Source: Lineolata rhizophorae
Taxonomy: Eukaryota > Ascomycota > Dothideomycetes > Lineolatales > Lineolataceae
Assembly: GCA_010093515.1 (NCBI GenBank)
Contig: MU001682.1
Location: 980,023 to 1,036,171, forward strand
DNA length: 56,149 bases
Direction of reading: 5' to 3'
Part shown: piece by piece, positions 1-56,149 of the stretch
How the letters are laid out: every line of letters starts with the position of its first letter
Numbering within the stretch: position 1 is the stretch's first letter
Notes under the pieces: model-generated
Seen by the model: the letters and a program-made list of their open reading frames with translations, nothing else
What the model was told of the DNA's origin: nothing
Database searches by the model: none
Made by a program: the position numbers and the translations under genes

Positions 1-192
1 TGCATCCATAGTGGCCACGTCTTCCATTTCGTCATCGGTGTCCTGTCCGAGAGCAAGGCGCACGTAATTGGGTCTCTTGCCGTTGCGGCTGGGTCTGCCG
101 TTGGGCCTGGCTGAGGATTTCGCCGGTGGCATGTTGACGTGCAACGCGTCGTTGATCAAGGCTCTTTTCCGACCACCAACACCTGTGGCCAT
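1..192 (-). CDS. N-terminal part of a basic hypothetical protein, cut by the window edge
   Basis: The minus strand is open from an ATG at 192-190 to the left edge, giving 64 codons with normal GC content. The visible part is MATGVGGRKRALINDALHV, then a basic stretch rich in Arg, Pro, Asn and Gly (PAKSSARPNGRPSRNGKRP, about residues 23-41), then an acidic segment (DTDDEMED). The GRP and KRP elements resemble AT-hook-like DNA-binding sequence, but this is only a composition argument. The C-terminal part lies outside the window. I do not recognise the family. Upstream (193 onward) the sequence becomes AT-rich. Confidence 0.5.
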   Translation of the reverse strand, partial: MATGVGGRKRALINDALHVNMPPAKSSARPNGRPSRNGKRPNYVRLALGQDTDDEMEDVATMDA

Positions 193-2989
193 CGACCAGT
201 GGGCGGACCCCACTCAGAAGGTAAGGAAAGGTAAGCGAGAGTGATAAAACGATAGCAAATGCCTGGAGGAACGCTCGAATATTGTTCCCGCGGGAGGTCG
301 AAACTACAGAATACCGCAGCAGATTGGGTCCCTGCTATATAGCCTAGCTTAGTAAGCTACTTGCCTATAGAGGGCGTAGTATCTAGTACTCTAACTTATA
401 GGCTCTTATTGATATATACGTACATAGGTAGGGCAAGAAGCGGAGTAGTATGGGGTAGTATAGGGAAAGAGGGTCTATAACTATAGCAGGGCGGGGGGCA
501 GCAGGAAGCAGCTTGTACTTATAGTACGTCGTTAAGGTACTTAATATTGGCTGCGAGTTGATAGATACCAAGGTTGACAAGCTTTCGCAAGGTTTTTGTT
601 CTCTAGAAAGTTTTTCCTTGTATCATGCACCTATAGAAGCACCCCATAGGCTTGAGTCTGCAAGGGAGTATGAGCTAATAGTAATAATAACTTGAACTAG
701 TAATAGTATGTAGCTCGTACTATAGCATCAGGTTATTAGTAAAGCAAGGATATGCTCGAGTGATTATTCTCGGATGGAAGCGTAAAAGCTAAAGCACAAC
801 CACTATACGCAGATGCATATAAGCGTTGTCAAGAACCCTACTTATCATATCATTACCTACTAGTGTATTCGTCTACCGGAGGAAGTATGGAATGGTCCGG
901 GATTCTAGTATGTCCTAACGAGGCTAGCAGTGCCCAAAAGGTCTATGATTGAATGGTAAATAACGTACTCTTTCTACTTCCGACCGTGTGATTTTACGGT
1001 TGCTCTCCTCTCTCGTAAGCTTTCGACGGAGCGTATTAAACTTTCGTATGAGTAGAACGATCATGAGGAATCGGAGCCTACGCTAGCTATTAGACCAATA
1101 AATCCTAAGATATCCACAGCATATAGGCGGGGTCGCAATTTTCGTGATTTTCTACAGCCTCGTCTAGTTGCAATCGTATCTCATTTTATAGCCACTAAAC
1201 CTAGTGTCCCGTTCTTCAACTTTCCATTCGCTTTCGTTGCCGCTTCTTCGAAGACTTGTACTAGTTGTCGGGATCTATAGACCCTGGAAAGGTGGTATTG
1301 AGAAATGGTTTCATTTCGTTGCTTAGAAAGGCTTCGAACGACTGAAGTGGTAGGACTTCTGGTAAAGACTCCATTTATCATTTTGATGGGAAGTTTCTGG
1401 GTTGGTCGTTAACAGGATCTGTTGTCATAGATATACCCTGGGTGTGAGCATTGAACAATGAGAATACTAGGTGGACAACGATTACCAAATGGCGCCCGCC
1501 AGGCCCGGATGTCGAATGCTGACAATTTAGTTAATTGCAACGCGAGCCATTACTTTTGAAAAGAGTAGACTGTGCCCATAAATGAGAAGCGATAGTCATG
1601 ATGTTGATCAAATTCAGATCAATAATGGCAGCTACTGGAGCGACGGCATGGCGTGGAAAAGGCGTTGCATAAAAGACCCAATAGACTTGGCGGTTTGGGG
1701 TGTTGACCTTGCTTGCTGTGAGTGACCCAAGCTAGCCGGCCGGCGGAACGCTTCGCCGGTCACCCGCACACGCATACTCTTAGGTTTTAAATATCCGCTC
1801 AGCTTATCTTTCTCTTCTCTTTTCTTCTTCATAATCGTTAAGGGGGTTATCAGCTCAGGTAGGATTCGTAAGCATGGCCTACCTGATTGAACACCGCCCG
1901 AGATTGAGCTAGTGGCATGCGTGCGTTGGAGTACCTGTGTGGTTTCATCTAACCCCATGCCTCATCTAGTGTGTGCTTGAGACCTGGACGTTCAGTGATG
2001 GGTCGTGCTAATCGCTAGATACATCTTGTCGTGTACCTAGGCAGTAGTTTCTTAGAATAGCCTTTTCTGATATGAACAATGCCGAGAAACGCCGAATACG
2101 CCAGGCAACACATCTCAGAGCTGGAACTTTAGTTGGGATGCTGTGAATATGCTACCAGGAACTGAAAAAGGTTTGTGTGGAGCTAGCTCTGTGCTTGTAC
2201 GACTCACTTATTGATTTTGTTTGTATGGTAAACTTGTGTGCTGTGCAATTGCTTCTTCCTCGTCCATCATATTCATGTGCGCCATGCTCCAACACTTCCC
2301 ATCATCCTAGCCAAAGGGCATGTGCTATAAACTTGACAAAATCAGTTCAGAGTAGCAAAGCCTGAACCACATCATGCCATTAGGCCAGATACCTGGAGCT
2401 TCTGATTACGTTAAATGTACATGGTAGGTTCGTCCACGTTGATGCGCTTCCATGACGCTGTATCACTTATACTTTTGGCCGATGCTGTTATTAGTACCAA
2501 AAAATGTACAGCTATCGCGCAACCAAACGCACAATGACATTATTTGGGCCACGTCTATGGGCGCATGAAAGACAAGCTTTTGATAAAGGAAACAATCTAG
2601 CATACATTAATTTGCTACAATTTGCGGGTGCGTTATCCACACGCCACTTTTTCTAAAATCGTGTAGACGTCTCGTCTCGGCCGGGACCCAACCAAGCTAA
2701 TCAATGGCGGCGAGAGAGAAAGGCATACCTAGCCGCCTGACGCAGTATTCTGTAGAGCACCACCACTGACAGTTGAGTAGGCTTCAAAACAACCGCATAG
2801 CACGACTGAGTTCACAAAATACCTTTATGAAATACCATCCCAAGCAGACCGACAATGAAGGCGCAGTACATGGAGGCAATAAGGAAGAGAGTAACCAGGT
2901 GCATAAAACTTCAGGTAGAACATGATATCCGAACCGACTGAAAGACGGCAAAGCGCAAGCAATGCTGCCTATGATGTCGTTTGCAGTCC
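193..2989. other. AT-rich gene-free stretch
   Basis: Base composition turns AT-rich soon after the left partial gene, with many TATAG/CTATA and TTAG words and short ORFs full of stops. This is the look of DNA aged by repeat-induced point mutation. I see no complete gene, RNA gene or clear terminal repeats. Small ORFs here (for example 1632-1958 minus and 2177-2365 plus) have no family signal and no coding-like composition. Confidence 0.5.
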
Positions 2990-4258
2990 CTATGGCGTAT
3001 CATATGCAGTCGCAATAAAAGTATCGCCCGCAATATTGACGTCGCTATTGGGCGTCGCGGCCCCAGACCTGACAGGCGATGCTTCGAAGGGGTCTTGCAA
3101 CGGCGCGTCGTCGTTTTCAGCATCTGACATCGAAGCAACGACATCCGAATGGTTGTTCTTCGGCACAAAATGAAACGATGCGCCGTCAAGAGACGCAACG
3201 GCTCCTACAGGAGGAGGAATTGCCGGCGGCGTGGCCTCGTCGTTGTGCGAGGCGCCTGTGCTCGCAGATGCAGTGTTGTCGGCATATTCGAAATACGGCA
3301 TAGCGGTTTGGTGATAATCCGTAGAGACAGGCGCGCAGGCCGCATAAGTGGCGCCATCGAGAGTGATATATTTATGCGTCATGTCGTCGTCTAGGTCGCC
3401 CTCTGCATCAGCATCCGACTCGTGCCCGTTCGAGTCGTCAAAGTGCGCAAAACCTGCATCCGCGGGCGCATTGTGCACAGTAGCGTTGCCAGATGTGGGG
3501 TAAGAACATTGCGGTCCAACGCCCCAAACAGTATGCCATTGGTTGTAGGACATTTGATTCCATTCAGATGCTCCGGTGAAGCCAGCTTGCGTAAAGTTGT
3601 AAGCAGGACCAGAGTATCCATTCTGAGTAGGGTGACCATGTGATGCTGTGGTGTTTATTGACGGCGGGATATAGTTCGTAGGACCACGAAAGTCTGCGTC
3701 CTCAATAGCCTGCATCAACTGCGCCTGGTATTCCTGCATAGTAATCTGGCTCAAGTCCTGATTCTGATCTGTGGTACGTCTATCCGTTTTGGATGAAGCC
3801 ATTTCACCGACGGTATGGTGATTGTCGAGTTTACCAGGCGTAGACTGGACGACTGAAGGATATTTTTGGTATGGTGCCAGATACTGCTTGACCGATGCAG
3901 TGTACTTGTTATCTTGCGCAGGTGCTGGAACAGTCGGTGCGGATGACGTTGATTTGTCGGGCGCGATTCCTCGCGGTGGCCGAGCCCGATGCGCGATGGA
4001 ATGCTCTGGATAGCAGCAGACCTTGCTGTTGGCTTCGCAACGAGCACATGTAGGCTTTTCCTCGCTGCATTTAACTTTTCTCTTCCTGCATTCGAAACAA
4101 CCAGTCCTGGAGCGCTTGCCGCGTCCACGGCCGCAGCCTTTATTGGGGCTATGATATGGGCGTTTAGGGGGAGGAGGGCCATCAGAGCCTGGTCCCATTC
4201 CGATATTGGCGGGAGCCAGAGCGCCGGAGGTGAAGTTCGACATCTGATATGGGTACAT
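2990..4258 (-). CDS. Zn(II)2Cys6 transcription factor (422 aa)
   Basis: The ATG at 4258-4256 (MYPYQMSNF) is chosen; the frame stays open 48 codons upstream, but those residues look non-coding. A fungal binuclear zinc cluster has Cys at residues 54, 57, 64, 71, 74 and 81 (C-x2-C-x6-C-x6-C-x2-C-x6-C) with the core CFECRKRKVKC. An AT-hook-like GRGRGKR lies just before it. Such clusters bind CGG-type half sites in nuclear DNA. The rest is low-complexity Gln/Ser/Pro/Thr sequence with an acidic run (DADAEGDLDDD, near residue 295), plausible as an activation region. No fungal-specific TF middle homology domain is visible, and at 422 aa the protein is short for the class. A further 3' exon is possible but none is evident. 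The target is unknown. Confidence 0.85.
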   Translation of the reverse strand: MYPYQMSNFTSGALAPANIGMGPGSDGPPPPKRPYHSPNKGCGRGRGKRSRTGCFECRKRKVKCSEEKPTCARCEANSKVCCYPEHSIAHRARPPRGIAPDKSTSSAPTVPAPAQDNKYTASVKQYLAPYQKYPSVVQSTPGKLDNHHTVGEMASSKTDRRTTDQNQDLSQITMQEYQAQLMQAIEDADFRGPTNYIPPSINTTASHGHPTQNGYSGPAYNFTQAGFTGASEWNQMSYNQWHTVWGVGPQCSYPTSGNATVHNAPADAGFAHFDDSNGHESDADAEGDLDDDMTHKYITLDGATYAACAPVSTDYHQTAMPYFEYADNTASASTGASHNDEATPPAIPPPVGAVASLDGASFHFVPKNNHSDVVASMSDAENDDAPLQDPFEASPVRSGAATPNSDVNIAGDTFIATAYDTP

Positions 4259-4574
4259 TATGCGTTGCAGCGTTGCAGCGTGTTTATGCTTCCTTATTGT
4301 AAGGAACGGCGTAGTAACAAGTTCCGCTACGTAAATGTGCGCTGAAGCTCTGAGGTTGACTAAGAGAAGGTGGTGTCGTGATGGCGTAGTATAGCAGAGC
4401 AACAGCCTGACGGCTGCAAGAAGTGTGCGGAAGAGACGTGTTATGGGCTACGAGGCATTAGAACTAGCGGCATGTATAGGCAAAATGCTTATAGTACACG
4501 TACGTAAGGGGCAGGATACTCCTACTCGCACCAACAAGAGAGTAACTGCGCAGCCTAGCCCCAAGTCGGAAATT

Positions 4575-4596
4575 GGGGGAAGGGGAGGGGGTGGGG
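4575..4596 (+). promoter_or_regulatory. G-quadruplex motif upstream of the Zn2Cys6 gene
   Basis: Four runs of 4-5 G occur within 22 bases (4575-4579, 4582-4585, 4587-4591, 4593-4596), separated by loops of 1-2 nt. This fits a stable intramolecular G-quadruplex. It lies about 320 nt upstream of the start codon of the minus-strand regulator gene, inside otherwise AT-rich DNA. A regulatory role is inference. Confidence 0.4.
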
Positions 4597-5500
4597 TTGG
4601 AAGGGAGGAAGGTCTGACAGCGCTAGCAGCCTCGTTGCAGAGTTAGATGCGGAGGCGTGATATGACAGCAGCGCGTCCAAACAGCGCTTGCAGTGACGCC
4701 TAAGGCGTCAGCTGGAAAATCGCTACTTCGGAACTAAAAAGCTATGATTCAGCAAGCTGCAGCGGCAAGATCGGCGTCGATAATAGTGGGGTTGTTGAAT
4801 GAGCGCTTGGTTGGCGAGGAGTCGCGGGACCGTGAAGGAAAGAAGATAATATTGGAGGAAGCGGAGCTGTCACCTTAAGCCTATAGCTCAGCCCAAGAGC
4901 GCAATTTCACCGCCGTCTACTGCTTGCCGTTTACTGCAAGGCAAGATTAAGCTTTACTCCCAGTGTGAGCACGCCTTTGACACAGCAAAATTCACATATA
5001 TATTGCACGTGGCGCTGCTGGAAATTTCACGTGCTCACGCTCATAACTCTGTCTCTACTCGATCAGTAAAATATGATAGCATCATCATGTGAGACTAGGG
5101 AAATGCTCGAACCGACGCTCGACCCGGGGAGCTTGATTATTGCGATTAGAATTACAGCAAAATTGAATCTACTGGCAAATTGTTTTATCCTATCCACTTT
5201 CACATAAACCCTTACCTATAGAATCTATTTCGCATATCTGCAGAGGGCCGAACTTTGATGTCATTACAGTTTCTGCGGCATAAATATGCACATTTAATTG
5301 CTAAAAAGTTAGGTTTTTGAAACTTTAATTGCCTACGCCTAACGCCTAACTCCTAATAAAACAATTTGGAAGCCTTTATGCTTCTAGCAATCCAGACTAC
5401 TGTGATCCTAAATCTCCGAAAAAAAGTGTTCTGAAGGATGAACTACCGCACGGTGATGCAGGGTCTCTGCTACGCTGGCAACGCCAGAGCCAGTCGCGTT
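4597..5500. other. Intergenic, AT-rich
   Basis: This is the spacer between two minus-strand zinc-cluster genes. It contains short direct repeats of the type GCCTAAC near 5330-5350 and A/T-rich tracts. No coding or RNA gene signal was seen. It holds the 3' side of the gene ending at 5501 and the upstream region of the gene starting at 4258. Confidence 0.4.
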
Positions 5501-6682
5501 CTAAGCCGGTCTAGACGGGCCTGCCGCTGCACCTGGCCCACTTGTAACAATAGCGCGTGCCCCGGGTGCCGGGGGAGGATGGACTCTCATTCTCGCGGGC
5601 CACTGAGCTGGCGGAGCATAGTGGGCGGGGGCCACCCAGTCCGGATCTACGATCGGGCTATAGAAGCAAGAATTCGAGTATGCTGGGCTCCGTCGGCAAT
5701 TGTGACACATCGGCTTCTCCCTATCACAACGAATTTTGCGTCTCCGGCAGGGTTCACACGCGAAGCTACGCGGCTGGCGCGGGCGGCGTTGAGATCGACG
5801 AGTAGAGTTCGATGCAGGCGTGCCTGCGGGAGCCGATGCAGGCGTGCCTGCGGGAGCATTTCTCGTTGCACCTGGATTGGCGGCTTGAAGTGAAGCCTCG
5901 AATTGGTTCCAATCTTCAGGGAGTATCGGAAAACCTGGTGCCACGTCGGTCGTCGAACCAGGGGGGCGCAAAGCCGGATCCAAAAGGCGAACGTCTAATT
6001 CTGCACCCCTTACTATGGGTGTCGGTTGTGTTGCAATAGTCCGACGCTCGTCATCAGTCTGAGTGCCACTAGTAGGTTGAGCACCATGAGAAGCGTCTGG
6101 TGTCTGGGGAACTGCGCTTAGCTGTGGTTCACCGAGAACTAGAGACCAACCCGGCTGATCGGGAGGATTCTGAGGAGCGGTCGAAGTTTCTTGCTCCGCC
6201 GGGCCCGGGGAGTTGCGAGAAGGACGAAGAGGGACGCCGTATGGCGGTATCCACTCCCCAGTTAGCAGGTCTCCAGTTGGCGGATCGGGGTATCGATCGG
6301 CCCAGGGTATAGCGTACGTTGGAATGCCGTGCAGACCAAATCGCCTATTAAACTCCCGATGAAGCGCAACTAGTGCGCTTCGAGCAGAAACAAACCTGGA
6401 CAAATCCATAAACTGGCCAGTTCCGCGCCGGAGGAACATCATGGCGGCGGGATCTGCCTGGTGGACCATCCATCCCTCTCCTCTATGAAAGCCATGTTCC
6501 TGTAGACGGGTTTCAATCGGGACACCTGGGTCGCGGGTATTGAACGGCTCAAACTGTAGGGCGTCGATTACATTGTGATCCTCCAGGATCGAGAGCATTT
6601 CATACGCCCAGAGGTCAAAGCTCTGGCTATTCTCAAGTTGGGGTATGCGCGGCTCGCGCTGAGAGGAAGATGGGTCACCCAT
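5501..6682 (-). CDS. Zn(II)2Cys6 protein with C-terminal zinc cluster (393 aa)
   Basis: The start is the ATG at 6682 (MGDPSSSQREPRIPQLENS); the open frame continues upstream only through a TTG. A zinc cluster sits near the C-terminus, with Cys at residues 309, 312, 319, 326, 329 and 339. The spacing is C-x2-C-x6-C-x6-C-x2-C-x9-C, core CEPCRRRKIRC, preceded by a basic RRSQRRPRQPRS. Most family members carry the cluster near the N-terminus, so the layout is unusual. The N-terminal region (LENSQSFDLWAYEMLSILED) has the W-x3-M-x3-L spacing seen in Gag-like and UBN2/DUF4219-like domains; this is weak resemblance only. Residues about 276-291 hold an in-frame duplicated octapeptide (GTPASAPA). On the minus strand near 6735 a GTAAGC followed by ACTAAT suggests a possible 5' UTR intron. 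Probably a nuclear regulator; targets unknown. Confidence 0.7.
   Translation of the reverse strand: MGDPSSSQREPRIPQLENSQSFDLWAYEMLSILEDHNVIDALQFEPFNTRDPGVPIETRLQEHGFHRGEGWMVHQADPAAMMFLRRGTGQFMDLSRFVSARSALVALHREFNRRFGLHGIPTYAIPWADRYPDPPTGDLLTGEWIPPYGVPLRPSRNSPGPAEQETSTAPQNPPDQPGWSLVLGEPQLSAVPQTPDASHGAQPTSGTQTDDERRTIATQPTPIVRGAELDVRLLDPALRPPGSTTDVAPGFPILPEDWNQFEASLQAANPGATRNAPAGTPASAPAGTPASNSTRRSQRRPRQPRSFACEPCRRRKIRCDREKPMCHNCRRSPAYSNSCFYSPIVDPDWVAPAHYAPPAQWPARMRVHPPPAPGARAIVTSGPGAAAGPSRPA
5813..5861. repeat. 24-bp in-frame tandem duplication
   Basis: Two adjacent copies of a 24-bp unit (CGATGCAGGCGTGCCTGCGG followed by GAGC) lie within the 393-aa zinc-cluster gene. The period is a multiple of three, so the frame is kept and the protein gains a second GTPASAPA octapeptide just before the DNA-binding cluster. 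The copies look identical, which suggests a recent event. Confidence 0.8.
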
Positions 6683-9600
6683 ATTGGGCAGGCTTGGTTT
6701 CCGAAGCGTGCGCAAGCTATTAGTATTACTTGGGTTGCTCGGCCAGGAAATGGTGCTTACCTGATTCCTGACTCGATCTTCGTTCGTGGTGGAGAAAGAA
6801 AGACAAGACGGGCCCTGAAGTGTCTTTTATATCTGGTCCTTAACTATTTATTGCGACAACAATGAAAGAACGCTCCCTAAATGTTAAGTTGTTGTATAGA
6901 TATGCTTGACTAAGTTACTACATAAACTATTGCACAGGCTTTAGATCACTAGTTGTGCTAAGCGAAAAGCCGTTCTCAGCGAAAGGCTGGTCCGCACACT
7001 AGTCAATCGACAAGAGAAACGATTCTGGTCATGTATTGTGTTATAAGGAAGTCATTTCAATGAAGGTTCAAAGACAAGTTAATTTCTGGTTATTTCAGGC
7101 CTCCTGTAAGCAATACTAGGCAACTAACAGCATCGAGAATAATAAAAGCTAGAACTGACAATCTCATGGGATCTGAATTGTGACGGGACCTAACCTTTGA
7201 AAAGAGGCAGCTCCAAGTAGCGCCATGAAGTTGATAAAGGTCTCGTAAATTTAGGGCATGCTGGTCTGCGATGCCAAGTTACGAATTAGAGTGTCTAGAT
7301 ATATCCACCGTCTTTATAGGACATAGACCTATTGCTAACGTTTCTTATTATAGAGAACGTAATAAAGGACACATGATGAAATATATTAAACGTGGATCCT
7401 ATATACTACAAGACATGCAAGCTTGGCGAAATCTAGACGAGTATAAGATTTTGTGCACAACGGTGATGGTTTAAAACATTGCTTCGAGTGTGATAAAATT
7501 ATACAGCAAAGATTTTGAAAAGCCATTCCAAATTGAGCTCTAGAAGCGATCAAACAGTGGATTAGGCAAGCTCCTATAGAGTGAGCTCAATACTCGAGCA
7601 GAGCACTTGCGCAGTACGTATTTGGACAGCAAATGCATGTGATCGCTGCATGGTTGCTCTTTGCTTTCGGATGTCCGGGAATGCAGAATCAATCTGGAAT
7701 TCAATAAAGAGCACATTTGCATGCAGCCCACACTACCATGCTTCACGTGTAACCAGGTTCAAGGGTCAGAGCAAGGAAATGGACGACGGTGTCCGCCTAG
7801 AATGCCGGAGAGACTTGATCACATGTTGCGGTCATTTGGCGCAAGAGGATGCCAAATATCGAGAGGCAAGAGGACCGTAACGATCTGCCAAGAGCATTTG
7901 TAAGCATCTATCTATCAAGCGCTGGCGAGAGAAAAGCTTGCGTTTCGTTTCCATTCGCGTCGGCGCGCGATGAGATCGAGGCGCTCCAGGGAAGGAAGCG
8001 TTTGACAGTCAAACGCGAGGGGCGGCTCCAGTGAAGTCGAATTAAAGCCAAGCCTCTCGTCTAAAGCGCTGCATGTGGCTAGGCGGCTTGGACAGGGGCG
8101 GATCGTGTCTCGGCGCGTCGGCCCGGTCTGGACAGCCACGAACGTCGTCCCGACGTTCCACAACTCCATCGTCGCCCGCATGATTCTCGAACCCGCCCGA
8201 CGCAGCAACGTCGCACCGCACGCACAAGCTTGGGGCCAAGAGGCCCATCACTATACTGTGGGAGCGATTCTACTTCGGCCCGAAGTCTGATGGACACGCC
8301 TTCTACTCATGCCGCGCCAAAACTAATGGACCGCCCGTCGGAGCTGACAAGTCGCAATCGAGCATCGACTATGAAAAACAGCTCCAGGCGGTTGATGAAA
8401 CAGCACCAGCCCGCTTAATTACCACAGAGCTCTGGAGACCGGATATAAGCCTTGCGGATCTCTTAGGCTACTATTTCCACAATTGACGTCCTGGAAGCAA
8501 TGCTGTCTACAAGTGGCTGCAGACTGCAACGAAGCTCGGCGGATAGACTCCTAGAGATAACTGTATGGATCCGCTAGGGAACTTCCACGCTATTTTGGAT
8601 GGCTAATCAACATTAAACGACATTGCATTGTTCTGTGCATGATCTCAAGCTCATCCAAAAATTGTTATGGGCTGCAAAGACTAAATGTTTCAACTTTGAC
8701 CAATTACACCAAACCCTTTTTTTTCTCAGACCTTCTGCCGCTCTCTCAACAAACACAACACGGGTTATCTGGTATAGCAAAGGCTGGCATTCCAGCCAGG
8801 AGCGGACAAGCATTCTGGTTAGGATAGCAGAGACCAGCTACGTCGTCTATATTACGTGGGAAGATGTTTCTCCTATGAGAAAGACGCTGAACTCGTCTTC
8901 AATGCGCTCTGGAGATTGACAAGGTTTGAGCTAATTGGCGTGATATAGGATTGAAGGCGATATAGCGGTAGCAGAGCCTATAGATTCCTGGTAACTCTAA
9001 CCATTTTGCTAGGTTTTCGGCGTAATATGCAAGCCTCTGCAAGCTCGGTCTCTCTGGTCTAATTTGACATGCGTGCAGGTCTAACCGCAACACTTTCCTG
9101 AAGTCTTTAGTATATATCTAAGCGCTTCTGGGGCTACACAAGGTTATGCACTGCGTTACTTATACTATCAGCTTTTTAGCTATTTACTATTAGCTAAATT
9201 TTCTTTCAGAATCACGGCCCTAGCAAGATGCGGTTATCTATGGATTCTCACTGTCGTTAACTGTAAAAGCTAATCATGTCACGAAAGCGGTAGAAGCGGT
9301 CGTAAGTCGCTGATGAAGAGCGCTCAGCCGCGCTAACTAGACTGATTCGCGATGAAAGGGTGCTCAATTAACAAGACGTTGCGTGAAGAACTATCTACAA
9401 GTCGGCGTGCGTGCGAAGAAAAGGTGGGCGACAGTCGCTTAGGCGGCTGTTGCCATGTCAACCAGTTACGCACACAACAGTATGGTGGGTGCGCAGTGTC
9501 ACTCCGTGACAAATCATCGCTACCCCATACGGATAAAGTTCAGATTCTTTCTTATTATTCGAATTTGCGAAAGTGTACGCTGTTTAGAGGCCGTTTTTCG

Positions 9601-11747
9601 CTTCCTTTGCTAGGGATCCCGAATGAGATGGGACATGGTACTAGCTGTACGGCTCGAACGGTTTGCCATGCGATATACCCAGGGCATTAGAAGCTGGCAA
9701 AACCTCAGAATACATTTGTGTGAGGGCATATATACTAGCTTGTTCTAGTCTGCCATCGAGGGAACGCAAATGCTCCCGTCTAAATACACCCCCCTCTGCC
9801 ACCGTCTAAGACCTCGGAGCGCGACGGCGAGGCCTGCAGGGATAGCCAGTATTCAACCCTACGGCCAGGAAATGAGAAAGTATCTTTAGATGTTCTAAAA
9901 TCGCGTAAACAAGATCGATAGCTAATATTTTTGGACATCTAGACGTTCTTAGTTGATCTTAGCTTACGAAGCAATGCTAAATGTCTTATCTATAGCTTCC
10001 GCAGCCCCACCAGAACTCCGAGGCGAACCAGAAACTCTCCGAAGTGCCTGCTTCCGCGTGCTATAGAACATATCCGCTCATTCTTGCTTCAGGCGGTTTT
10101 TGCGACCCAGTATCGTGCGAGACGTTTCTCGTGTCGATTCGACGACGACAACACGCAGAAATCTTCGCGAGAATTTCCGGGAACAGTTGACAAGCTGAAC
10201 TATGACTTGGACCGATAACTGGATATGGAATAAAGTGCGAGGATATCTTTATGATTCTATTCTAGGCCGAGGATTCGTGAGCCTGTTGCCGTTTCAATAG
10301 CATCTCCAGTTTTCATGGTTTCTTCCGATACCTACAAGCGCGGAATGGCCCTTCCGTTAAAGAGTTCACAAAGTTTTCGATGTAGATAATTACATGTTGA
10401 GGTCTCGATGGCTATTATACACTCGTGTACCCACTTTCGTGGCCAGGAATGCTGTGGAAATCTACTGACAGTTTGAAAAATGAGAGCAGGTCCACAATTA
10501 TAAGTGTGACGTGATGGAAATAACATTTTTACGCCGAACCTATCGTGAAACCCTGGTGGTGTAGTTCTGCGGTTCCAATTCGTACAGACGAGAACTGAAT
10601 TTCATATATGACAAAACAAACAAATTTTGGAGATTGACGAGATGGTTTAGGCTGATAGAGCGGCGCTATATCAGCCTAGGAGCTTTCAGAAGCAATGTTT
10701 TGTCTCACGCTCTAGATAATAGCCTTTCTAAGAGTGATAATGTACCTGTATACGGTATAAGGTATACTACGAATACAGTCAAATAAAACGTTAGTGGCCT
10801 ACTTGTTAATTCTGGATATAGTTTTGGATGCAAAATCATAACAGTTGTAAGGGGGTATTCACAGGCCAACTTTCCTATATATTGATACTACCAACAGTTC
10901 TCCTTCAATATTGCAACGATGAACTAAAATAGTTAACCTCTTCTTATGCTGTATCATGTTGCTTGACCGGGCTCAAACTGGCCAACGAACGAGGAATACA
11001 GAGTGAAATCCTTCAACTTGCTTAGACTCCCAGCGCTAGTTTATCCACAGCTTCAAAAGATGTATTCCTCTTACGCCTTATTTAGAGAATATGTGAGCTG
11101 TTTTATCTGGACACTCTGCCCTCATCTCCATGTGTATTGCCTTCAGCTTTAACGCGTCAGCGTGAAGCACCTTAAATCCATCACGCCCAAGTGTTCTTGA
11201 TCATTGCGATTCAGCGTAGGATGTATGTTCGTATCTCGAACCTCGGCCACCAGGATAGCAGCAGCACTAATTATGCTATGTGTGAAGTTGCGGACTTCGA
11301 GTACGTGTTAAAGCCATTGCAAACGGCGGTAGTGCGGAAACGAGATATGTCGGTAGCTGTGTGGCTAGGGACTGTTCTACCGTGAGAAAGTGATTAATGG
11401 TGATGCAAAATCAAATTACCCAGGCAGATTCTGAAATCCAAAACTATTTGAGGCGTCAGCACTCTTGCTCTGGAAGAAGAAAATGATTGGGCGGCGGAAA
11501 AGGCAATGTTCTCAGACTACGGGTTCTGTATGTATTCAACACCAACGCCTCTGCTCCGTCAACTAGGTACTCGCATTGATTAGCCTGACGAGACTGTAAT
11601 GTGCGTAATCGAATCCCATTGCTATTGACTGCGAAACATGCCTGCGATACGCTATAAAAGGGATCACGTCGTACCTCTAGGGGTCCGCAGCTGCAAGGCA
11701 GCTGAACTTGCGATCGATTACGGCATACGCGAGTGATGCGAACCGTG
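6683..11747. other. AT-rich gene desert with one GC-rich island
   Basis: This stretch is mostly AT-rich with short broken frames. A GC-rich island at about 7.92-8.30 kb stands out, with a plus-strand open stretch near 8045-8290 that has no ATG (it contains VGPVWTATNVVPTFHNSIVA). It may be a remnant of a host gene, but I cannot name it. A 10-bp inverted repeat (TAGGCTGATA, 11-nt loop) lies at 10648-10678. No tRNA, 5S rRNA or intact gene was seen. Confidence 0.4.
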
Positions 11748-11857
11748 ACTAACCGACGGCGGGCTGCTGACAAAGCAGTCGCTGGAAACCGCTTCGCTAA
11801 AGGTATAAAAGCCCCCAAATTTTCGCACTATCCCTCCTTTTTCTCTCTCCACAACAC
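11748..11857 (+). promoter_or_regulatory. snRNA-type promoter copy without a recognised RNA
   Basis: This segment matches, in order and spacing, the promoter of the U2 snRNA copy at 16.76-16.87 kb. Shared blocks are CTAACCG, TGCTGACAAA (11765-11774), TGGAAAC, AAAGGTAT followed by a TATA box (TATAAAA, 11804-11810), and GCAC-AT-TCCCT with a pyrimidine tract. If initiation uses the same TATA spacing, a transcript would begin near 11853. The downstream sequence is not U1, U2, U4, U5 or U6 that I can recognise. Confidence 0.5.
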
Positions 11858-14583
11858 GCCAGCACGCTTTGCTACTGCAGTCTAATAGGTGCCTGCTTTG
11901 CAAAAAGGCATCGCTCATACCGGCGCTTGATGTCATAAGGGTACGTGTAAGCTTCTGCATCCTCTTGATGTCTAGTGATGATATCATACACAGATGCGAG
12001 CTGAGTTCCAGCATTCAGCATGGAACTACCGCATTCCGAGCCCTCTGAGAGAGTTGAACAGATATCTGAAGACCATTTAATCCGCACATCTGGCATTGAA
12101 CTCATGACTAGTTCTTGTGCTAACCGACATTGTTTACAGATTGGCCCAGCTTTCGCTTGATATGTAATCAACGCACTGATCAGGTATGATTTTTTTCCTC
12201 CTTGCCTTTTTGTCATACTTATCCAATGACGAGAAAATTCTGGTGCGATTTTGGATGCCCTTCGAGGGAACCATCACGCGCCCCAATTGCAACGACGCGG
12301 CAACGTGTCCTAGCATGGGGACTAACAGATACTTCTGAGGATATCACCCTGCGTACACTGTGTTTTCAACTCCATTTGCCACCGCATAATCTAACACTCG
12401 TTTCAACTATAGCTCTGCATACAATATACTTCATGCAATATATCTGGTACGTTATTCAGAGATGTTGTTTCTTGTTTGTTTAGTGATTAGATTATACGGC
12501 GTGCTAGTCTGGTACGCTCTTGAAGGAACCGACGGTGCGCTGAACAAACCGTGTTGACCAAAAATAGGCGTCGAACAGTCTGAAAACATTCATCTATCCA
12601 TCTTCTATTCGTAACTTTTTAATGGAAATACGCTAACGCTTATTCCTATCAGACGTCTTGATATATTGTTTCGTACCTTGATATCACAGGCAAGTCCTGG
12701 CTTTCTTCAATCCAAATTTCGCACTGCTTTCTTGCATCCTGATGACAATTGAGCTGGCATGAGATCGGTTTCCCAGGGAAACCTCCGCGCTCTGAATCTA
12801 TATGAAGCCAAAAAGATACTTCGTCCTGAATGCTATCTAGGTTAACGTTGTTTCATCCAACCATTGTATGCATTTGCTAACGAACTGCAACTTCTATGTT
12901 TTAGATCTATCCCTAGAATTCTGATTGCGTCTACCTCTAAGTATGGGAAATATACACAGGAATCTTTGTTAGCAGGCAATGGTAATGGTTGGGATAATTT
13001 TCTCGGTGTTGAATAAGGCTTCCGTCCTTCGAGAATGTGGTATCTATGAATATAATTTTGGTATTAAAATATATGATTTTGATCAAGGGTGCTTTTATAA
13101 TAGAACATGCAGCGACAAAATATACATTTGTCCCTAACGCATTGGACAGCTGTGGACGGAATAATGCGAGAATTTTATGTTCTGTCTATGTATGCACAAG
13201 GAAAACGCTCGGAGTGGGTGCCGTAAACGGACTTATGCTGGCACTTCCGAGCCTATTCTAGACTGTTGCTAGTAACGGATGCTCGGAAGTTCTTGAGTCT
13301 GATAAGAACGCAATTTTAGCATTGCTTTAGCAGCGTTTCTTTATATGCTCGCGTTTACTGCGTTCGCTTACGTATATATTAGCTAGAATTACATGCGACA
13401 TCTTCCTCCGTGTGCAATTAAGAGCTCTTTTACACCTCTTTTCGTCCCCAAAGTAGCAAACTTTCCCGATATTAGATGTCCTTATTCCGAAAGCCTTTTA
13501 TCAGCATCTTAGCAACCAACAACTGTGTGCTGGCCTGGTGTTCCCACCAGGTCGCCGAATCGAAAGATGCGTCAACGACTTCTATTACCGCAACATCGTC
13601 GTTAGTTATAACGCCGACATGCTTATAGCTACTAGATAGGGTTAACTAAGAATATTTTCTCATAGTACCACCAATCGCGCGAGCAACTAGCTAATGATAA
13701 CATGAAAGTGAATGACGTCGTTGATCTATTTGCAATGGATACGGATCTCTTAGAGCATTTCGTGGCAACTTCCGGCAACTCGACATAGTTATTCGGCAAC
13801 TTCTCGGATTACACCTTTGAATCGCAACGATTTCATCTAGGTTCACAAATATTAGGACTTGGTAACCCAAGGACTAGATATCTATTCTACCCAATTTCGA
13901 GCCAACTAGATGCCGTCATTTGAATACGCATATCTTTTATGAACTTCTTTTTCAAAGAGACCGACATTCGACTTGAAATATACTACCTTGACTATACCTT
14001 GCATCGTTACTTACGTATTCCGGTATTCAAACTGCCATTTCCTGCGGGGTACCATCGACAATGATATGTAGGCTGTGAAGATACAGCGAGAGGGAGGATA
14101 TGGAGAAGTAGGATAGCATTTACAGCGAACGTAGCTTTGGGGGGGCTTCAAATACCAAAGAAAAGAGCGTTCGGTGTCTGTTTAGATAGTCTTCCTAAAC
14201 AATGCTAGAGGCTCGATCATGGGGCTAATTCTGGCTGTTTAATGTACTTTGTGTGCATTGGCCTTAGATTATATAGTAGTTGATCGTATTGCGCAAATAA
14301 CTGACAGTCATAGCGCAGAGTAAGGTAGTTTGTAAGAAACAGCTAAAACAGTAATAATTTTTGTCCGGCTATGCACTGCTAAGCCATGTTATTTAGAGTT
14401 GGTTGAATTAGCAGTTAGTATCCACCCTATATTCTTGGCACTGTTCGTCACCACGCTACTCTCGGCCTGAGCTTGCTAATCTTCGTTTCCATTTACAAGG
14501 TCAAACTATCCTGGTCTTTCATCCAGTCCATACGAGGGTTGCCACTATTATCTTGGTAGCCTTAACTATCGTCGACGGCAAAT
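11858..14583. other. AT-rich intergenic
   Basis: No protein-coding gene is supported here. The first 60-100 bases (from about 11853) could be an unidentified small RNA driven by the snRNA-like promoter; a short stem (GTGCCT ... AAGGCAT region, about 11888-11912) is present. The remainder is AT-rich with frequent stops in all frames. Confidence 0.35.
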
Positions 14584-14946
14584 ATGTCTAATCCTTTCTC
14601 GACTACTCTAGGCAGAACAGCCGTTGTCGCCTCTTCATGTACCTACGGAGACAAACTCGCGACATTCCTAGTTATAACCAGTCCGCTTTTACTATTTTCG
14701 ACTTATCGATGGACAAAAGGAAAGCGATTGTATCAAGGGAAGTTCCCTCGCCTTCTGACTACAGCGAACTGGGTATTCGTGGAGGCTTTCATGGAGACTT
14801 TCTGGGAAGAGGCTGCAATTTTCGTCGGCGAAATGGTCGGAACTGTCCGAAATAAAGCGGTCGAAGAGCCGGCCGAAGAGTCTCTCCAGGATGATTCCTT
14901 CGAGGACTTTGACATCACGGTTACGCTGGAGAGTAGTATGGGATAG
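14584..14946 (+). CDS. Hypothetical small protein with one hydrophobic segment (120 aa)
   Basis: The ATG at 14584 opens a 120-codon frame with more balanced composition than its surroundings. The protein has a hydrophobic stretch at about residues 25-41 (LATFLVITSPLLLFSTY) followed by a basic patch (RWTKGKR), as in a single-pass membrane anchor. A second amphipathic segment (about 62-85) and an acidic C-terminal tail (EEPAEESLQDDSFEDFD) follow. No family is recognised and no splice signals are needed. It could be a lineage-specific gene or a chance frame. Confidence 0.35.
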   Translation: MSNPFSTTLGRTAVVASSCTYGDKLATFLVITSPLLLFSTYRWTKGKRLYQGKFPRLLTTANWVFVEAFMETFWEEAAIFVGEMVGTVRNKAVEEPAEESLQDDSFEDFDITVTLESSMG

Positions 14947-16740
14947 CGAAACATATTGAGGTAACATACTTCCTGGCCCACAAACCTTCAACAGCATCGT
15001 GTTAAGCAGAATGCTGATTAAATATTGTTAGGGTTCATCCCCGATAGATCGGCTAGTATGTTTATTAAAATACTAAACACAAGCCGAGCGTGCTTTTTAC
15101 ATGAACTGCTTGATATTGGGAAGTCGACGAAGGGTACATTCCCGAAGGCGAGAGAGCATGACAGAAATGGTAGTCTCGCTAGAGGCAGATGCCTCTTGAA
15201 TACGAATATGCAGTCATGGGTCTAGTAAGAGACTTTTGGCTTTTCTCGAACTCCAAGCCTGTGCTGCATTTTTTAGAAGTCAATACGATAAGCTGCGTAG
15301 AGCAATTATCATAACTTTGTTTTAAACTACAAAAGCACTGTGTTGGGTACGCGTCAGGCGTGTCTAGCCCGAATATACTAGGCAACGCACTTTGGCCAAC
15401 ATTTCAACCGCGTCCTCTAAACATATATGCCCTAGGCGTAAGGTTAACCCATGCCTATACCAAAAAGCCCTCGCGGATATATCCAACAATACATACAGTA
15501 ATCTATGTAGGCCACTATTCCCATATTATCGTTGTCTTGTAATGATGCTGATAGCATAGTAATGACGTCAATATCCTAGCAATGATGTTGATAGTAAAGC
15601 TTATAATATCCCTCGATGATCTATGCTTGCCGCCCATAGCATTACGAGATTTACCGACGCCGTATGGCGTGCAGTACCTTGCCATGGCATAAGTGATATG
15701 TCCTACGTTCCGGGGGTCGACGGACTGTATATCGGCAGAGGAGAGAAGATCGAGTAGATAGAGGCAGTACGGTATTTTTTGCGAGTCTCCTGGTAGACCT
15801 AACCAGCAAAGTATGTCCTACATTGCCAATATCGAATACCTTGTTAGCGGCACCCTAAAAGAGGTATTACTTCAAAGTTGTTGGAGAATTGTGTGGTTCA
15901 GAATTGCATTAAGAGATATCTCTATGGCTGTAGGTAATTTCCTGCCCTGCCACTCCTCGCGAGTGTTGCCCAATAAGCTAGCCGCAACTCGATAGGGTGT
16001 AATCTATATCCTCATATAGAATGTCAAATTTGTCGCCGGTGATCGTTTTCGTCTGGTAAAAGGAGTTGACTAGAGGGCGGAAAAAGTCGGATGAAAGCTT
16101 AGAGGGCGGGTTTTGCGTGCGGTTTTGCGATGCGTGATCTCCTAGCAGCTTGTTAGTCGCTCTTTTTAACACTGCTTAATGTTCAAAGTAGAAAACCAGA
16201 AGGCACACATGAAATACGGAATACTAGAAAGCAGAAGTATACTCCGACTTTATAGCAATAAGGGCACTGTAACCTACCACGGAGGTTGGAAGCTGAGAAA
16301 CATGATCAAATTAGGGTTTCGCTGCAAGCGCCCGAACGCTCTGAGCTTGTACGTTTCATGCTAGAGACGGTAACCATGATAAGACTGATGAGTGAAACCT
16401 GGACATAGAGACTTTTATAATCCAAACTCTAGGGCCACATACCACTCAGCCTATCTTGCAGCTGCAAAGATAATGTGACCTAGCAACGTATGAGAGGGTC
16501 TCTGGTAAGACCAGTGTTGATCTAGCCATAAAACGCAGTGATTCCTTCTAGATTTCTTAAGTGCTTCGTGTGGCCTAGCTAGGAACCTATACCCCGGCAT
16601 CCTAGACTGAATAATGCTGCGTCGTTCCTTCTTAGAGACGTAGAACCTATCCCTCTAGAACCTACTATCACATGCTGTCACGTGGAAGTGTTTGCTAGAT
16701 AGTTCTGCGAAGCGAATTATTCACGCCAACAAATCATTCA
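14947..16740. other. AT-rich intergenic containing a minisatellite
   Basis: There is no convincing gene. A three-unit 20-bp imperfect tandem repeat lies at 15539-15598. Other frames are short and interrupted. The last 100 bases lead into the promoter of the U2 snRNA copy. Confidence 0.35.
15539..15598. repeat. 20-bp imperfect minisatellite, 3 units
   Basis: Three consecutive 20-bp units (15539-15558, 15559-15578, 15579-15598) share the pattern GTAATGATG-TGATAG-ATA. Units 1 and 3 are the most alike; unit 2 is more diverged. It is in AT-rich non-coding DNA. Confidence 0.5.
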
Positions 16741-16755
16741 CGCTTACCCCTCCAG

Positions 16756-16866
16756 GCATCAGCGCTAACCGCTCTTGCTGACAAATACGGGTCATTGGAA
16801 ACTTGCTCGGCAAAGGTATATAAACCTCCTCAAGGTCGCACATTCTCCCTTCTTTTTTTTTTCTCC
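16756..16866 (+). promoter_or_regulatory. Promoter of the U2 snRNA copy
   Basis: It contains CTAACCG, TGCTGACAAA (16776-16785), TGGAAAC, CGGCAAAGG and a TATA box (TATATAAA, 16817-16824), then a long pyrimidine tract ending in CTCCAG. The TATA box lies about 43-50 nt upstream of the U2 5' end. The same ordered blocks recur at 11748-11857, which marks them as a conserved small-nuclear-RNA promoter architecture, analogous to a proximal sequence element plus TATA. Confidence 0.55.
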
Positions 16867-17053
16867 AGCTCTCTTAGCCTTTTGGCTTTGATCAAACGAA
16901 GTATCTGTTCAATACAGTTTAATCGCTGTATCGAGGCCTATGGGCCTTATCACGATTAATCTAGTTTTTGGGAACAGCTTGGGGGGCCTTCTGGGCTTGC
17001 TCATCCCCCTGAGCACCGTGTCGCTTGTATTGCACTATCACAGGCTGATGCAA
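16867..17053 (+). ncRNA. U2 spliceosomal snRNA, divergent copy
   Basis: The hallmark 5' region is present: CTTAGCCTTTTGGCTTTGAT (stem I), then AGTATCTGTTC and stem-loop IIa with the invariant AGTTTAAT (stem ATACAG 16912-16917 / CTGTAT 16926-16931). Stem IIb (AGGCC/GGCCT, 16934-16947), an Sm-like site (AGTTTTTGG, 16963-16971), a G6/C5 stem-loop III and a stem-loop IV (GCTTG/CAGGC with loop TATTGCACTATCA) follow. All helices still pair, several through changes relative to the human sequence, so the RNA looks folded and not random decay. The branch-site recognition element, normally GUAGUA, reads GAAGUA (16898-16903), and the bases just before it also differ from the usual AAGU. A 14-T run follows at 17058-17071. 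It may be a variant U2 or a young pseudogene; 5' and 3' ends are approximate. Confidence 0.8.
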
Positions 17054-18598
17054 ACTCTTTTTTTTTTTTTTCGTCATCTTTCCTACCTTGTGTAGGTGTT
17101 TGAAGAAGAAAAGTTGCTCTTGATACGTGTTTCCAAGGGTTTCCTTGTCTGTGCCAAGTCCTTGATACGGTTATGGACATGATATCTGTTTCAGGTCTTG
17201 ACGTGGTGGTGGTGCAATAGAATTGTATAGGTCGCCATGGTGCTGAGCTCCGCAGAGGAACCATAAAACGTGTGGAACCAGTGGAAAGGAGGACGAGAGC
17301 GATGGAGCACGATGATCAAATGCTTAGTCGCCATCAGGTCTCTTTCGTGTCTTGATCGCGCTCCCTGTTATTTGTAACTGTCGTGATAATTATCGCGTCG
17401 GGTAGGACGTCCAAATGTCTTCGTGATCGTGGTTTTTGCATAATATCTGGCCTAAAACCATTTCCTACAGCTCAAGCAGGGCTTACAGCCTTCAACAATG
17501 ATGTGGCGATACATTCATCCCTGAAGGCCGGTATGCAACGAGTGACGCATACACACTAGCCGCGACTAGCTGAAACAAACTAGGCAAGCTCTCTACATGC
17601 CTCCGTATCGGTGAAAATGGTGTTGGTGATATGGGTCGGTTCTGCGATGTTTTGCGATCGAGAATTGGCGATTCATATAGTAGTCTGACAAAGACTTCAG
17701 CATGTACTTTCTATACCGCTCGCCTTGGTATAGCTTTCTGAACACGAATTCTATGATGGCGGCAATCCCAATCCGTATTCTACTAGCTCTAGGTTTAAAG
17801 TTCTCAAAAATACGTGCCGGAGAGGCCATGACACTTGTATCACCATCCTTCAATTTCGGTCGTTGTTAGTACTAGCATAACTAGCCAGCTTGCCCAAAAG
17901 ACTCGTATTACACCTCAGGTGCGATGCTGCTGGCTAGGAGCTATATACATGCTAACGGTCGCAAATAGTAGTAGATGTTGGTTATTTGAAGAAGCTATGC
18001 AATAGTCTAAATTTTATCTTACATGTCGCCAACTCTAGGTCTTATCCGTGTACTTGCTGGGCATGAAGGTTAGTGTCTAGAGTTATCAAGATTTTCATAA
18101 TGTCTCCAACTGATGAATGATAATTATAATGCTTATACTATAACAGTAGTACCATCTTATTGTTCAGGCTTAACTTTGGTCAACTTATCATAGCTCCCAC
18201 GTTATAGATCCTTTAGCTCTACATATCCAAGAAATGTGAATATCATGATCTATAGCTACTATCAGGTATCCGATTTGGAACGATGCAATGTGTTTTAGCA
18301 GAGAAATAGTATAAAGTTGTCTATATGGTGTTAGCCGATATATGAAGCCTTTAGTAAGGTGAATTCTCCTACCTTGCCCGTAATAGCGTAAAGCCCAGGA
18401 GTTCTAGCGAGTGCCTTCCGACATTGTCTGTACACTAAGTGTTAACTTTCTACGGCCTCTGCCATGCTCCATTTCTTCCTCACCTCCTCCAACTTATATA
18501 TATTTTCTAACCTCTCTCCATACTTCGTCCTTCAAGTTGACAAGAATAACATAACATTAAATTCGCTCTTGACTAAAATCTTAACTATCTCGCGCACG
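17054..18598. other. AT-rich intergenic with a short palindromic repeat
   Basis: No gene is supported. The segment holds copy A of a short inverted-repeat-bounded element (17881-17937, listed separately) and the 5' leader of the two-exon gene at 18599. The leader contains an in-frame upstream ATG (18464) whose extension is hydrophobic and AT-rich; I treat it as UTR. Confidence 0.35.
17881..17937 (+). repeat. Short palindrome-bounded dispersed repeat, copy A
   Basis: A 57-bp segment starts with CTAGCCAGCTTG and ends with GCTGCTGGCTAG, giving terminal inverted repeats of 9-10 bp. An internal hairpin is formed by CACCTCAGGTG. Copy B at 30969-31029 shares the ends, the CCAAAAGACT block, CACCTCA and GTGCGATGCTGCTGGCTAG. 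Similarity continues about 20 bp past the right end (CTATATACATGCTA in copy A, CTATATATATGCTA in copy B). It may be a MITE-like fragment or a structured RNA element. Confidence 0.5.
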
Positions 18599-19327
18599 AT
18601 GGAGAAAGCTGAGAAGAAATACGATTACCACGCAGTCATATACGCGTGTCGAGCTCCTGATGTCGAGCCAAACCCGTGGGCTCTTTGGGACGATGGCGAG
18701 ATGGCACCCATGGACAACTACAGGGCATGGAAAATGAGGATTTGGTTCACGTTAGAACCACATGAGGTATAGTTTGCGCTCCTATACTCTTTTCAAGCTC
18801 TACACAATACCCCATAGACGTAGGGAAAGGTATAAACTAACCACTTCATTTTGAATGCCTAGGAGATCACCAGAATCCTCCTTTACTATGCCGGCAGCGT
18901 CGTCCTCAAGTTCCGTAACGACAAGGGTAGTCGTGCCTTCTGCTATGTTAGCATTTTCAATCCGTGTGGCATACAGTTCCACCGTGCCCGCCCAACGTAC
19001 CCACAATCATTTCACGTCCATATTTTCGGTGACCGCAACAGCAACTCCCAGACAAGGCTCGACCACGAACTTTCTTACGATGCCCCGTTAGAGATCTCGA
19101 TTAACTTTGGAACTCGTGTCGGCCACATGTGGGCTTCGACGCTACAACCGGCTGTTGATACAGTCAAGGGCAAATGGCGCAAAGCAGTCGCTAAGCTCAA
19201 AAAGTGGAGTTTGGACCGTGAAACACAAAAGAGGGTTGGGCTTCTCCTAGACGTGCAAGAGGACTGGGAGCACTATTTGGTCATAAACGGCCATCAGCAG
19301 CCGTACCTTGTCGATGCGAGCATCTAG
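18599..19327 (+). CDS. Hypothetical two-exon protein (210 aa)
   Basis: Exon 1 is 18599-18766 (MEKAEKKYDYHAVIYACRA..., 56 aa) and exon 2 is 18863-19327 (154 aa plus stop). The 96-nt intron starts GTATAG, has a CTAAC branch site at 18837-18841 and ends in TAG; it is phase 0 and joins ...LEPHE to EITRILLYYAGSVV.... Exon 2 is open throughout and much better composed than the AT-rich flanks. The product is soluble, without signal peptide or TM helix, and rich in Trp, His and Tyr. It has a basic amphipathic stretch (VKGKWRKAVAKLKKW) after GTRVGHMWAST. I do not recognise a family. The intact splice signals and frame argue that it is a real host gene. Confidence 0.6.
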
Positions 19328-20876
19328 AGCGGATTGAGGGTGCAGAGCGGCCAGGTAGATAGATTTGGCCTTGAGAAACGAGCTATAAAAATAGCTCTAA
19401 CTTAGAGAGAACATGGTGGAGATAGCTGGAAAACGAACTCATACGCGTTGGTCACAAGATGCGAGTTCTGGACAGAATTGGAGCTTGGGACGCAAATTCT
19501 ATTTTGCAGAATGATCTATGCGCTTGGTCTGGCTTTGTCTAGCCAAGCAGCAAGTCCATACACTCAATTTTCAACCTTTGCTACAGCGTTCTGCGATATC
19601 CTTGTTTGTGGCGTCATCTGCATGTGTATTCTGATTCTTCTGTCTACAACGAAGGCTCAACAAACTTTCGTAGTTCGAAATTTACGGCTTACCTAATGAA
19701 GTGTCTCCTCCATTGCAGCTACACCAGGTAAATACTTGTGTAGGGATAGAGAGTCATCCGCATAACGTGCTTGGGGTTGCAAATTCGTCGTCAGGCGACA
19801 ACAAGAAAATCGCCATTCAGCGAGAGTCATTTGGATAGAAGTTGGAATACCAAACACGTACAATATAGTGGTAAAAGTGCAAGCGCAATACATTGTATCC
19901 ATCACATGAATAGAACAGAAATTATAGCCACGCTAAAATAGCAAAACCTCTATTTGGGGATTTGCCGCTACAAAAGCGAAACTATATTAAAATGTAGAAC
20001 CCGGCCATCAACGCATGCTATGGTTCTGGAGGAGGCGCGTGATATCGGGGTTCAGTACTCTTTACTCTAGGAGATCGTCAAGTTACAAATGCCATGGTCG
20101 CCGGCAAGTGTTTTAGTATCGTCAATCTCCTTTTGTGGAGAAAGGAAAACAAGTGCGAACGGCAAGAAAAACTTATATTTATACTGGGGGCGGCCGCGTT
20201 GGTCTTGGCCGCGCCCGTCTCGCGCTCTTAGCCAATAGCGAGAGGTAGCAAACTCTGCTACTATTCGTCAATGCCTGACCGGAAAGAGCAAGTTTTGAAA
20301 TCGAGCCCGTTCAATGCAGTCGTTGTGTAGAATTAGCTGCATCCCGAGATAAGTAGGCGAGCACTCTTAGCTCTGAATCCAATTGCTTTAAGGAATGACC
20401 CAGATTCCCGTGCAAGAAGCTCGGTGTGACAAGCTTTGTTGATGGCACCCTATCTGGGATCTTCACGTCAATATGTGATAGGCACACCTGCGGAAGCGCA
20501 AATGTAGAAACACAGTGGCACCCAAACAACGTTCAAAGATAAAGAGCACAGGATTCTTTCCACGCTCAAATCACGAAGAGCACCAGTTGGGGAAAATGTT
20601 ATCGTTGAGAGTCTATATAAGATAACGACTACCGTGCCTCAAGCAATCTGTAGGAACTCTAAACTCTCATGAAGCGTGTCGTGATGTCAAACTAAGTGCC
20701 ATACCAAAAGGATGTAGGGTATCATTGCAAATTACCGCCCTTACCACCTGACCTTCTCGTTTGCCAATTATCCCGTTCGCCATTCCTCCACTCGAACAGT
20801 CTCCCATGATGCCTATCCCACTATACTTTTAACTATCACGAAACGTCCTCACGCGAATAGTCGGGCGTTCTTCAGT
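19328..20876. other. Intergenic between two convergent host genes
   Basis: AT-rich overall. A GC-rich imperfect palindrome (GGGCGGCCGC ... GGCCGCGCCC, about 20188-20212) interrupts it. Small frames such as 19448-19696 plus (hydrophobic, 82 aa) have no supporting features. The region should hold the 3' ends of the genes at 18599-19327 (plus) and 20877-22340 (minus). Confidence 0.35.
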
Positions 20877-22340
20877 CTAGTATGGAATGCTCCAAGGATC
20901 TTTGCGATACTGGAGGGTCTTGTGCGCCATTTTGTTGCCCTGAAGCGATGACCAATAGAGTTAGCAAACATTGTTGTGCGAGCAAAGGCTCGAGGGGAAC
21001 ATTGATGCAAGACAATGTACGGCGGAGGTAACCCACATGTTTGCGGAGAATCTTCTTGACCTTCTTGCGTTCCTTGTAGTGGGAATACCGCTTGCGCCAG
21101 TAGCTCACGCCTGCGCAAAACACGACTCGGTCAGCGGCCATGACATCTTGCCTCAGCATTTCAAGGTATTGCCGTCGAGCTCTAGGTTGTCACGAAAATA
21201 CTAGGACCCCTCGTTCCGCTCTTGGCGGTGATGTGAGCTAGCATCGTACCTTTGAAAGTCTTGCGAGGTTTTTGCTCTGCGCCGATGAGTCCATTAGGTC
21301 CATAGAGCTTGACACAGACTTCCGGCGGGAGTTTTGTAAGGCGGCCAAGCTTACGGTGCGGTGGGCCAAGGAGCTGGCAATGCTCGCAGAGCGCTTTTGA
21401 GCGTGAACAAAGAACGTGTTAGCAAGATATCGCTACGCAATAGACGTCGAAATGCGACCAAGTCAGAGCCAATGCGGCATGGAGACGGCTTGAGGAAATA
21501 ATAGAGCACAAATACAGCGTTAGAGAACATACCCTTCCGCTCAGCCATGGTGCGAACTCTTTTCTCTTCCGCGAGTCGCTGATCCTTTATAGTCCGCTTC
21601 CTCGCCGCGATATCGTGCGTGTAATGCCCGTGGTACGGACAGAAGTACTGCCAAGTTTCCGGCGACACGTTTCCCTGCTTCTCGTCCGCCGAATCCAGCT
21701 CCGTCTCCCACGCCGACGTGTCTTCACCTCCGCACTCGGAGCACCCCGAACACTCAGTCACGCTCGCCGAGACTGGATCGGGCGGCCGCGGCGGCAGCTT
21801 GCGGCGTTTGCCCGGACAGAACTCGTCTGACTCGGATGACTCGCTCAGCGCGCTTGGGACGGCGTAGAAGTACTCCTGGCGGGGCTTGCGATGCTTGCGG
21901 CGGCGCTGATGCTGCTGCTTGTTTCTGGGGGAGCGTGGTGCGTCAGAGAACTCGACTTCAGCGTCGCTGCCGCCGGACTCCTCGTCGGCGTCGGAATCGG
22001 TGGCGTAAGAGCCGGAGCGGCCTTGGCGGCGAGAACGATGCCGGTGATGGCGGTGGTGGTGCCGACGAGCCTGGAAAGGCGAGGCGTCGGGAAATAATGG
22101 CACATAGGCAATGGGACGCTTGGTCTTTCGAGAATCGTAGTCGGTGACGCAGCCGGGCGGAAGGCTGGTCGTGAGAGGGTGGTAGTTGATCGCTGGCGGG
22201 TAGGCACGCACGCTGGGCAGTTCTTGAGGGCCGAGGCCACCACGATTTGGTGGAGAGGACAGTTCGCACAAGCGACTGTGAACCGTTGGAGTGGATAGAT
22301 TTGGATGAGATGTGGGAGGCTGGCTTGGACAGGACTCCAT
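20877..22340 (-). CDS. Conserved-looking hypothetical protein, four exons (385 aa)
   Basis: Reading right to left, the exons are 22340-21533 (start ATG, MESCPSQPPTSHP), 21393-21250, 21179-21037 and 20939-20877. Introns are 139, 70 and 97 nt; donors are GTATGT, GTACGA and GTGGGT. Introns 1 and 3 end AAG and CAG. Intron 2 must end at an unusual GAG to keep frame. The N-terminal half is disordered, with a His/Arg-rich run (RRHHHRHHRHRSRRQ), an acidic Ser patch and a Cys cluster (CSGCSECGGED). Next come FCPYHGHYTHDIAARKR, LCEHCQLLGPPHRKLG and a basic helical region (YWRKRYSHYKERKKVKK). The end is KMAHKTLQYRKDPWSIPY. Cys/His pairs hint at metal binding and the charge pattern at a nuclear protein. 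No family is recognised. Confidence 0.6.
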
Positions 22341-25300
22341 TTTATCCAAACTTCGTGGGGGAGGAGCATCGGAGATGCCGAATATGCGACTACCAGTAAC
22401 GCTGGTCAAGAAGCCATCTGGGGGACTTGTTTAGGGTCGAGAATATCATATCCAGGCTTCCCACTGGTGCTGGGCTGTTCTCAAGAAGGAATAGGAGTCA
22501 AACGTGCGAGGCAGACCCAGTACAAGGACGCACCTGGTGTGGAGTTTTCGGCGTCGCCGAAGGGAAAGCACAGCAGTGTGCACTTTCTCCTGTGTCAAGT
22601 TTCTGGCAAGAACATTGTTTGCAGTGTCCACAAAAGCCGGCAGTGATGGGTAGTGAGGTGGGCGCTCTTTCCAGCTTGAAGCCAGCACCGGATCGGTGAC
22701 ATTGCGGTATCTCCGCAGCACACAAGAACCACAGTCGTCGGCACGCCATCGCGAACACAGCAAAATCAGAGCAGCAAGACGCTGGTGTACGAATTGCGCC
22801 GATTGGCACGAATAAATGGTTGAGCGACCAAACCATCGCCCGATTGCGTGGTGGTGAGTGAGTTCCCGCCAGGTCCAGGGGTCCTCGGGCCGGTCGCGGT
22901 TGAGGCTTGCGCCACTGGTAGCGGCACCCCGCGACGTCCAATCAGACCTGGCCACTAGCCATGATGGGCAACAGTTTCGCCTCGCCAAGCTGCGCGTCCC
23001 AGGGATCCGCCCAGGGCCGTGGACACTCAACGCCGAAGCCGAGTCTAGTCGCGATGGATCGCGATTGCTGCCGCGACTGATCCGCGTCACGCAGCTGGTG
23101 AGCTCCCGTGGACACCTGGGCTGGAGATGAGTTCCTTCTAAATGTGCTTTGCAGCCGTGCCTTCGCGACTAGTCTCCCAACTATCCCGAGTAGTACAAAC
23201 TCTTTCGGCCCCAGCGCACGGAACGCGCGCGTGAGAAGGGTCTTCGCAGCCCTTGCCGAAGCAGAGCGCCACATTCCAGATCATCCAGAAACTGCGTTTG
23301 TCTTTCCTCGCCTGGAGGTCATGCTGTGCCCCTGCCCAGTTAGCGTCTCGCCTAGGACTAGTACTAAGCCCCTGAGATCTCTTGAAAAAGCCAGAGCGAA
23401 GTAAGTCTCTGCTGGATAGGTGATCTAACAGCAATTTCTCTTCTAAACAATGAAGCTCCCGATATTGCCACTCGATGGCAATTTTTCACGCCACTTCTTT
23501 AGCAGGATTAGGAGTATTGCTTCGCTATGATGCCACATGTGCGCTTGCATTCGCCGATGGTGTTGATTACCAAATTAATGCTGCGCAAAATACGTTAAAG
23601 GTTTCCGAGCTTTATCATTCTTTAGGCACAGCGATAATGTTGTATTGCCTAGATTCAACTATTGCCCGGCACTCTGCTGCCACCGGGCCTGATTCTAAAG
23701 CCGTATGTGTTACTCCATAAGATGCAGTTATGAAAAAAAAAAAGCAGGTAAGCTTCTTAGGATAAGAGAAAACGTGATCACGGTCGCTCATGAGCTAGCC
23801 AAGAGGTCTCTCGTCTATATAAAACCTTTGATTATGCTTGAGATGTGCGTTTGGCTCCAGTTTGTACGCAGAACTGGCCTGCAGCTCCGTCTGTTAATCT
23901 CATGGTGGCATGGTAAAACAACGATATATGAGATGCCATCCTGAGATTTGGTAATAGGGGCGACGGTATGTTGATATCTGGCTCACAGATTGCCCAAAAC
24001 GACCGATGGTATACGAAGACTGTCCCTAACAGGCCACCATCAAGCCCAGCATTGTACGTTGTCCCCTTTCCAGCTCACCCCACAATTCCCGATCGAGCCA
24101 CGCCCTTCCGGGTCCCTTTCCGCTGCCTAGTATTGTATTGTTCGTTCGCTCGACCGCGGGGGGTTGCTTGGGAGGGGAACGAGAGTCGTATCTCAAGTTC
24201 CGGGAGAATGCGCGGAGATTAACGGACAACAGGAGCGTGCCCTTGAACAGTGTCTAGTTCATCGCGCGGAGCACGCTCCTCCGATACATGGGCAATCGCG
24301 AAGACCGGCTGAGAATTGTCCACGAAGAAGGATCGCAAGGAATACGCCGCTTTCTCAAGTTTAGCAAAGGTGGTTAAACTGTAGGGCGGCTAAAGCTAGA
24401 AAGATGCGCCTATGTATTGTTAGCTAACCTATCTATGGTGTTCGAAAGTCGTTTTTTGCTTGTAGACGTTGTAGTAAGAAGTTTAGGTACTCACTATCGG
24501 GCCGGGATGCGGTTAGTTTCATCAAGTGGAATACACATACGCTCGAAACGGTCGGTAGTCTCTATCCTGAATTCAATATTTGCTTCATGGGAAGATGATG
24601 CTCACGCAGCTCTTGCGCCCAAATCTCGACGCAGAAGTCATCACCTCAACTAAGGGGCGCCGTGGTTCCCAAGCCGGCATAGTCGCGCCATGCCGGATTT
24701 ATCGCGTGTAGACGTCCCCGCCTGATGCGGCCATTCTCAGATGTCCGGGTTCATGTCAGAGTCACTTTCCAATGTCTCACCGGAAGGCGTGATGTTGCTG
24801 CCACCGGGGAAATCTGGTGGAGCCGATGCCGAGGCCGCGGCCCAGGGGTCCAGGGGTCGCACCGACGTTTCACAACACCAACAACGGATCGTGGCCTCTC
24901 TTTGTCGACAGCTTCGCCATTCACCGAACCTACATAGGTGTTTGTTCCTAAAGCAAATCTAGATGGTGGTATTTTCAGCGGTCCTTCGGATGCTCCCTTG
25001 AGCCCTTCAGGCTCGTCATCATGCCGCGCCTATTGCAGCGCTGAAGTTGCACCGCAACAAGAGGTAGCCCCATCGAGAAATTCTCTCGAGATTGTTTTTG
25101 CGGGGATTCAAGGATGTGCTTGGATCGACCGGGATCTTTGATCTGCCCGCAGTCACATATTGCGTCAAATATATTGCCATCTCTGTTGCTACGTATTCTC
25201 GTGGTCTTTCGCCCACTAGTATGCCCCACACAAAGGTCTCCGCTGCGCTATGTGACGACAGTTCTCGATGTGTTGTCGCGCCTGTTCTCGAGCGCCCGGA

Positions 25301-25848
25301 TGCGAGACTTGCTAAGCTCTATCAATTTGCACAGCGTCGTTGCACATGACCGCAAGCGCTCGCGGCTTCGTCGAACCCCCAGCCATGGCCCATGTCAACC
25401 ATGGGGACGACCCTGGAATATTGAGTGCGGGGTGCAGCGATCGTGCATAGGGCCAAACAGGCCTGCAGGTTCGCCAATCGCTCATTGCGGCGACACCATC
25501 GTGAGCAATTGCGAGATCCTCCTCCAACTAGAATTCGCGTTTCCGAGCTAACTGTTCCTCTATTTCCAGTAGTTGTCGTTAGGATTTAACGTCCTTGCTA
25601 GATCGAGCGAGTTGTACTTCATAATTAACGGTCGGCGTAGAGAAAGAAGGCCTGTAGATAGCAATTGTTGTTGTCCGTTAATGCAGGGACACCCCGCACA
25701 ATTTTTAATGTACCTGCCACTGCTAGCTCGTCCAGCAGAAAAACATGACAAAGACCGCTTTGACCTGCTTGAAAGACATGCACTTCGACTTCCTATTCCT
25801 CGTCACTTCTGCGCTCTTGCAACCTATCCACATATCCATTCGGTCGTA
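22341..25848. other. Intergenic with GC-rich islands (possible gene remnants)
   Basis: Between two divergently transcribed genes there are GC-rich islands at about 22.4-23.4 kb and 24.7-25.5 kb, separated by AT-rich DNA. The first is probably promoter and 5' UTR of the minus-strand gene plus unknown sequence. The second has coding-like composition in several plus-strand frames, beginning with an ATG at 24741 (MSGFMSESLSNVSPEGVM) and further open pieces to about 25.55 kb, but no single model emerges. It is probably a decayed host gene. No RNA gene was seen. Confidence 0.35.
24741..25551 (+). pseudogene. Possible decayed host gene
   Basis: The GC content is above that of the flanks. Plus-strand open pieces succeed each other in different frames: 24741-24962, 24938-25141, 25092-25349 and 25114-25551. 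The first has plausible protein composition. I see no intron signals that would join them and recognise no domain. It could equally be non-coding GC-rich DNA. This is a weak call made to record the island. Confidence 0.25.
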
Positions 25849-27419
25849 ATGATTCTCGTACTATTCTTTGCAGCGTACTTAGCGCTCTTCGTCGCTGCCG
25901 ACCTGCAGGTTGTGCCCGGGGCTACATGGACGGCAGTAAGTACTACCATTCCTAAGCTTTTCAGGTCAACGTCTCCCAGAATGGAATCATGGCTCACTCT
26001 CACCCGTTTGAAACCTAGAACAACACCGGCACCCACATCCAAGCGCATGGAGGAGGCATTACTGTGGCTGATGGCAGGTATTACTGGGTTGGGGAGGACA
26101 AGACGAACGGTAGCGCTTTCCAGAACATCAACTGCTACTCTTCCACCGACCTAGTTCAATGGACATTTGTCGGAGCTCTGCTTTCGCGCCAGGGCAGTGG
26201 CGACCTCGGGCCTGAGCGCGTCGTGGAGCGTCCCAAGGTGGTCTGGAACCAGAACTCCGGCCAGTATGTCCTTTTTTTGCACATTGACAGCAGTAATTAC
26301 GGCGAGGCGAAAGTCGGAATCGCGACGAGCTCGGAGGTCTGCGGGCAATACGAATACCGAGGAAGTTTCAGGCCGCTTGGATATCAGAGCCGAGACATGG
26401 GTGTATTCGTGGATGAGGACGGAAGCGGATATCTCTTGACCGAGGATGTAAGTTCCTTTTTCCAAACCAAGAGCGGACTTATCCCGCGCAGCAACTACTT
26501 ACCTTACTAATAACTATTCAACTATCAGCGGGAGAATGGCCTCCGCATCGATGCGCTCTCTGCAGACTTCCTAAACGTGACCTTTCCCACATATGTGTTC
26601 TCAGAATCCATCGAGTCACCCGCGCTTGTCAAGCATCAAGGCGTTTACTTCATCTTTGGCAGTCACCTCACCGGCTGGGACACCAACGACAACGTCTACG
26701 CGACCGCGACTTCACTTTCCGGGCTCTGGTCCTCGTGGACCAACTTCGCAGACAAGGGCTCCAACACGTACAATTCGCAAACCAGCTTCATCCTGCCTCT
26801 AAGGGCGAACACAAATGGCGGCGGCACGGAGGCGCTGTACATGGGCGACCGCTGGGTGCCTGACAACCTCATGCGTAGCACGTACATATGGCTCCCACTG
26901 AGTCTCGACGCGGACTCGCGCACTGCTCGCCTCACGAACACGGACGCCTTTCCGCTATCCCGCGACGCCAGCTCAGGCCAGTGGACTTCAGAGCTGTGGC
27001 CGAACAAGCAAACGTATCAAGCCGAGACGGCTTGGGACGGACTGAGGGGCAATCCGCGCACAGTGAATTGCGACAATTGCGACGGAGGCACCGCTATCGG
27101 GTATATTGGCGGACCGGATAATGGAACGGTTGCTATTCCGAACGTGCGCCTCCCCGGCGGGATGCAGACACTGCAGATTAAGTATACCAATGGGGACTTA
27201 GACCAACGGTTTGCGGACGTGCGCGTTGGGAATGAGCAGGAAGGTCCTGGTGGGAGGGTCGCTTTCCTGCCGACCGGCAGCGGGAACAACCCGGGGACAA
27301 GTGTGCTGCATCTACAAGTAGGAGATTCCGAGACAGACGGTGTGTTGGTAGGAAAGGAAGACAGCGGGATAGGTAACATGTGGGGGCCGGACTTAGACAG
27401 TATCGTTGTCGCCCAATAA
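25849..27419 (+). CDS. Secreted GH43 exo-beta-1,3-galactanase with C-terminal CBM35 (468 aa)
   Basis: Exons are 25849-25935, 26019-26447 and 26529-27419; both introns are phase 0 (GTAAGT donors; CTAG and TCAG acceptors; 83 and 81 nt). Residues 1-18 form a signal peptide (MILVLFFAAYLALFVAAD). The catalytic GH43 beta-propeller starts at about residue 30 with THIQAHGGGI and YYWVGEDKT, typical of the galactan 1,3-beta-galactosidase subfamily. ERPKV has Glu99 and ESIESPALVK has Glu201 (likely acid). SQTSF has Gln256, 55 residues after Glu201. From memory this matches the Glu208/Gln263 spacing of the Phanerochaete enzyme, where Gln replaces the usual Asp base. Residues about 335-468 (YQAETAW ... 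DLDSIVVA) fit a CBM35. The enzyme should release galactose from arabinogalactan side-chain-bearing beta-1,3-galactan in plant material. It is a single gene in AT-rich surroundings. Confidence 0.88.
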
Positions 27420-28018
27420 GCTTTGTTGATATTTGCTTGCTAACTTTTAGCTCGCACTTCACAGCGGATACCTTCGAAGTACCAGCTTTGAGAGCCCTCA
27501 AGAGAACACACGATGCTATTCCATGCACCAATGATTTTTCGCGGTATAATGGACACCTAGCAAGGATCTATTGGCAGATGCAGGAGCTAAATACCAAGGG
27601 TCATTTCACCCTCATTCACATAGCGGAGCGAACAAAACTGTGTATTGATCAAACACTTCGCTTCTTCCACGCCACACCTATTTAAATATCTAGGCTCCGC
27701 TTTCCAATTCAACCTTTAGCGCTTGACTTGTTTCATGCTCCACGGTACAGCCAGTTTGACAACAACAGTACAAGATAGTAAACGCCATCTTCAATTTGAA
27801 CTTCACGAGACCGGACTCAAACTAGCACGCATTTTATTTGCTTGTTGGCACTACTTAGGTGCATCTTTATCCAGAGTACGTACTACTCCCTCTTCGTTTC
27901 GCTTTTCTGGCTCTCATAATAACATAATTCGTCCTAGACTACATTCTAAATCATCTCGCGGTGGGATCTTAGACACCGGGTTTTCACTCTTCGTCTCTGA
28001 AAGATCGTAAATCCTACC
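27420..28018. other. Intergenic between GH43 gene and 215-aa gene
   Basis: About 600 bases hold the 3' UTR of the GH43 gene and the promoter/5' UTR of the next plus-strand gene. CT-rich stretches before 28019 (for example CTCTTCGTTTCGCTTTTC near 27889) resemble fungal core promoters. No additional gene was seen. Confidence 0.4.
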
Positions 28019-28666
28019 ATGGCAAACATTATCGTGGCAGACTCAGCAACGATGGAAGCTCCCCCTTCGGAAGCGGACGTGCATCATTGTCAGTACTACG
28101 CCTTTTATGGGGAACTTGTGGCTACCCTCCGCCGACTCCGCAAAATGCTCGACGAGATCCGCAAGGGGTACTGGAGTCTAGCTGAACTGGTCCGCAAGAA
28201 CCTCCTCCGGAACGACCTCGGTGTCCATGCAATCGTCTTCCTTCGCTTCCTTGCGCGTCCGTCCCCGATCCCCGGCCCCGAGTACTCCCGAAAAATCGAC
28301 GGTACCGGGCACGAATACCTGGCGATTCTTGACAGCGCCGTGACAGATGTCGAAGTCATTCACACGCTGATCTGCCGCCCGGGCTTCATTCACAATCACC
28401 TTGTCAATACCACTGCCGAGCGGGCAAGGTTTAATCTGGGGAAGGTAGAAGTCGCACTCGAGGTTGCGCTTAAAAACATAAAAGGCTTCAAGCAGCACGG
28501 AATCGGGCCTCCGCCCAAGAATTTCAGGCATCTACCGACTATGGAGTTCCTGGACGAGCTGTGGTCCGATTTGATGAAGTGCGTCGAGGGAGGCATGACC
28601 TTGGAAGATGCCACCCTTTCTGTCGTCAGCAGTGGATACACCAAGTGGCTAGAAAAGGATCTGTAA
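28019..28666 (+). CDS. Hypothetical helical protein (215 aa)
   Basis: An ATG in good context (CTACCATGG) opens a single 216-codon exon with clearly higher GC than the flanks and no internal stops. The protein is mostly helical and charged: ELVATLRRLRKMLDEIRKGY (residues about 30-49), a segment FLRFLARPSPIPGPEY, then KVEVALEVALKNIKGF and a C-terminal helical part ending TKWLEKDL. There is no signal peptide, TM helix or recognisable domain. No splice signals are required. It is probably a lineage-restricted host gene; the preserved composition in an AT-rich neighbourhood suggests either selection or recent arrival. Confidence 0.6.
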   Translation: MANIIVADSATMEAPPSEADVHHCQYYAFYGELVATLRRLRKMLDEIRKGYWSLAELVRKNLLRNDLGVHAIVFLRFLARPSPIPGPEYSRKIDGTGHEYLAILDSAVTDVEVIHTLICRPGFIHNHLVNTTAERARFNLGKVEVALEVALKNIKGFKQHGIGPPPKNFRHLPTMEFLDELWSDLMKCVEGGMTLEDATLSVVSSGYTKWLEKDL

Positions 28667-30968
28667 TAACCAGGGTCTTTCTCTCCGGCGTTTCGTGGTC
28701 GGGTTAGTCCCTTGTCGGGCCAACCAAATCATTACGGCCATTGCATTGTAGGGTTCTTGCTGGGACCATATGAAAGCCGTTGTGGAATGGAGACTGGACG
28801 GCGTGAAGCATAAAATTCATAAAGGCAAAGAAAGTCTAAGCATTATTATCGGACGATTGCAGCTGCAAGATGATAGTCAACATACGCATCATATCATTAT
28901 AGGTCACCCAGGACACCGGATTCTACCGACCAAGCGTGAAAACGCATTCGCCGCCATCTATTGATCGTGATAAAAGGCCACTTCCAGCAGCATTATTCAT
29001 CCTTGCCATGATATCCACATTGCCAATAGTGCCAAATATAGTCTTTTAGGATTCCTTGACTTTCTATCCACTACACTGCGCATGGAAATTGTCTAGTTTA
29101 GCAGGCGGCATTTCCAAGACATCGTTTGCCTGCATAAGCAATATGTAAGATATGTAAGATTCTGAGCTGGAAAATATGTCGGCGCGTACGCTTATAGACG
29201 TTGTTTTCCGTAAACTACCGGCGACCTTGACTGTTAGCACATTTCAAAATCAAAGTAACTGGATAATCGTGTGAGAGGCAAGGCTTTGATGTGCTCCTCG
29301 CCAAATTTGGATGGCCACTTATGTCTTGAACAGATGTTGCGAGTTAGACGGATTAGGCGTTGGTACCATGTGTTTGTGTGTAGGGTATGCGAATGTTGCT
29401 TAGAATAGACAATTATGCTTGCCCGAATTTGGTACGAAACCGTATCAATTGTCGAAGAACACCGTGTCCGATTTCATCTAGATAAATTTTATTCTCAACG
29501 TTAGTCTCGGTGCTTCCAAATACAGCAGGATAGTAGAAAAGATAATGCTCTCAGATGTTCTCGTCCATGGTCGGCATTGCAAACGCGGTTTCCATCAAGA
29601 GACCCCAGCGTCCGCCTAGAGATCCGCCTTAAGCTCTTAACAGTGTGGCGGTATTTCTCATCATCAAGCATAACAAGGTCTAGATGGATGCTTACCCTAA
29701 TTCTTTGGCCAGTTTGAAGATAATAGCCATGGTTACACTTACGTCAGCGTCAGGTACCAGATCAGCAGTCGTATCTAAGGACGTTTGATTCGCAGGATAC
29801 CGAGGCGAAACAATGCTCTCAAATGTTTTCGCCGTACGTCATTGCGTCGCCTTTTCCATATGGATTCTAGCGACCGATCCAATGATAGGTGTAGTAATGA
29901 TATACATCATTGAGCGGTAATATATTCTATAAGAAACAAAGACTTACCGTTGCATTTCTTCTACGCACCTGAACAGCAACTGGAAACTTCTTACCTGGTA
30001 TATATCTGCAGTCAGCAATCATACCTTTGAAGTACGAACATAAGATAGAACAGCGGGAACTTGTTCTCAGATCTTCTCTGATTGAGTGCTCATCGCGTTG
30101 CGGTTTCCAGCGAGGGATCCCAGCGACCGCTCCGATACTTCTCTTTGTGTAGCACAGATTCTCATCACAAAACTCGAGTTATATGAAATAGAAACACACA
30201 ATGGGACACGAGACCTGTGAATGGAAACTGGGAACAAACGTCGGCTTCCGGTCTTCAGAGTGATGAAACGAGAAGGGATGAAAGCCATCCCATGCTATGG
30301 TCAACTTCAACAATATAAGCCCGAGTTTGCGGATATGAGCCTCTTGACTTGCTTCAGATTCCATTCTCTTTTAGTATGGTGCAAGATGGAATGTCTCATT
30401 ACTTCGTAAGGAACGAAATTAGGGTCTTGAGATATAGTACTTGCCTGGCTTTCCTAACATTGAGGGCTATTTATGATGATGATGAAATAGTTGTCCTATT
30501 TGTATAGAAGCAGAGGAGAGCACGTTATAATAGACGACGAACTGCAAGCATCAGCTTGCAGCGCGCAGGTCGGTGTATATATGCAACTACATACGCGCTT
30601 CGCATCATTCTTCAAAGAGCGAACTCAATAGAACTTTAGATCAGGCAAAGTGAGATAAAGGCAATGATGAACAAACGTTCACAATGTTGGGCTGGAAGTA
30701 TTGTGGTGTGGGCAAAGAAACGAGAATTGGATGGAAGAAGGGCGTAGAAGGTGTTTTTGTGCACAGACTGTGCGCACCAGCACATGACACGTGTGCCGAC
30801 CTCGTTGCCTATTCAACGTTGCCGCACCCGGCACATAGGCTATGAGTTATTCCAAATGCTTCTTGGAGGGTAGGAAAGACTTAGAGGGCTCTTGCAAGGC
30901 TTAGCCACGCATTAATGCTAGGTTAGTATGGAAGGAGAATGTTAGAACCAGCATGCCCTAGCCTGCAA

Positions 30969-31029
30969 CTAGCCAACTTGGCCAAAAGACTGGCACATTA
31001 TCGCACCTCAGTGCGATGCTGCTGGCTAG
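30969..31029 (+). repeat. Short palindrome-bounded dispersed repeat, copy B
   Basis: This 61-bp copy has ends CTAGCCAACTTGG and GCTGCTGGCTAG and an internal perfect hairpin TCGCAC/GTGCGA around CTCA. It shares several blocks with copy A (17881-17937) in the same order. Differences between the copies fall mainly in the left half and the loop. The flanking DNA on the right (CTATATATATGCTA) is also shared. Confidence 0.5.
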
Positions 31030-32176
31030 GGACTATATATATGCTACTAGAGAAGGCTAGAGCATATTGCCAGCCTATATACCATGGACGAGCAGTAGTT
31101 ATGTGGATTCCTTGCTTGTTACACTATCTGTGGCATACTGCTTGCAACATTCAAAGCATAGCGTACGTGGCCTTCTCATCACCTACTTACCACATCGTCA
31201 GTATAGTGCAGTATTAGTAGGCATGTGCTATTTCTATTACCACCATAACGCTACATGTCAAGGCTTGTCCAACCCGTCAAGGTTTAAATTCCGTCATGAT
31301 GATATGGACAAGGCCATGTGTTGCTCTGCCAGAGAATGAGCCTCTAAAGCTATATGGAAGCAAAGAAGATACAAAACTGGCATGAATAGACGTCCGCCAT
31401 ACGGATTGTAAACACTAGACAGCACTACAGGAGCCGTGTAGCCCAAAATGCTGGTGCCCAAGTCTTTTCCAAATGGAGAGGCCGCTTTCCAAGTCTCTGA
31501 TCCCAACTATACGCCGTGACAATATCTAAAACAGAACAACTCCTCAACATCCTCTAGTTATGCCATGCCCAATAGACCATGAAGCCACATGGTTAAGTGC
31601 GGGAAGGACTATTGCAATGATGATAGCGCCGTACCTAAATTTGTACGGCCACGTTATCCGGGCGTATAGCTAATATGTCGACAAGAGTAGTATTCAACCT
31701 CTATCGATCCGTTTGGCGGAGTTCCATTATATCATCTGCGGCTCGCCCTCGCGACGCCACCGAATTCCGAGATCATGAAATTGGTGTGATTTTCGAGTGC
31801 CGCCATGACGAGACTCATCTTCAGACAGGTTGCCATCTCAATACACTTTCTCACTTTATTTCCTAGACGATATCGTTCCATTGTGCTTCGCGTAACTATG
31901 TGCCTTACGTAAATCAACGTAGTGTTACGGAGGCCTTTAACTAGAATGGGCAAGCCTTACTTTGAAGTTACAACGTAGTTATATTCGCCTCAAATTATCG
32001 AAATCTCGTCAACGTCGCTATTGCAATCTTCTCGCCCTCACCCATGGACGGCATTGCGGACACGTACTCCCCAAAATATCATCAACGTTTGCTTCCTCGG
32101 TCTAACCATTTCTCTTGCTGAGTAGATTGTCGTCCCGCTCATACGGCCGGAGGCTAATCAGCAGCTTTGGGATGTC

Positions 32177-32842
32177 CTAGGGTCGTAGGGCGGTAAGGGC
32201 AGTTTGCATCCAGCTGTGGCGGGCATGCAATAAGATAAAGCGGAGAAGAACGAATACGAGACTGTGCTCATCTCCCAAGCGGCTATGCCCTCCCTCTTCT
32301 TCTCTTTCGTACTCGGTGTCGCTCTCCGCTGGAGATGGCAAAGGGGGTAGTGGTAGAACTCTTCGTAGTGGAATAACGATCGCGCTGTCACGATCGACGC
32401 GTCGGGGATGTTGCCGAGGTTGCAAGATGTCCATGAAAGCGTTCCATAGCGGTTCTAACGTTACGAGGTAATGGGGAAGTAGGAAAGTAGCAGCTGTGGT
32501 AGTTAGCAACCGAGGATCTAACCAGGGGTGAAAATGCTGAGATGCTTGAGGAGGCCAAGACTGGGAAAAAATATCTTTAGGATGTGGAATGTGCGAACTG
32601 TTGGCGCGACTAGAAGTAGTCGCAGGAGTTTGCGGGCGTTCACCGTACCGCTAGATCACCTCACGATGATGTCCAGTTGCAGAATGGTGGAGACAACTAA
32701 CCTCAAACAACACTGCAACAGAATTCGGTCGACGCACTTGAGAATGCACAGAAGTCTCAAAGCTAGGAAATAATTCCGATGCCGTTGAGAATTTTATCAG
32801 TTGATATCGCTTGGTTTGGTTAAGGTCAAGTACATTAAATAG
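32177..32842 (-). pseudogene. Coding-like segment, possible gene remnant or unresolved exons
   Basis: On the minus strand a frame is open from 32842 to 32702 and, after a possible 51-nt intron (GTTAGT ... CTAG, 32701-32651), from 32650 to 32177. The second piece has protein-like composition (PHPKDIFSQSWPPQASQHFH; DSAIVIPLRRVLPLPPLPSP; acidic ESDTEYEREEEGG). No start codon was found in this frame, and I do not recognise a family. An ATG at about 32908 (MKFLIKRSKKENETG) lies upstream in another frame. It may be part of a real intron-containing gene or a decayed one. Confidence 0.3.
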
Positions 32843-34500
32843 CTAAGGGCTTCTTCAGTTGCTCCTGTTTCGTTCTCTTTTTTCGATCTTTTAATTAAGA
32901 ACTTCATTTTTGTCTCCACCCAAGCGGTTGCTCAAATCAGTCTCCTACCCTCTTTAAGCGCCGGCGATGTCCTGATCTCTATCGATGTCGAACTGCGCTA
33001 TTGTTCATATACCGTAGTATAAAGTGGAAGCAGTTTTAATGTAAGATTGTATGGGTACATTATCCCGTGTTTTCAGCAATTGAACTGTTTCCATGAATGA
33101 TGGTACAGTAGCGCGAGTTACTTTGGTTGGGCGCACTTTTGCAATAGAAATACCTCGGATAGCTTACTACTATATTTAAATATAAGAGGAATTGGCTTAG
33201 GCGATTCTATTCTTGCAGTCAAATCATTTAAGGAGGTAAATAAAAGGATAGGCAGTTAAGGAGGTGGGAAGGGAAAATTACTATTAATAGCATCGCAGAC
33301 AATTCTGGGTATACTGGAATTGGTAAATGGGCAACATGTTCATAACGCTTGGAAAAGAGAAGGAAAACCGTAGACACCCACCACTCCTAGTCTACGCTAA
33401 AAGAGACCAAACTTGTGCGGTATCCCCGGCAAGTCCACGCTATTCGTAAGCCCTAGGGCTATAATGTACAAGGCAGTGAAACGGTCTTGGATTGGTTAAA
33501 TTTATTTTAGTTAGTTGAATACTTACTGTACTAAAGTATTGCGTAGTTGCTTACGAAAGTTAAAGTGCGAACCGGACATGTACCGTTGTGTAGTTCGAAT
33601 GGCTGTACATAAGTAGAGTTCCGGAAAGGCTTTGAAATACTATTAATCTCACCGCGCAAGAGCTCGGCCTTTCTTACTACTCGCACAGTACGTTCTACAA
33701 CAACTCTCCGTGTATCTCAAACCGTTATTACGCTACAACTGCTTTCTAGCATGTCCAAAAATACAGTCCAATCTATCAAAGGCAAACTATAGCCTCTAGT
33801 ATAGGTTATGCGTTTTTATCTACGACCTCCACTAATCTAGAGAAAGCGCCGAAGCCATGCGCATAGCTCGATAGCATCGTAGACTCGTTTTAGCATCGTA
33901 TACCGTACTCCTATCTTAGAGAAGCATATATTAGTAAGAAAACTATCATCCGAGAGGGTACGCTCGAAGAGTCCATAGAAAGCACGCTCAAAGAGCAGCA
34001 GCAGAGACGCAAGGAACACGTTTGAGTCTGGAAACTTTTGTTTACGTAGGACACATCACGCCGACCTCGGGGAAGGTATCCAACGTCAAGTCAAAGGCCC
34101 CCACTAACATCGCCTCGTTCAATTAGCTGTTGAACGCAGGCTGGAGCATTGGATTCGGACATGGTTAGGTATGGCGAAGGGGCCGCATGTCGAGTTGCAT
34201 CAAGAAAAGAAGTACAGGAAGAAAGTCTAGAATTTGATTGTGGGTATACGAGCGCAAGTACCAGACCAAAGATCTCGCCGCCCTCCTTATAATACAGGCG
34301 CGCGGATTACTCCCTAAACTCCGTCGGTTTGTTTTACTAAGGGCAATGCCTCGAACGCCGTTACCAAACATTCGGGACAATAGCTCGTCACTTGCCTAGC
34401 ATGCGGCGAGCCGAAATTCCGCGGGGGAGCTGTGGCATGCTCCACCAAGCTTCAACCCAATTATTCCCCACCAGTCTTCTCCCCCCAGTCTTCCCATCGG

Positions 34501-35575
34501 CTACTTCTTGAACAGACTCGCCTGCGATCCCCAGAACGGGTTCGGTTGGAAGGATTGGCGGACGTTGTGCTTCTCTTCTTCGTGGAACAGGGGCTTTCGG
34601 TCGTCCGGCAAGGGCGAGGGCACCTTCATTTCGCCTGTAGGAGGTGGTTAGCACGAGGTCAACATGTCAGACAACCTTTCACGAGCGTACCCCGAACAAT
34701 CTCGACGGCCGATATGAGCGGCATGATCAACAGCAACACGGAGAGGAGCTGGCCGAAGCTCCAGTCCTTCTCCGAAGCCCCCCGCAGCGGCAGGTCGGGA
34801 TCGCCAAAGGCCTGCGACATCAGGATGACGCGGACGGTAGAGCCGACGGCGATGGCGACAAGAACGACGAGGCCGAACACCTGGACGGTCTTGACCCACG
34901 GCTGCCTCTTGCTATGCAGGTACCACACGCCCAGGACGAAGACGATGCAGTTGCCGGCCAGGACGGCGATGGTGCCGGCGACGGAGAGGGCGGCGTCGTC
35001 GGGTTTCGGCCGGTCGTCGACGCGCCAAACGCAGGCGATGGGCAGCGTCGGCTCCAGGCCCTTCATGACGCTCATTAAGACGAAGATGCCCGAGACGCAC
35101 GACAGGACCAGGTTGACGAACATGAGGAACTGGCGCAGCCAGCGCAGGACCCAGTCGCGCCTGAAGTCGTTGACGAGGGCGAGCAAGGTGGCGATGTGGG
35201 TGGCGGTGGACAGCACCGACAGCATCCAGACGATGAAGAAGTGGTAGGGGATCATGGTCGTCATCTTGGCCAGCCCGACGCACTGGATGCCGATGCCGGT
35301 GATGATCTGCTGGTCGCTCATCGACTGGAGCATCTTGCGGGAGATCTTGGCCTTCGACTGGCCGCGGAGTTCGTAGAGGATGATGACGGCGCTCAGGACG
35401 ATGGAGAGGCCGGCCGTGATGATGAAGGAGAGGAGAATCTGCGGGGAGGCATCAGCACGAGGCGTCAGACGGAGGCTCCTCCATTGTCGGGCGGGTGCCA
35501 TACCCCAGCGCCTGCGACACCGGGATCGGTGCGGGCGTCGTCGGGCACGACGGTGCAGTTTTGGGAGTCGAACAT
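34501..35575 (-). CDS. Seven-transmembrane protein of the surface-glycan locus (317 aa)
   Basis: Three exons: 35575-35504 (MFDSQNCTVVPDDARTDPGV, 24 aa), 35438-34691 and 34634-34501. Introns are 65 and 56 nt (GTATGG...GCAG; GTACGC...CTAACC...ACAG). Helices lie at about residues 25-47, 72-90, 91-114, 126-149, 174-197, 206-230 and 252-273, giving a seven-pass topology with a short N-terminal outside segment (NCT sequon). The cytosolic tail (PLPDDRKPLFHEEEKHNV) ends in a conserved-looking FQPNPFWGSQASLFKK. The family is a fungal integral membrane protein without known function. It could be a receptor-like sensor or a partner of the neighbouring glycosyltransferase. It lies 978 nt downstream of, and on the same strand as, the acyltransferase-like gene. 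Confidence 0.8.
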
Positions 35576-36553
35576 GACGGCCGGGCGCGCAGGGGAAAGC
35601 GCAGCAAAAACAGAAGCAAGGTGGAACGAAGGAAGACGAGGGAAGCGGGAGCAAGCAAAGGAGCGAGCGCGGATGGAGATGAAGGAGAGGCTCTGCGGGT
35701 GCTTACATAGGCGGACGGCAGTGCGTCATTGGCCGCGGCGCCACGGTACTATAATTAAAACAGTGGCGCAGCTGCCACTCGGGGGCGGTGCGCGGCTCGG
35801 CACCACCACGGCGTCGCGGGCCCAATCACGACAGCCGCCGCTCGAAACCGCCCTGGCGCCGTCGACGCGCCGTCTCGGCCGTTTCGTACCTGCGGCCTGC
35901 TCTCGCGCCGATTCGCTCTGCCGCCCTCGCTGGCAGCCGCCCGCCGCCATGAATTTCGCGATCGCGCCAACACGTCGCGAGCCGCGCTCCTGGACTTCTT
36001 CCTCAGATACAGGGGGGGGGGGAGAGGTGCAGCGTCAAAACATCGTCCGCCAGCATGGAAACATGCGGATCTAGCTGAATCGACCGCTATTAATACTGAA
36101 ATTAATGCTGAACAGAATGCGCGTGAGGACCTACCGTAGAATCAGACCGCGAGAACATTGCTTACACCGATTCCGAGTCTGCACTTGTCACCCGCCGCCT
36201 GCGCATCGCAATCGACAGCGCATCAACGTTTCTCCAAAAGGCAACTCTCCTAACAGAATGCTTTAGAAACTTTACGCGATTACTTCTCCTCTATAGCAGC
36301 GAAAAGCTCGTCATGCTAAAGATGTTAAAGCACCAGGACTGCACTTGATTGTTTGAGTGAATAAAGATTATATAACCAGTAGATACAAGTCTAACTTATC
36401 TAGAGCTAAGTTCCAAATGAAGGCCATGACGGAGCCAAAGACTGGCATCGTACGGGAAAAAAAAAAAAGAAAAAAAAGGAAAAAAAAGGCCATCTTGAAA
36501 GTAGACGAGGAAAAAAGGCAATCGTGTATGCTGCAAGAATCTCCGACGAATGC
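35576..36553. other. Promoter region of the seven-TM gene
   Basis: This is the spacer between tandem minus-strand genes. It contains a G10 run (36012-36021) and, near 36457-36488, an A-rich tract on the plus strand, which is T-rich in the 3' flank of the upstream acyltransferase-like gene. No additional gene is supported; the long plus-strand frame 35196-36074 overlaps real exons and is a shadow. Confidence 0.4.
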
Positions 36554-38058
36554 CTACGTGGACAAAAACTTCCAAGCTTTTTTTCCCGCCCAGACGCTCG
36601 GCTGCTCCACCAGCCAGTACATTATCTCTGCACCAATCGCAGTCGTGGCAAGGCAAATCAGGAGGACGGCCACGTTGGTCATCTCGACCGGCCAGTCGAG
36701 AGTCAAGCGGAAGTAGTTGAACAGCTGGATGCCGAGCTCGTAGGCCAAGATAGGAGCGACAAGGAAGTAGCCTGTGCGGCAATCATCAGTTTTCCATTGG
36801 CAAGGGGTTTCTGCGAGAAGCAAAACAAAACAAAAAAAAAAAAGAAAAAGACCATTTGAACGCGAAACTTACTCAGTGACCTCCTGCCCAAGAAGACAAA
36901 AAGGCGATTGCTCAGCGCGTACTGTAGCGTGTCCGACGTCTCGACCCAGAGGAAGAGGCCCAGCAGGAGCAGGTAGTTGTCGTCGCGGGCCTGCGGCTGC
37001 TTCGGGTCGTAGTTGCTGTTGAGCTTGCCGTCCGTGTACAGCCCCGTGTGGGCGTACAGCTCGTTGTCCTGCAAGTCCGGCCGCCAGGCCGTGAAGAGGT
37101 ACTGCATGATGAGGCCGCCGGTCATGAGCAGCAGCCAGCCGCACCAGGTAGGGATGCGGTAGAGCTTGAAGCCGCGGTGGGCGCGGCCGAAGCGCATCGG
37201 CATGCCGGCCGGCGACTTGCGCTGGAAGCCCATGTGGTGCACCACGTCGGCCAGCAGGATGCCCGTCACCGTGTACCAGGCCCAGCTCTGAACCCACCAG
37301 GCAGTCAGGATGAAGAAGATGAAGGCTTTGACCCGCCACGAGTTGCGCGTGTAGGGGATCACAATCATGGTCATGTAGACGGTGTAGCTCTGCTGGTAGA
37401 TGGCCGAGAGCATCCACAGCGTCTGCGTGGGAAAGCCCAGCGACGCCGACTGCGTGAAGTACAACTTGTTGACCCAGAAGATCTCGAAGAGGCTGTTGAA
37501 GTAGACGAGAGGCTGGTCTATGCGCAGCGGGATCTCGAGCGCCGTATTGCCCGTCTCCTCCTTGAAGCGCACGATGTGCGACTGGCCAACTTGCGACTGC
37601 ACAACAGCGACGATGGCGAGGGCCACCGCGGCGGGGAGGAGAAAGCGGAACGTGCGCCGGAAGATTAGGCTCGCGGCCGTCTGTTTCGTCGGGCTCTTGA
37701 AGAAGGGAAGCAGAACAGTGCGGCCGGAAAGAATGATGAAGGCGCCGTAGATGAGCGAACCGTTCCAGAACAGGACCGAGACCGTCTTCCGCAGCATGTC
37801 CTGGTAGAAAGGGCCGTCGACGTGGTCGTTGCCTTTCACCGCCGCCGGAGCGAACGTCGAGAGGAAGACCCAGAGAAAGGTCTGGATGGTGAACAGGCCA
37901 CGGAGGCCGGTGATGTGGAGGATCTCGACATCCGGAACAGAAGCGTCGTCGGACTTTTGGGCGACGGTGTCGTCGGTAGAGGGAGTGCGAGATTCACGTT
38001 TGCGCCCAAATCGCACCGAGAGATCGTGGAACACGCGCTGGAAGGGAGAGAGGCCCAT
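36554..38058 (-). CDS. Acyltransferase-3-like multi-pass membrane protein (467 aa)
   Basis: Exons are 38058-36873 and 36771-36554, joined by a 101-nt intron (GTAAGT ... CACAG, phase 1). Start MGLSPFQRVFHDLSV. After a 45-residue cytosolic N-terminus come about ten TM helices with acyltransferase-3 landmarks in order: LHITGLRGLFTIQ (residues 48-59), FIILSGRTVLLPFF (107-120), RRTFRFLLPA (134-143), TLWMLSAIYQQSY, and EIMYWLVEQPSVWAG near the end. AT3 proteins move acyl groups onto extracellular sugars. The signature Arg is present (Arg53), but the His expected 11 residues later is Val64, so canonical catalysis is doubtful. It sits in tandem with the seven-TM gene and 4.8 kb from the GT2 gene. Best reading: an AT3-fold partner or divergent acyltransferase of the glycan locus. 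Confidence 0.82.
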
Positions 38059-41000
38059 TTTGGGCGGAGAGTCGGGAAACCGACAAGAGCTTCGACGATG
38101 CCGCCCAGGAAACGAGAGACGAGAAAGTCGTGCGCGACAGAAACGAGCGGTGGTCCAAACGCCTTGATGCCAACCCCGCAATGGAGTCCGCAAATGACGT
38201 CGACGAAGGGCTGAAGCAACTGAAGATAGTACTTGACGGTCCCAAAGGCGAAGCGTTCGGCGGGGAAGTGTATAGCTGGGACGGCGTTATGAACAGGCCT
38301 GTCCACGAGATGCCGATGGGGGGAGTGGGGACGACTCGGCACTGAGTGAACTGAACTCGGCAGAGAGCAGCAAAGAAAAACAGAAATGAAAAAAAAAAAA
38401 TTCGAAAAAGAGAAGGGCTGACCGGTACAGCGAATGCCGGGCAGTGAGCAGCGCACCCCGCGGCTAGGAGAAGAATTGCCCAAGAGCTTTAATCAACAGC
38501 GCGGGCGTGGAGAGAATGTCGGGCAGAGCGCGCGCAGGGGGCACGACAGGGGCATTTGGCGTGATGCGCCGCGGCCCACGGCCTCATCTAAGAGTAGGCC
38601 CCGGCGAGCGCGGCCGGGCGGGCGCGCGCTGCAGCGCAGTGCTACATGCTCAACAAGCGCAAGATGGCGGCGACGAGACGGTTGCGGCGTGGCGCACGGC
38701 CGGGGGCACGGCAGTGTCTTTTGGTTGCATTCGCAAGCTACGATCGACAGCCAGCGACGGCACTCCCTACACAGTAGCGTTTCTTTCCGTTTGTTTCTGT
38801 TTTATTTTATTTTTTTTTTGTTCAACTTTGTTTTCGCTATCTGATATCGCGGACGAGAGACGAGCACACGGTGACAGGGCCGAGTCAAGTGATAAGGGCC
38901 CGCCCTTGCTCATCCCGGCTAGGAACAGGCAATTCAGGCCGCGCACTGCGATCGGCCCGCGACATGCCATGTCCGGCTCTTGATTCTGACGATCCGGTGC
39001 GTCTCCCGAGCGCGCAATCCAACGATCCTCGACTTTTTGCTGTCAATTCGCTGGGGAGCGAGGGCAGCTGGACGCTTATCGACGGCTTCAGGCATCCGCG
39101 CAGCGCCGCCAAGCCGCCCAAATTCACGACGATACAATGGGGTTACGCATCACCACTATCGCGGCCGCTCACTTATTGCCCACGATAATTGCATTCCTCA
39201 CCACTGCCGCGGCCGGACAACGTCGAGAGAAGCGGGCGGGGCCGTGTCGCAGCGGGGCGTTCTGGCATTCCTCGCCTTCCCAGGCCCTGGCCAGAGGACC
39301 ATGGCCATAGCGGGCAATAGTATTGCCCCCCCGGGTCCCGCCAACAGCAAGGAATATCGGCCGGCACGAGGAGACTCCTATCCTGGGGCGGGGCAGGAGT
39401 GGGACGTCCCGGGCGCGCGGCCAAGATTAGACTTCACGTCCACGGGCGAGGAAGCAGAAGGAAAAGGAAGCGGAACAGCAGATCGAGCGCAGGCTGGCTG
39501 AAACGAAAATCGAACCCGTACGAATTCCCGTTCTCGGCCGGCCCTGTCGTTGCACCGCGTCCCGCCCTCAGGCCGAACTACACAATGAAGGCCGTCGATC
39601 GTGAAGGTGTGCGCCGCCGCCGGGCGCTGATTCGCCGCGCGCCAGGCCGCGTTGCCTGTTCCTGTTCAAATGGCCCGTAGCGCGGCCGCCGGCTTGGGGC
39701 GTCGTGGGGCGTCGCTGGCCTGTGGCTGCTCGCGGCCCCTGAAGCGCTCCCCATTCGCCAGTCGCCGGCCACCGCCGCACGCACGAACGCCCCGGTGAGA
39801 TCAGCGGCCTCTGCTCGTCCGCGACCCGTCTATACATGGCCGGCGATCTGGCTTCAATGGCGCGAGCGGCCGGCATCCGTCAGAGAACGGCGTGGGCTCC
39901 AGCTGGACCCCTCTTTTCATCCCGACCGAGACACGCAATTACCGATTCTCGATTTGCTGCGACGATCGTGGTCCGCTGTTGTCTTGCGCAAGCCAGAAGG
40001 AGTCTGATCCAGACGATCGGCGAGATAAGACTGCAGCTGTGGCGCTCGTGTTCACCCCGAATCAGGGCGTCCCCCCGTTCTGTTGCGGACACGTTCGCCG
40101 CCGTCCATTCTCGATACACGACTCAGCCGTGGCTGCTGCCGTTCTTCTGGAACGCGCGAAGAAACGTCCCCGGTCCGCCAGCATGAGGCGGCGCAAGCCA
40201 CGACGCCCAGACCAACCAGGAGGCTTCGACGCTTGGTATGTGTCTGAAACCCAAGAATCGGTGGCTTGTTCGCCCTGCGTCGCGTACCGAAAACGTTGAA
40301 AAAGCGCACGGTTTTTGGCGCCGCCACTTCAGCCACTCGTCGTAGCGTGTATGCATCGGCACGGAGTTCTCCGCAGAGTCCGGCAATCCATATCGCCGGC
40401 GGACATTGCTTCGACGCTCGCCTGCGCCCTGCTTGTCACCGCTCCTGGCAATGCGTAGTCGTGAGATTTGCAATCATTTTCCGCTGTTGCATAGCGCAGG
40501 GGACATCGAGGAGGGCGCGTGAGCGTTCGAGAGGTTGGGTTTGGAGTCATTCCGCTCAGCCACTCGAATTTGTGCCACCTGGCCAGCCTGTCTTGGCTAC
40601 ACAGCAGTTGCAGCTGCTACATACATAGCTAAAGCTTTGTATGTAGATTCATCGCAAGTGGGGTACTCCAAGTCACCTGGAATCCGGCCCCTGTTGTTAA
40701 TCAGGAAAAGAAGCTGGCAGCGAAAATCAGCGGTCTCCATGGCCACGACCGTCTTCTTCTCCTGAAGGCAATTGATACGGTGGAACAATGGAAGAGCGCC
40801 TCTAGGTCGTCGAAAAAAGCCTGGCGTCAGGAACGAGATTCATCCAGACAAAACGGCTAAAACGGAGAACCGCCACTCTCCTACGTTGTGGACAGGACGT
40901 CGTCGAGTGCGTCTCATGACCGTCCACGCGACAACCAAGAGCTGCCGGTGGTACGAAGTAAATGTCTCGCCATCTTGCAATCTTGCTGCACGCATATCCA

Positions 41001-42891
41001 TCGTACAGCGGATAACTCCGCAGCGTGTTGCACCATTCGTGGGGTGCATTTGCATTCTGCGGCTGCCGCGACGGGTCCCGCTCCAAGTTGCCGCCTTACT
41101 ACCCAAGTCCCGTTGTGAATTGGAGAAATTGCTCGGCTGACATGTTCCGTAGAAGACGGAATAATATGACAATACATGCGAGAAACTTCTGATTTCATTC
41201 GCCGGGAGTAGCCTACGTGTGCACGAGGTCGAGGCTGCGAGCAGCACTTCAGCTTGACCAAGCTTATGCTATACTAAGAAAAGGCTGCTCTTAGTTACAC
41301 CGGGCTGCCAAAGTGGCGAGCTTCACCGCATGGCTCCACTAGCATACCTGTCAAATGAACAAGCTCACCACTTCTCGCCTTATAGAATCGTGTGCAACGC
41401 AGGCTTCAACATCTTGCTTCGGTCTGACTCCCAGAGCCTACTTTATTAGACGAGTACATACTACGTATGTAAATCTAGAATCTGTACCTTGAATCATCCC
41501 TGTTCTGCGATCTGCCGTGCTCGCCCGAGCTTGACAGTCCAGGGAAGAAGCTTGTCAGGCCAACCCATGCTGGCTTTCAGTAGCGCAATTTAGCCGGCGA
41601 TCCTAGCGCTCGACCTGCGTTGGCTATAATCCGTGGTTTCTTTCGCGCTGCACGATGAAGTCCGCTTTTGGGTCCCCTCGTGGTGCCTCTCGCCACCTGC
41701 AAGCACCCAAGAGAATCGAATTTCTCCGTCGCGATGAAGTCACGAGCGCTAAGAGTAGCGCCCGGAGGTTTTGCGGAAAGATTCAGGAAAGCATGTCCAG
41801 GTTTCAAGCGGCTCGCTTCCATCAAGATCAAAATTATAGTCATTTTCGGAGGTAGCACCGCAATATACCAGCGACGCTGGGATTCCCGATCCTATATAGC
41901 GCTTGCCGAGTGATCAAGTACATTCACAATCGGCTGCTTCCAAATCGCCACCCGGGAACCTGACAATCGTAGTTCCGTCGAGGTATTTGCTCGGCATCGA
42001 GACCGTATACTCGGGAGCGCGGCGATGGCATATGCCTTGGAGTATAACCGGCTTCCAGAATGCTTCTACATGTATACCATGGTTTTAGAGCGTCGGGATT
42101 ACCAAGGCGTTAGTTTTGAGGCATAACTTTGGTAAATCTGCAAGTCGGCTATCCTGAATGATAAGAGACCCTGCATTGCTGGTCCAAGGGAGAGGTTCTT
42201 GTCACCCCACAGAGACTGTCCCAACCCCAACGAGACTGAAGCGGCTAAAGATGTTGAGGCAGGCTTGCAGGCTACCAAGTCTAAAATGCATTACATTAAA
42301 AGGTGCCCGCGAACAAATATTCTATGCCGAGTGACCTCTAAAGAATATGTACAAGAATCGAATTCGTGTCGCCAGTTCCCCGAAGGCCATATTACACCAA
42401 GGCCCCCAACGTAGCAAGGCAACAAACTAATAAACGAACCAAAAGGCTAGGGCGAAAGAAATGGAAAAGATGCCCCGAAGCGAAATGTAAGAGGGTATAT
42501 GTCCATGTTATAATGTATGCGTAAGTGCACGCTTTCACTCGCAAAAGCCCCTGTCGTTCCGCCCCTGCCGACCCTGGCAATGGGAACCACGCTGTCCCCA
42601 CAATATGGTCCTTATCTGATAGTGAAGGTGGAAAAAAAGCCCGACACGCGCTTCGCACTTTAGTGCGGGGTTGCTCCCGCCGCAGAACCGGGCCAAATTT
42701 ATGGGATGGAGATTTGGGGTGGCGACATTCTCCGCATAAGCCATGATTGCGCTACCTGCGAGTGGTCCTGGGCCGGTCCCGTCGGACATTGAGGATGGAC
42801 GGAGAATTGCAAGAAAAACAGACTTGTCGCTTTATCGGGAAAAGTAGAACTGAAATTCGTGCGGAGTCCGAGGCAGGAGTCCGGCTTGGCA
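38059..42891. other. Long (4.8 kb) GC-rich intergenic region
   Basis: Between two co-oriented genes of the glycan locus there is no convincing gene, though composition is GC-rich to about 41 kb and moderate after that. All long frames are short, overlap each other on both strands and lack domains. The first 400 bases are the 5' region of the acyltransferase-like gene; the last few hundred are the 3' flank of the GT2 gene. The length is large for a compact fungal genome and leaves room for long UTRs, a non-coding RNA or a multi-exon gene that I could not resolve. Confidence 0.4.
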
Positions 42892-44489
42892 TCATGATCT
42901 TGCCGTGGGATTCCACGACGAATAGTTGATCACTTGGCGAGCATGACCGTAAAGGCCGATGGTCGCGTTGATGATAAGGTAGACCGGGTAAAGGAGAGAG
43001 AAGACTACGATCATCCAGGGGGTAGCAAATTCCGACTTGGCGCGGTTGGTGATCCAGAGGGTCGCGAGGAGGCAGACGATACTACAGAGGCCGGTTAGAT
43101 TCGGCGGCTAGCAAACCACGCACGAGCGTTCATATCTTACCTGACGATTAATAGCCACTGGCTGACGGGGTACTGAAAGTACACCAGCCGCGCCAGCTCG
43201 GCCACCGTAGACGGGAACTTGGTGATGAGGAAGCTCAGAACAAGACAGGTGTACTGCGTGACTAGATAGTAGCTCCACTCTCGGATGAGCAGCAAGCTGA
43301 TCAGACCGAAACGCACCCGGAAATTGCGTTCCAGGCCCTCCATTCTGACCCGCTTGTACGACAGCTCCAAGTGCCTGATCGAGGCCTGCGTCCAGCCCTG
43401 CGCCCACCGGAGACGCTGCTTCCAGAAGCTCTGGAAGTTGGTGGGAGCGAGCTCGTAGGAGACCACGTTGAGATCATGCACCGTCTTGGCGCCACGCGAA
43501 ACGGCGCGCAAGGCCGAGTCGATGTCCTCGGTCAGCATGCTCTCGTCCATTTTGAGATCCTTGATGAGCGAGGTGCGCCAGTACCCGTTGCTCCCGCAGA
43601 ATAGGCCGAATCCCCACTGCTTGGCGCGCCCAGGATGCGAGACGGCGTAAATCTTGTCGAACTCGACGCTGATCATGGAGGTCAGGAAATTCTCGCCAGA
43701 GTTGAAGACGACGCAGCGACCCTGGACGATGTCGACCTTTGGATCCTTCTTGAAGCGTTCGATGGCCCAGCGCGGGCCGTGAGGGTGCATGTAGTGGTCA
43801 CAGTCGTAGATGGCAATTACGTCGGAGCCTGTGTTAAGGGTGAAAAAGTAGTTGAGGTTGTCGGCCTTGGACTTGGAATTAGGAACTCGGATGACGCGCA
43901 GCTCGGAGTACTTGGCGGCCAGTTGATGAAGCTCCGTTTCAAGCGGTTCGATCGGATACGGCGTGTTGTAGACAATGTTGATCCGGAGCTTGTCCCGCGG
44001 GTACTCGATCTTATCGAGAGCGTAAAACGCCCGATCCATGATGATGTCCTTTTCGTTGGGCAGATACGCGACGATGATAATGTCGAGAATGAGCAACTCG
44101 TCATCCTTGGTCGGAAACTTCCACCCGCTCGCTTCCAGCTTGCTGACCGCCTTGCGCGCCTCGCGGCACGGGATGATGCTCAGGAATGCTTCGAAGACGG
44201 TCATGGAAGCGATGTAAAAGTTGGTGGCCATGTAGACGAACCAAAAGACGGCAATCAGACCCTCGCTGCAGATCGTGTACAGGCAAGTGCTGAAGATGAA
44301 GTACGAAAGAACGAGTGTAAAAGGCGTCCATTCCTGAATGAAGAGGGAGCATCGCTCCAAGAGGTTTGGCCTCGGTGGAGGATGCGGCGGCAGAGAGGGG
44401 GTTGGCGAAGTGCTTTCGGACTCGTACGCGACCTCGTCGATGGTGACGGTGAAGTCTTTGGAATCGGAGGGGCCCTTGGTGTCCGCCAT
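42892..44489 (-). CDS. Processive family-2 glycosyltransferase (512 aa)
   Basis: Exons are 44489-43141 and 43081-42892; the 59-nt intron (GTAAGA ... TCTAAC ... GTAG, phase 2) joins ...QWLLIV to SIVCLLATLW. Start MADTKGPSDS; upstream frame has only a TTG. There are two TM helices at about residues 57-72 and 78-104, a cytosolic GT2 domain (132-375), then C-terminal TM helices (395-423, 447-461, 471-495). Catalytic motifs of cellulose/chitin/hyaluronan-synthase-like enzymes are present: KADN (208-211), DCD (229-231), TED (320-322) and QRLRW (358-362). It should polymerise a UDP-sugar and extrude the chain. It resembles the ascomycete ZtGT2/FgGT2 type, known from memory to be needed for hyphal growth on surfaces. 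The polymer is unknown. It is transcribed away from the GH16-acyltransferase gene. Confidence 0.92.
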
Positions 44490-46317
44490 TTTGACGAAGG
44501 ATGGCACGACGAGCGAGACAGCAGAGGGAACAAAGCGAGCGATCAGTGTAGTAAACGATACCAACGAATGAGTTTATTAGGGAGAAAGAAGGGATCAGAA
44601 GCGAAGCTTTTCGGCGTGAACAGGGCGCCACCTGGTCTACGTCCGCGTCTTCTGGAATTACAATGGATGAATCTGAACGACCGGAGAACGAAGAACCTTG
44701 ACTATTGAGCTATAACGATAGACTGTACTGCGGGGGCACAGAGCTGTAAACGAGGGAAGCTCTAGACCCGGATCGCTGGGCGAAAGAATTATCGACCCAA
44801 GATAGATTCCTAGACGGAAAGCTGCATGGTGATGGCAAGGTAAATGAGCGAGCAGGCGATGTAAATTGACGGGCGGCGAGGGCAAGCAGTTGGAGAATAC
44901 GTCGACTCGCCCGGCGGAGCGACAGGCACGCTACCAGAACGAGAATCAATAAACAGGGGTACGATAAAGGACGAACGCCCCTCGGGGCAGGGAGCGCACG
45001 GTTCGATCGCAAACGCCAAGGGGACAAGCCAGGGCGCGGCGGCCGAGGGGCCGTCGGGCTGATGATGGGGAGCGATCAGTGCAGCCACGGTGCCTGCAGC
45101 CCGTAGGATGCAGATGCGATTGCAGCGGGCTGGAAACGAAACATCCACGCACCATTATCCGCTCGCCATTGGTCCGATTGGCAATGGAGCTCACCCCGGA
45201 CAGCAAGTCCAGAACAGCGAGGAAATAGAAGGGCCTTGAACAAACCACTCCAGCGGGGGGACTGCTGAGGTTCGGGAATGAAACCACAAGAGCGCCAAAA
45301 CATTTCTGGTAAGTGAAGGCTTTTTTTTTTCTACGTGATGAATTTGCGAAGCCTTGGCATGAGAAATACCGCAATTGATCGCGCAATGGGTTCATGCTAC
45401 ACGGCTTTCACCCCAGACGGCGGCCAGACAGCGGGTGGTTGTTACCTGCAGAACACTGCGGGGGCAACAAACGCGGGCGAGACAGCGACTACCGAGCAAT
45501 TGGAGCGCGGGCCGCGTGGTGGTGCGTGGTGCGCGGACCGGGACAACCCTAGTCGCCCAAACGGAAAAATATCAGTTGCACAACGAGGTCTAAGCCGGAC
45601 CTGACGGCTTTGCGGCATGTGCAGGGCCCGGAAATGGCAGCGCGGCAAGAGCCACAGAGAATGAGAAGTGAGACGCTGATCGAAAGCAGGCCGATCAGCT
45701 GCGCATCATCATCAACACCCGCGCCATAGGTAGTTGAGAACCGCAGGAGAGGGTCGCGACGAAAACGGATGAGACATGTGGGCCCGGGCGATAAGAGCGA
45801 CCCGGGAGAGGCCAAGATCGTCCCGAAGATGGCACGCAAGCATGCTTGTGGAGCCCAGAGCAGTATGTACACGGACTGTGCCTATGTACTACGTAAGCTG
45901 GGAACAGGTCGCGGACAAGATTAGGGGGCGGGCGGGTCTGCGCTTAGAGAGCGGCTAAGAAAAGATCAGAGCAGGGGGAGCAAAAGGAAAAGGAAAAAGA
46001 TATTGGATTGATTGTACGCAAGGGTGGCCTACGAGGGAGCCGACAGGGCCCATCGTCCAGCCGTGCTGCTTCGGCTTGGCGCACAGCGCAGCCGGGGGAA
46101 ATAAGGTGTCGCCGGTCGGACGCAGGTGTCTCTGAGCTCCGGACCAGGGCGGCGACGGCTTGGCGACGCGATGCAGGCGCCGCCGGGCAGGGGGCGGGTG
46201 CGACTTATCAGCCATCACTGCGTCGGGGTGCCATTGGGCAAAAAATAGAAGCTGAAGACGGGGAGGAGAAGACGTCGCACGGCGTCTGGCCCGACCGTGC
46301 GCGCAACGACGACGGGA

Positions 46318-46340
46318 CGGCGGCGGCGGCGGCGGCGGCG
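46318..46340 (+). repeat. (CGG)n microsatellite
   Basis: An uninterrupted CGG repeat of about 7.7 units, followed after ACGACGAGG by a shorter (CGG)3. It is in the non-coding divergent promoter region. CGG is also the classic half site for Zn2Cys6 regulators, but a simple repeat is not evidence of a binding site. Confidence 0.8.
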
Positions 46341-46504
46341 ACGACGAGGCGGCGGCGGAGAGGGGTTTGTGCGACGCGGATAGTTGTTGGTGAGGCGGAG
46401 AGCTCGCTTGCTACTGTAGCAGCGGGACGGTGGGGGCAGCCAAAGCCCACGGGAGGCGCAGCCGGAGTGGCCGGAAGCGTGAAGCGCCGCATGCGGGCGG
46501 GGAC

Positions 46505-46536
46505 GGGGTGGGGGTGGGATGGGGATGGGGATGGGG
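46505..46536 (+). promoter_or_regulatory. G-quadruplex-prone run
   Basis: At least six runs of 3-5 G separated by one or two bases (GGGGTGGGGGTGGGATGGGG and onward). This meets the usual four-run quadruplex rule several times over. It lies in the divergent spacer about 1.4 kb upstream of the plus-strand start and 2.0 kb upstream of the GT2 start. Confidence 0.5.
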
Positions 46537-47825
46537 TTGGGTGGTGGTGATGGGCGACTGGGGGCGCAGAGAGATGATGATGAGGCCGGGCGGGTCTCGG
46601 GGCCCGGCTTGGCGCGAGGGCCGGCGGTGGCGCGGTGGTGGCGTTCGTGGCGCCGGGAGCCGGAGACGGTGGCGCGCGCGGCGGTGCCTGCCAAGCGCGA
46701 GCGCGCGCCGTGGAACGTTATCTCGGGGCCCCTCGCCCTCGGCGCGCGCGCGGCCCGGCGGGCGACGCAGGGCTGACCGTGCCGCCCAACACGTTGTACC
46801 GTACCGCTCAACGCATGCCGTACCGTACCGCCCTCCGTCCGCACCGCACATTCCTGCCACGGACGCACCGCGCGCCGCTGTGCGCCCTCCTGCATCATTT
46901 TACCAGCGCCGCGGGCGCCGGCGGCGGCTGGCCGGCTCCGGCAGCGCCCGCCGGCCACCCACGGCTCCCTCCGCCCGCGCTCCGCGCCCGGCGCCGTGCG
47001 CATATTGGCCCTGGGCCTGCCTCGGCCGCCCGTACGTATAGTACGCCTTCCCCTTAGATTGTGCGCCGTAATGACCTTGTATACGCCCGCTGCACACGGG
47101 CATCGGCATCCAACCGCCCCGCCGGCCTGCGCCCGCGGGCAATTGAGCGAACATTGTTTCCATGTCCCCGCTGTTTCGTTATTGCGCCCTTCATATTCCT
47201 GCCCACATGCCATCCCGGCCGCCTCCCTCCCTGCCGCCTCCCTCCCTCCACGCCCGCTCCGCAAACAGTCTTATGGCGGCCAGCCCGGCGCTCTATTATC
47301 GCTGCCGCTGGGCCTGCTCGCCGACGCCAGCCGTCCGCCGTCCTGAGTCGGGCATTATTGTGGATCCTGTCCTCTCCCAGTAGCCTGGAATCCTCGTGGG
47401 CCCCGGTCGCTGGCCACCACGCTGACTCTTTCCACTGCTACTCCCTAACCTCTCCTCCCTCGTCCTGCCCCATTATCTCTGGCTGGCTTTTACAACCCCC
47501 CCCCTCGGCTCGTGCGGCTGGCTGAGAGGCGCCGCAGTCGCCGGAGCGTCCTCAACGGCCGTCTGCAGAGCCGGTGCGCCGCTGCCGATCCCAGTCCCAG
47601 AACTATTGATTTTCCCATTCCCGCCATATGCCCCTAGAGGGCAGATCCTATTAGGTAGTAGCGCCTTGTTTCTTGCCCTTCTAGAATTGTCCGAATCACT
47701 GCCTGGCCCGTTCTCTTTTCATTAACACCCTACTCAGTCCCCTATCTAGCCACCGTGACGCTATCCTCACACCACACTCCCTCTCTCACATTCTCTGTTT
47801 CTTTTACTTTTCCTTTCCAAACTCA

Positions 47826-47864
47826 ATGTCTGCCGTTAGCCGGCTGTCTCGAACACTCGGTTGA
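47826..47864 (+). promoter_or_regulatory. Upstream ORF in the leader of the GH16-acyltransferase gene
   Basis: An ATG at 47826 opens a 12-codon frame (MSAVSRLSRTLG, stop TGA at 47862-47864), 95 nt before the main start at 47960. It follows a CT-rich tract (TTTCTTTTACTTTTCC) typical of fungal transcription starts, so it is probably in the mRNA. It could dampen translation of the 1071-aa protein. Confidence 0.4.
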
Positions 47865-47959
47865 GCTTTTCAGTGGTTTTGCTTTCTTGTTGTATCATCG
47901 TTCCTTCTCGCATATCCCAGGTCCGCCCCTCCTAGTGAGCGGGCCGCACGACGATAGAG

Positions 47960-50900
47960 ATGGCTTCTTCACGCTTTCTTCTCCGCTCGCTGCTTCTTCC
48001 TTCTCTCGCCTTCCTTCCGGGTGCGTCCGCATCCGACGTCAACGACTGCTCCTGCGGCTTCTACGACCCTTCCACCGACTACGTCTTGACCGACTCCTTG
48101 ATCGTCTACTTCAACGAATCCCAGAGTCTGGACGAGTTCGTGATCAAAGAGTACTCCAACCCGTACGAGAAGAGCTGGAACAGCAAGTACCGCCAAGGCG
48201 CCGTGGCGGAAAATGTCGGGTTTCCGAACGACACCCGGACGGTCAACTCTTCGCTCAACCTTTTCGTGGACAAGTGGACCGAAGACCACGTGGTCAATGG
48301 CGGAGAGATCCGGACGAAGCGCCAGGACGTCCACTACGGATCGATCCGGGCGCTCATCAAGTCGCCGCCGCACTGGGCCGGGGGCAGCTCCATGACGATG
48401 AAGGTCGAGTACAACGACACCGAGTCGCTCGAGCTCAACGTGATGAACACGGACCACGAGGAGGAGGCGTGGGTGAGCACGCTCATCTCGGGCGAGTGGC
48501 CGGAGCGGTCGCTGGGGACCAACTACAGCGTCGTCAACAATGCGTCGCTCGTCAACAGCAGCGTGACGTCGCCCTGGAACTTCACCGAGTACCGGATCGA
48601 CTGGAGCAAGGACTGGATCAACTTCACCATCAGCGGCAACACGACGCGGGTCATCTCGAAGCACGACAAGCAGCTGCCGAGCGTGCCGGGGCCGCTGACG
48701 CTGAAGCACTGGTCGACGGGCAACACGTACACGTCCGAGGGCCCGCCGATGATGCGGTCGGTGGCGAGCGTCGGCTGGGTGCGCATGTTCTTCAACACGA
48801 CGGCCATGACGGAGGACGAGCGGGAGGCGTACGACGAGCGGTGCAGGGCGCAGGCCGCGTGCTCGATGGAGGACACGGCGCTGCGCGGGCAGTCGCCGTA
48901 CGCGCTCGAGTCGACGGAGAAGTGGAAGCAGAAGCACCCGGGCGGGGACGACCGCAAGGCGGCCATCGGCATCTCGGTGGTGTGCATCGCGACGTCGGCG
49001 CTGCTGCTGGCGCACGCGGTGCTGCGGAAGAAGCCGTGGAAGCGCAAGGCGGCGGGGGAGGCGGGCGGCGGCAAGGAGGCGGCGGGCGGCAAGGACTCGG
49101 CGACGCCAAGCGACGACGGGCGGGGCGGGAAGGCCCGGCCCAGAAAGCTTAGCCTGGAGGACCACGGTGCGGGGCTGACGTCGGCGACGGTGACGCCGGC
49201 GTACAGCACGCCCTTCAACGGCACGCGCCCGCCGTCGCCCGCGGCCCGCGCGCGCGGCGACAGCTGCTCCAACTCCAACGCCTTCCCCGCCACGCCGCGC
49301 ACCGCCCACTTCAACTCGGAGGAGGCGACGCTGGCCTCGGGCAGCGCCACGCCCTACGCCCGCTCCGCCTTCGGTGTCCCCGCGCCGCGCGCGCCCGGCG
49401 ACGACGACGCCGACGCCATCCGGCCCGTCGGCGCCGACTCGTACTTCGACCGCTCCGAGGCGTCGCTGCCGGGCTACGTGTCGCGGCCCGACACGGCCGC
49501 GGGCTTCGACCGCGACCGCCGCGACGCCTGCTACACGCCCGGCGGCATGTCGCAGTCGTCGGCCTCGATCATGGCGCCGCCGCCGCCGTTCCAGTCGACC
49601 GCCAACCTGGTTCCACCGCCGCCGCCGCCGTCGCCGCCCGGGACGGCCCGGGACGGCCCGGCCGCGGACCGCGGCGCCGGCGCTAGCGCCAGCGGAACCG
49701 CCTCCGCCTCCGCCGCCCCCGCGCCGGACCCCTCCCCCGCGACCCCCCCGCAGCCCGCCAAGAAGCGCATCGACTACCTCGCCGGCCTCGTCGCCCTCTG
49801 CTCCGTCGTCGTCACCGTCATGCACTTCTGCCTCACCTTCATCCCCGCCGCCGTCATGCCCGGCTCGCCCGCCCACTACCCTTCCGAGCTGTGGGCCCGC
49901 ACCTACATCGCCCCCTTCGTCCTCAACCAGATGTGGCTCGGCGTCTTCTTCACCACCTCGACCCGCTTCCTGACGTCGCGCTACCTCAAGGAGGGCGAGC
50001 TGTCCGGCATCGCCGAGCGCGCCACGCGCCGCACCCCCCGCCTCATGATCCCCGTCGCCACCTGGGCCCTGGTCGAGTACTTCCTCATCGACATCGGCGC
50101 CACCCACTGGCTCGAGTACGTTCCGTCCGTGACCTGGTCCACCTGGCCCTACGTCACCCGCTACCCCAACTTCGGCCACTACCTCTCCGCCATCCTCGAG
50201 CTCGTCTACCTCATCCCCAACGCGGTGCCCCAGGTCACGCTCTACTACTGCACCGGCGTCCTCTGGACCATCGCCGTCCAGCTCCAGTTCTCGTGGATGG
50301 TCCTCATGGCCGCCATCGTAATCCGCGAGGTCAAGACGCCCTGGAAGCGCTTTTCCTTCTACGCCTACTGCGTCGTCGTTAACTGGTACGCCCAGACCTG
50401 GGGCGCCTACCTCTGGCTCGGCCTCCTGCTCACCGACCTCGACGTCACGTACAAGTACCGCAAGTGGCTCTTCGCCAAGCCCTGGACCCGCTACTACCCA
50501 CTACTCTGGCTCTGCATGGCCCTGGTCGTCATCGGCTTCACCGCCAACATGCTCCCGCAGTGGATCCCGCAGTTCAACTTCTCCATCATTGAATACGGCT
50601 TCCACCCGGACCTGCCCACCGGCCTGGCCCTCGGCCAGACGGAGCGCGCCGGCTACCCGCCTTACTACGTCCCGCGCCTCACCGCGCTCTTCTTCGCCGT
50701 CGGCATGCAGGCCATCGTCGAACTGAACCCCACCTTCCAGAAATTCCTTTCCTTCCGGTACTTCGTCATGCTCTTCCCGCACATCTTCACCATCTACCTC
50801 GTCCACGGCCTCGTCTTCTGGAGCTGGGGCGCCTGGCTGATCACCTTCCTGGCCGCCCACGGTGCGCCATATTGGGCCAACTCGCTCGCGGTCGGCCTCA

Positions 50901-51175
50901 GTTCGTACTTTTTGCTCGGCTGCTCGCTGCCCATCGTCACGCCCATCATTGAGCTTCTGGGCGTCGAGATCACCAAGCAGGTGTGGCACTTTGCCCACAA
51001 CAAGCCGGAGCCGCGCCGGAAGACAATCTTCCCTTACCGAGACGACACCTTCATACAGTACGAGGACGGCGCCTATCGTCGGAACACTCCGGAGGAGTCG
51101 GTGGAGAGCCTCCCGAGCCAGAACGACCGCCGGGATCCCGTGGATGAAAAGAAGAGCAAGTTTGACTTTGACTGA
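47960..51175 (+). CDS. GH16-like / acyltransferase-3-like fusion membrane protein (1071 aa)
   Basis: A single exon. Residues 1-25 are a signal peptide. Residues about 26-300 form a GH16-like jelly roll with many N-glycosylation sequons; landmarks are HYGSIRALIKSPPHW (125-139), MKVEYNDTESLELNVM (147-162), FTEYRIDWSKDWINFTISG (208-226) and LTLKHWSTGN (246-255). The usual E-x-D-x-E active site is replaced by D153-T-E155-S-L-E158. One TM helix (about 335-355) leads into a 240-residue Ser/Pro/Ala-rich cytosolic linker with repeated Thr-Pro sites. Residues 603-1010 are an acyltransferase-3-like multi-TM domain (IDYLAGLVALCSVVVTVMHF; RRTPRLMIPVATW; VLWTIAVQLQFSW; FTIYLVHGLVFW). Here the signature Arg is Val611, but His622 is kept. 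The product should sit in the plasma membrane, contact wall glycan outside and possibly acylate it. Confidence 0.88.
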   Translation: MASSRFLLRSLLLPSLAFLPGASASDVNDCSCGFYDPSTDYVLTDSLIVYFNESQSLDEFVIKEYSNPYEKSWNSKYRQGAVAENVGFPNDTRTVNSSLNLFVDKWTEDHVVNGGEIRTKRQDVHYGSIRALIKSPPHWAGGSSMTMKVEYNDTESLELNVMNTDHEEEAWVSTLISGEWPERSLGTNYSVVNNASLVNSSVTSPWNFTEYRIDWSKDWINFTISGNTTRVISKHDKQLPSVPGPLTLKHWSTGNTYTSEGPPMMRSVASVGWVRMFFNTTAMTEDEREAYDERCRAQAACSMEDTALRGQSPYALESTEKWKQKHPGGDDRKAAIGISVVCIATSALLLAHAVLRKKPWKRKAAGEAGGGKEAAGGKDSATPSDDGRGGKARPRKLSLEDHGAGLTSATVTPAYSTPFNGTRPPSPAARARGDSCSNSNAFPATPRTAHFNSEEATLASGSATPYARSAFGVPAPRAPGDDDADAIRPVGADSYFDRSEASLPGYVSRPDTAAGFDRDRRDACYTPGGMSQSSASIMAPPPPFQSTANLVPPPPPPSPPGTARDGPAADRGAGASASGTASASAAPAPDPSPATPPQPAKKRIDYLAGLVALCSVVVTVMHFCLTFIPAAVMPGSPAHYPSELWARTYIAPFVLNQMWLGVFFTTSTRFLTSRYLKEGELSGIAERATRRTPRLMIPVATWALVEYFLIDIGATHWLEYVPSVTWSTWPYVTRYPNFGHYLSAILELVYLIPNAVPQVTLYYCTGVLWTIAVQLQFSWMVLMAAIVIREVKTPWKRFSFYAYCVVVNWYAQTWGAYLWLGLLLTDLDVTYKYRKWLFAKPWTRYYPLLWLCMALVVIGFTANMLPQWIPQFNFSIIEYGFHPDLPTGLALGQTERAGYPPYYVPRLTALFFAVGMQAIVELNPTFQKFLSFRYFVMLFPHIFTIYLVHGLVFWSWGAWLITFLAAHGAPYWANSLAVGLSSYFLLGCSLPIVTPIIELLGVEITKQVWHFAHNKPEPRRKTIFPYRDDTFIQYEDGAYRRNTPEESVESLPSQNDRRDPVDEKKSKFDFD

Positions 51176-51514
51176 CAGCTCTCTCTCCTGTACAGTTCTT
51201 TCCTTCGTCGTTGGCGGCGCGGACCTGCGGTCTATTTTCTTTTTCCCTTATCGCACCGCAGCATTTGGACTCGAGTTCGCGAGGAGCGCTTGGTGATATA
51301 TTAGTACATACCGGTTCCCCCTTTTCTCCTTTGAGTCTCGTAGTTTGGGAATCGTTTTGCGCTCTTAGAAGTACTAGCTTAGACATTCGCTGGAGCACCC
51401 TTGTAAGCGGCAATATTCAATGCATCGAATTTATTTTTATACTCCGTAATGCAATGCAATGCGATTAGCTTGATACGTAGCTTAGATTATATACAGATCT
51501 GGCCGTGCCAATGT
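51176..51514. other. Convergent 3' region
   Basis: About 340 bases separate the stop codons of two genes that converge tail to tail. The sequence becomes AT-richer with TATT/AATG words suited to polyadenylation of both transcripts. Their 3' UTRs probably overlap. No gene was seen. Confidence 0.5.
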
Positions 51515-52320
51515 TCACTCGGGGTCTGAAACGCCGCGGATTCCGTCCTTCCAATAATTTTGCAGCATTTTGAACTCGTCTCGTTCGATCAGATGCTTGG
51601 TGAGCTCCCCCTCGCTCACCCAGTGGCCCTCCCTATCATCCTCGTCTCCTTCGAAGACGACGCGGTAATAGGGCATGTCGCCGATGTAGCTATCATCCTC
51701 GATGCTCTCCACGTTGTTGCCGAGGCCTAGCACGCGACTGGCGTATTCGCCCTCGGAGCTCTCGTCATCAGGCTCGCTGTCGGCGATGGCGGCGGCGATG
51801 ATGGACATGCCACCCACGTCTGCGTCGTCGGCGCGCGAAGCGGTCCCGGCGCGTCCGGCAACTCCGGACGAGGCACTGGCGTCCGGGCCGAGCTGCGGCT
51901 CGTTGAAGACTCTCGTCTCAAAATCTTCTACTTGGCGCCGCGAGACGTAGTCGTACACGTCGAAGACGTGCACGTTCTTCTCCTCGAGCCGCGCGCCGTG
52001 GCCAGTCTCGCGCCATATCCTGAGCGCGTAGTACGGCGTGTTGTCCGCCGCGTACGCCCGCCTCACGATCTCTGACCTAGCGTTGGGTATGGGGCAGTCG
52101 GACGACACCGTCTTCTTGGGCGGCTCGACGTGGCGGTTGGGCACGTACTCCCACGGGTTGTAGGGAAAGTCGGAGAGCTGGTCGTCGAAGGCGGCGCGGG
52201 CGGACGGATCTGCGGGCTTGCCCGGGTGAGCGTGCGATTCGCACAGCAGGCAGGAGGACGGCGTACGCTCTTGTAGACGGGGACCTCTACGGCGCGGCGC
52301 GGCGGCATCTTGCCGCGCAT
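51515..52320 (-). CDS. Acidic hypothetical protein, two exons (251 aa)
   Basis: The long frame 52402-51515 has no ATG at its 5' side. The only good start is MRGKMPPRRAVEVPVYKS at 52320 in another frame, so I place a 50-nt intron at 52266-52217 (GTACGC, CTCAC branch, AAG end). It joins ...VYKS to PADPSARAAFDDQLSDF. The protein has FPYNPWEYVPNRHVEPPKK near the N-terminus and a mid region NVHVFDVYDYVSRRQVEDF. An acidic Ser-rich stretch (DSEPDDESSEGEY) follows. At the C-terminus, MPYYRVVFEGDEDDREGHWV with WKDGIRGV is weakly like a chromo- or Tudor-type beta barrel. No firm family. Intron ends are inferred from frame alone. Confidence 0.55.
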
Positions 52321-52842
52321 GGCCAGCGCGAGGCGAAACGAGCGGCGGGCGCGGGTTGACGATGCAATCGACGGAGGCTAAGCCGGCGCAAGGCCGCCGC
52401 ACCCCAAGGTCAGATCACGTGCATGCGGCGAGCATCGCGGAGAGCTGAATTGCGTCGTGTTTTGGATTTTGGCATTGGCGACTACGGAGTGCGCGGCGCC
52501 GAGGCCGGGCGCAGCCACGATGCCTCGGGCAGGGCACGTGAGGCTCGGGCCCCGGCGATTTCGTCCTCCGCGCCCGGCCGCTGCTTATCTACTGCCGCAA
52601 AACACCAAGTCCCGCCAAAACCCGTGGCGATAGCCCAGTCCTCCCAACTCCCGACCGCTCGTGAACCCAGCTGATATCGCAACAGAAGAAAAGCGGAACC
52701 GACCGTTGTTCTCGTCGCAGCCTCGTCTCTTTGCATTGTTAACGCTGACATGATGTGACATTTGGCAATTGCATAGCTTGTAACACCCAAACACACTGCG
52801 CCGCAACGCCGCCTGAGTCCGTCCATACCGTTGCCGCCGTCC
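52321..52842. other. Intergenic between tandem minus-strand genes
   Basis: This GC-rich spacer of about 520 bases holds the promoter of the 251-aa gene and the 3' flank of the coiled-coil gene. Small frames on both strands lack support. Confidence 0.4.
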
Positions 52843-54640
52843 TCACTCCGACATCACGCTGCTGTCCTTGAGCAGCGTGTCGCTCAGGTGCATCGACATG
52901 GTCCGCTGGCGCTGCACCTTTCGCTGGGCCTGAGTCTTCAGGAACATGGGACTGCCGGGCTCCAGGATCTGCTGCTCCGCTTCCCGTGCCGCCTCTGCCA
53001 CCTGCTCCTTCGCCAGCACCGTGGCGTAATTCATGGGCTCCGCCGCGTTGTCCTCGATGAGGAAAATGCACGGGAACACCACGAGCATGTACTCCTCGGG
53101 CCCCGCCTCGGTCGTCTTGGACGTCTCCGGGTCCTCGTCGCCGTCGAACCGGACGAGCTCGCTCTGCATGTCTCCCCGTTCCCAGGGCGCGAATTCGGGC
53201 TCGTACCGCTTCCGCGCCTTCTGGATCTCCATCCATCCCTTGCACGCCACCTGCGCTACCTGGCGCACCTGAGACTTGAACTTGTTTAGCTTCTTCTCGC
53301 AGACGAAGCCTGTGACGAACCACTCCATATCCGTCACGACGCGGTCTATCCTGGCCGCCGCACTCTTGGACTGCTTTTCCGGCTCCATAGACAACAGCAG
53401 TGCCCGCGAGTACGACTCCTTCTCGCTATCCTTGATGGCCTCGTCCACCAACACCTTGCGCAAGTCCTCCTCGGAGAACAGGTAGTTGGGCTGAAACAGC
53501 CACTTGTCGACTACGCGGGAGAAGATGGCCAGCATGACGGCGGTTCGCATCTGCTTTGCCGCCGGCGAGTTTGATACCGGCAGTGGTACACGATGGTTGA
53601 GGATTCTAGGCTCCTTCAACTTCAACCAGGCATCTCTGTCCTGCAATCCCGTTAGCCGCGCAGACTCCTTCGCGAACCACTGCTCTCACGTACCTGAAGA
53701 CATTCTTCGGAGAGGTCGTCCTTGAAAAGGCCCGAAATCATCTTCATCGCTGCTGGCCATATCTTGGTGACTTGCCGCAGTCTGCAAGACGTCAGTGTTC
53801 GTCCCCGGCGCGATTGTTGTGCACTTACAATTCTTCCTCATCCTCATCGGGATGAGTGATGGCAAAGCCTTCGAGCTTCTTCAACCTATCCACGGTTGCT
53901 TCCAGCTCCTCTATCTTGGCCTTGCTCGTCTCCAACTCGCTCGTGGCGGAAGAGTGCTCATCCTTAACCTTCTCTAACTCCTCTCCGAGGTTTTTCGCCT
54001 TTCCGGTTTCCTCGTCTAGATTGCCCTTCAACTGGCCGATTTCCTCTTTTTGGCCTTCCAAAGTTGTGTTAAGTTCCTTGTTCTTGCCCTCCATCTCTTC
54101 AGTCTTCGCCTGCTCCTCGGTTAGCAAACCTTGGACGCGTTCTAGCTCCTTTTGCGTCGTTTCCTCCTTCGATTTCTCCTCGGCCAGAGCCTTCTCTGCC
54201 TTCTGCAGTTCGTCCCGAAGCGCCTTCGCGTTATCCTTGAGCGTGCTGTTCTCCCTTCCAATCTCGCCCTCCTTCAGCTTGTGCGTTTGAAACACGTGTT
54301 CAAACGCAACATTGTGACGCTTTCGCAAGTCCTTAATCTCCGCGTTTAGCCTTTCGAGCTCGTTTTCCTTTGACTTGATCCGCCCCTCGAGTTTTGCCGA
54401 TTCGTTGAAGAGCCCTGTCAATTCTCTATAGCAATCGCTCGCGGCTAAGATGTGAACGGAGTCGAGAAGCCGTTTGAGGGCATCTCTAGAACCCGAAGTC
54501 GGATGCCTGTCCGCACCTCTCACGGCCGACGTCGTTGTGGATGACAAAATCGAGGTTGTTCTAGCATGCGGGTGCCTATCCTTGATGCCGGATGGCGCAG
54601 TTGACGAGACCGCCGACGCCGGCTTGCTCTGGGAAGACAT
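52843..54640 (-). CDS. Coiled-coil protein, three exons (565 aa)
   Basis: Exons are 54640-53829, 53781-53694 and 53640-52843; introns are 47 and 53 nt (GTAAGT ... TTGCAG, phase 2; GTACGT ... CTAAC ... TTGCAG, phase 0). The frame choice joins ...DEDEEEL to LRQVTKIWPAAMKMI and ...SEECLQ to DRDAWLKLKEPRI. Start MSSQSKPASAVSSTA at 54640, after a Ser/Thr-rich disordered head. Residues about 85-260 are a long heptad coiled coil rich in Glu, Lys and Leu. The C-terminal third is globular and helical (QMRTAVMLAIFSRVVDKWLF; VVTDMEWFVTGFVCEKKLNK) and ends with a Met/Ser tail. It resembles widespread but uncharacterised Pezizomycotina coiled-coil proteins. Structural or scaffolding role inferred; no link to the glycan locus is visible except position. 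Confidence 0.8.
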
Positions 54641-56149
54641 TTCGAACGACTTGTAGCACACGTACACGGCGGAGGCCGTCTTGCGCGTAGGACAATAGGC
54701 AGCATATATGCTCCCATTTGCTGCGGTCCAGTAAGAATTCCAAGTTTAGACGGTGTCCACGCAACACGTGTCTCACAATCTGGCCCGAAATGGTGTCGGA
54801 GCGCAAGCCCGTCCTCAACCTCCAAGTAGCTCTCAATAATACATTTGTTGTTGTGTACATCTCTGTCTCATCTCGCGCGCCACGCCCGGATGCAAGTGTC
54901 GCGGCAGAGCCATGCAGCCGGGGGACGAACTGCTGCCAGCAGAGCGCCATATCGATTGCCCCACGGACGTGTCGGCCCCGCATTGGCAGGCCGGCCCTAT
55001 CATCACCACCCACGATGCCGACCGTCAAGGATTCAAGCTTGCCAACGTCGCGGCCACCTTCGCATTGTGCTGCGCTAATGTAGGTAATCGCGGACGCATG
55101 CAGCAGTTCCTCAGCTATCCGGCAGCCTACTATTGGCCGTCGCAGCCAACTTTCCTAGCCGTATCGCGGACGAGAAGACATGATTCGGTGCGTTGCTTTC
55201 TGTTCCGGGCGAATTATCGTTATCCGGTGAGCCAAATGGCAGGGTTCGATTGGCGTGCATTGCATGCAGCGCTTGTTGTCCTCGTGTGATTTAGATATAG
55301 CTCTCCAGTTCCCGTGCATGGGAAGGGTCGCGTGCGCCGTCGGCGACTTTGCTGTAGGCTCTCCCAAAGACTGCTTTATCTGCGTCTGCACAAATAATAG
55401 TGTCGGTAGAAGCATGCTTTCGGCGTCACATGCGCTCCATCCGCCACTTTTGAAGGTAGAATAGTAGCCTCACTCTAGACTCTTCGAGGCTGTTAGTGTA
55501 TTGAGTCTGCTTTGCGTTCGATTTCTAGGACACTAGAACTCAAACTTGGAATTTTTTTTTCTTGACTACCCTAAAAAGCACCGAGAGCGTTTATAAAAGT
55601 ATTAGTATATATACCCTCCCTCAAGGGTAATATTGAATATTTTTACAGGGGAGTAAATATATATATGAGATAAAATTCCAGGATTTATAGGAGGCGGAAG
55701 CGTAGACGACGGGGGCTTCTCGCGGGGAGCCGGCCGAGCGGGTAGAGGCGACGGGCGTATATCTGCTAGAACCTAGGGGTTAGAAGACAAGCGAGATCGT
55801 ATAGACTTCGTGAAAATCGCATCGCGGGCGTATATAACCATATCGCGGACTTCCTCCCCTAATTCCACCGTAAAATACCCAAAAATAGTATCAGAGAAAG
55901 TAGAAACGAGGCTATTTAGTCCTAGAAATATTTTTCATAGTTTATAGGTATTGAGTTATTTATTAGTAGTAATCCCGCCAGGTTAGTAGATAACCTTACA
56001 AATAACTCGAGGTCTAGGGACCTTATATAAGATTACTCCTAATATACTTACATATAACGTGTAGTACCCCCTGGTCGGTCAGACCCCCTGGTCGGTCAGC
56101 TTCCATCATCACCACCACAAATTCTCTCATTACTCCATCAATTTTGAAG
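54641..56149. other. Right flank, turning AT-rich
   Basis: The first 800 bases are GC-rich 5' flank of the coiled-coil gene. From about 55.46 kb the sequence becomes AT-rich with TATATA and TTATAG words, like the left compartment. A perfect 17-bp tandem direct repeat lies at 56066-56099, followed by a C/A/T-rich stretch with few G to the window end that looks like a 5' leader. No gene can be called inside the window. Confidence 0.4.
56066..56099. repeat. Perfect 17-bp direct tandem repeat (ACCCCCTGGTCGGTCAG x2)
   Basis: Two identical adjacent copies at 56066-56082 and 56083-56099, GC-rich within AT-rich DNA. Tandem GC-rich direct repeats of this kind are common near the ends of pogo/Tc1-like DNA transposons in fungi, so this may be the left end of an element that continues past the window. 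The other end cannot be seen. Confidence 0.5.

Follow-up and report, generated by a model that had tools for sequence, protein, structure and literature searches.

A fungal GT2 of a mostly bacterial clade and its AT3-like neighbours in Lineolata rhizophorae: a tentative glycan system

Four neighbouring genes, here named A to D, raise the question of whether a membrane glycosyltransferase, two AT3-like proteins, a GH16-like domain and a further multi-TM protein work on one polymer, as an earlier note on this DNA had proposed. We asked which of the four are linked to each other by evidence from inside and outside the locus, and which roles their sequences allow.

Gene models of the locus

The window, that is, the whole stretch of DNA analysed, is the terminal 56 kb of contig C13 in a genome of 31 Mb in 48 contigs. 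Gene A (34501-35575, minus strand; exons 35504-35575, 34691-35438 and 34501-34634) is predicted to encode a multi-TM protein of 317 aa, gene B (36554-38058, minus strand; exons 36873-38058 and 36554-36771) an AT3-like membrane protein of 467 aa, gene C (42892-44489, minus strand; exons 43141-44489 and 42892-43081) a processive-type GT2 of 512 aa, and gene D (47960-51175, plus strand, a single exon) a GH16-AT3-like fusion of 1071 aa. These models are conceptual and derive from open frames and GT-AG introns alone. B and C lie on the same strand with a gap of 4.8 kb, and C and D are divergent, separated by a stretch of 3.5 kb (44490-47959, assigned to no strand) in which a codon-use scan found no coding stretch. 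The scan was trained on 11 long frames from other loci of the same genome, and the main frames of the four genes are its four top-ranked (A 75, B 114, C 108, D 264), while the best score in the intergenic stretches between A and D, 10.9, belongs to one that begins 18 bp beyond the B start. With values of just 17.0 and 14.6, the short second exons in B and C show that the scan could overlook a small exon of this kind. The results show that the four genes are real where the earlier note had placed them, and that no further gene lies between them, small exons excepted.

Gene C and the AT3 genes beside its bacterial relatives

C carries KADN at residue 208, DCD at 229, TED at 320 and QRLRW at 358, matches Pfam PF13632 with 70.2 bits and shows hydropathy peaks near residues 57, 78, 435 and 473. 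The DxD, TED and QxxRW motifs expected of a processive GT2 are thus present together with flanking TM peaks, as the earlier note had read them, and polymer synthesis is predicted from this signature. The best PDB sequence match of C is to BcsA (PDB 5ej1, 4hg6; residues 185-370, E 2e-10), with which it shares the processive GT2 motifs, but its first exon scores 86 against the NCBIfam CelA cut-off of 699 bits, far below it.

A tblastn search of plasmids with C matched 258 records; the best is a Streptomyces megaplasmid (37% identity, E 2e-58), and the next match among the 15 listed reaches at best E 3e-12. An alignment of C with the megaplasmid GT2 yielded 206 confirmed relatives in a collection of bacterial and archaeal genomes, and the best 80 of these plus the one plasmid make up our bacterial sample of 81 loci (L050-L130, mostly Streptomyces and other actinomycetes). 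The bacterial relatives span Actinomycetota, Chloroflexota, Acidobacteriota, Pseudomonadota and Cyanobacteriota. Across 31 bacterial rows, the core is 38-46% identical to that of C; for three rows from plasmids, with the annotations curdlan synthase, CelA-like and GT2, the value is 24-28%. The DxD-to-QxxRW spacing is 127 in 74 of the 79 bacterial rows measured, compared to 129 in C (positions 229 and 358); four of the other five rows give 130-133, in the fifth (L078) the wrong DxD was picked, and two rows outside this measurement also give 127. C joins the bacterial clade at 98/100 in a tree of 36 rows and at 100/100 in a second tree, and judged by these comparisons it is a member of a mostly bacterial GT2 clade. 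It sits on a long branch of odd composition outside the bacterial rows (90/82), a position that horizontal transfer, in either direction, may or may not explain. Among 11 bacterial GT2s scanned with Pfam, five have GGDEF-like and/or REC matches (GGDEF-like in 5/11, one of them below cut-off; REC above cut-off in two and below it in one more), whereas Pfam finds neither domain in the fungal C. Searches of viral contigs with C and D, of genome contigs in a first scan with C alone and of plasmids with B and D led nowhere, and phages searched with C gave just distant GT2s among the matches listed.

AT3 genes are found next to the bacterial GT2s. An HMM built from ten seed AT3s shows that 62 of the 81 loci have a same-strand AT3 directly downstream of the clade GT2, with its first aligned residue 5-176 bp past the GT2 stop; the R-X10-H motif guided the choice of the ten seeds, but not that of the other 52 downstream partners. 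A broader AT3 HMM, which includes 16 partner rows, again gave 62 downstream and added two upstream on the same strand, both cyanobacterial, whose matches end about 0.5 kb ahead of the GT2 frame. The total is 64 of 81, and the broader HMM found no AT3 beyond these 64 in the 1,246,804 bases of the loci. All ten partner AT3s tested with Pfam (nine downstream, one upstream) were confirmed at 50-110 bits. The background in ten such genomes is at least 77 AT3 matches in about 74 Mb, a density that predicts about 1.3 for the 1.25 Mb of loci. An AT3 is absent beside the GT2 in 17 of the 81 loci; four loci (L060, L089, L078 and L108) have about 0.8 kb or less of downstream sequence and are uninformative on an adjacent AT3, and 13 of the 77 informative loci have none, with L061 and L072 counted as negative on only 1.3 and 2.2 kb of downstream sequence. 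The positives cover Actinomycetota, Chloroflexota and Cyanobacteriota (Streptomyces 44, a Streptomyces plasmid 1, Nocardioides 8, Lentzea 3, Actinomadura 2, cyanobacteria 2, and one each in Pimelobacter, Marmoricola, Actinokineospora and Tengunoibacter), and they are not independent, since Streptomyces supplies 44 of the 64 and the plasmid as well. This adjacency supports, from outside the window, that a GT2 of this clade works with AT3 proteins, and the link between GT2 and AT3 drawn in the earlier note is strengthened to that extent.

A tblastn search of the 81 loci with B, D, two other AT3s and a GH16 of the same genome returned nothing; for AT3 the HMMs show this to be a false negative, so a GH16 in the loci may likewise have been missed. 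Pfam found no GH16 match in the 11 bacterial GT2s and ten AT3s scanned. A search of literature that includes few subscription papers returned no GH16-AT3 fusion, no fungal GT2-AT3 cluster and no actinomycete GGDEF-GT2-AT3 system, and the accessible parts of PMC13390465 and PMC11064477 describe other actinomycete genes and no GT2-AT3 pair.

The AT3-like proteins B and D as partners of C

The PF01757 matches of B (16.6 bits) and D (20.2 bits) both fall below the Pfam cut-off of 31, and a search of the genome with PF01757 found just five further AT3 matches, making seven AT3-like genes in 31 Mb. The number of AT3-like genes expected by chance within 7 kb of C is about 0.003, a post hoc value, against which B and D would count once if they are a tandem pair. 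When the genome was searched with D, the best AT3 relative was B (24%, E 2e-9), while a search with the first exon of B listed B itself alone and not D, so that the kinship between the two would be loose. We placed both in an AT3 tree of 38 rows, comprising 16 of the 62 partners, 16 non-partners, four of the five other fungal AT3s, B and D; the non-partner rows were picked by an R-X10-(H or Y) pattern and are therefore uninformative on motif frequency, and four of the 20 non-partners fetched (L137, L143, L150 and L152) gave no row. In this tree three of the fungal AT3s fall into one group with B and D (98/96), to which the bacterial partners do not belong; L020, the remaining fungal AT3, has its place elsewhere, and within the group B and D may or may not be sisters. 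Shared descent of B and D with the bacterial partner AT3s is rejected by this grouping, and any fungal GT2-AT3 pairing would thus be a separate assembly.

Our best explanation, which we hold tentatively, is that C, B and D serve one polymer as a system. C would polymerise a glycan as a processive GT2 at the inner leaflet and export it, and the diverged AT3-like products of the flanking genes B and D would most likely act on this polymer. D may catch the emerging chain with a non-catalytic GH16-like ectodomain, and B and D may modify the chain by an altered chemistry or be non-catalytic membrane partners. It is the joint work of the three proteins, the identity of the polymer and the roles of B and D that we infer here. 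The GT2 motifs and clade of C, the AT3 adjacency in bacteria and the low number of AT3-like genes expected near C by chance support this system, as do the retrieval of B with D as query and the strand common to B and C. It is weakened by the fungal grouping of B and D, so that the bacterial pairing shows no co-inheritance, by the AT3-free bacterial loci and the predominance of Streptomyces among the positives, and by the gaps on both sides of C, where the bacterial AT3s are immediately adjacent to the GT2. It is also quite possible that the genes are chance neighbours, B and D being fungal AT3-like genes with a role of their own, perhaps an old tandem pair, and C and A being unrelated to them. 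The position of B as the best AT3 relative of D, the mixed strands and 3.5-4.8 kb gaps around C and the descent of B and D outside the partner lineage all agree with such a history, but the genome contains few AT3-like genes, and bacteria repeatedly pair GT2s of the kind of C with an AT3. Should C, B and D cooperate, fungi would make an undescribed glycan by a synthase system distinct from the Cps1/ZtGT2 pathway, and the chemistry of this system could be approached in the actinomycete GT2-AT3 pair as a tractable model; without the fungal link, the wide bacterial pairing would still offer a testable system.

The active-site residues of B and D bear on what the two proteins could do. In the accessible text on AT3 proteins, R-X10-H in TMH1 is described as absolutely conserved and RXXR in TMH3 as highly conserved (PMC9833829). 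B, for which the threshold used gives four hydropathy peaks, keeps Arg53 in TMH1 and has Val64 where the His is expected; D, whose AT3-like domain starts at about residue 605, has Val611 where the Arg is expected and keeps His622. R-X10-H is thus broken in both, while every one of the genome's five other AT3 matches has it intact, as do 61 of the 62 downstream bacterial partners; in L116, the exception, Tyr replaces His. B and D retain RXXR (as RTFR and RTPR, respectively), and the pattern is exact in three of the five other AT3s of the genome (L018 reads RSGK, and no match was obtained for L020). Compared to AT3/TmAT proteins of the OafB type, as the accessible parts of PMC9833829 and PMC12423673 present them, B and D share the weak PF01757 match and RXXR but not the R-X10-H dyad. 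The AlphaFold model of the AT3-like domain of D is helical (pLDDT 65, pTM 0.68); against the PDB it has no match at E 0.001 or better, and HGSNAT (8vlg) appears at E 1.6. The AT3-like description of the two in the earlier note is weakly supported, with both family matches below cut-off. In the system that we favour, the broken dyad and a possible tandem origin of B and D count as weaknesses; if C, B and D do work together, the two proteins would reveal, by their substitutions, how an AT3 protein changes on losing R-X10-H.

The GH16-like part of D is altered as well. D matches PF00722 at residues 96-261 with 26.7 bits, above the Pfam cut-off of 22, its N-terminus looks signal-peptide-like by eye with no hydropathy peak above threshold there, and residues 1-334 contain 11 N-glycosylation sequons; the ectodomain is followed by a TM segment near residue 336, a low-complexity linker and the AT3-like domain. 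The catalytic site reads SLELNVM, in which neither ExDxE nor ExDxxE is present, so that the acid/base residue is missing under either alignment. The genome has ten GH16 matches, namely D, two that do not span the site and seven that were compared, and all seven keep E-x-D-(x)-E, two of them as read by eye. The AlphaFold model of this domain was too poor to use (pLDDT 40). An active GH16 enzyme is rejected on the missing motif that the paralogues keep; the GH16-like ectodomain of the earlier note stands, trimming by it is unlikely, and a glycan-binding role is what we infer for it.

These results bear on the pathway as first proposed, in which C polymerises, B and D O-acylate the product, the GH16 part of D trims it and A senses or scaffolds. 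The domain content and order, the bacterial GT2-AT3 adjacency and the RXXR kept in B and D fit it, and in fungal GWT1 the catalytic His of HGSNAT is missing, yet the protein is described in the accessible part of PMC12423673 as adding an acyl group, which indicates that losing the His need not end activity. Against it stand the dyad, which is described as absolutely conserved and is broken here but kept by the genome's other AT3s and nearly all downstream bacterial partners, the missing GH16 motif and a gene A with no tie to the rest. We regard this pathway as unlikely; acylation by B and D is uncertain, and the weakest steps are the trimming by D and the catalysis of acylation by either B or D. 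A bolder version of the system of C, B and D would have a fungal synthase system unrelated to Cps1 converge on the bacterial GT2-AT3 pairing, with B (Arg) and D (His) as complementary half-sites and the dead GH16 domain as a glycan grip in a heteromeric modification or capture complex for an undescribed surface glycan; this is speculative and rather improbable.

Cps-like genes, gene A and the left part of the window

The earlier note had also assigned C to the ZtGT2/FgGT2 type. The Cps1 (ZtGT2) gene is reported in Leotiomyceta (PMC5653360, PMC9500679), and in the accessible text of PMC9500679 Cps1 is found in 39 of 39 species and Cps2 is absent from 14 of 39. A PF13641 search of the genome gave 10 matches, among them a Cps-like pair at C21:251481 and C1:1634764, where "Cps1-/Cps2-like" is a putative reading from motifs and published subfamilies. 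The residues given in the accessible part of PMC8539240 (D161, D163 and Q301 in FvCpsA; D156, D158 and Q301 in MoGT2) imply a Cps-type DxD-to-Q spacing of 140-145, with DxD near 160 and the Q of QxxRW near 300. The spacing is 141 in C21:251481, while for C1:1634764 (row L031) the inexact motifs (DDS, KMFRW) make the value of 147 approximate only; C, at 229, 358 and 129, is different. Both Cps-like genes separate from C at 100/100 in the 36-row tree, and a protein search of the genome with C gave no second match among those listed. C shares with Cps1/CpsA/ZtGT2/FgGT2 and Cps2 (accessible parts of PMC5653360 and PMC9500679) the GT2 superfamily, DxD, QxxRW and a membrane location in fungi, but because the genome's own Cps-like pair lies elsewhere, in another clade and with another spacing, it is hardly credible as the surface-growth synthase ZtGT2/FgGT2/CpsA, and that assignment was wrong. 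The placement of C as a predicted processive-type, membrane-embedded GT2 outside the Cps family is well supported.

Gene A matches no Pfam family at E 1 and has two weak relatives elsewhere in the genome (E 0.005 and 0.007). It is multi-TM as described earlier, with six clear hydropathy peaks in place of the seven TM segments claimed. No evidence links it to B, C or D as a sensor or scaffold, and we leave it outside the proposal for C, B and D, in which its membership has no support.

The left part of the window, called a decayed compartment in the earlier note, does have a lower G+C, but the RIP index is positive in just three of the 28 two-kb bins of the window (maximum 0.21), all three in the left part, and decay is weakly supported. 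Two open frames in this part match the Zn2Cys6 domain.

A GT2-AT3 gene pair in bacteria

Among the 81 bacterial loci carrying a GT2 of the clade of the window GT2 (42892-44489, minus strand), which are the best 80 of 206 confirmed relatives and one plasmid (L050-L130), an AT3 gene directly adjoins the GT2 in 64, and these pairs span three phyla. No description of this bacterial pair was found in the literature searched. GGDEF-like and/or REC domains are present in 5 of the 11 bacterial GT2s scanned. In the Tengunoibacter (Chloroflexota) locus L116, the AT3 beside the GT2 (about 9102-10373) carries a Tyr where TMH1 would normally have its His, another broken R-X10-H dyad adjoining a GT2 of this kind. 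In a Sphingomonas MAG (L064, 7236-12077), a GT2 of the same clade and many TPR repeats share a single 1614-aa frame.

A relative of the GH16-like ectodomain

The genome search with the window's GH16-AT3-like fusion (47960-51175) matched a GH16-like frame at G000:C37:111022-111441 (L012/L047) in the L. rhizophorae genome, which is related to the fusion's ectodomain (26%, E 3e-8), retains an intact EIDME motif and has a hydrophobic C-terminus.

Other frames in the window

Downstream of the fusion, open frames at 51515-54700 (minus strand; codon scores 42-62) have no Pfam match above the cut-off among the matches listed; one is coiled-coil-like, and the same genome holds a relative of one of them at C9:83574 (23% identity, E 2e-9). 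Two minus-strand frames with Zn2Cys6 DNA-binding domains (2993-4447 and 5504-6826) lie in the low-G+C left part.
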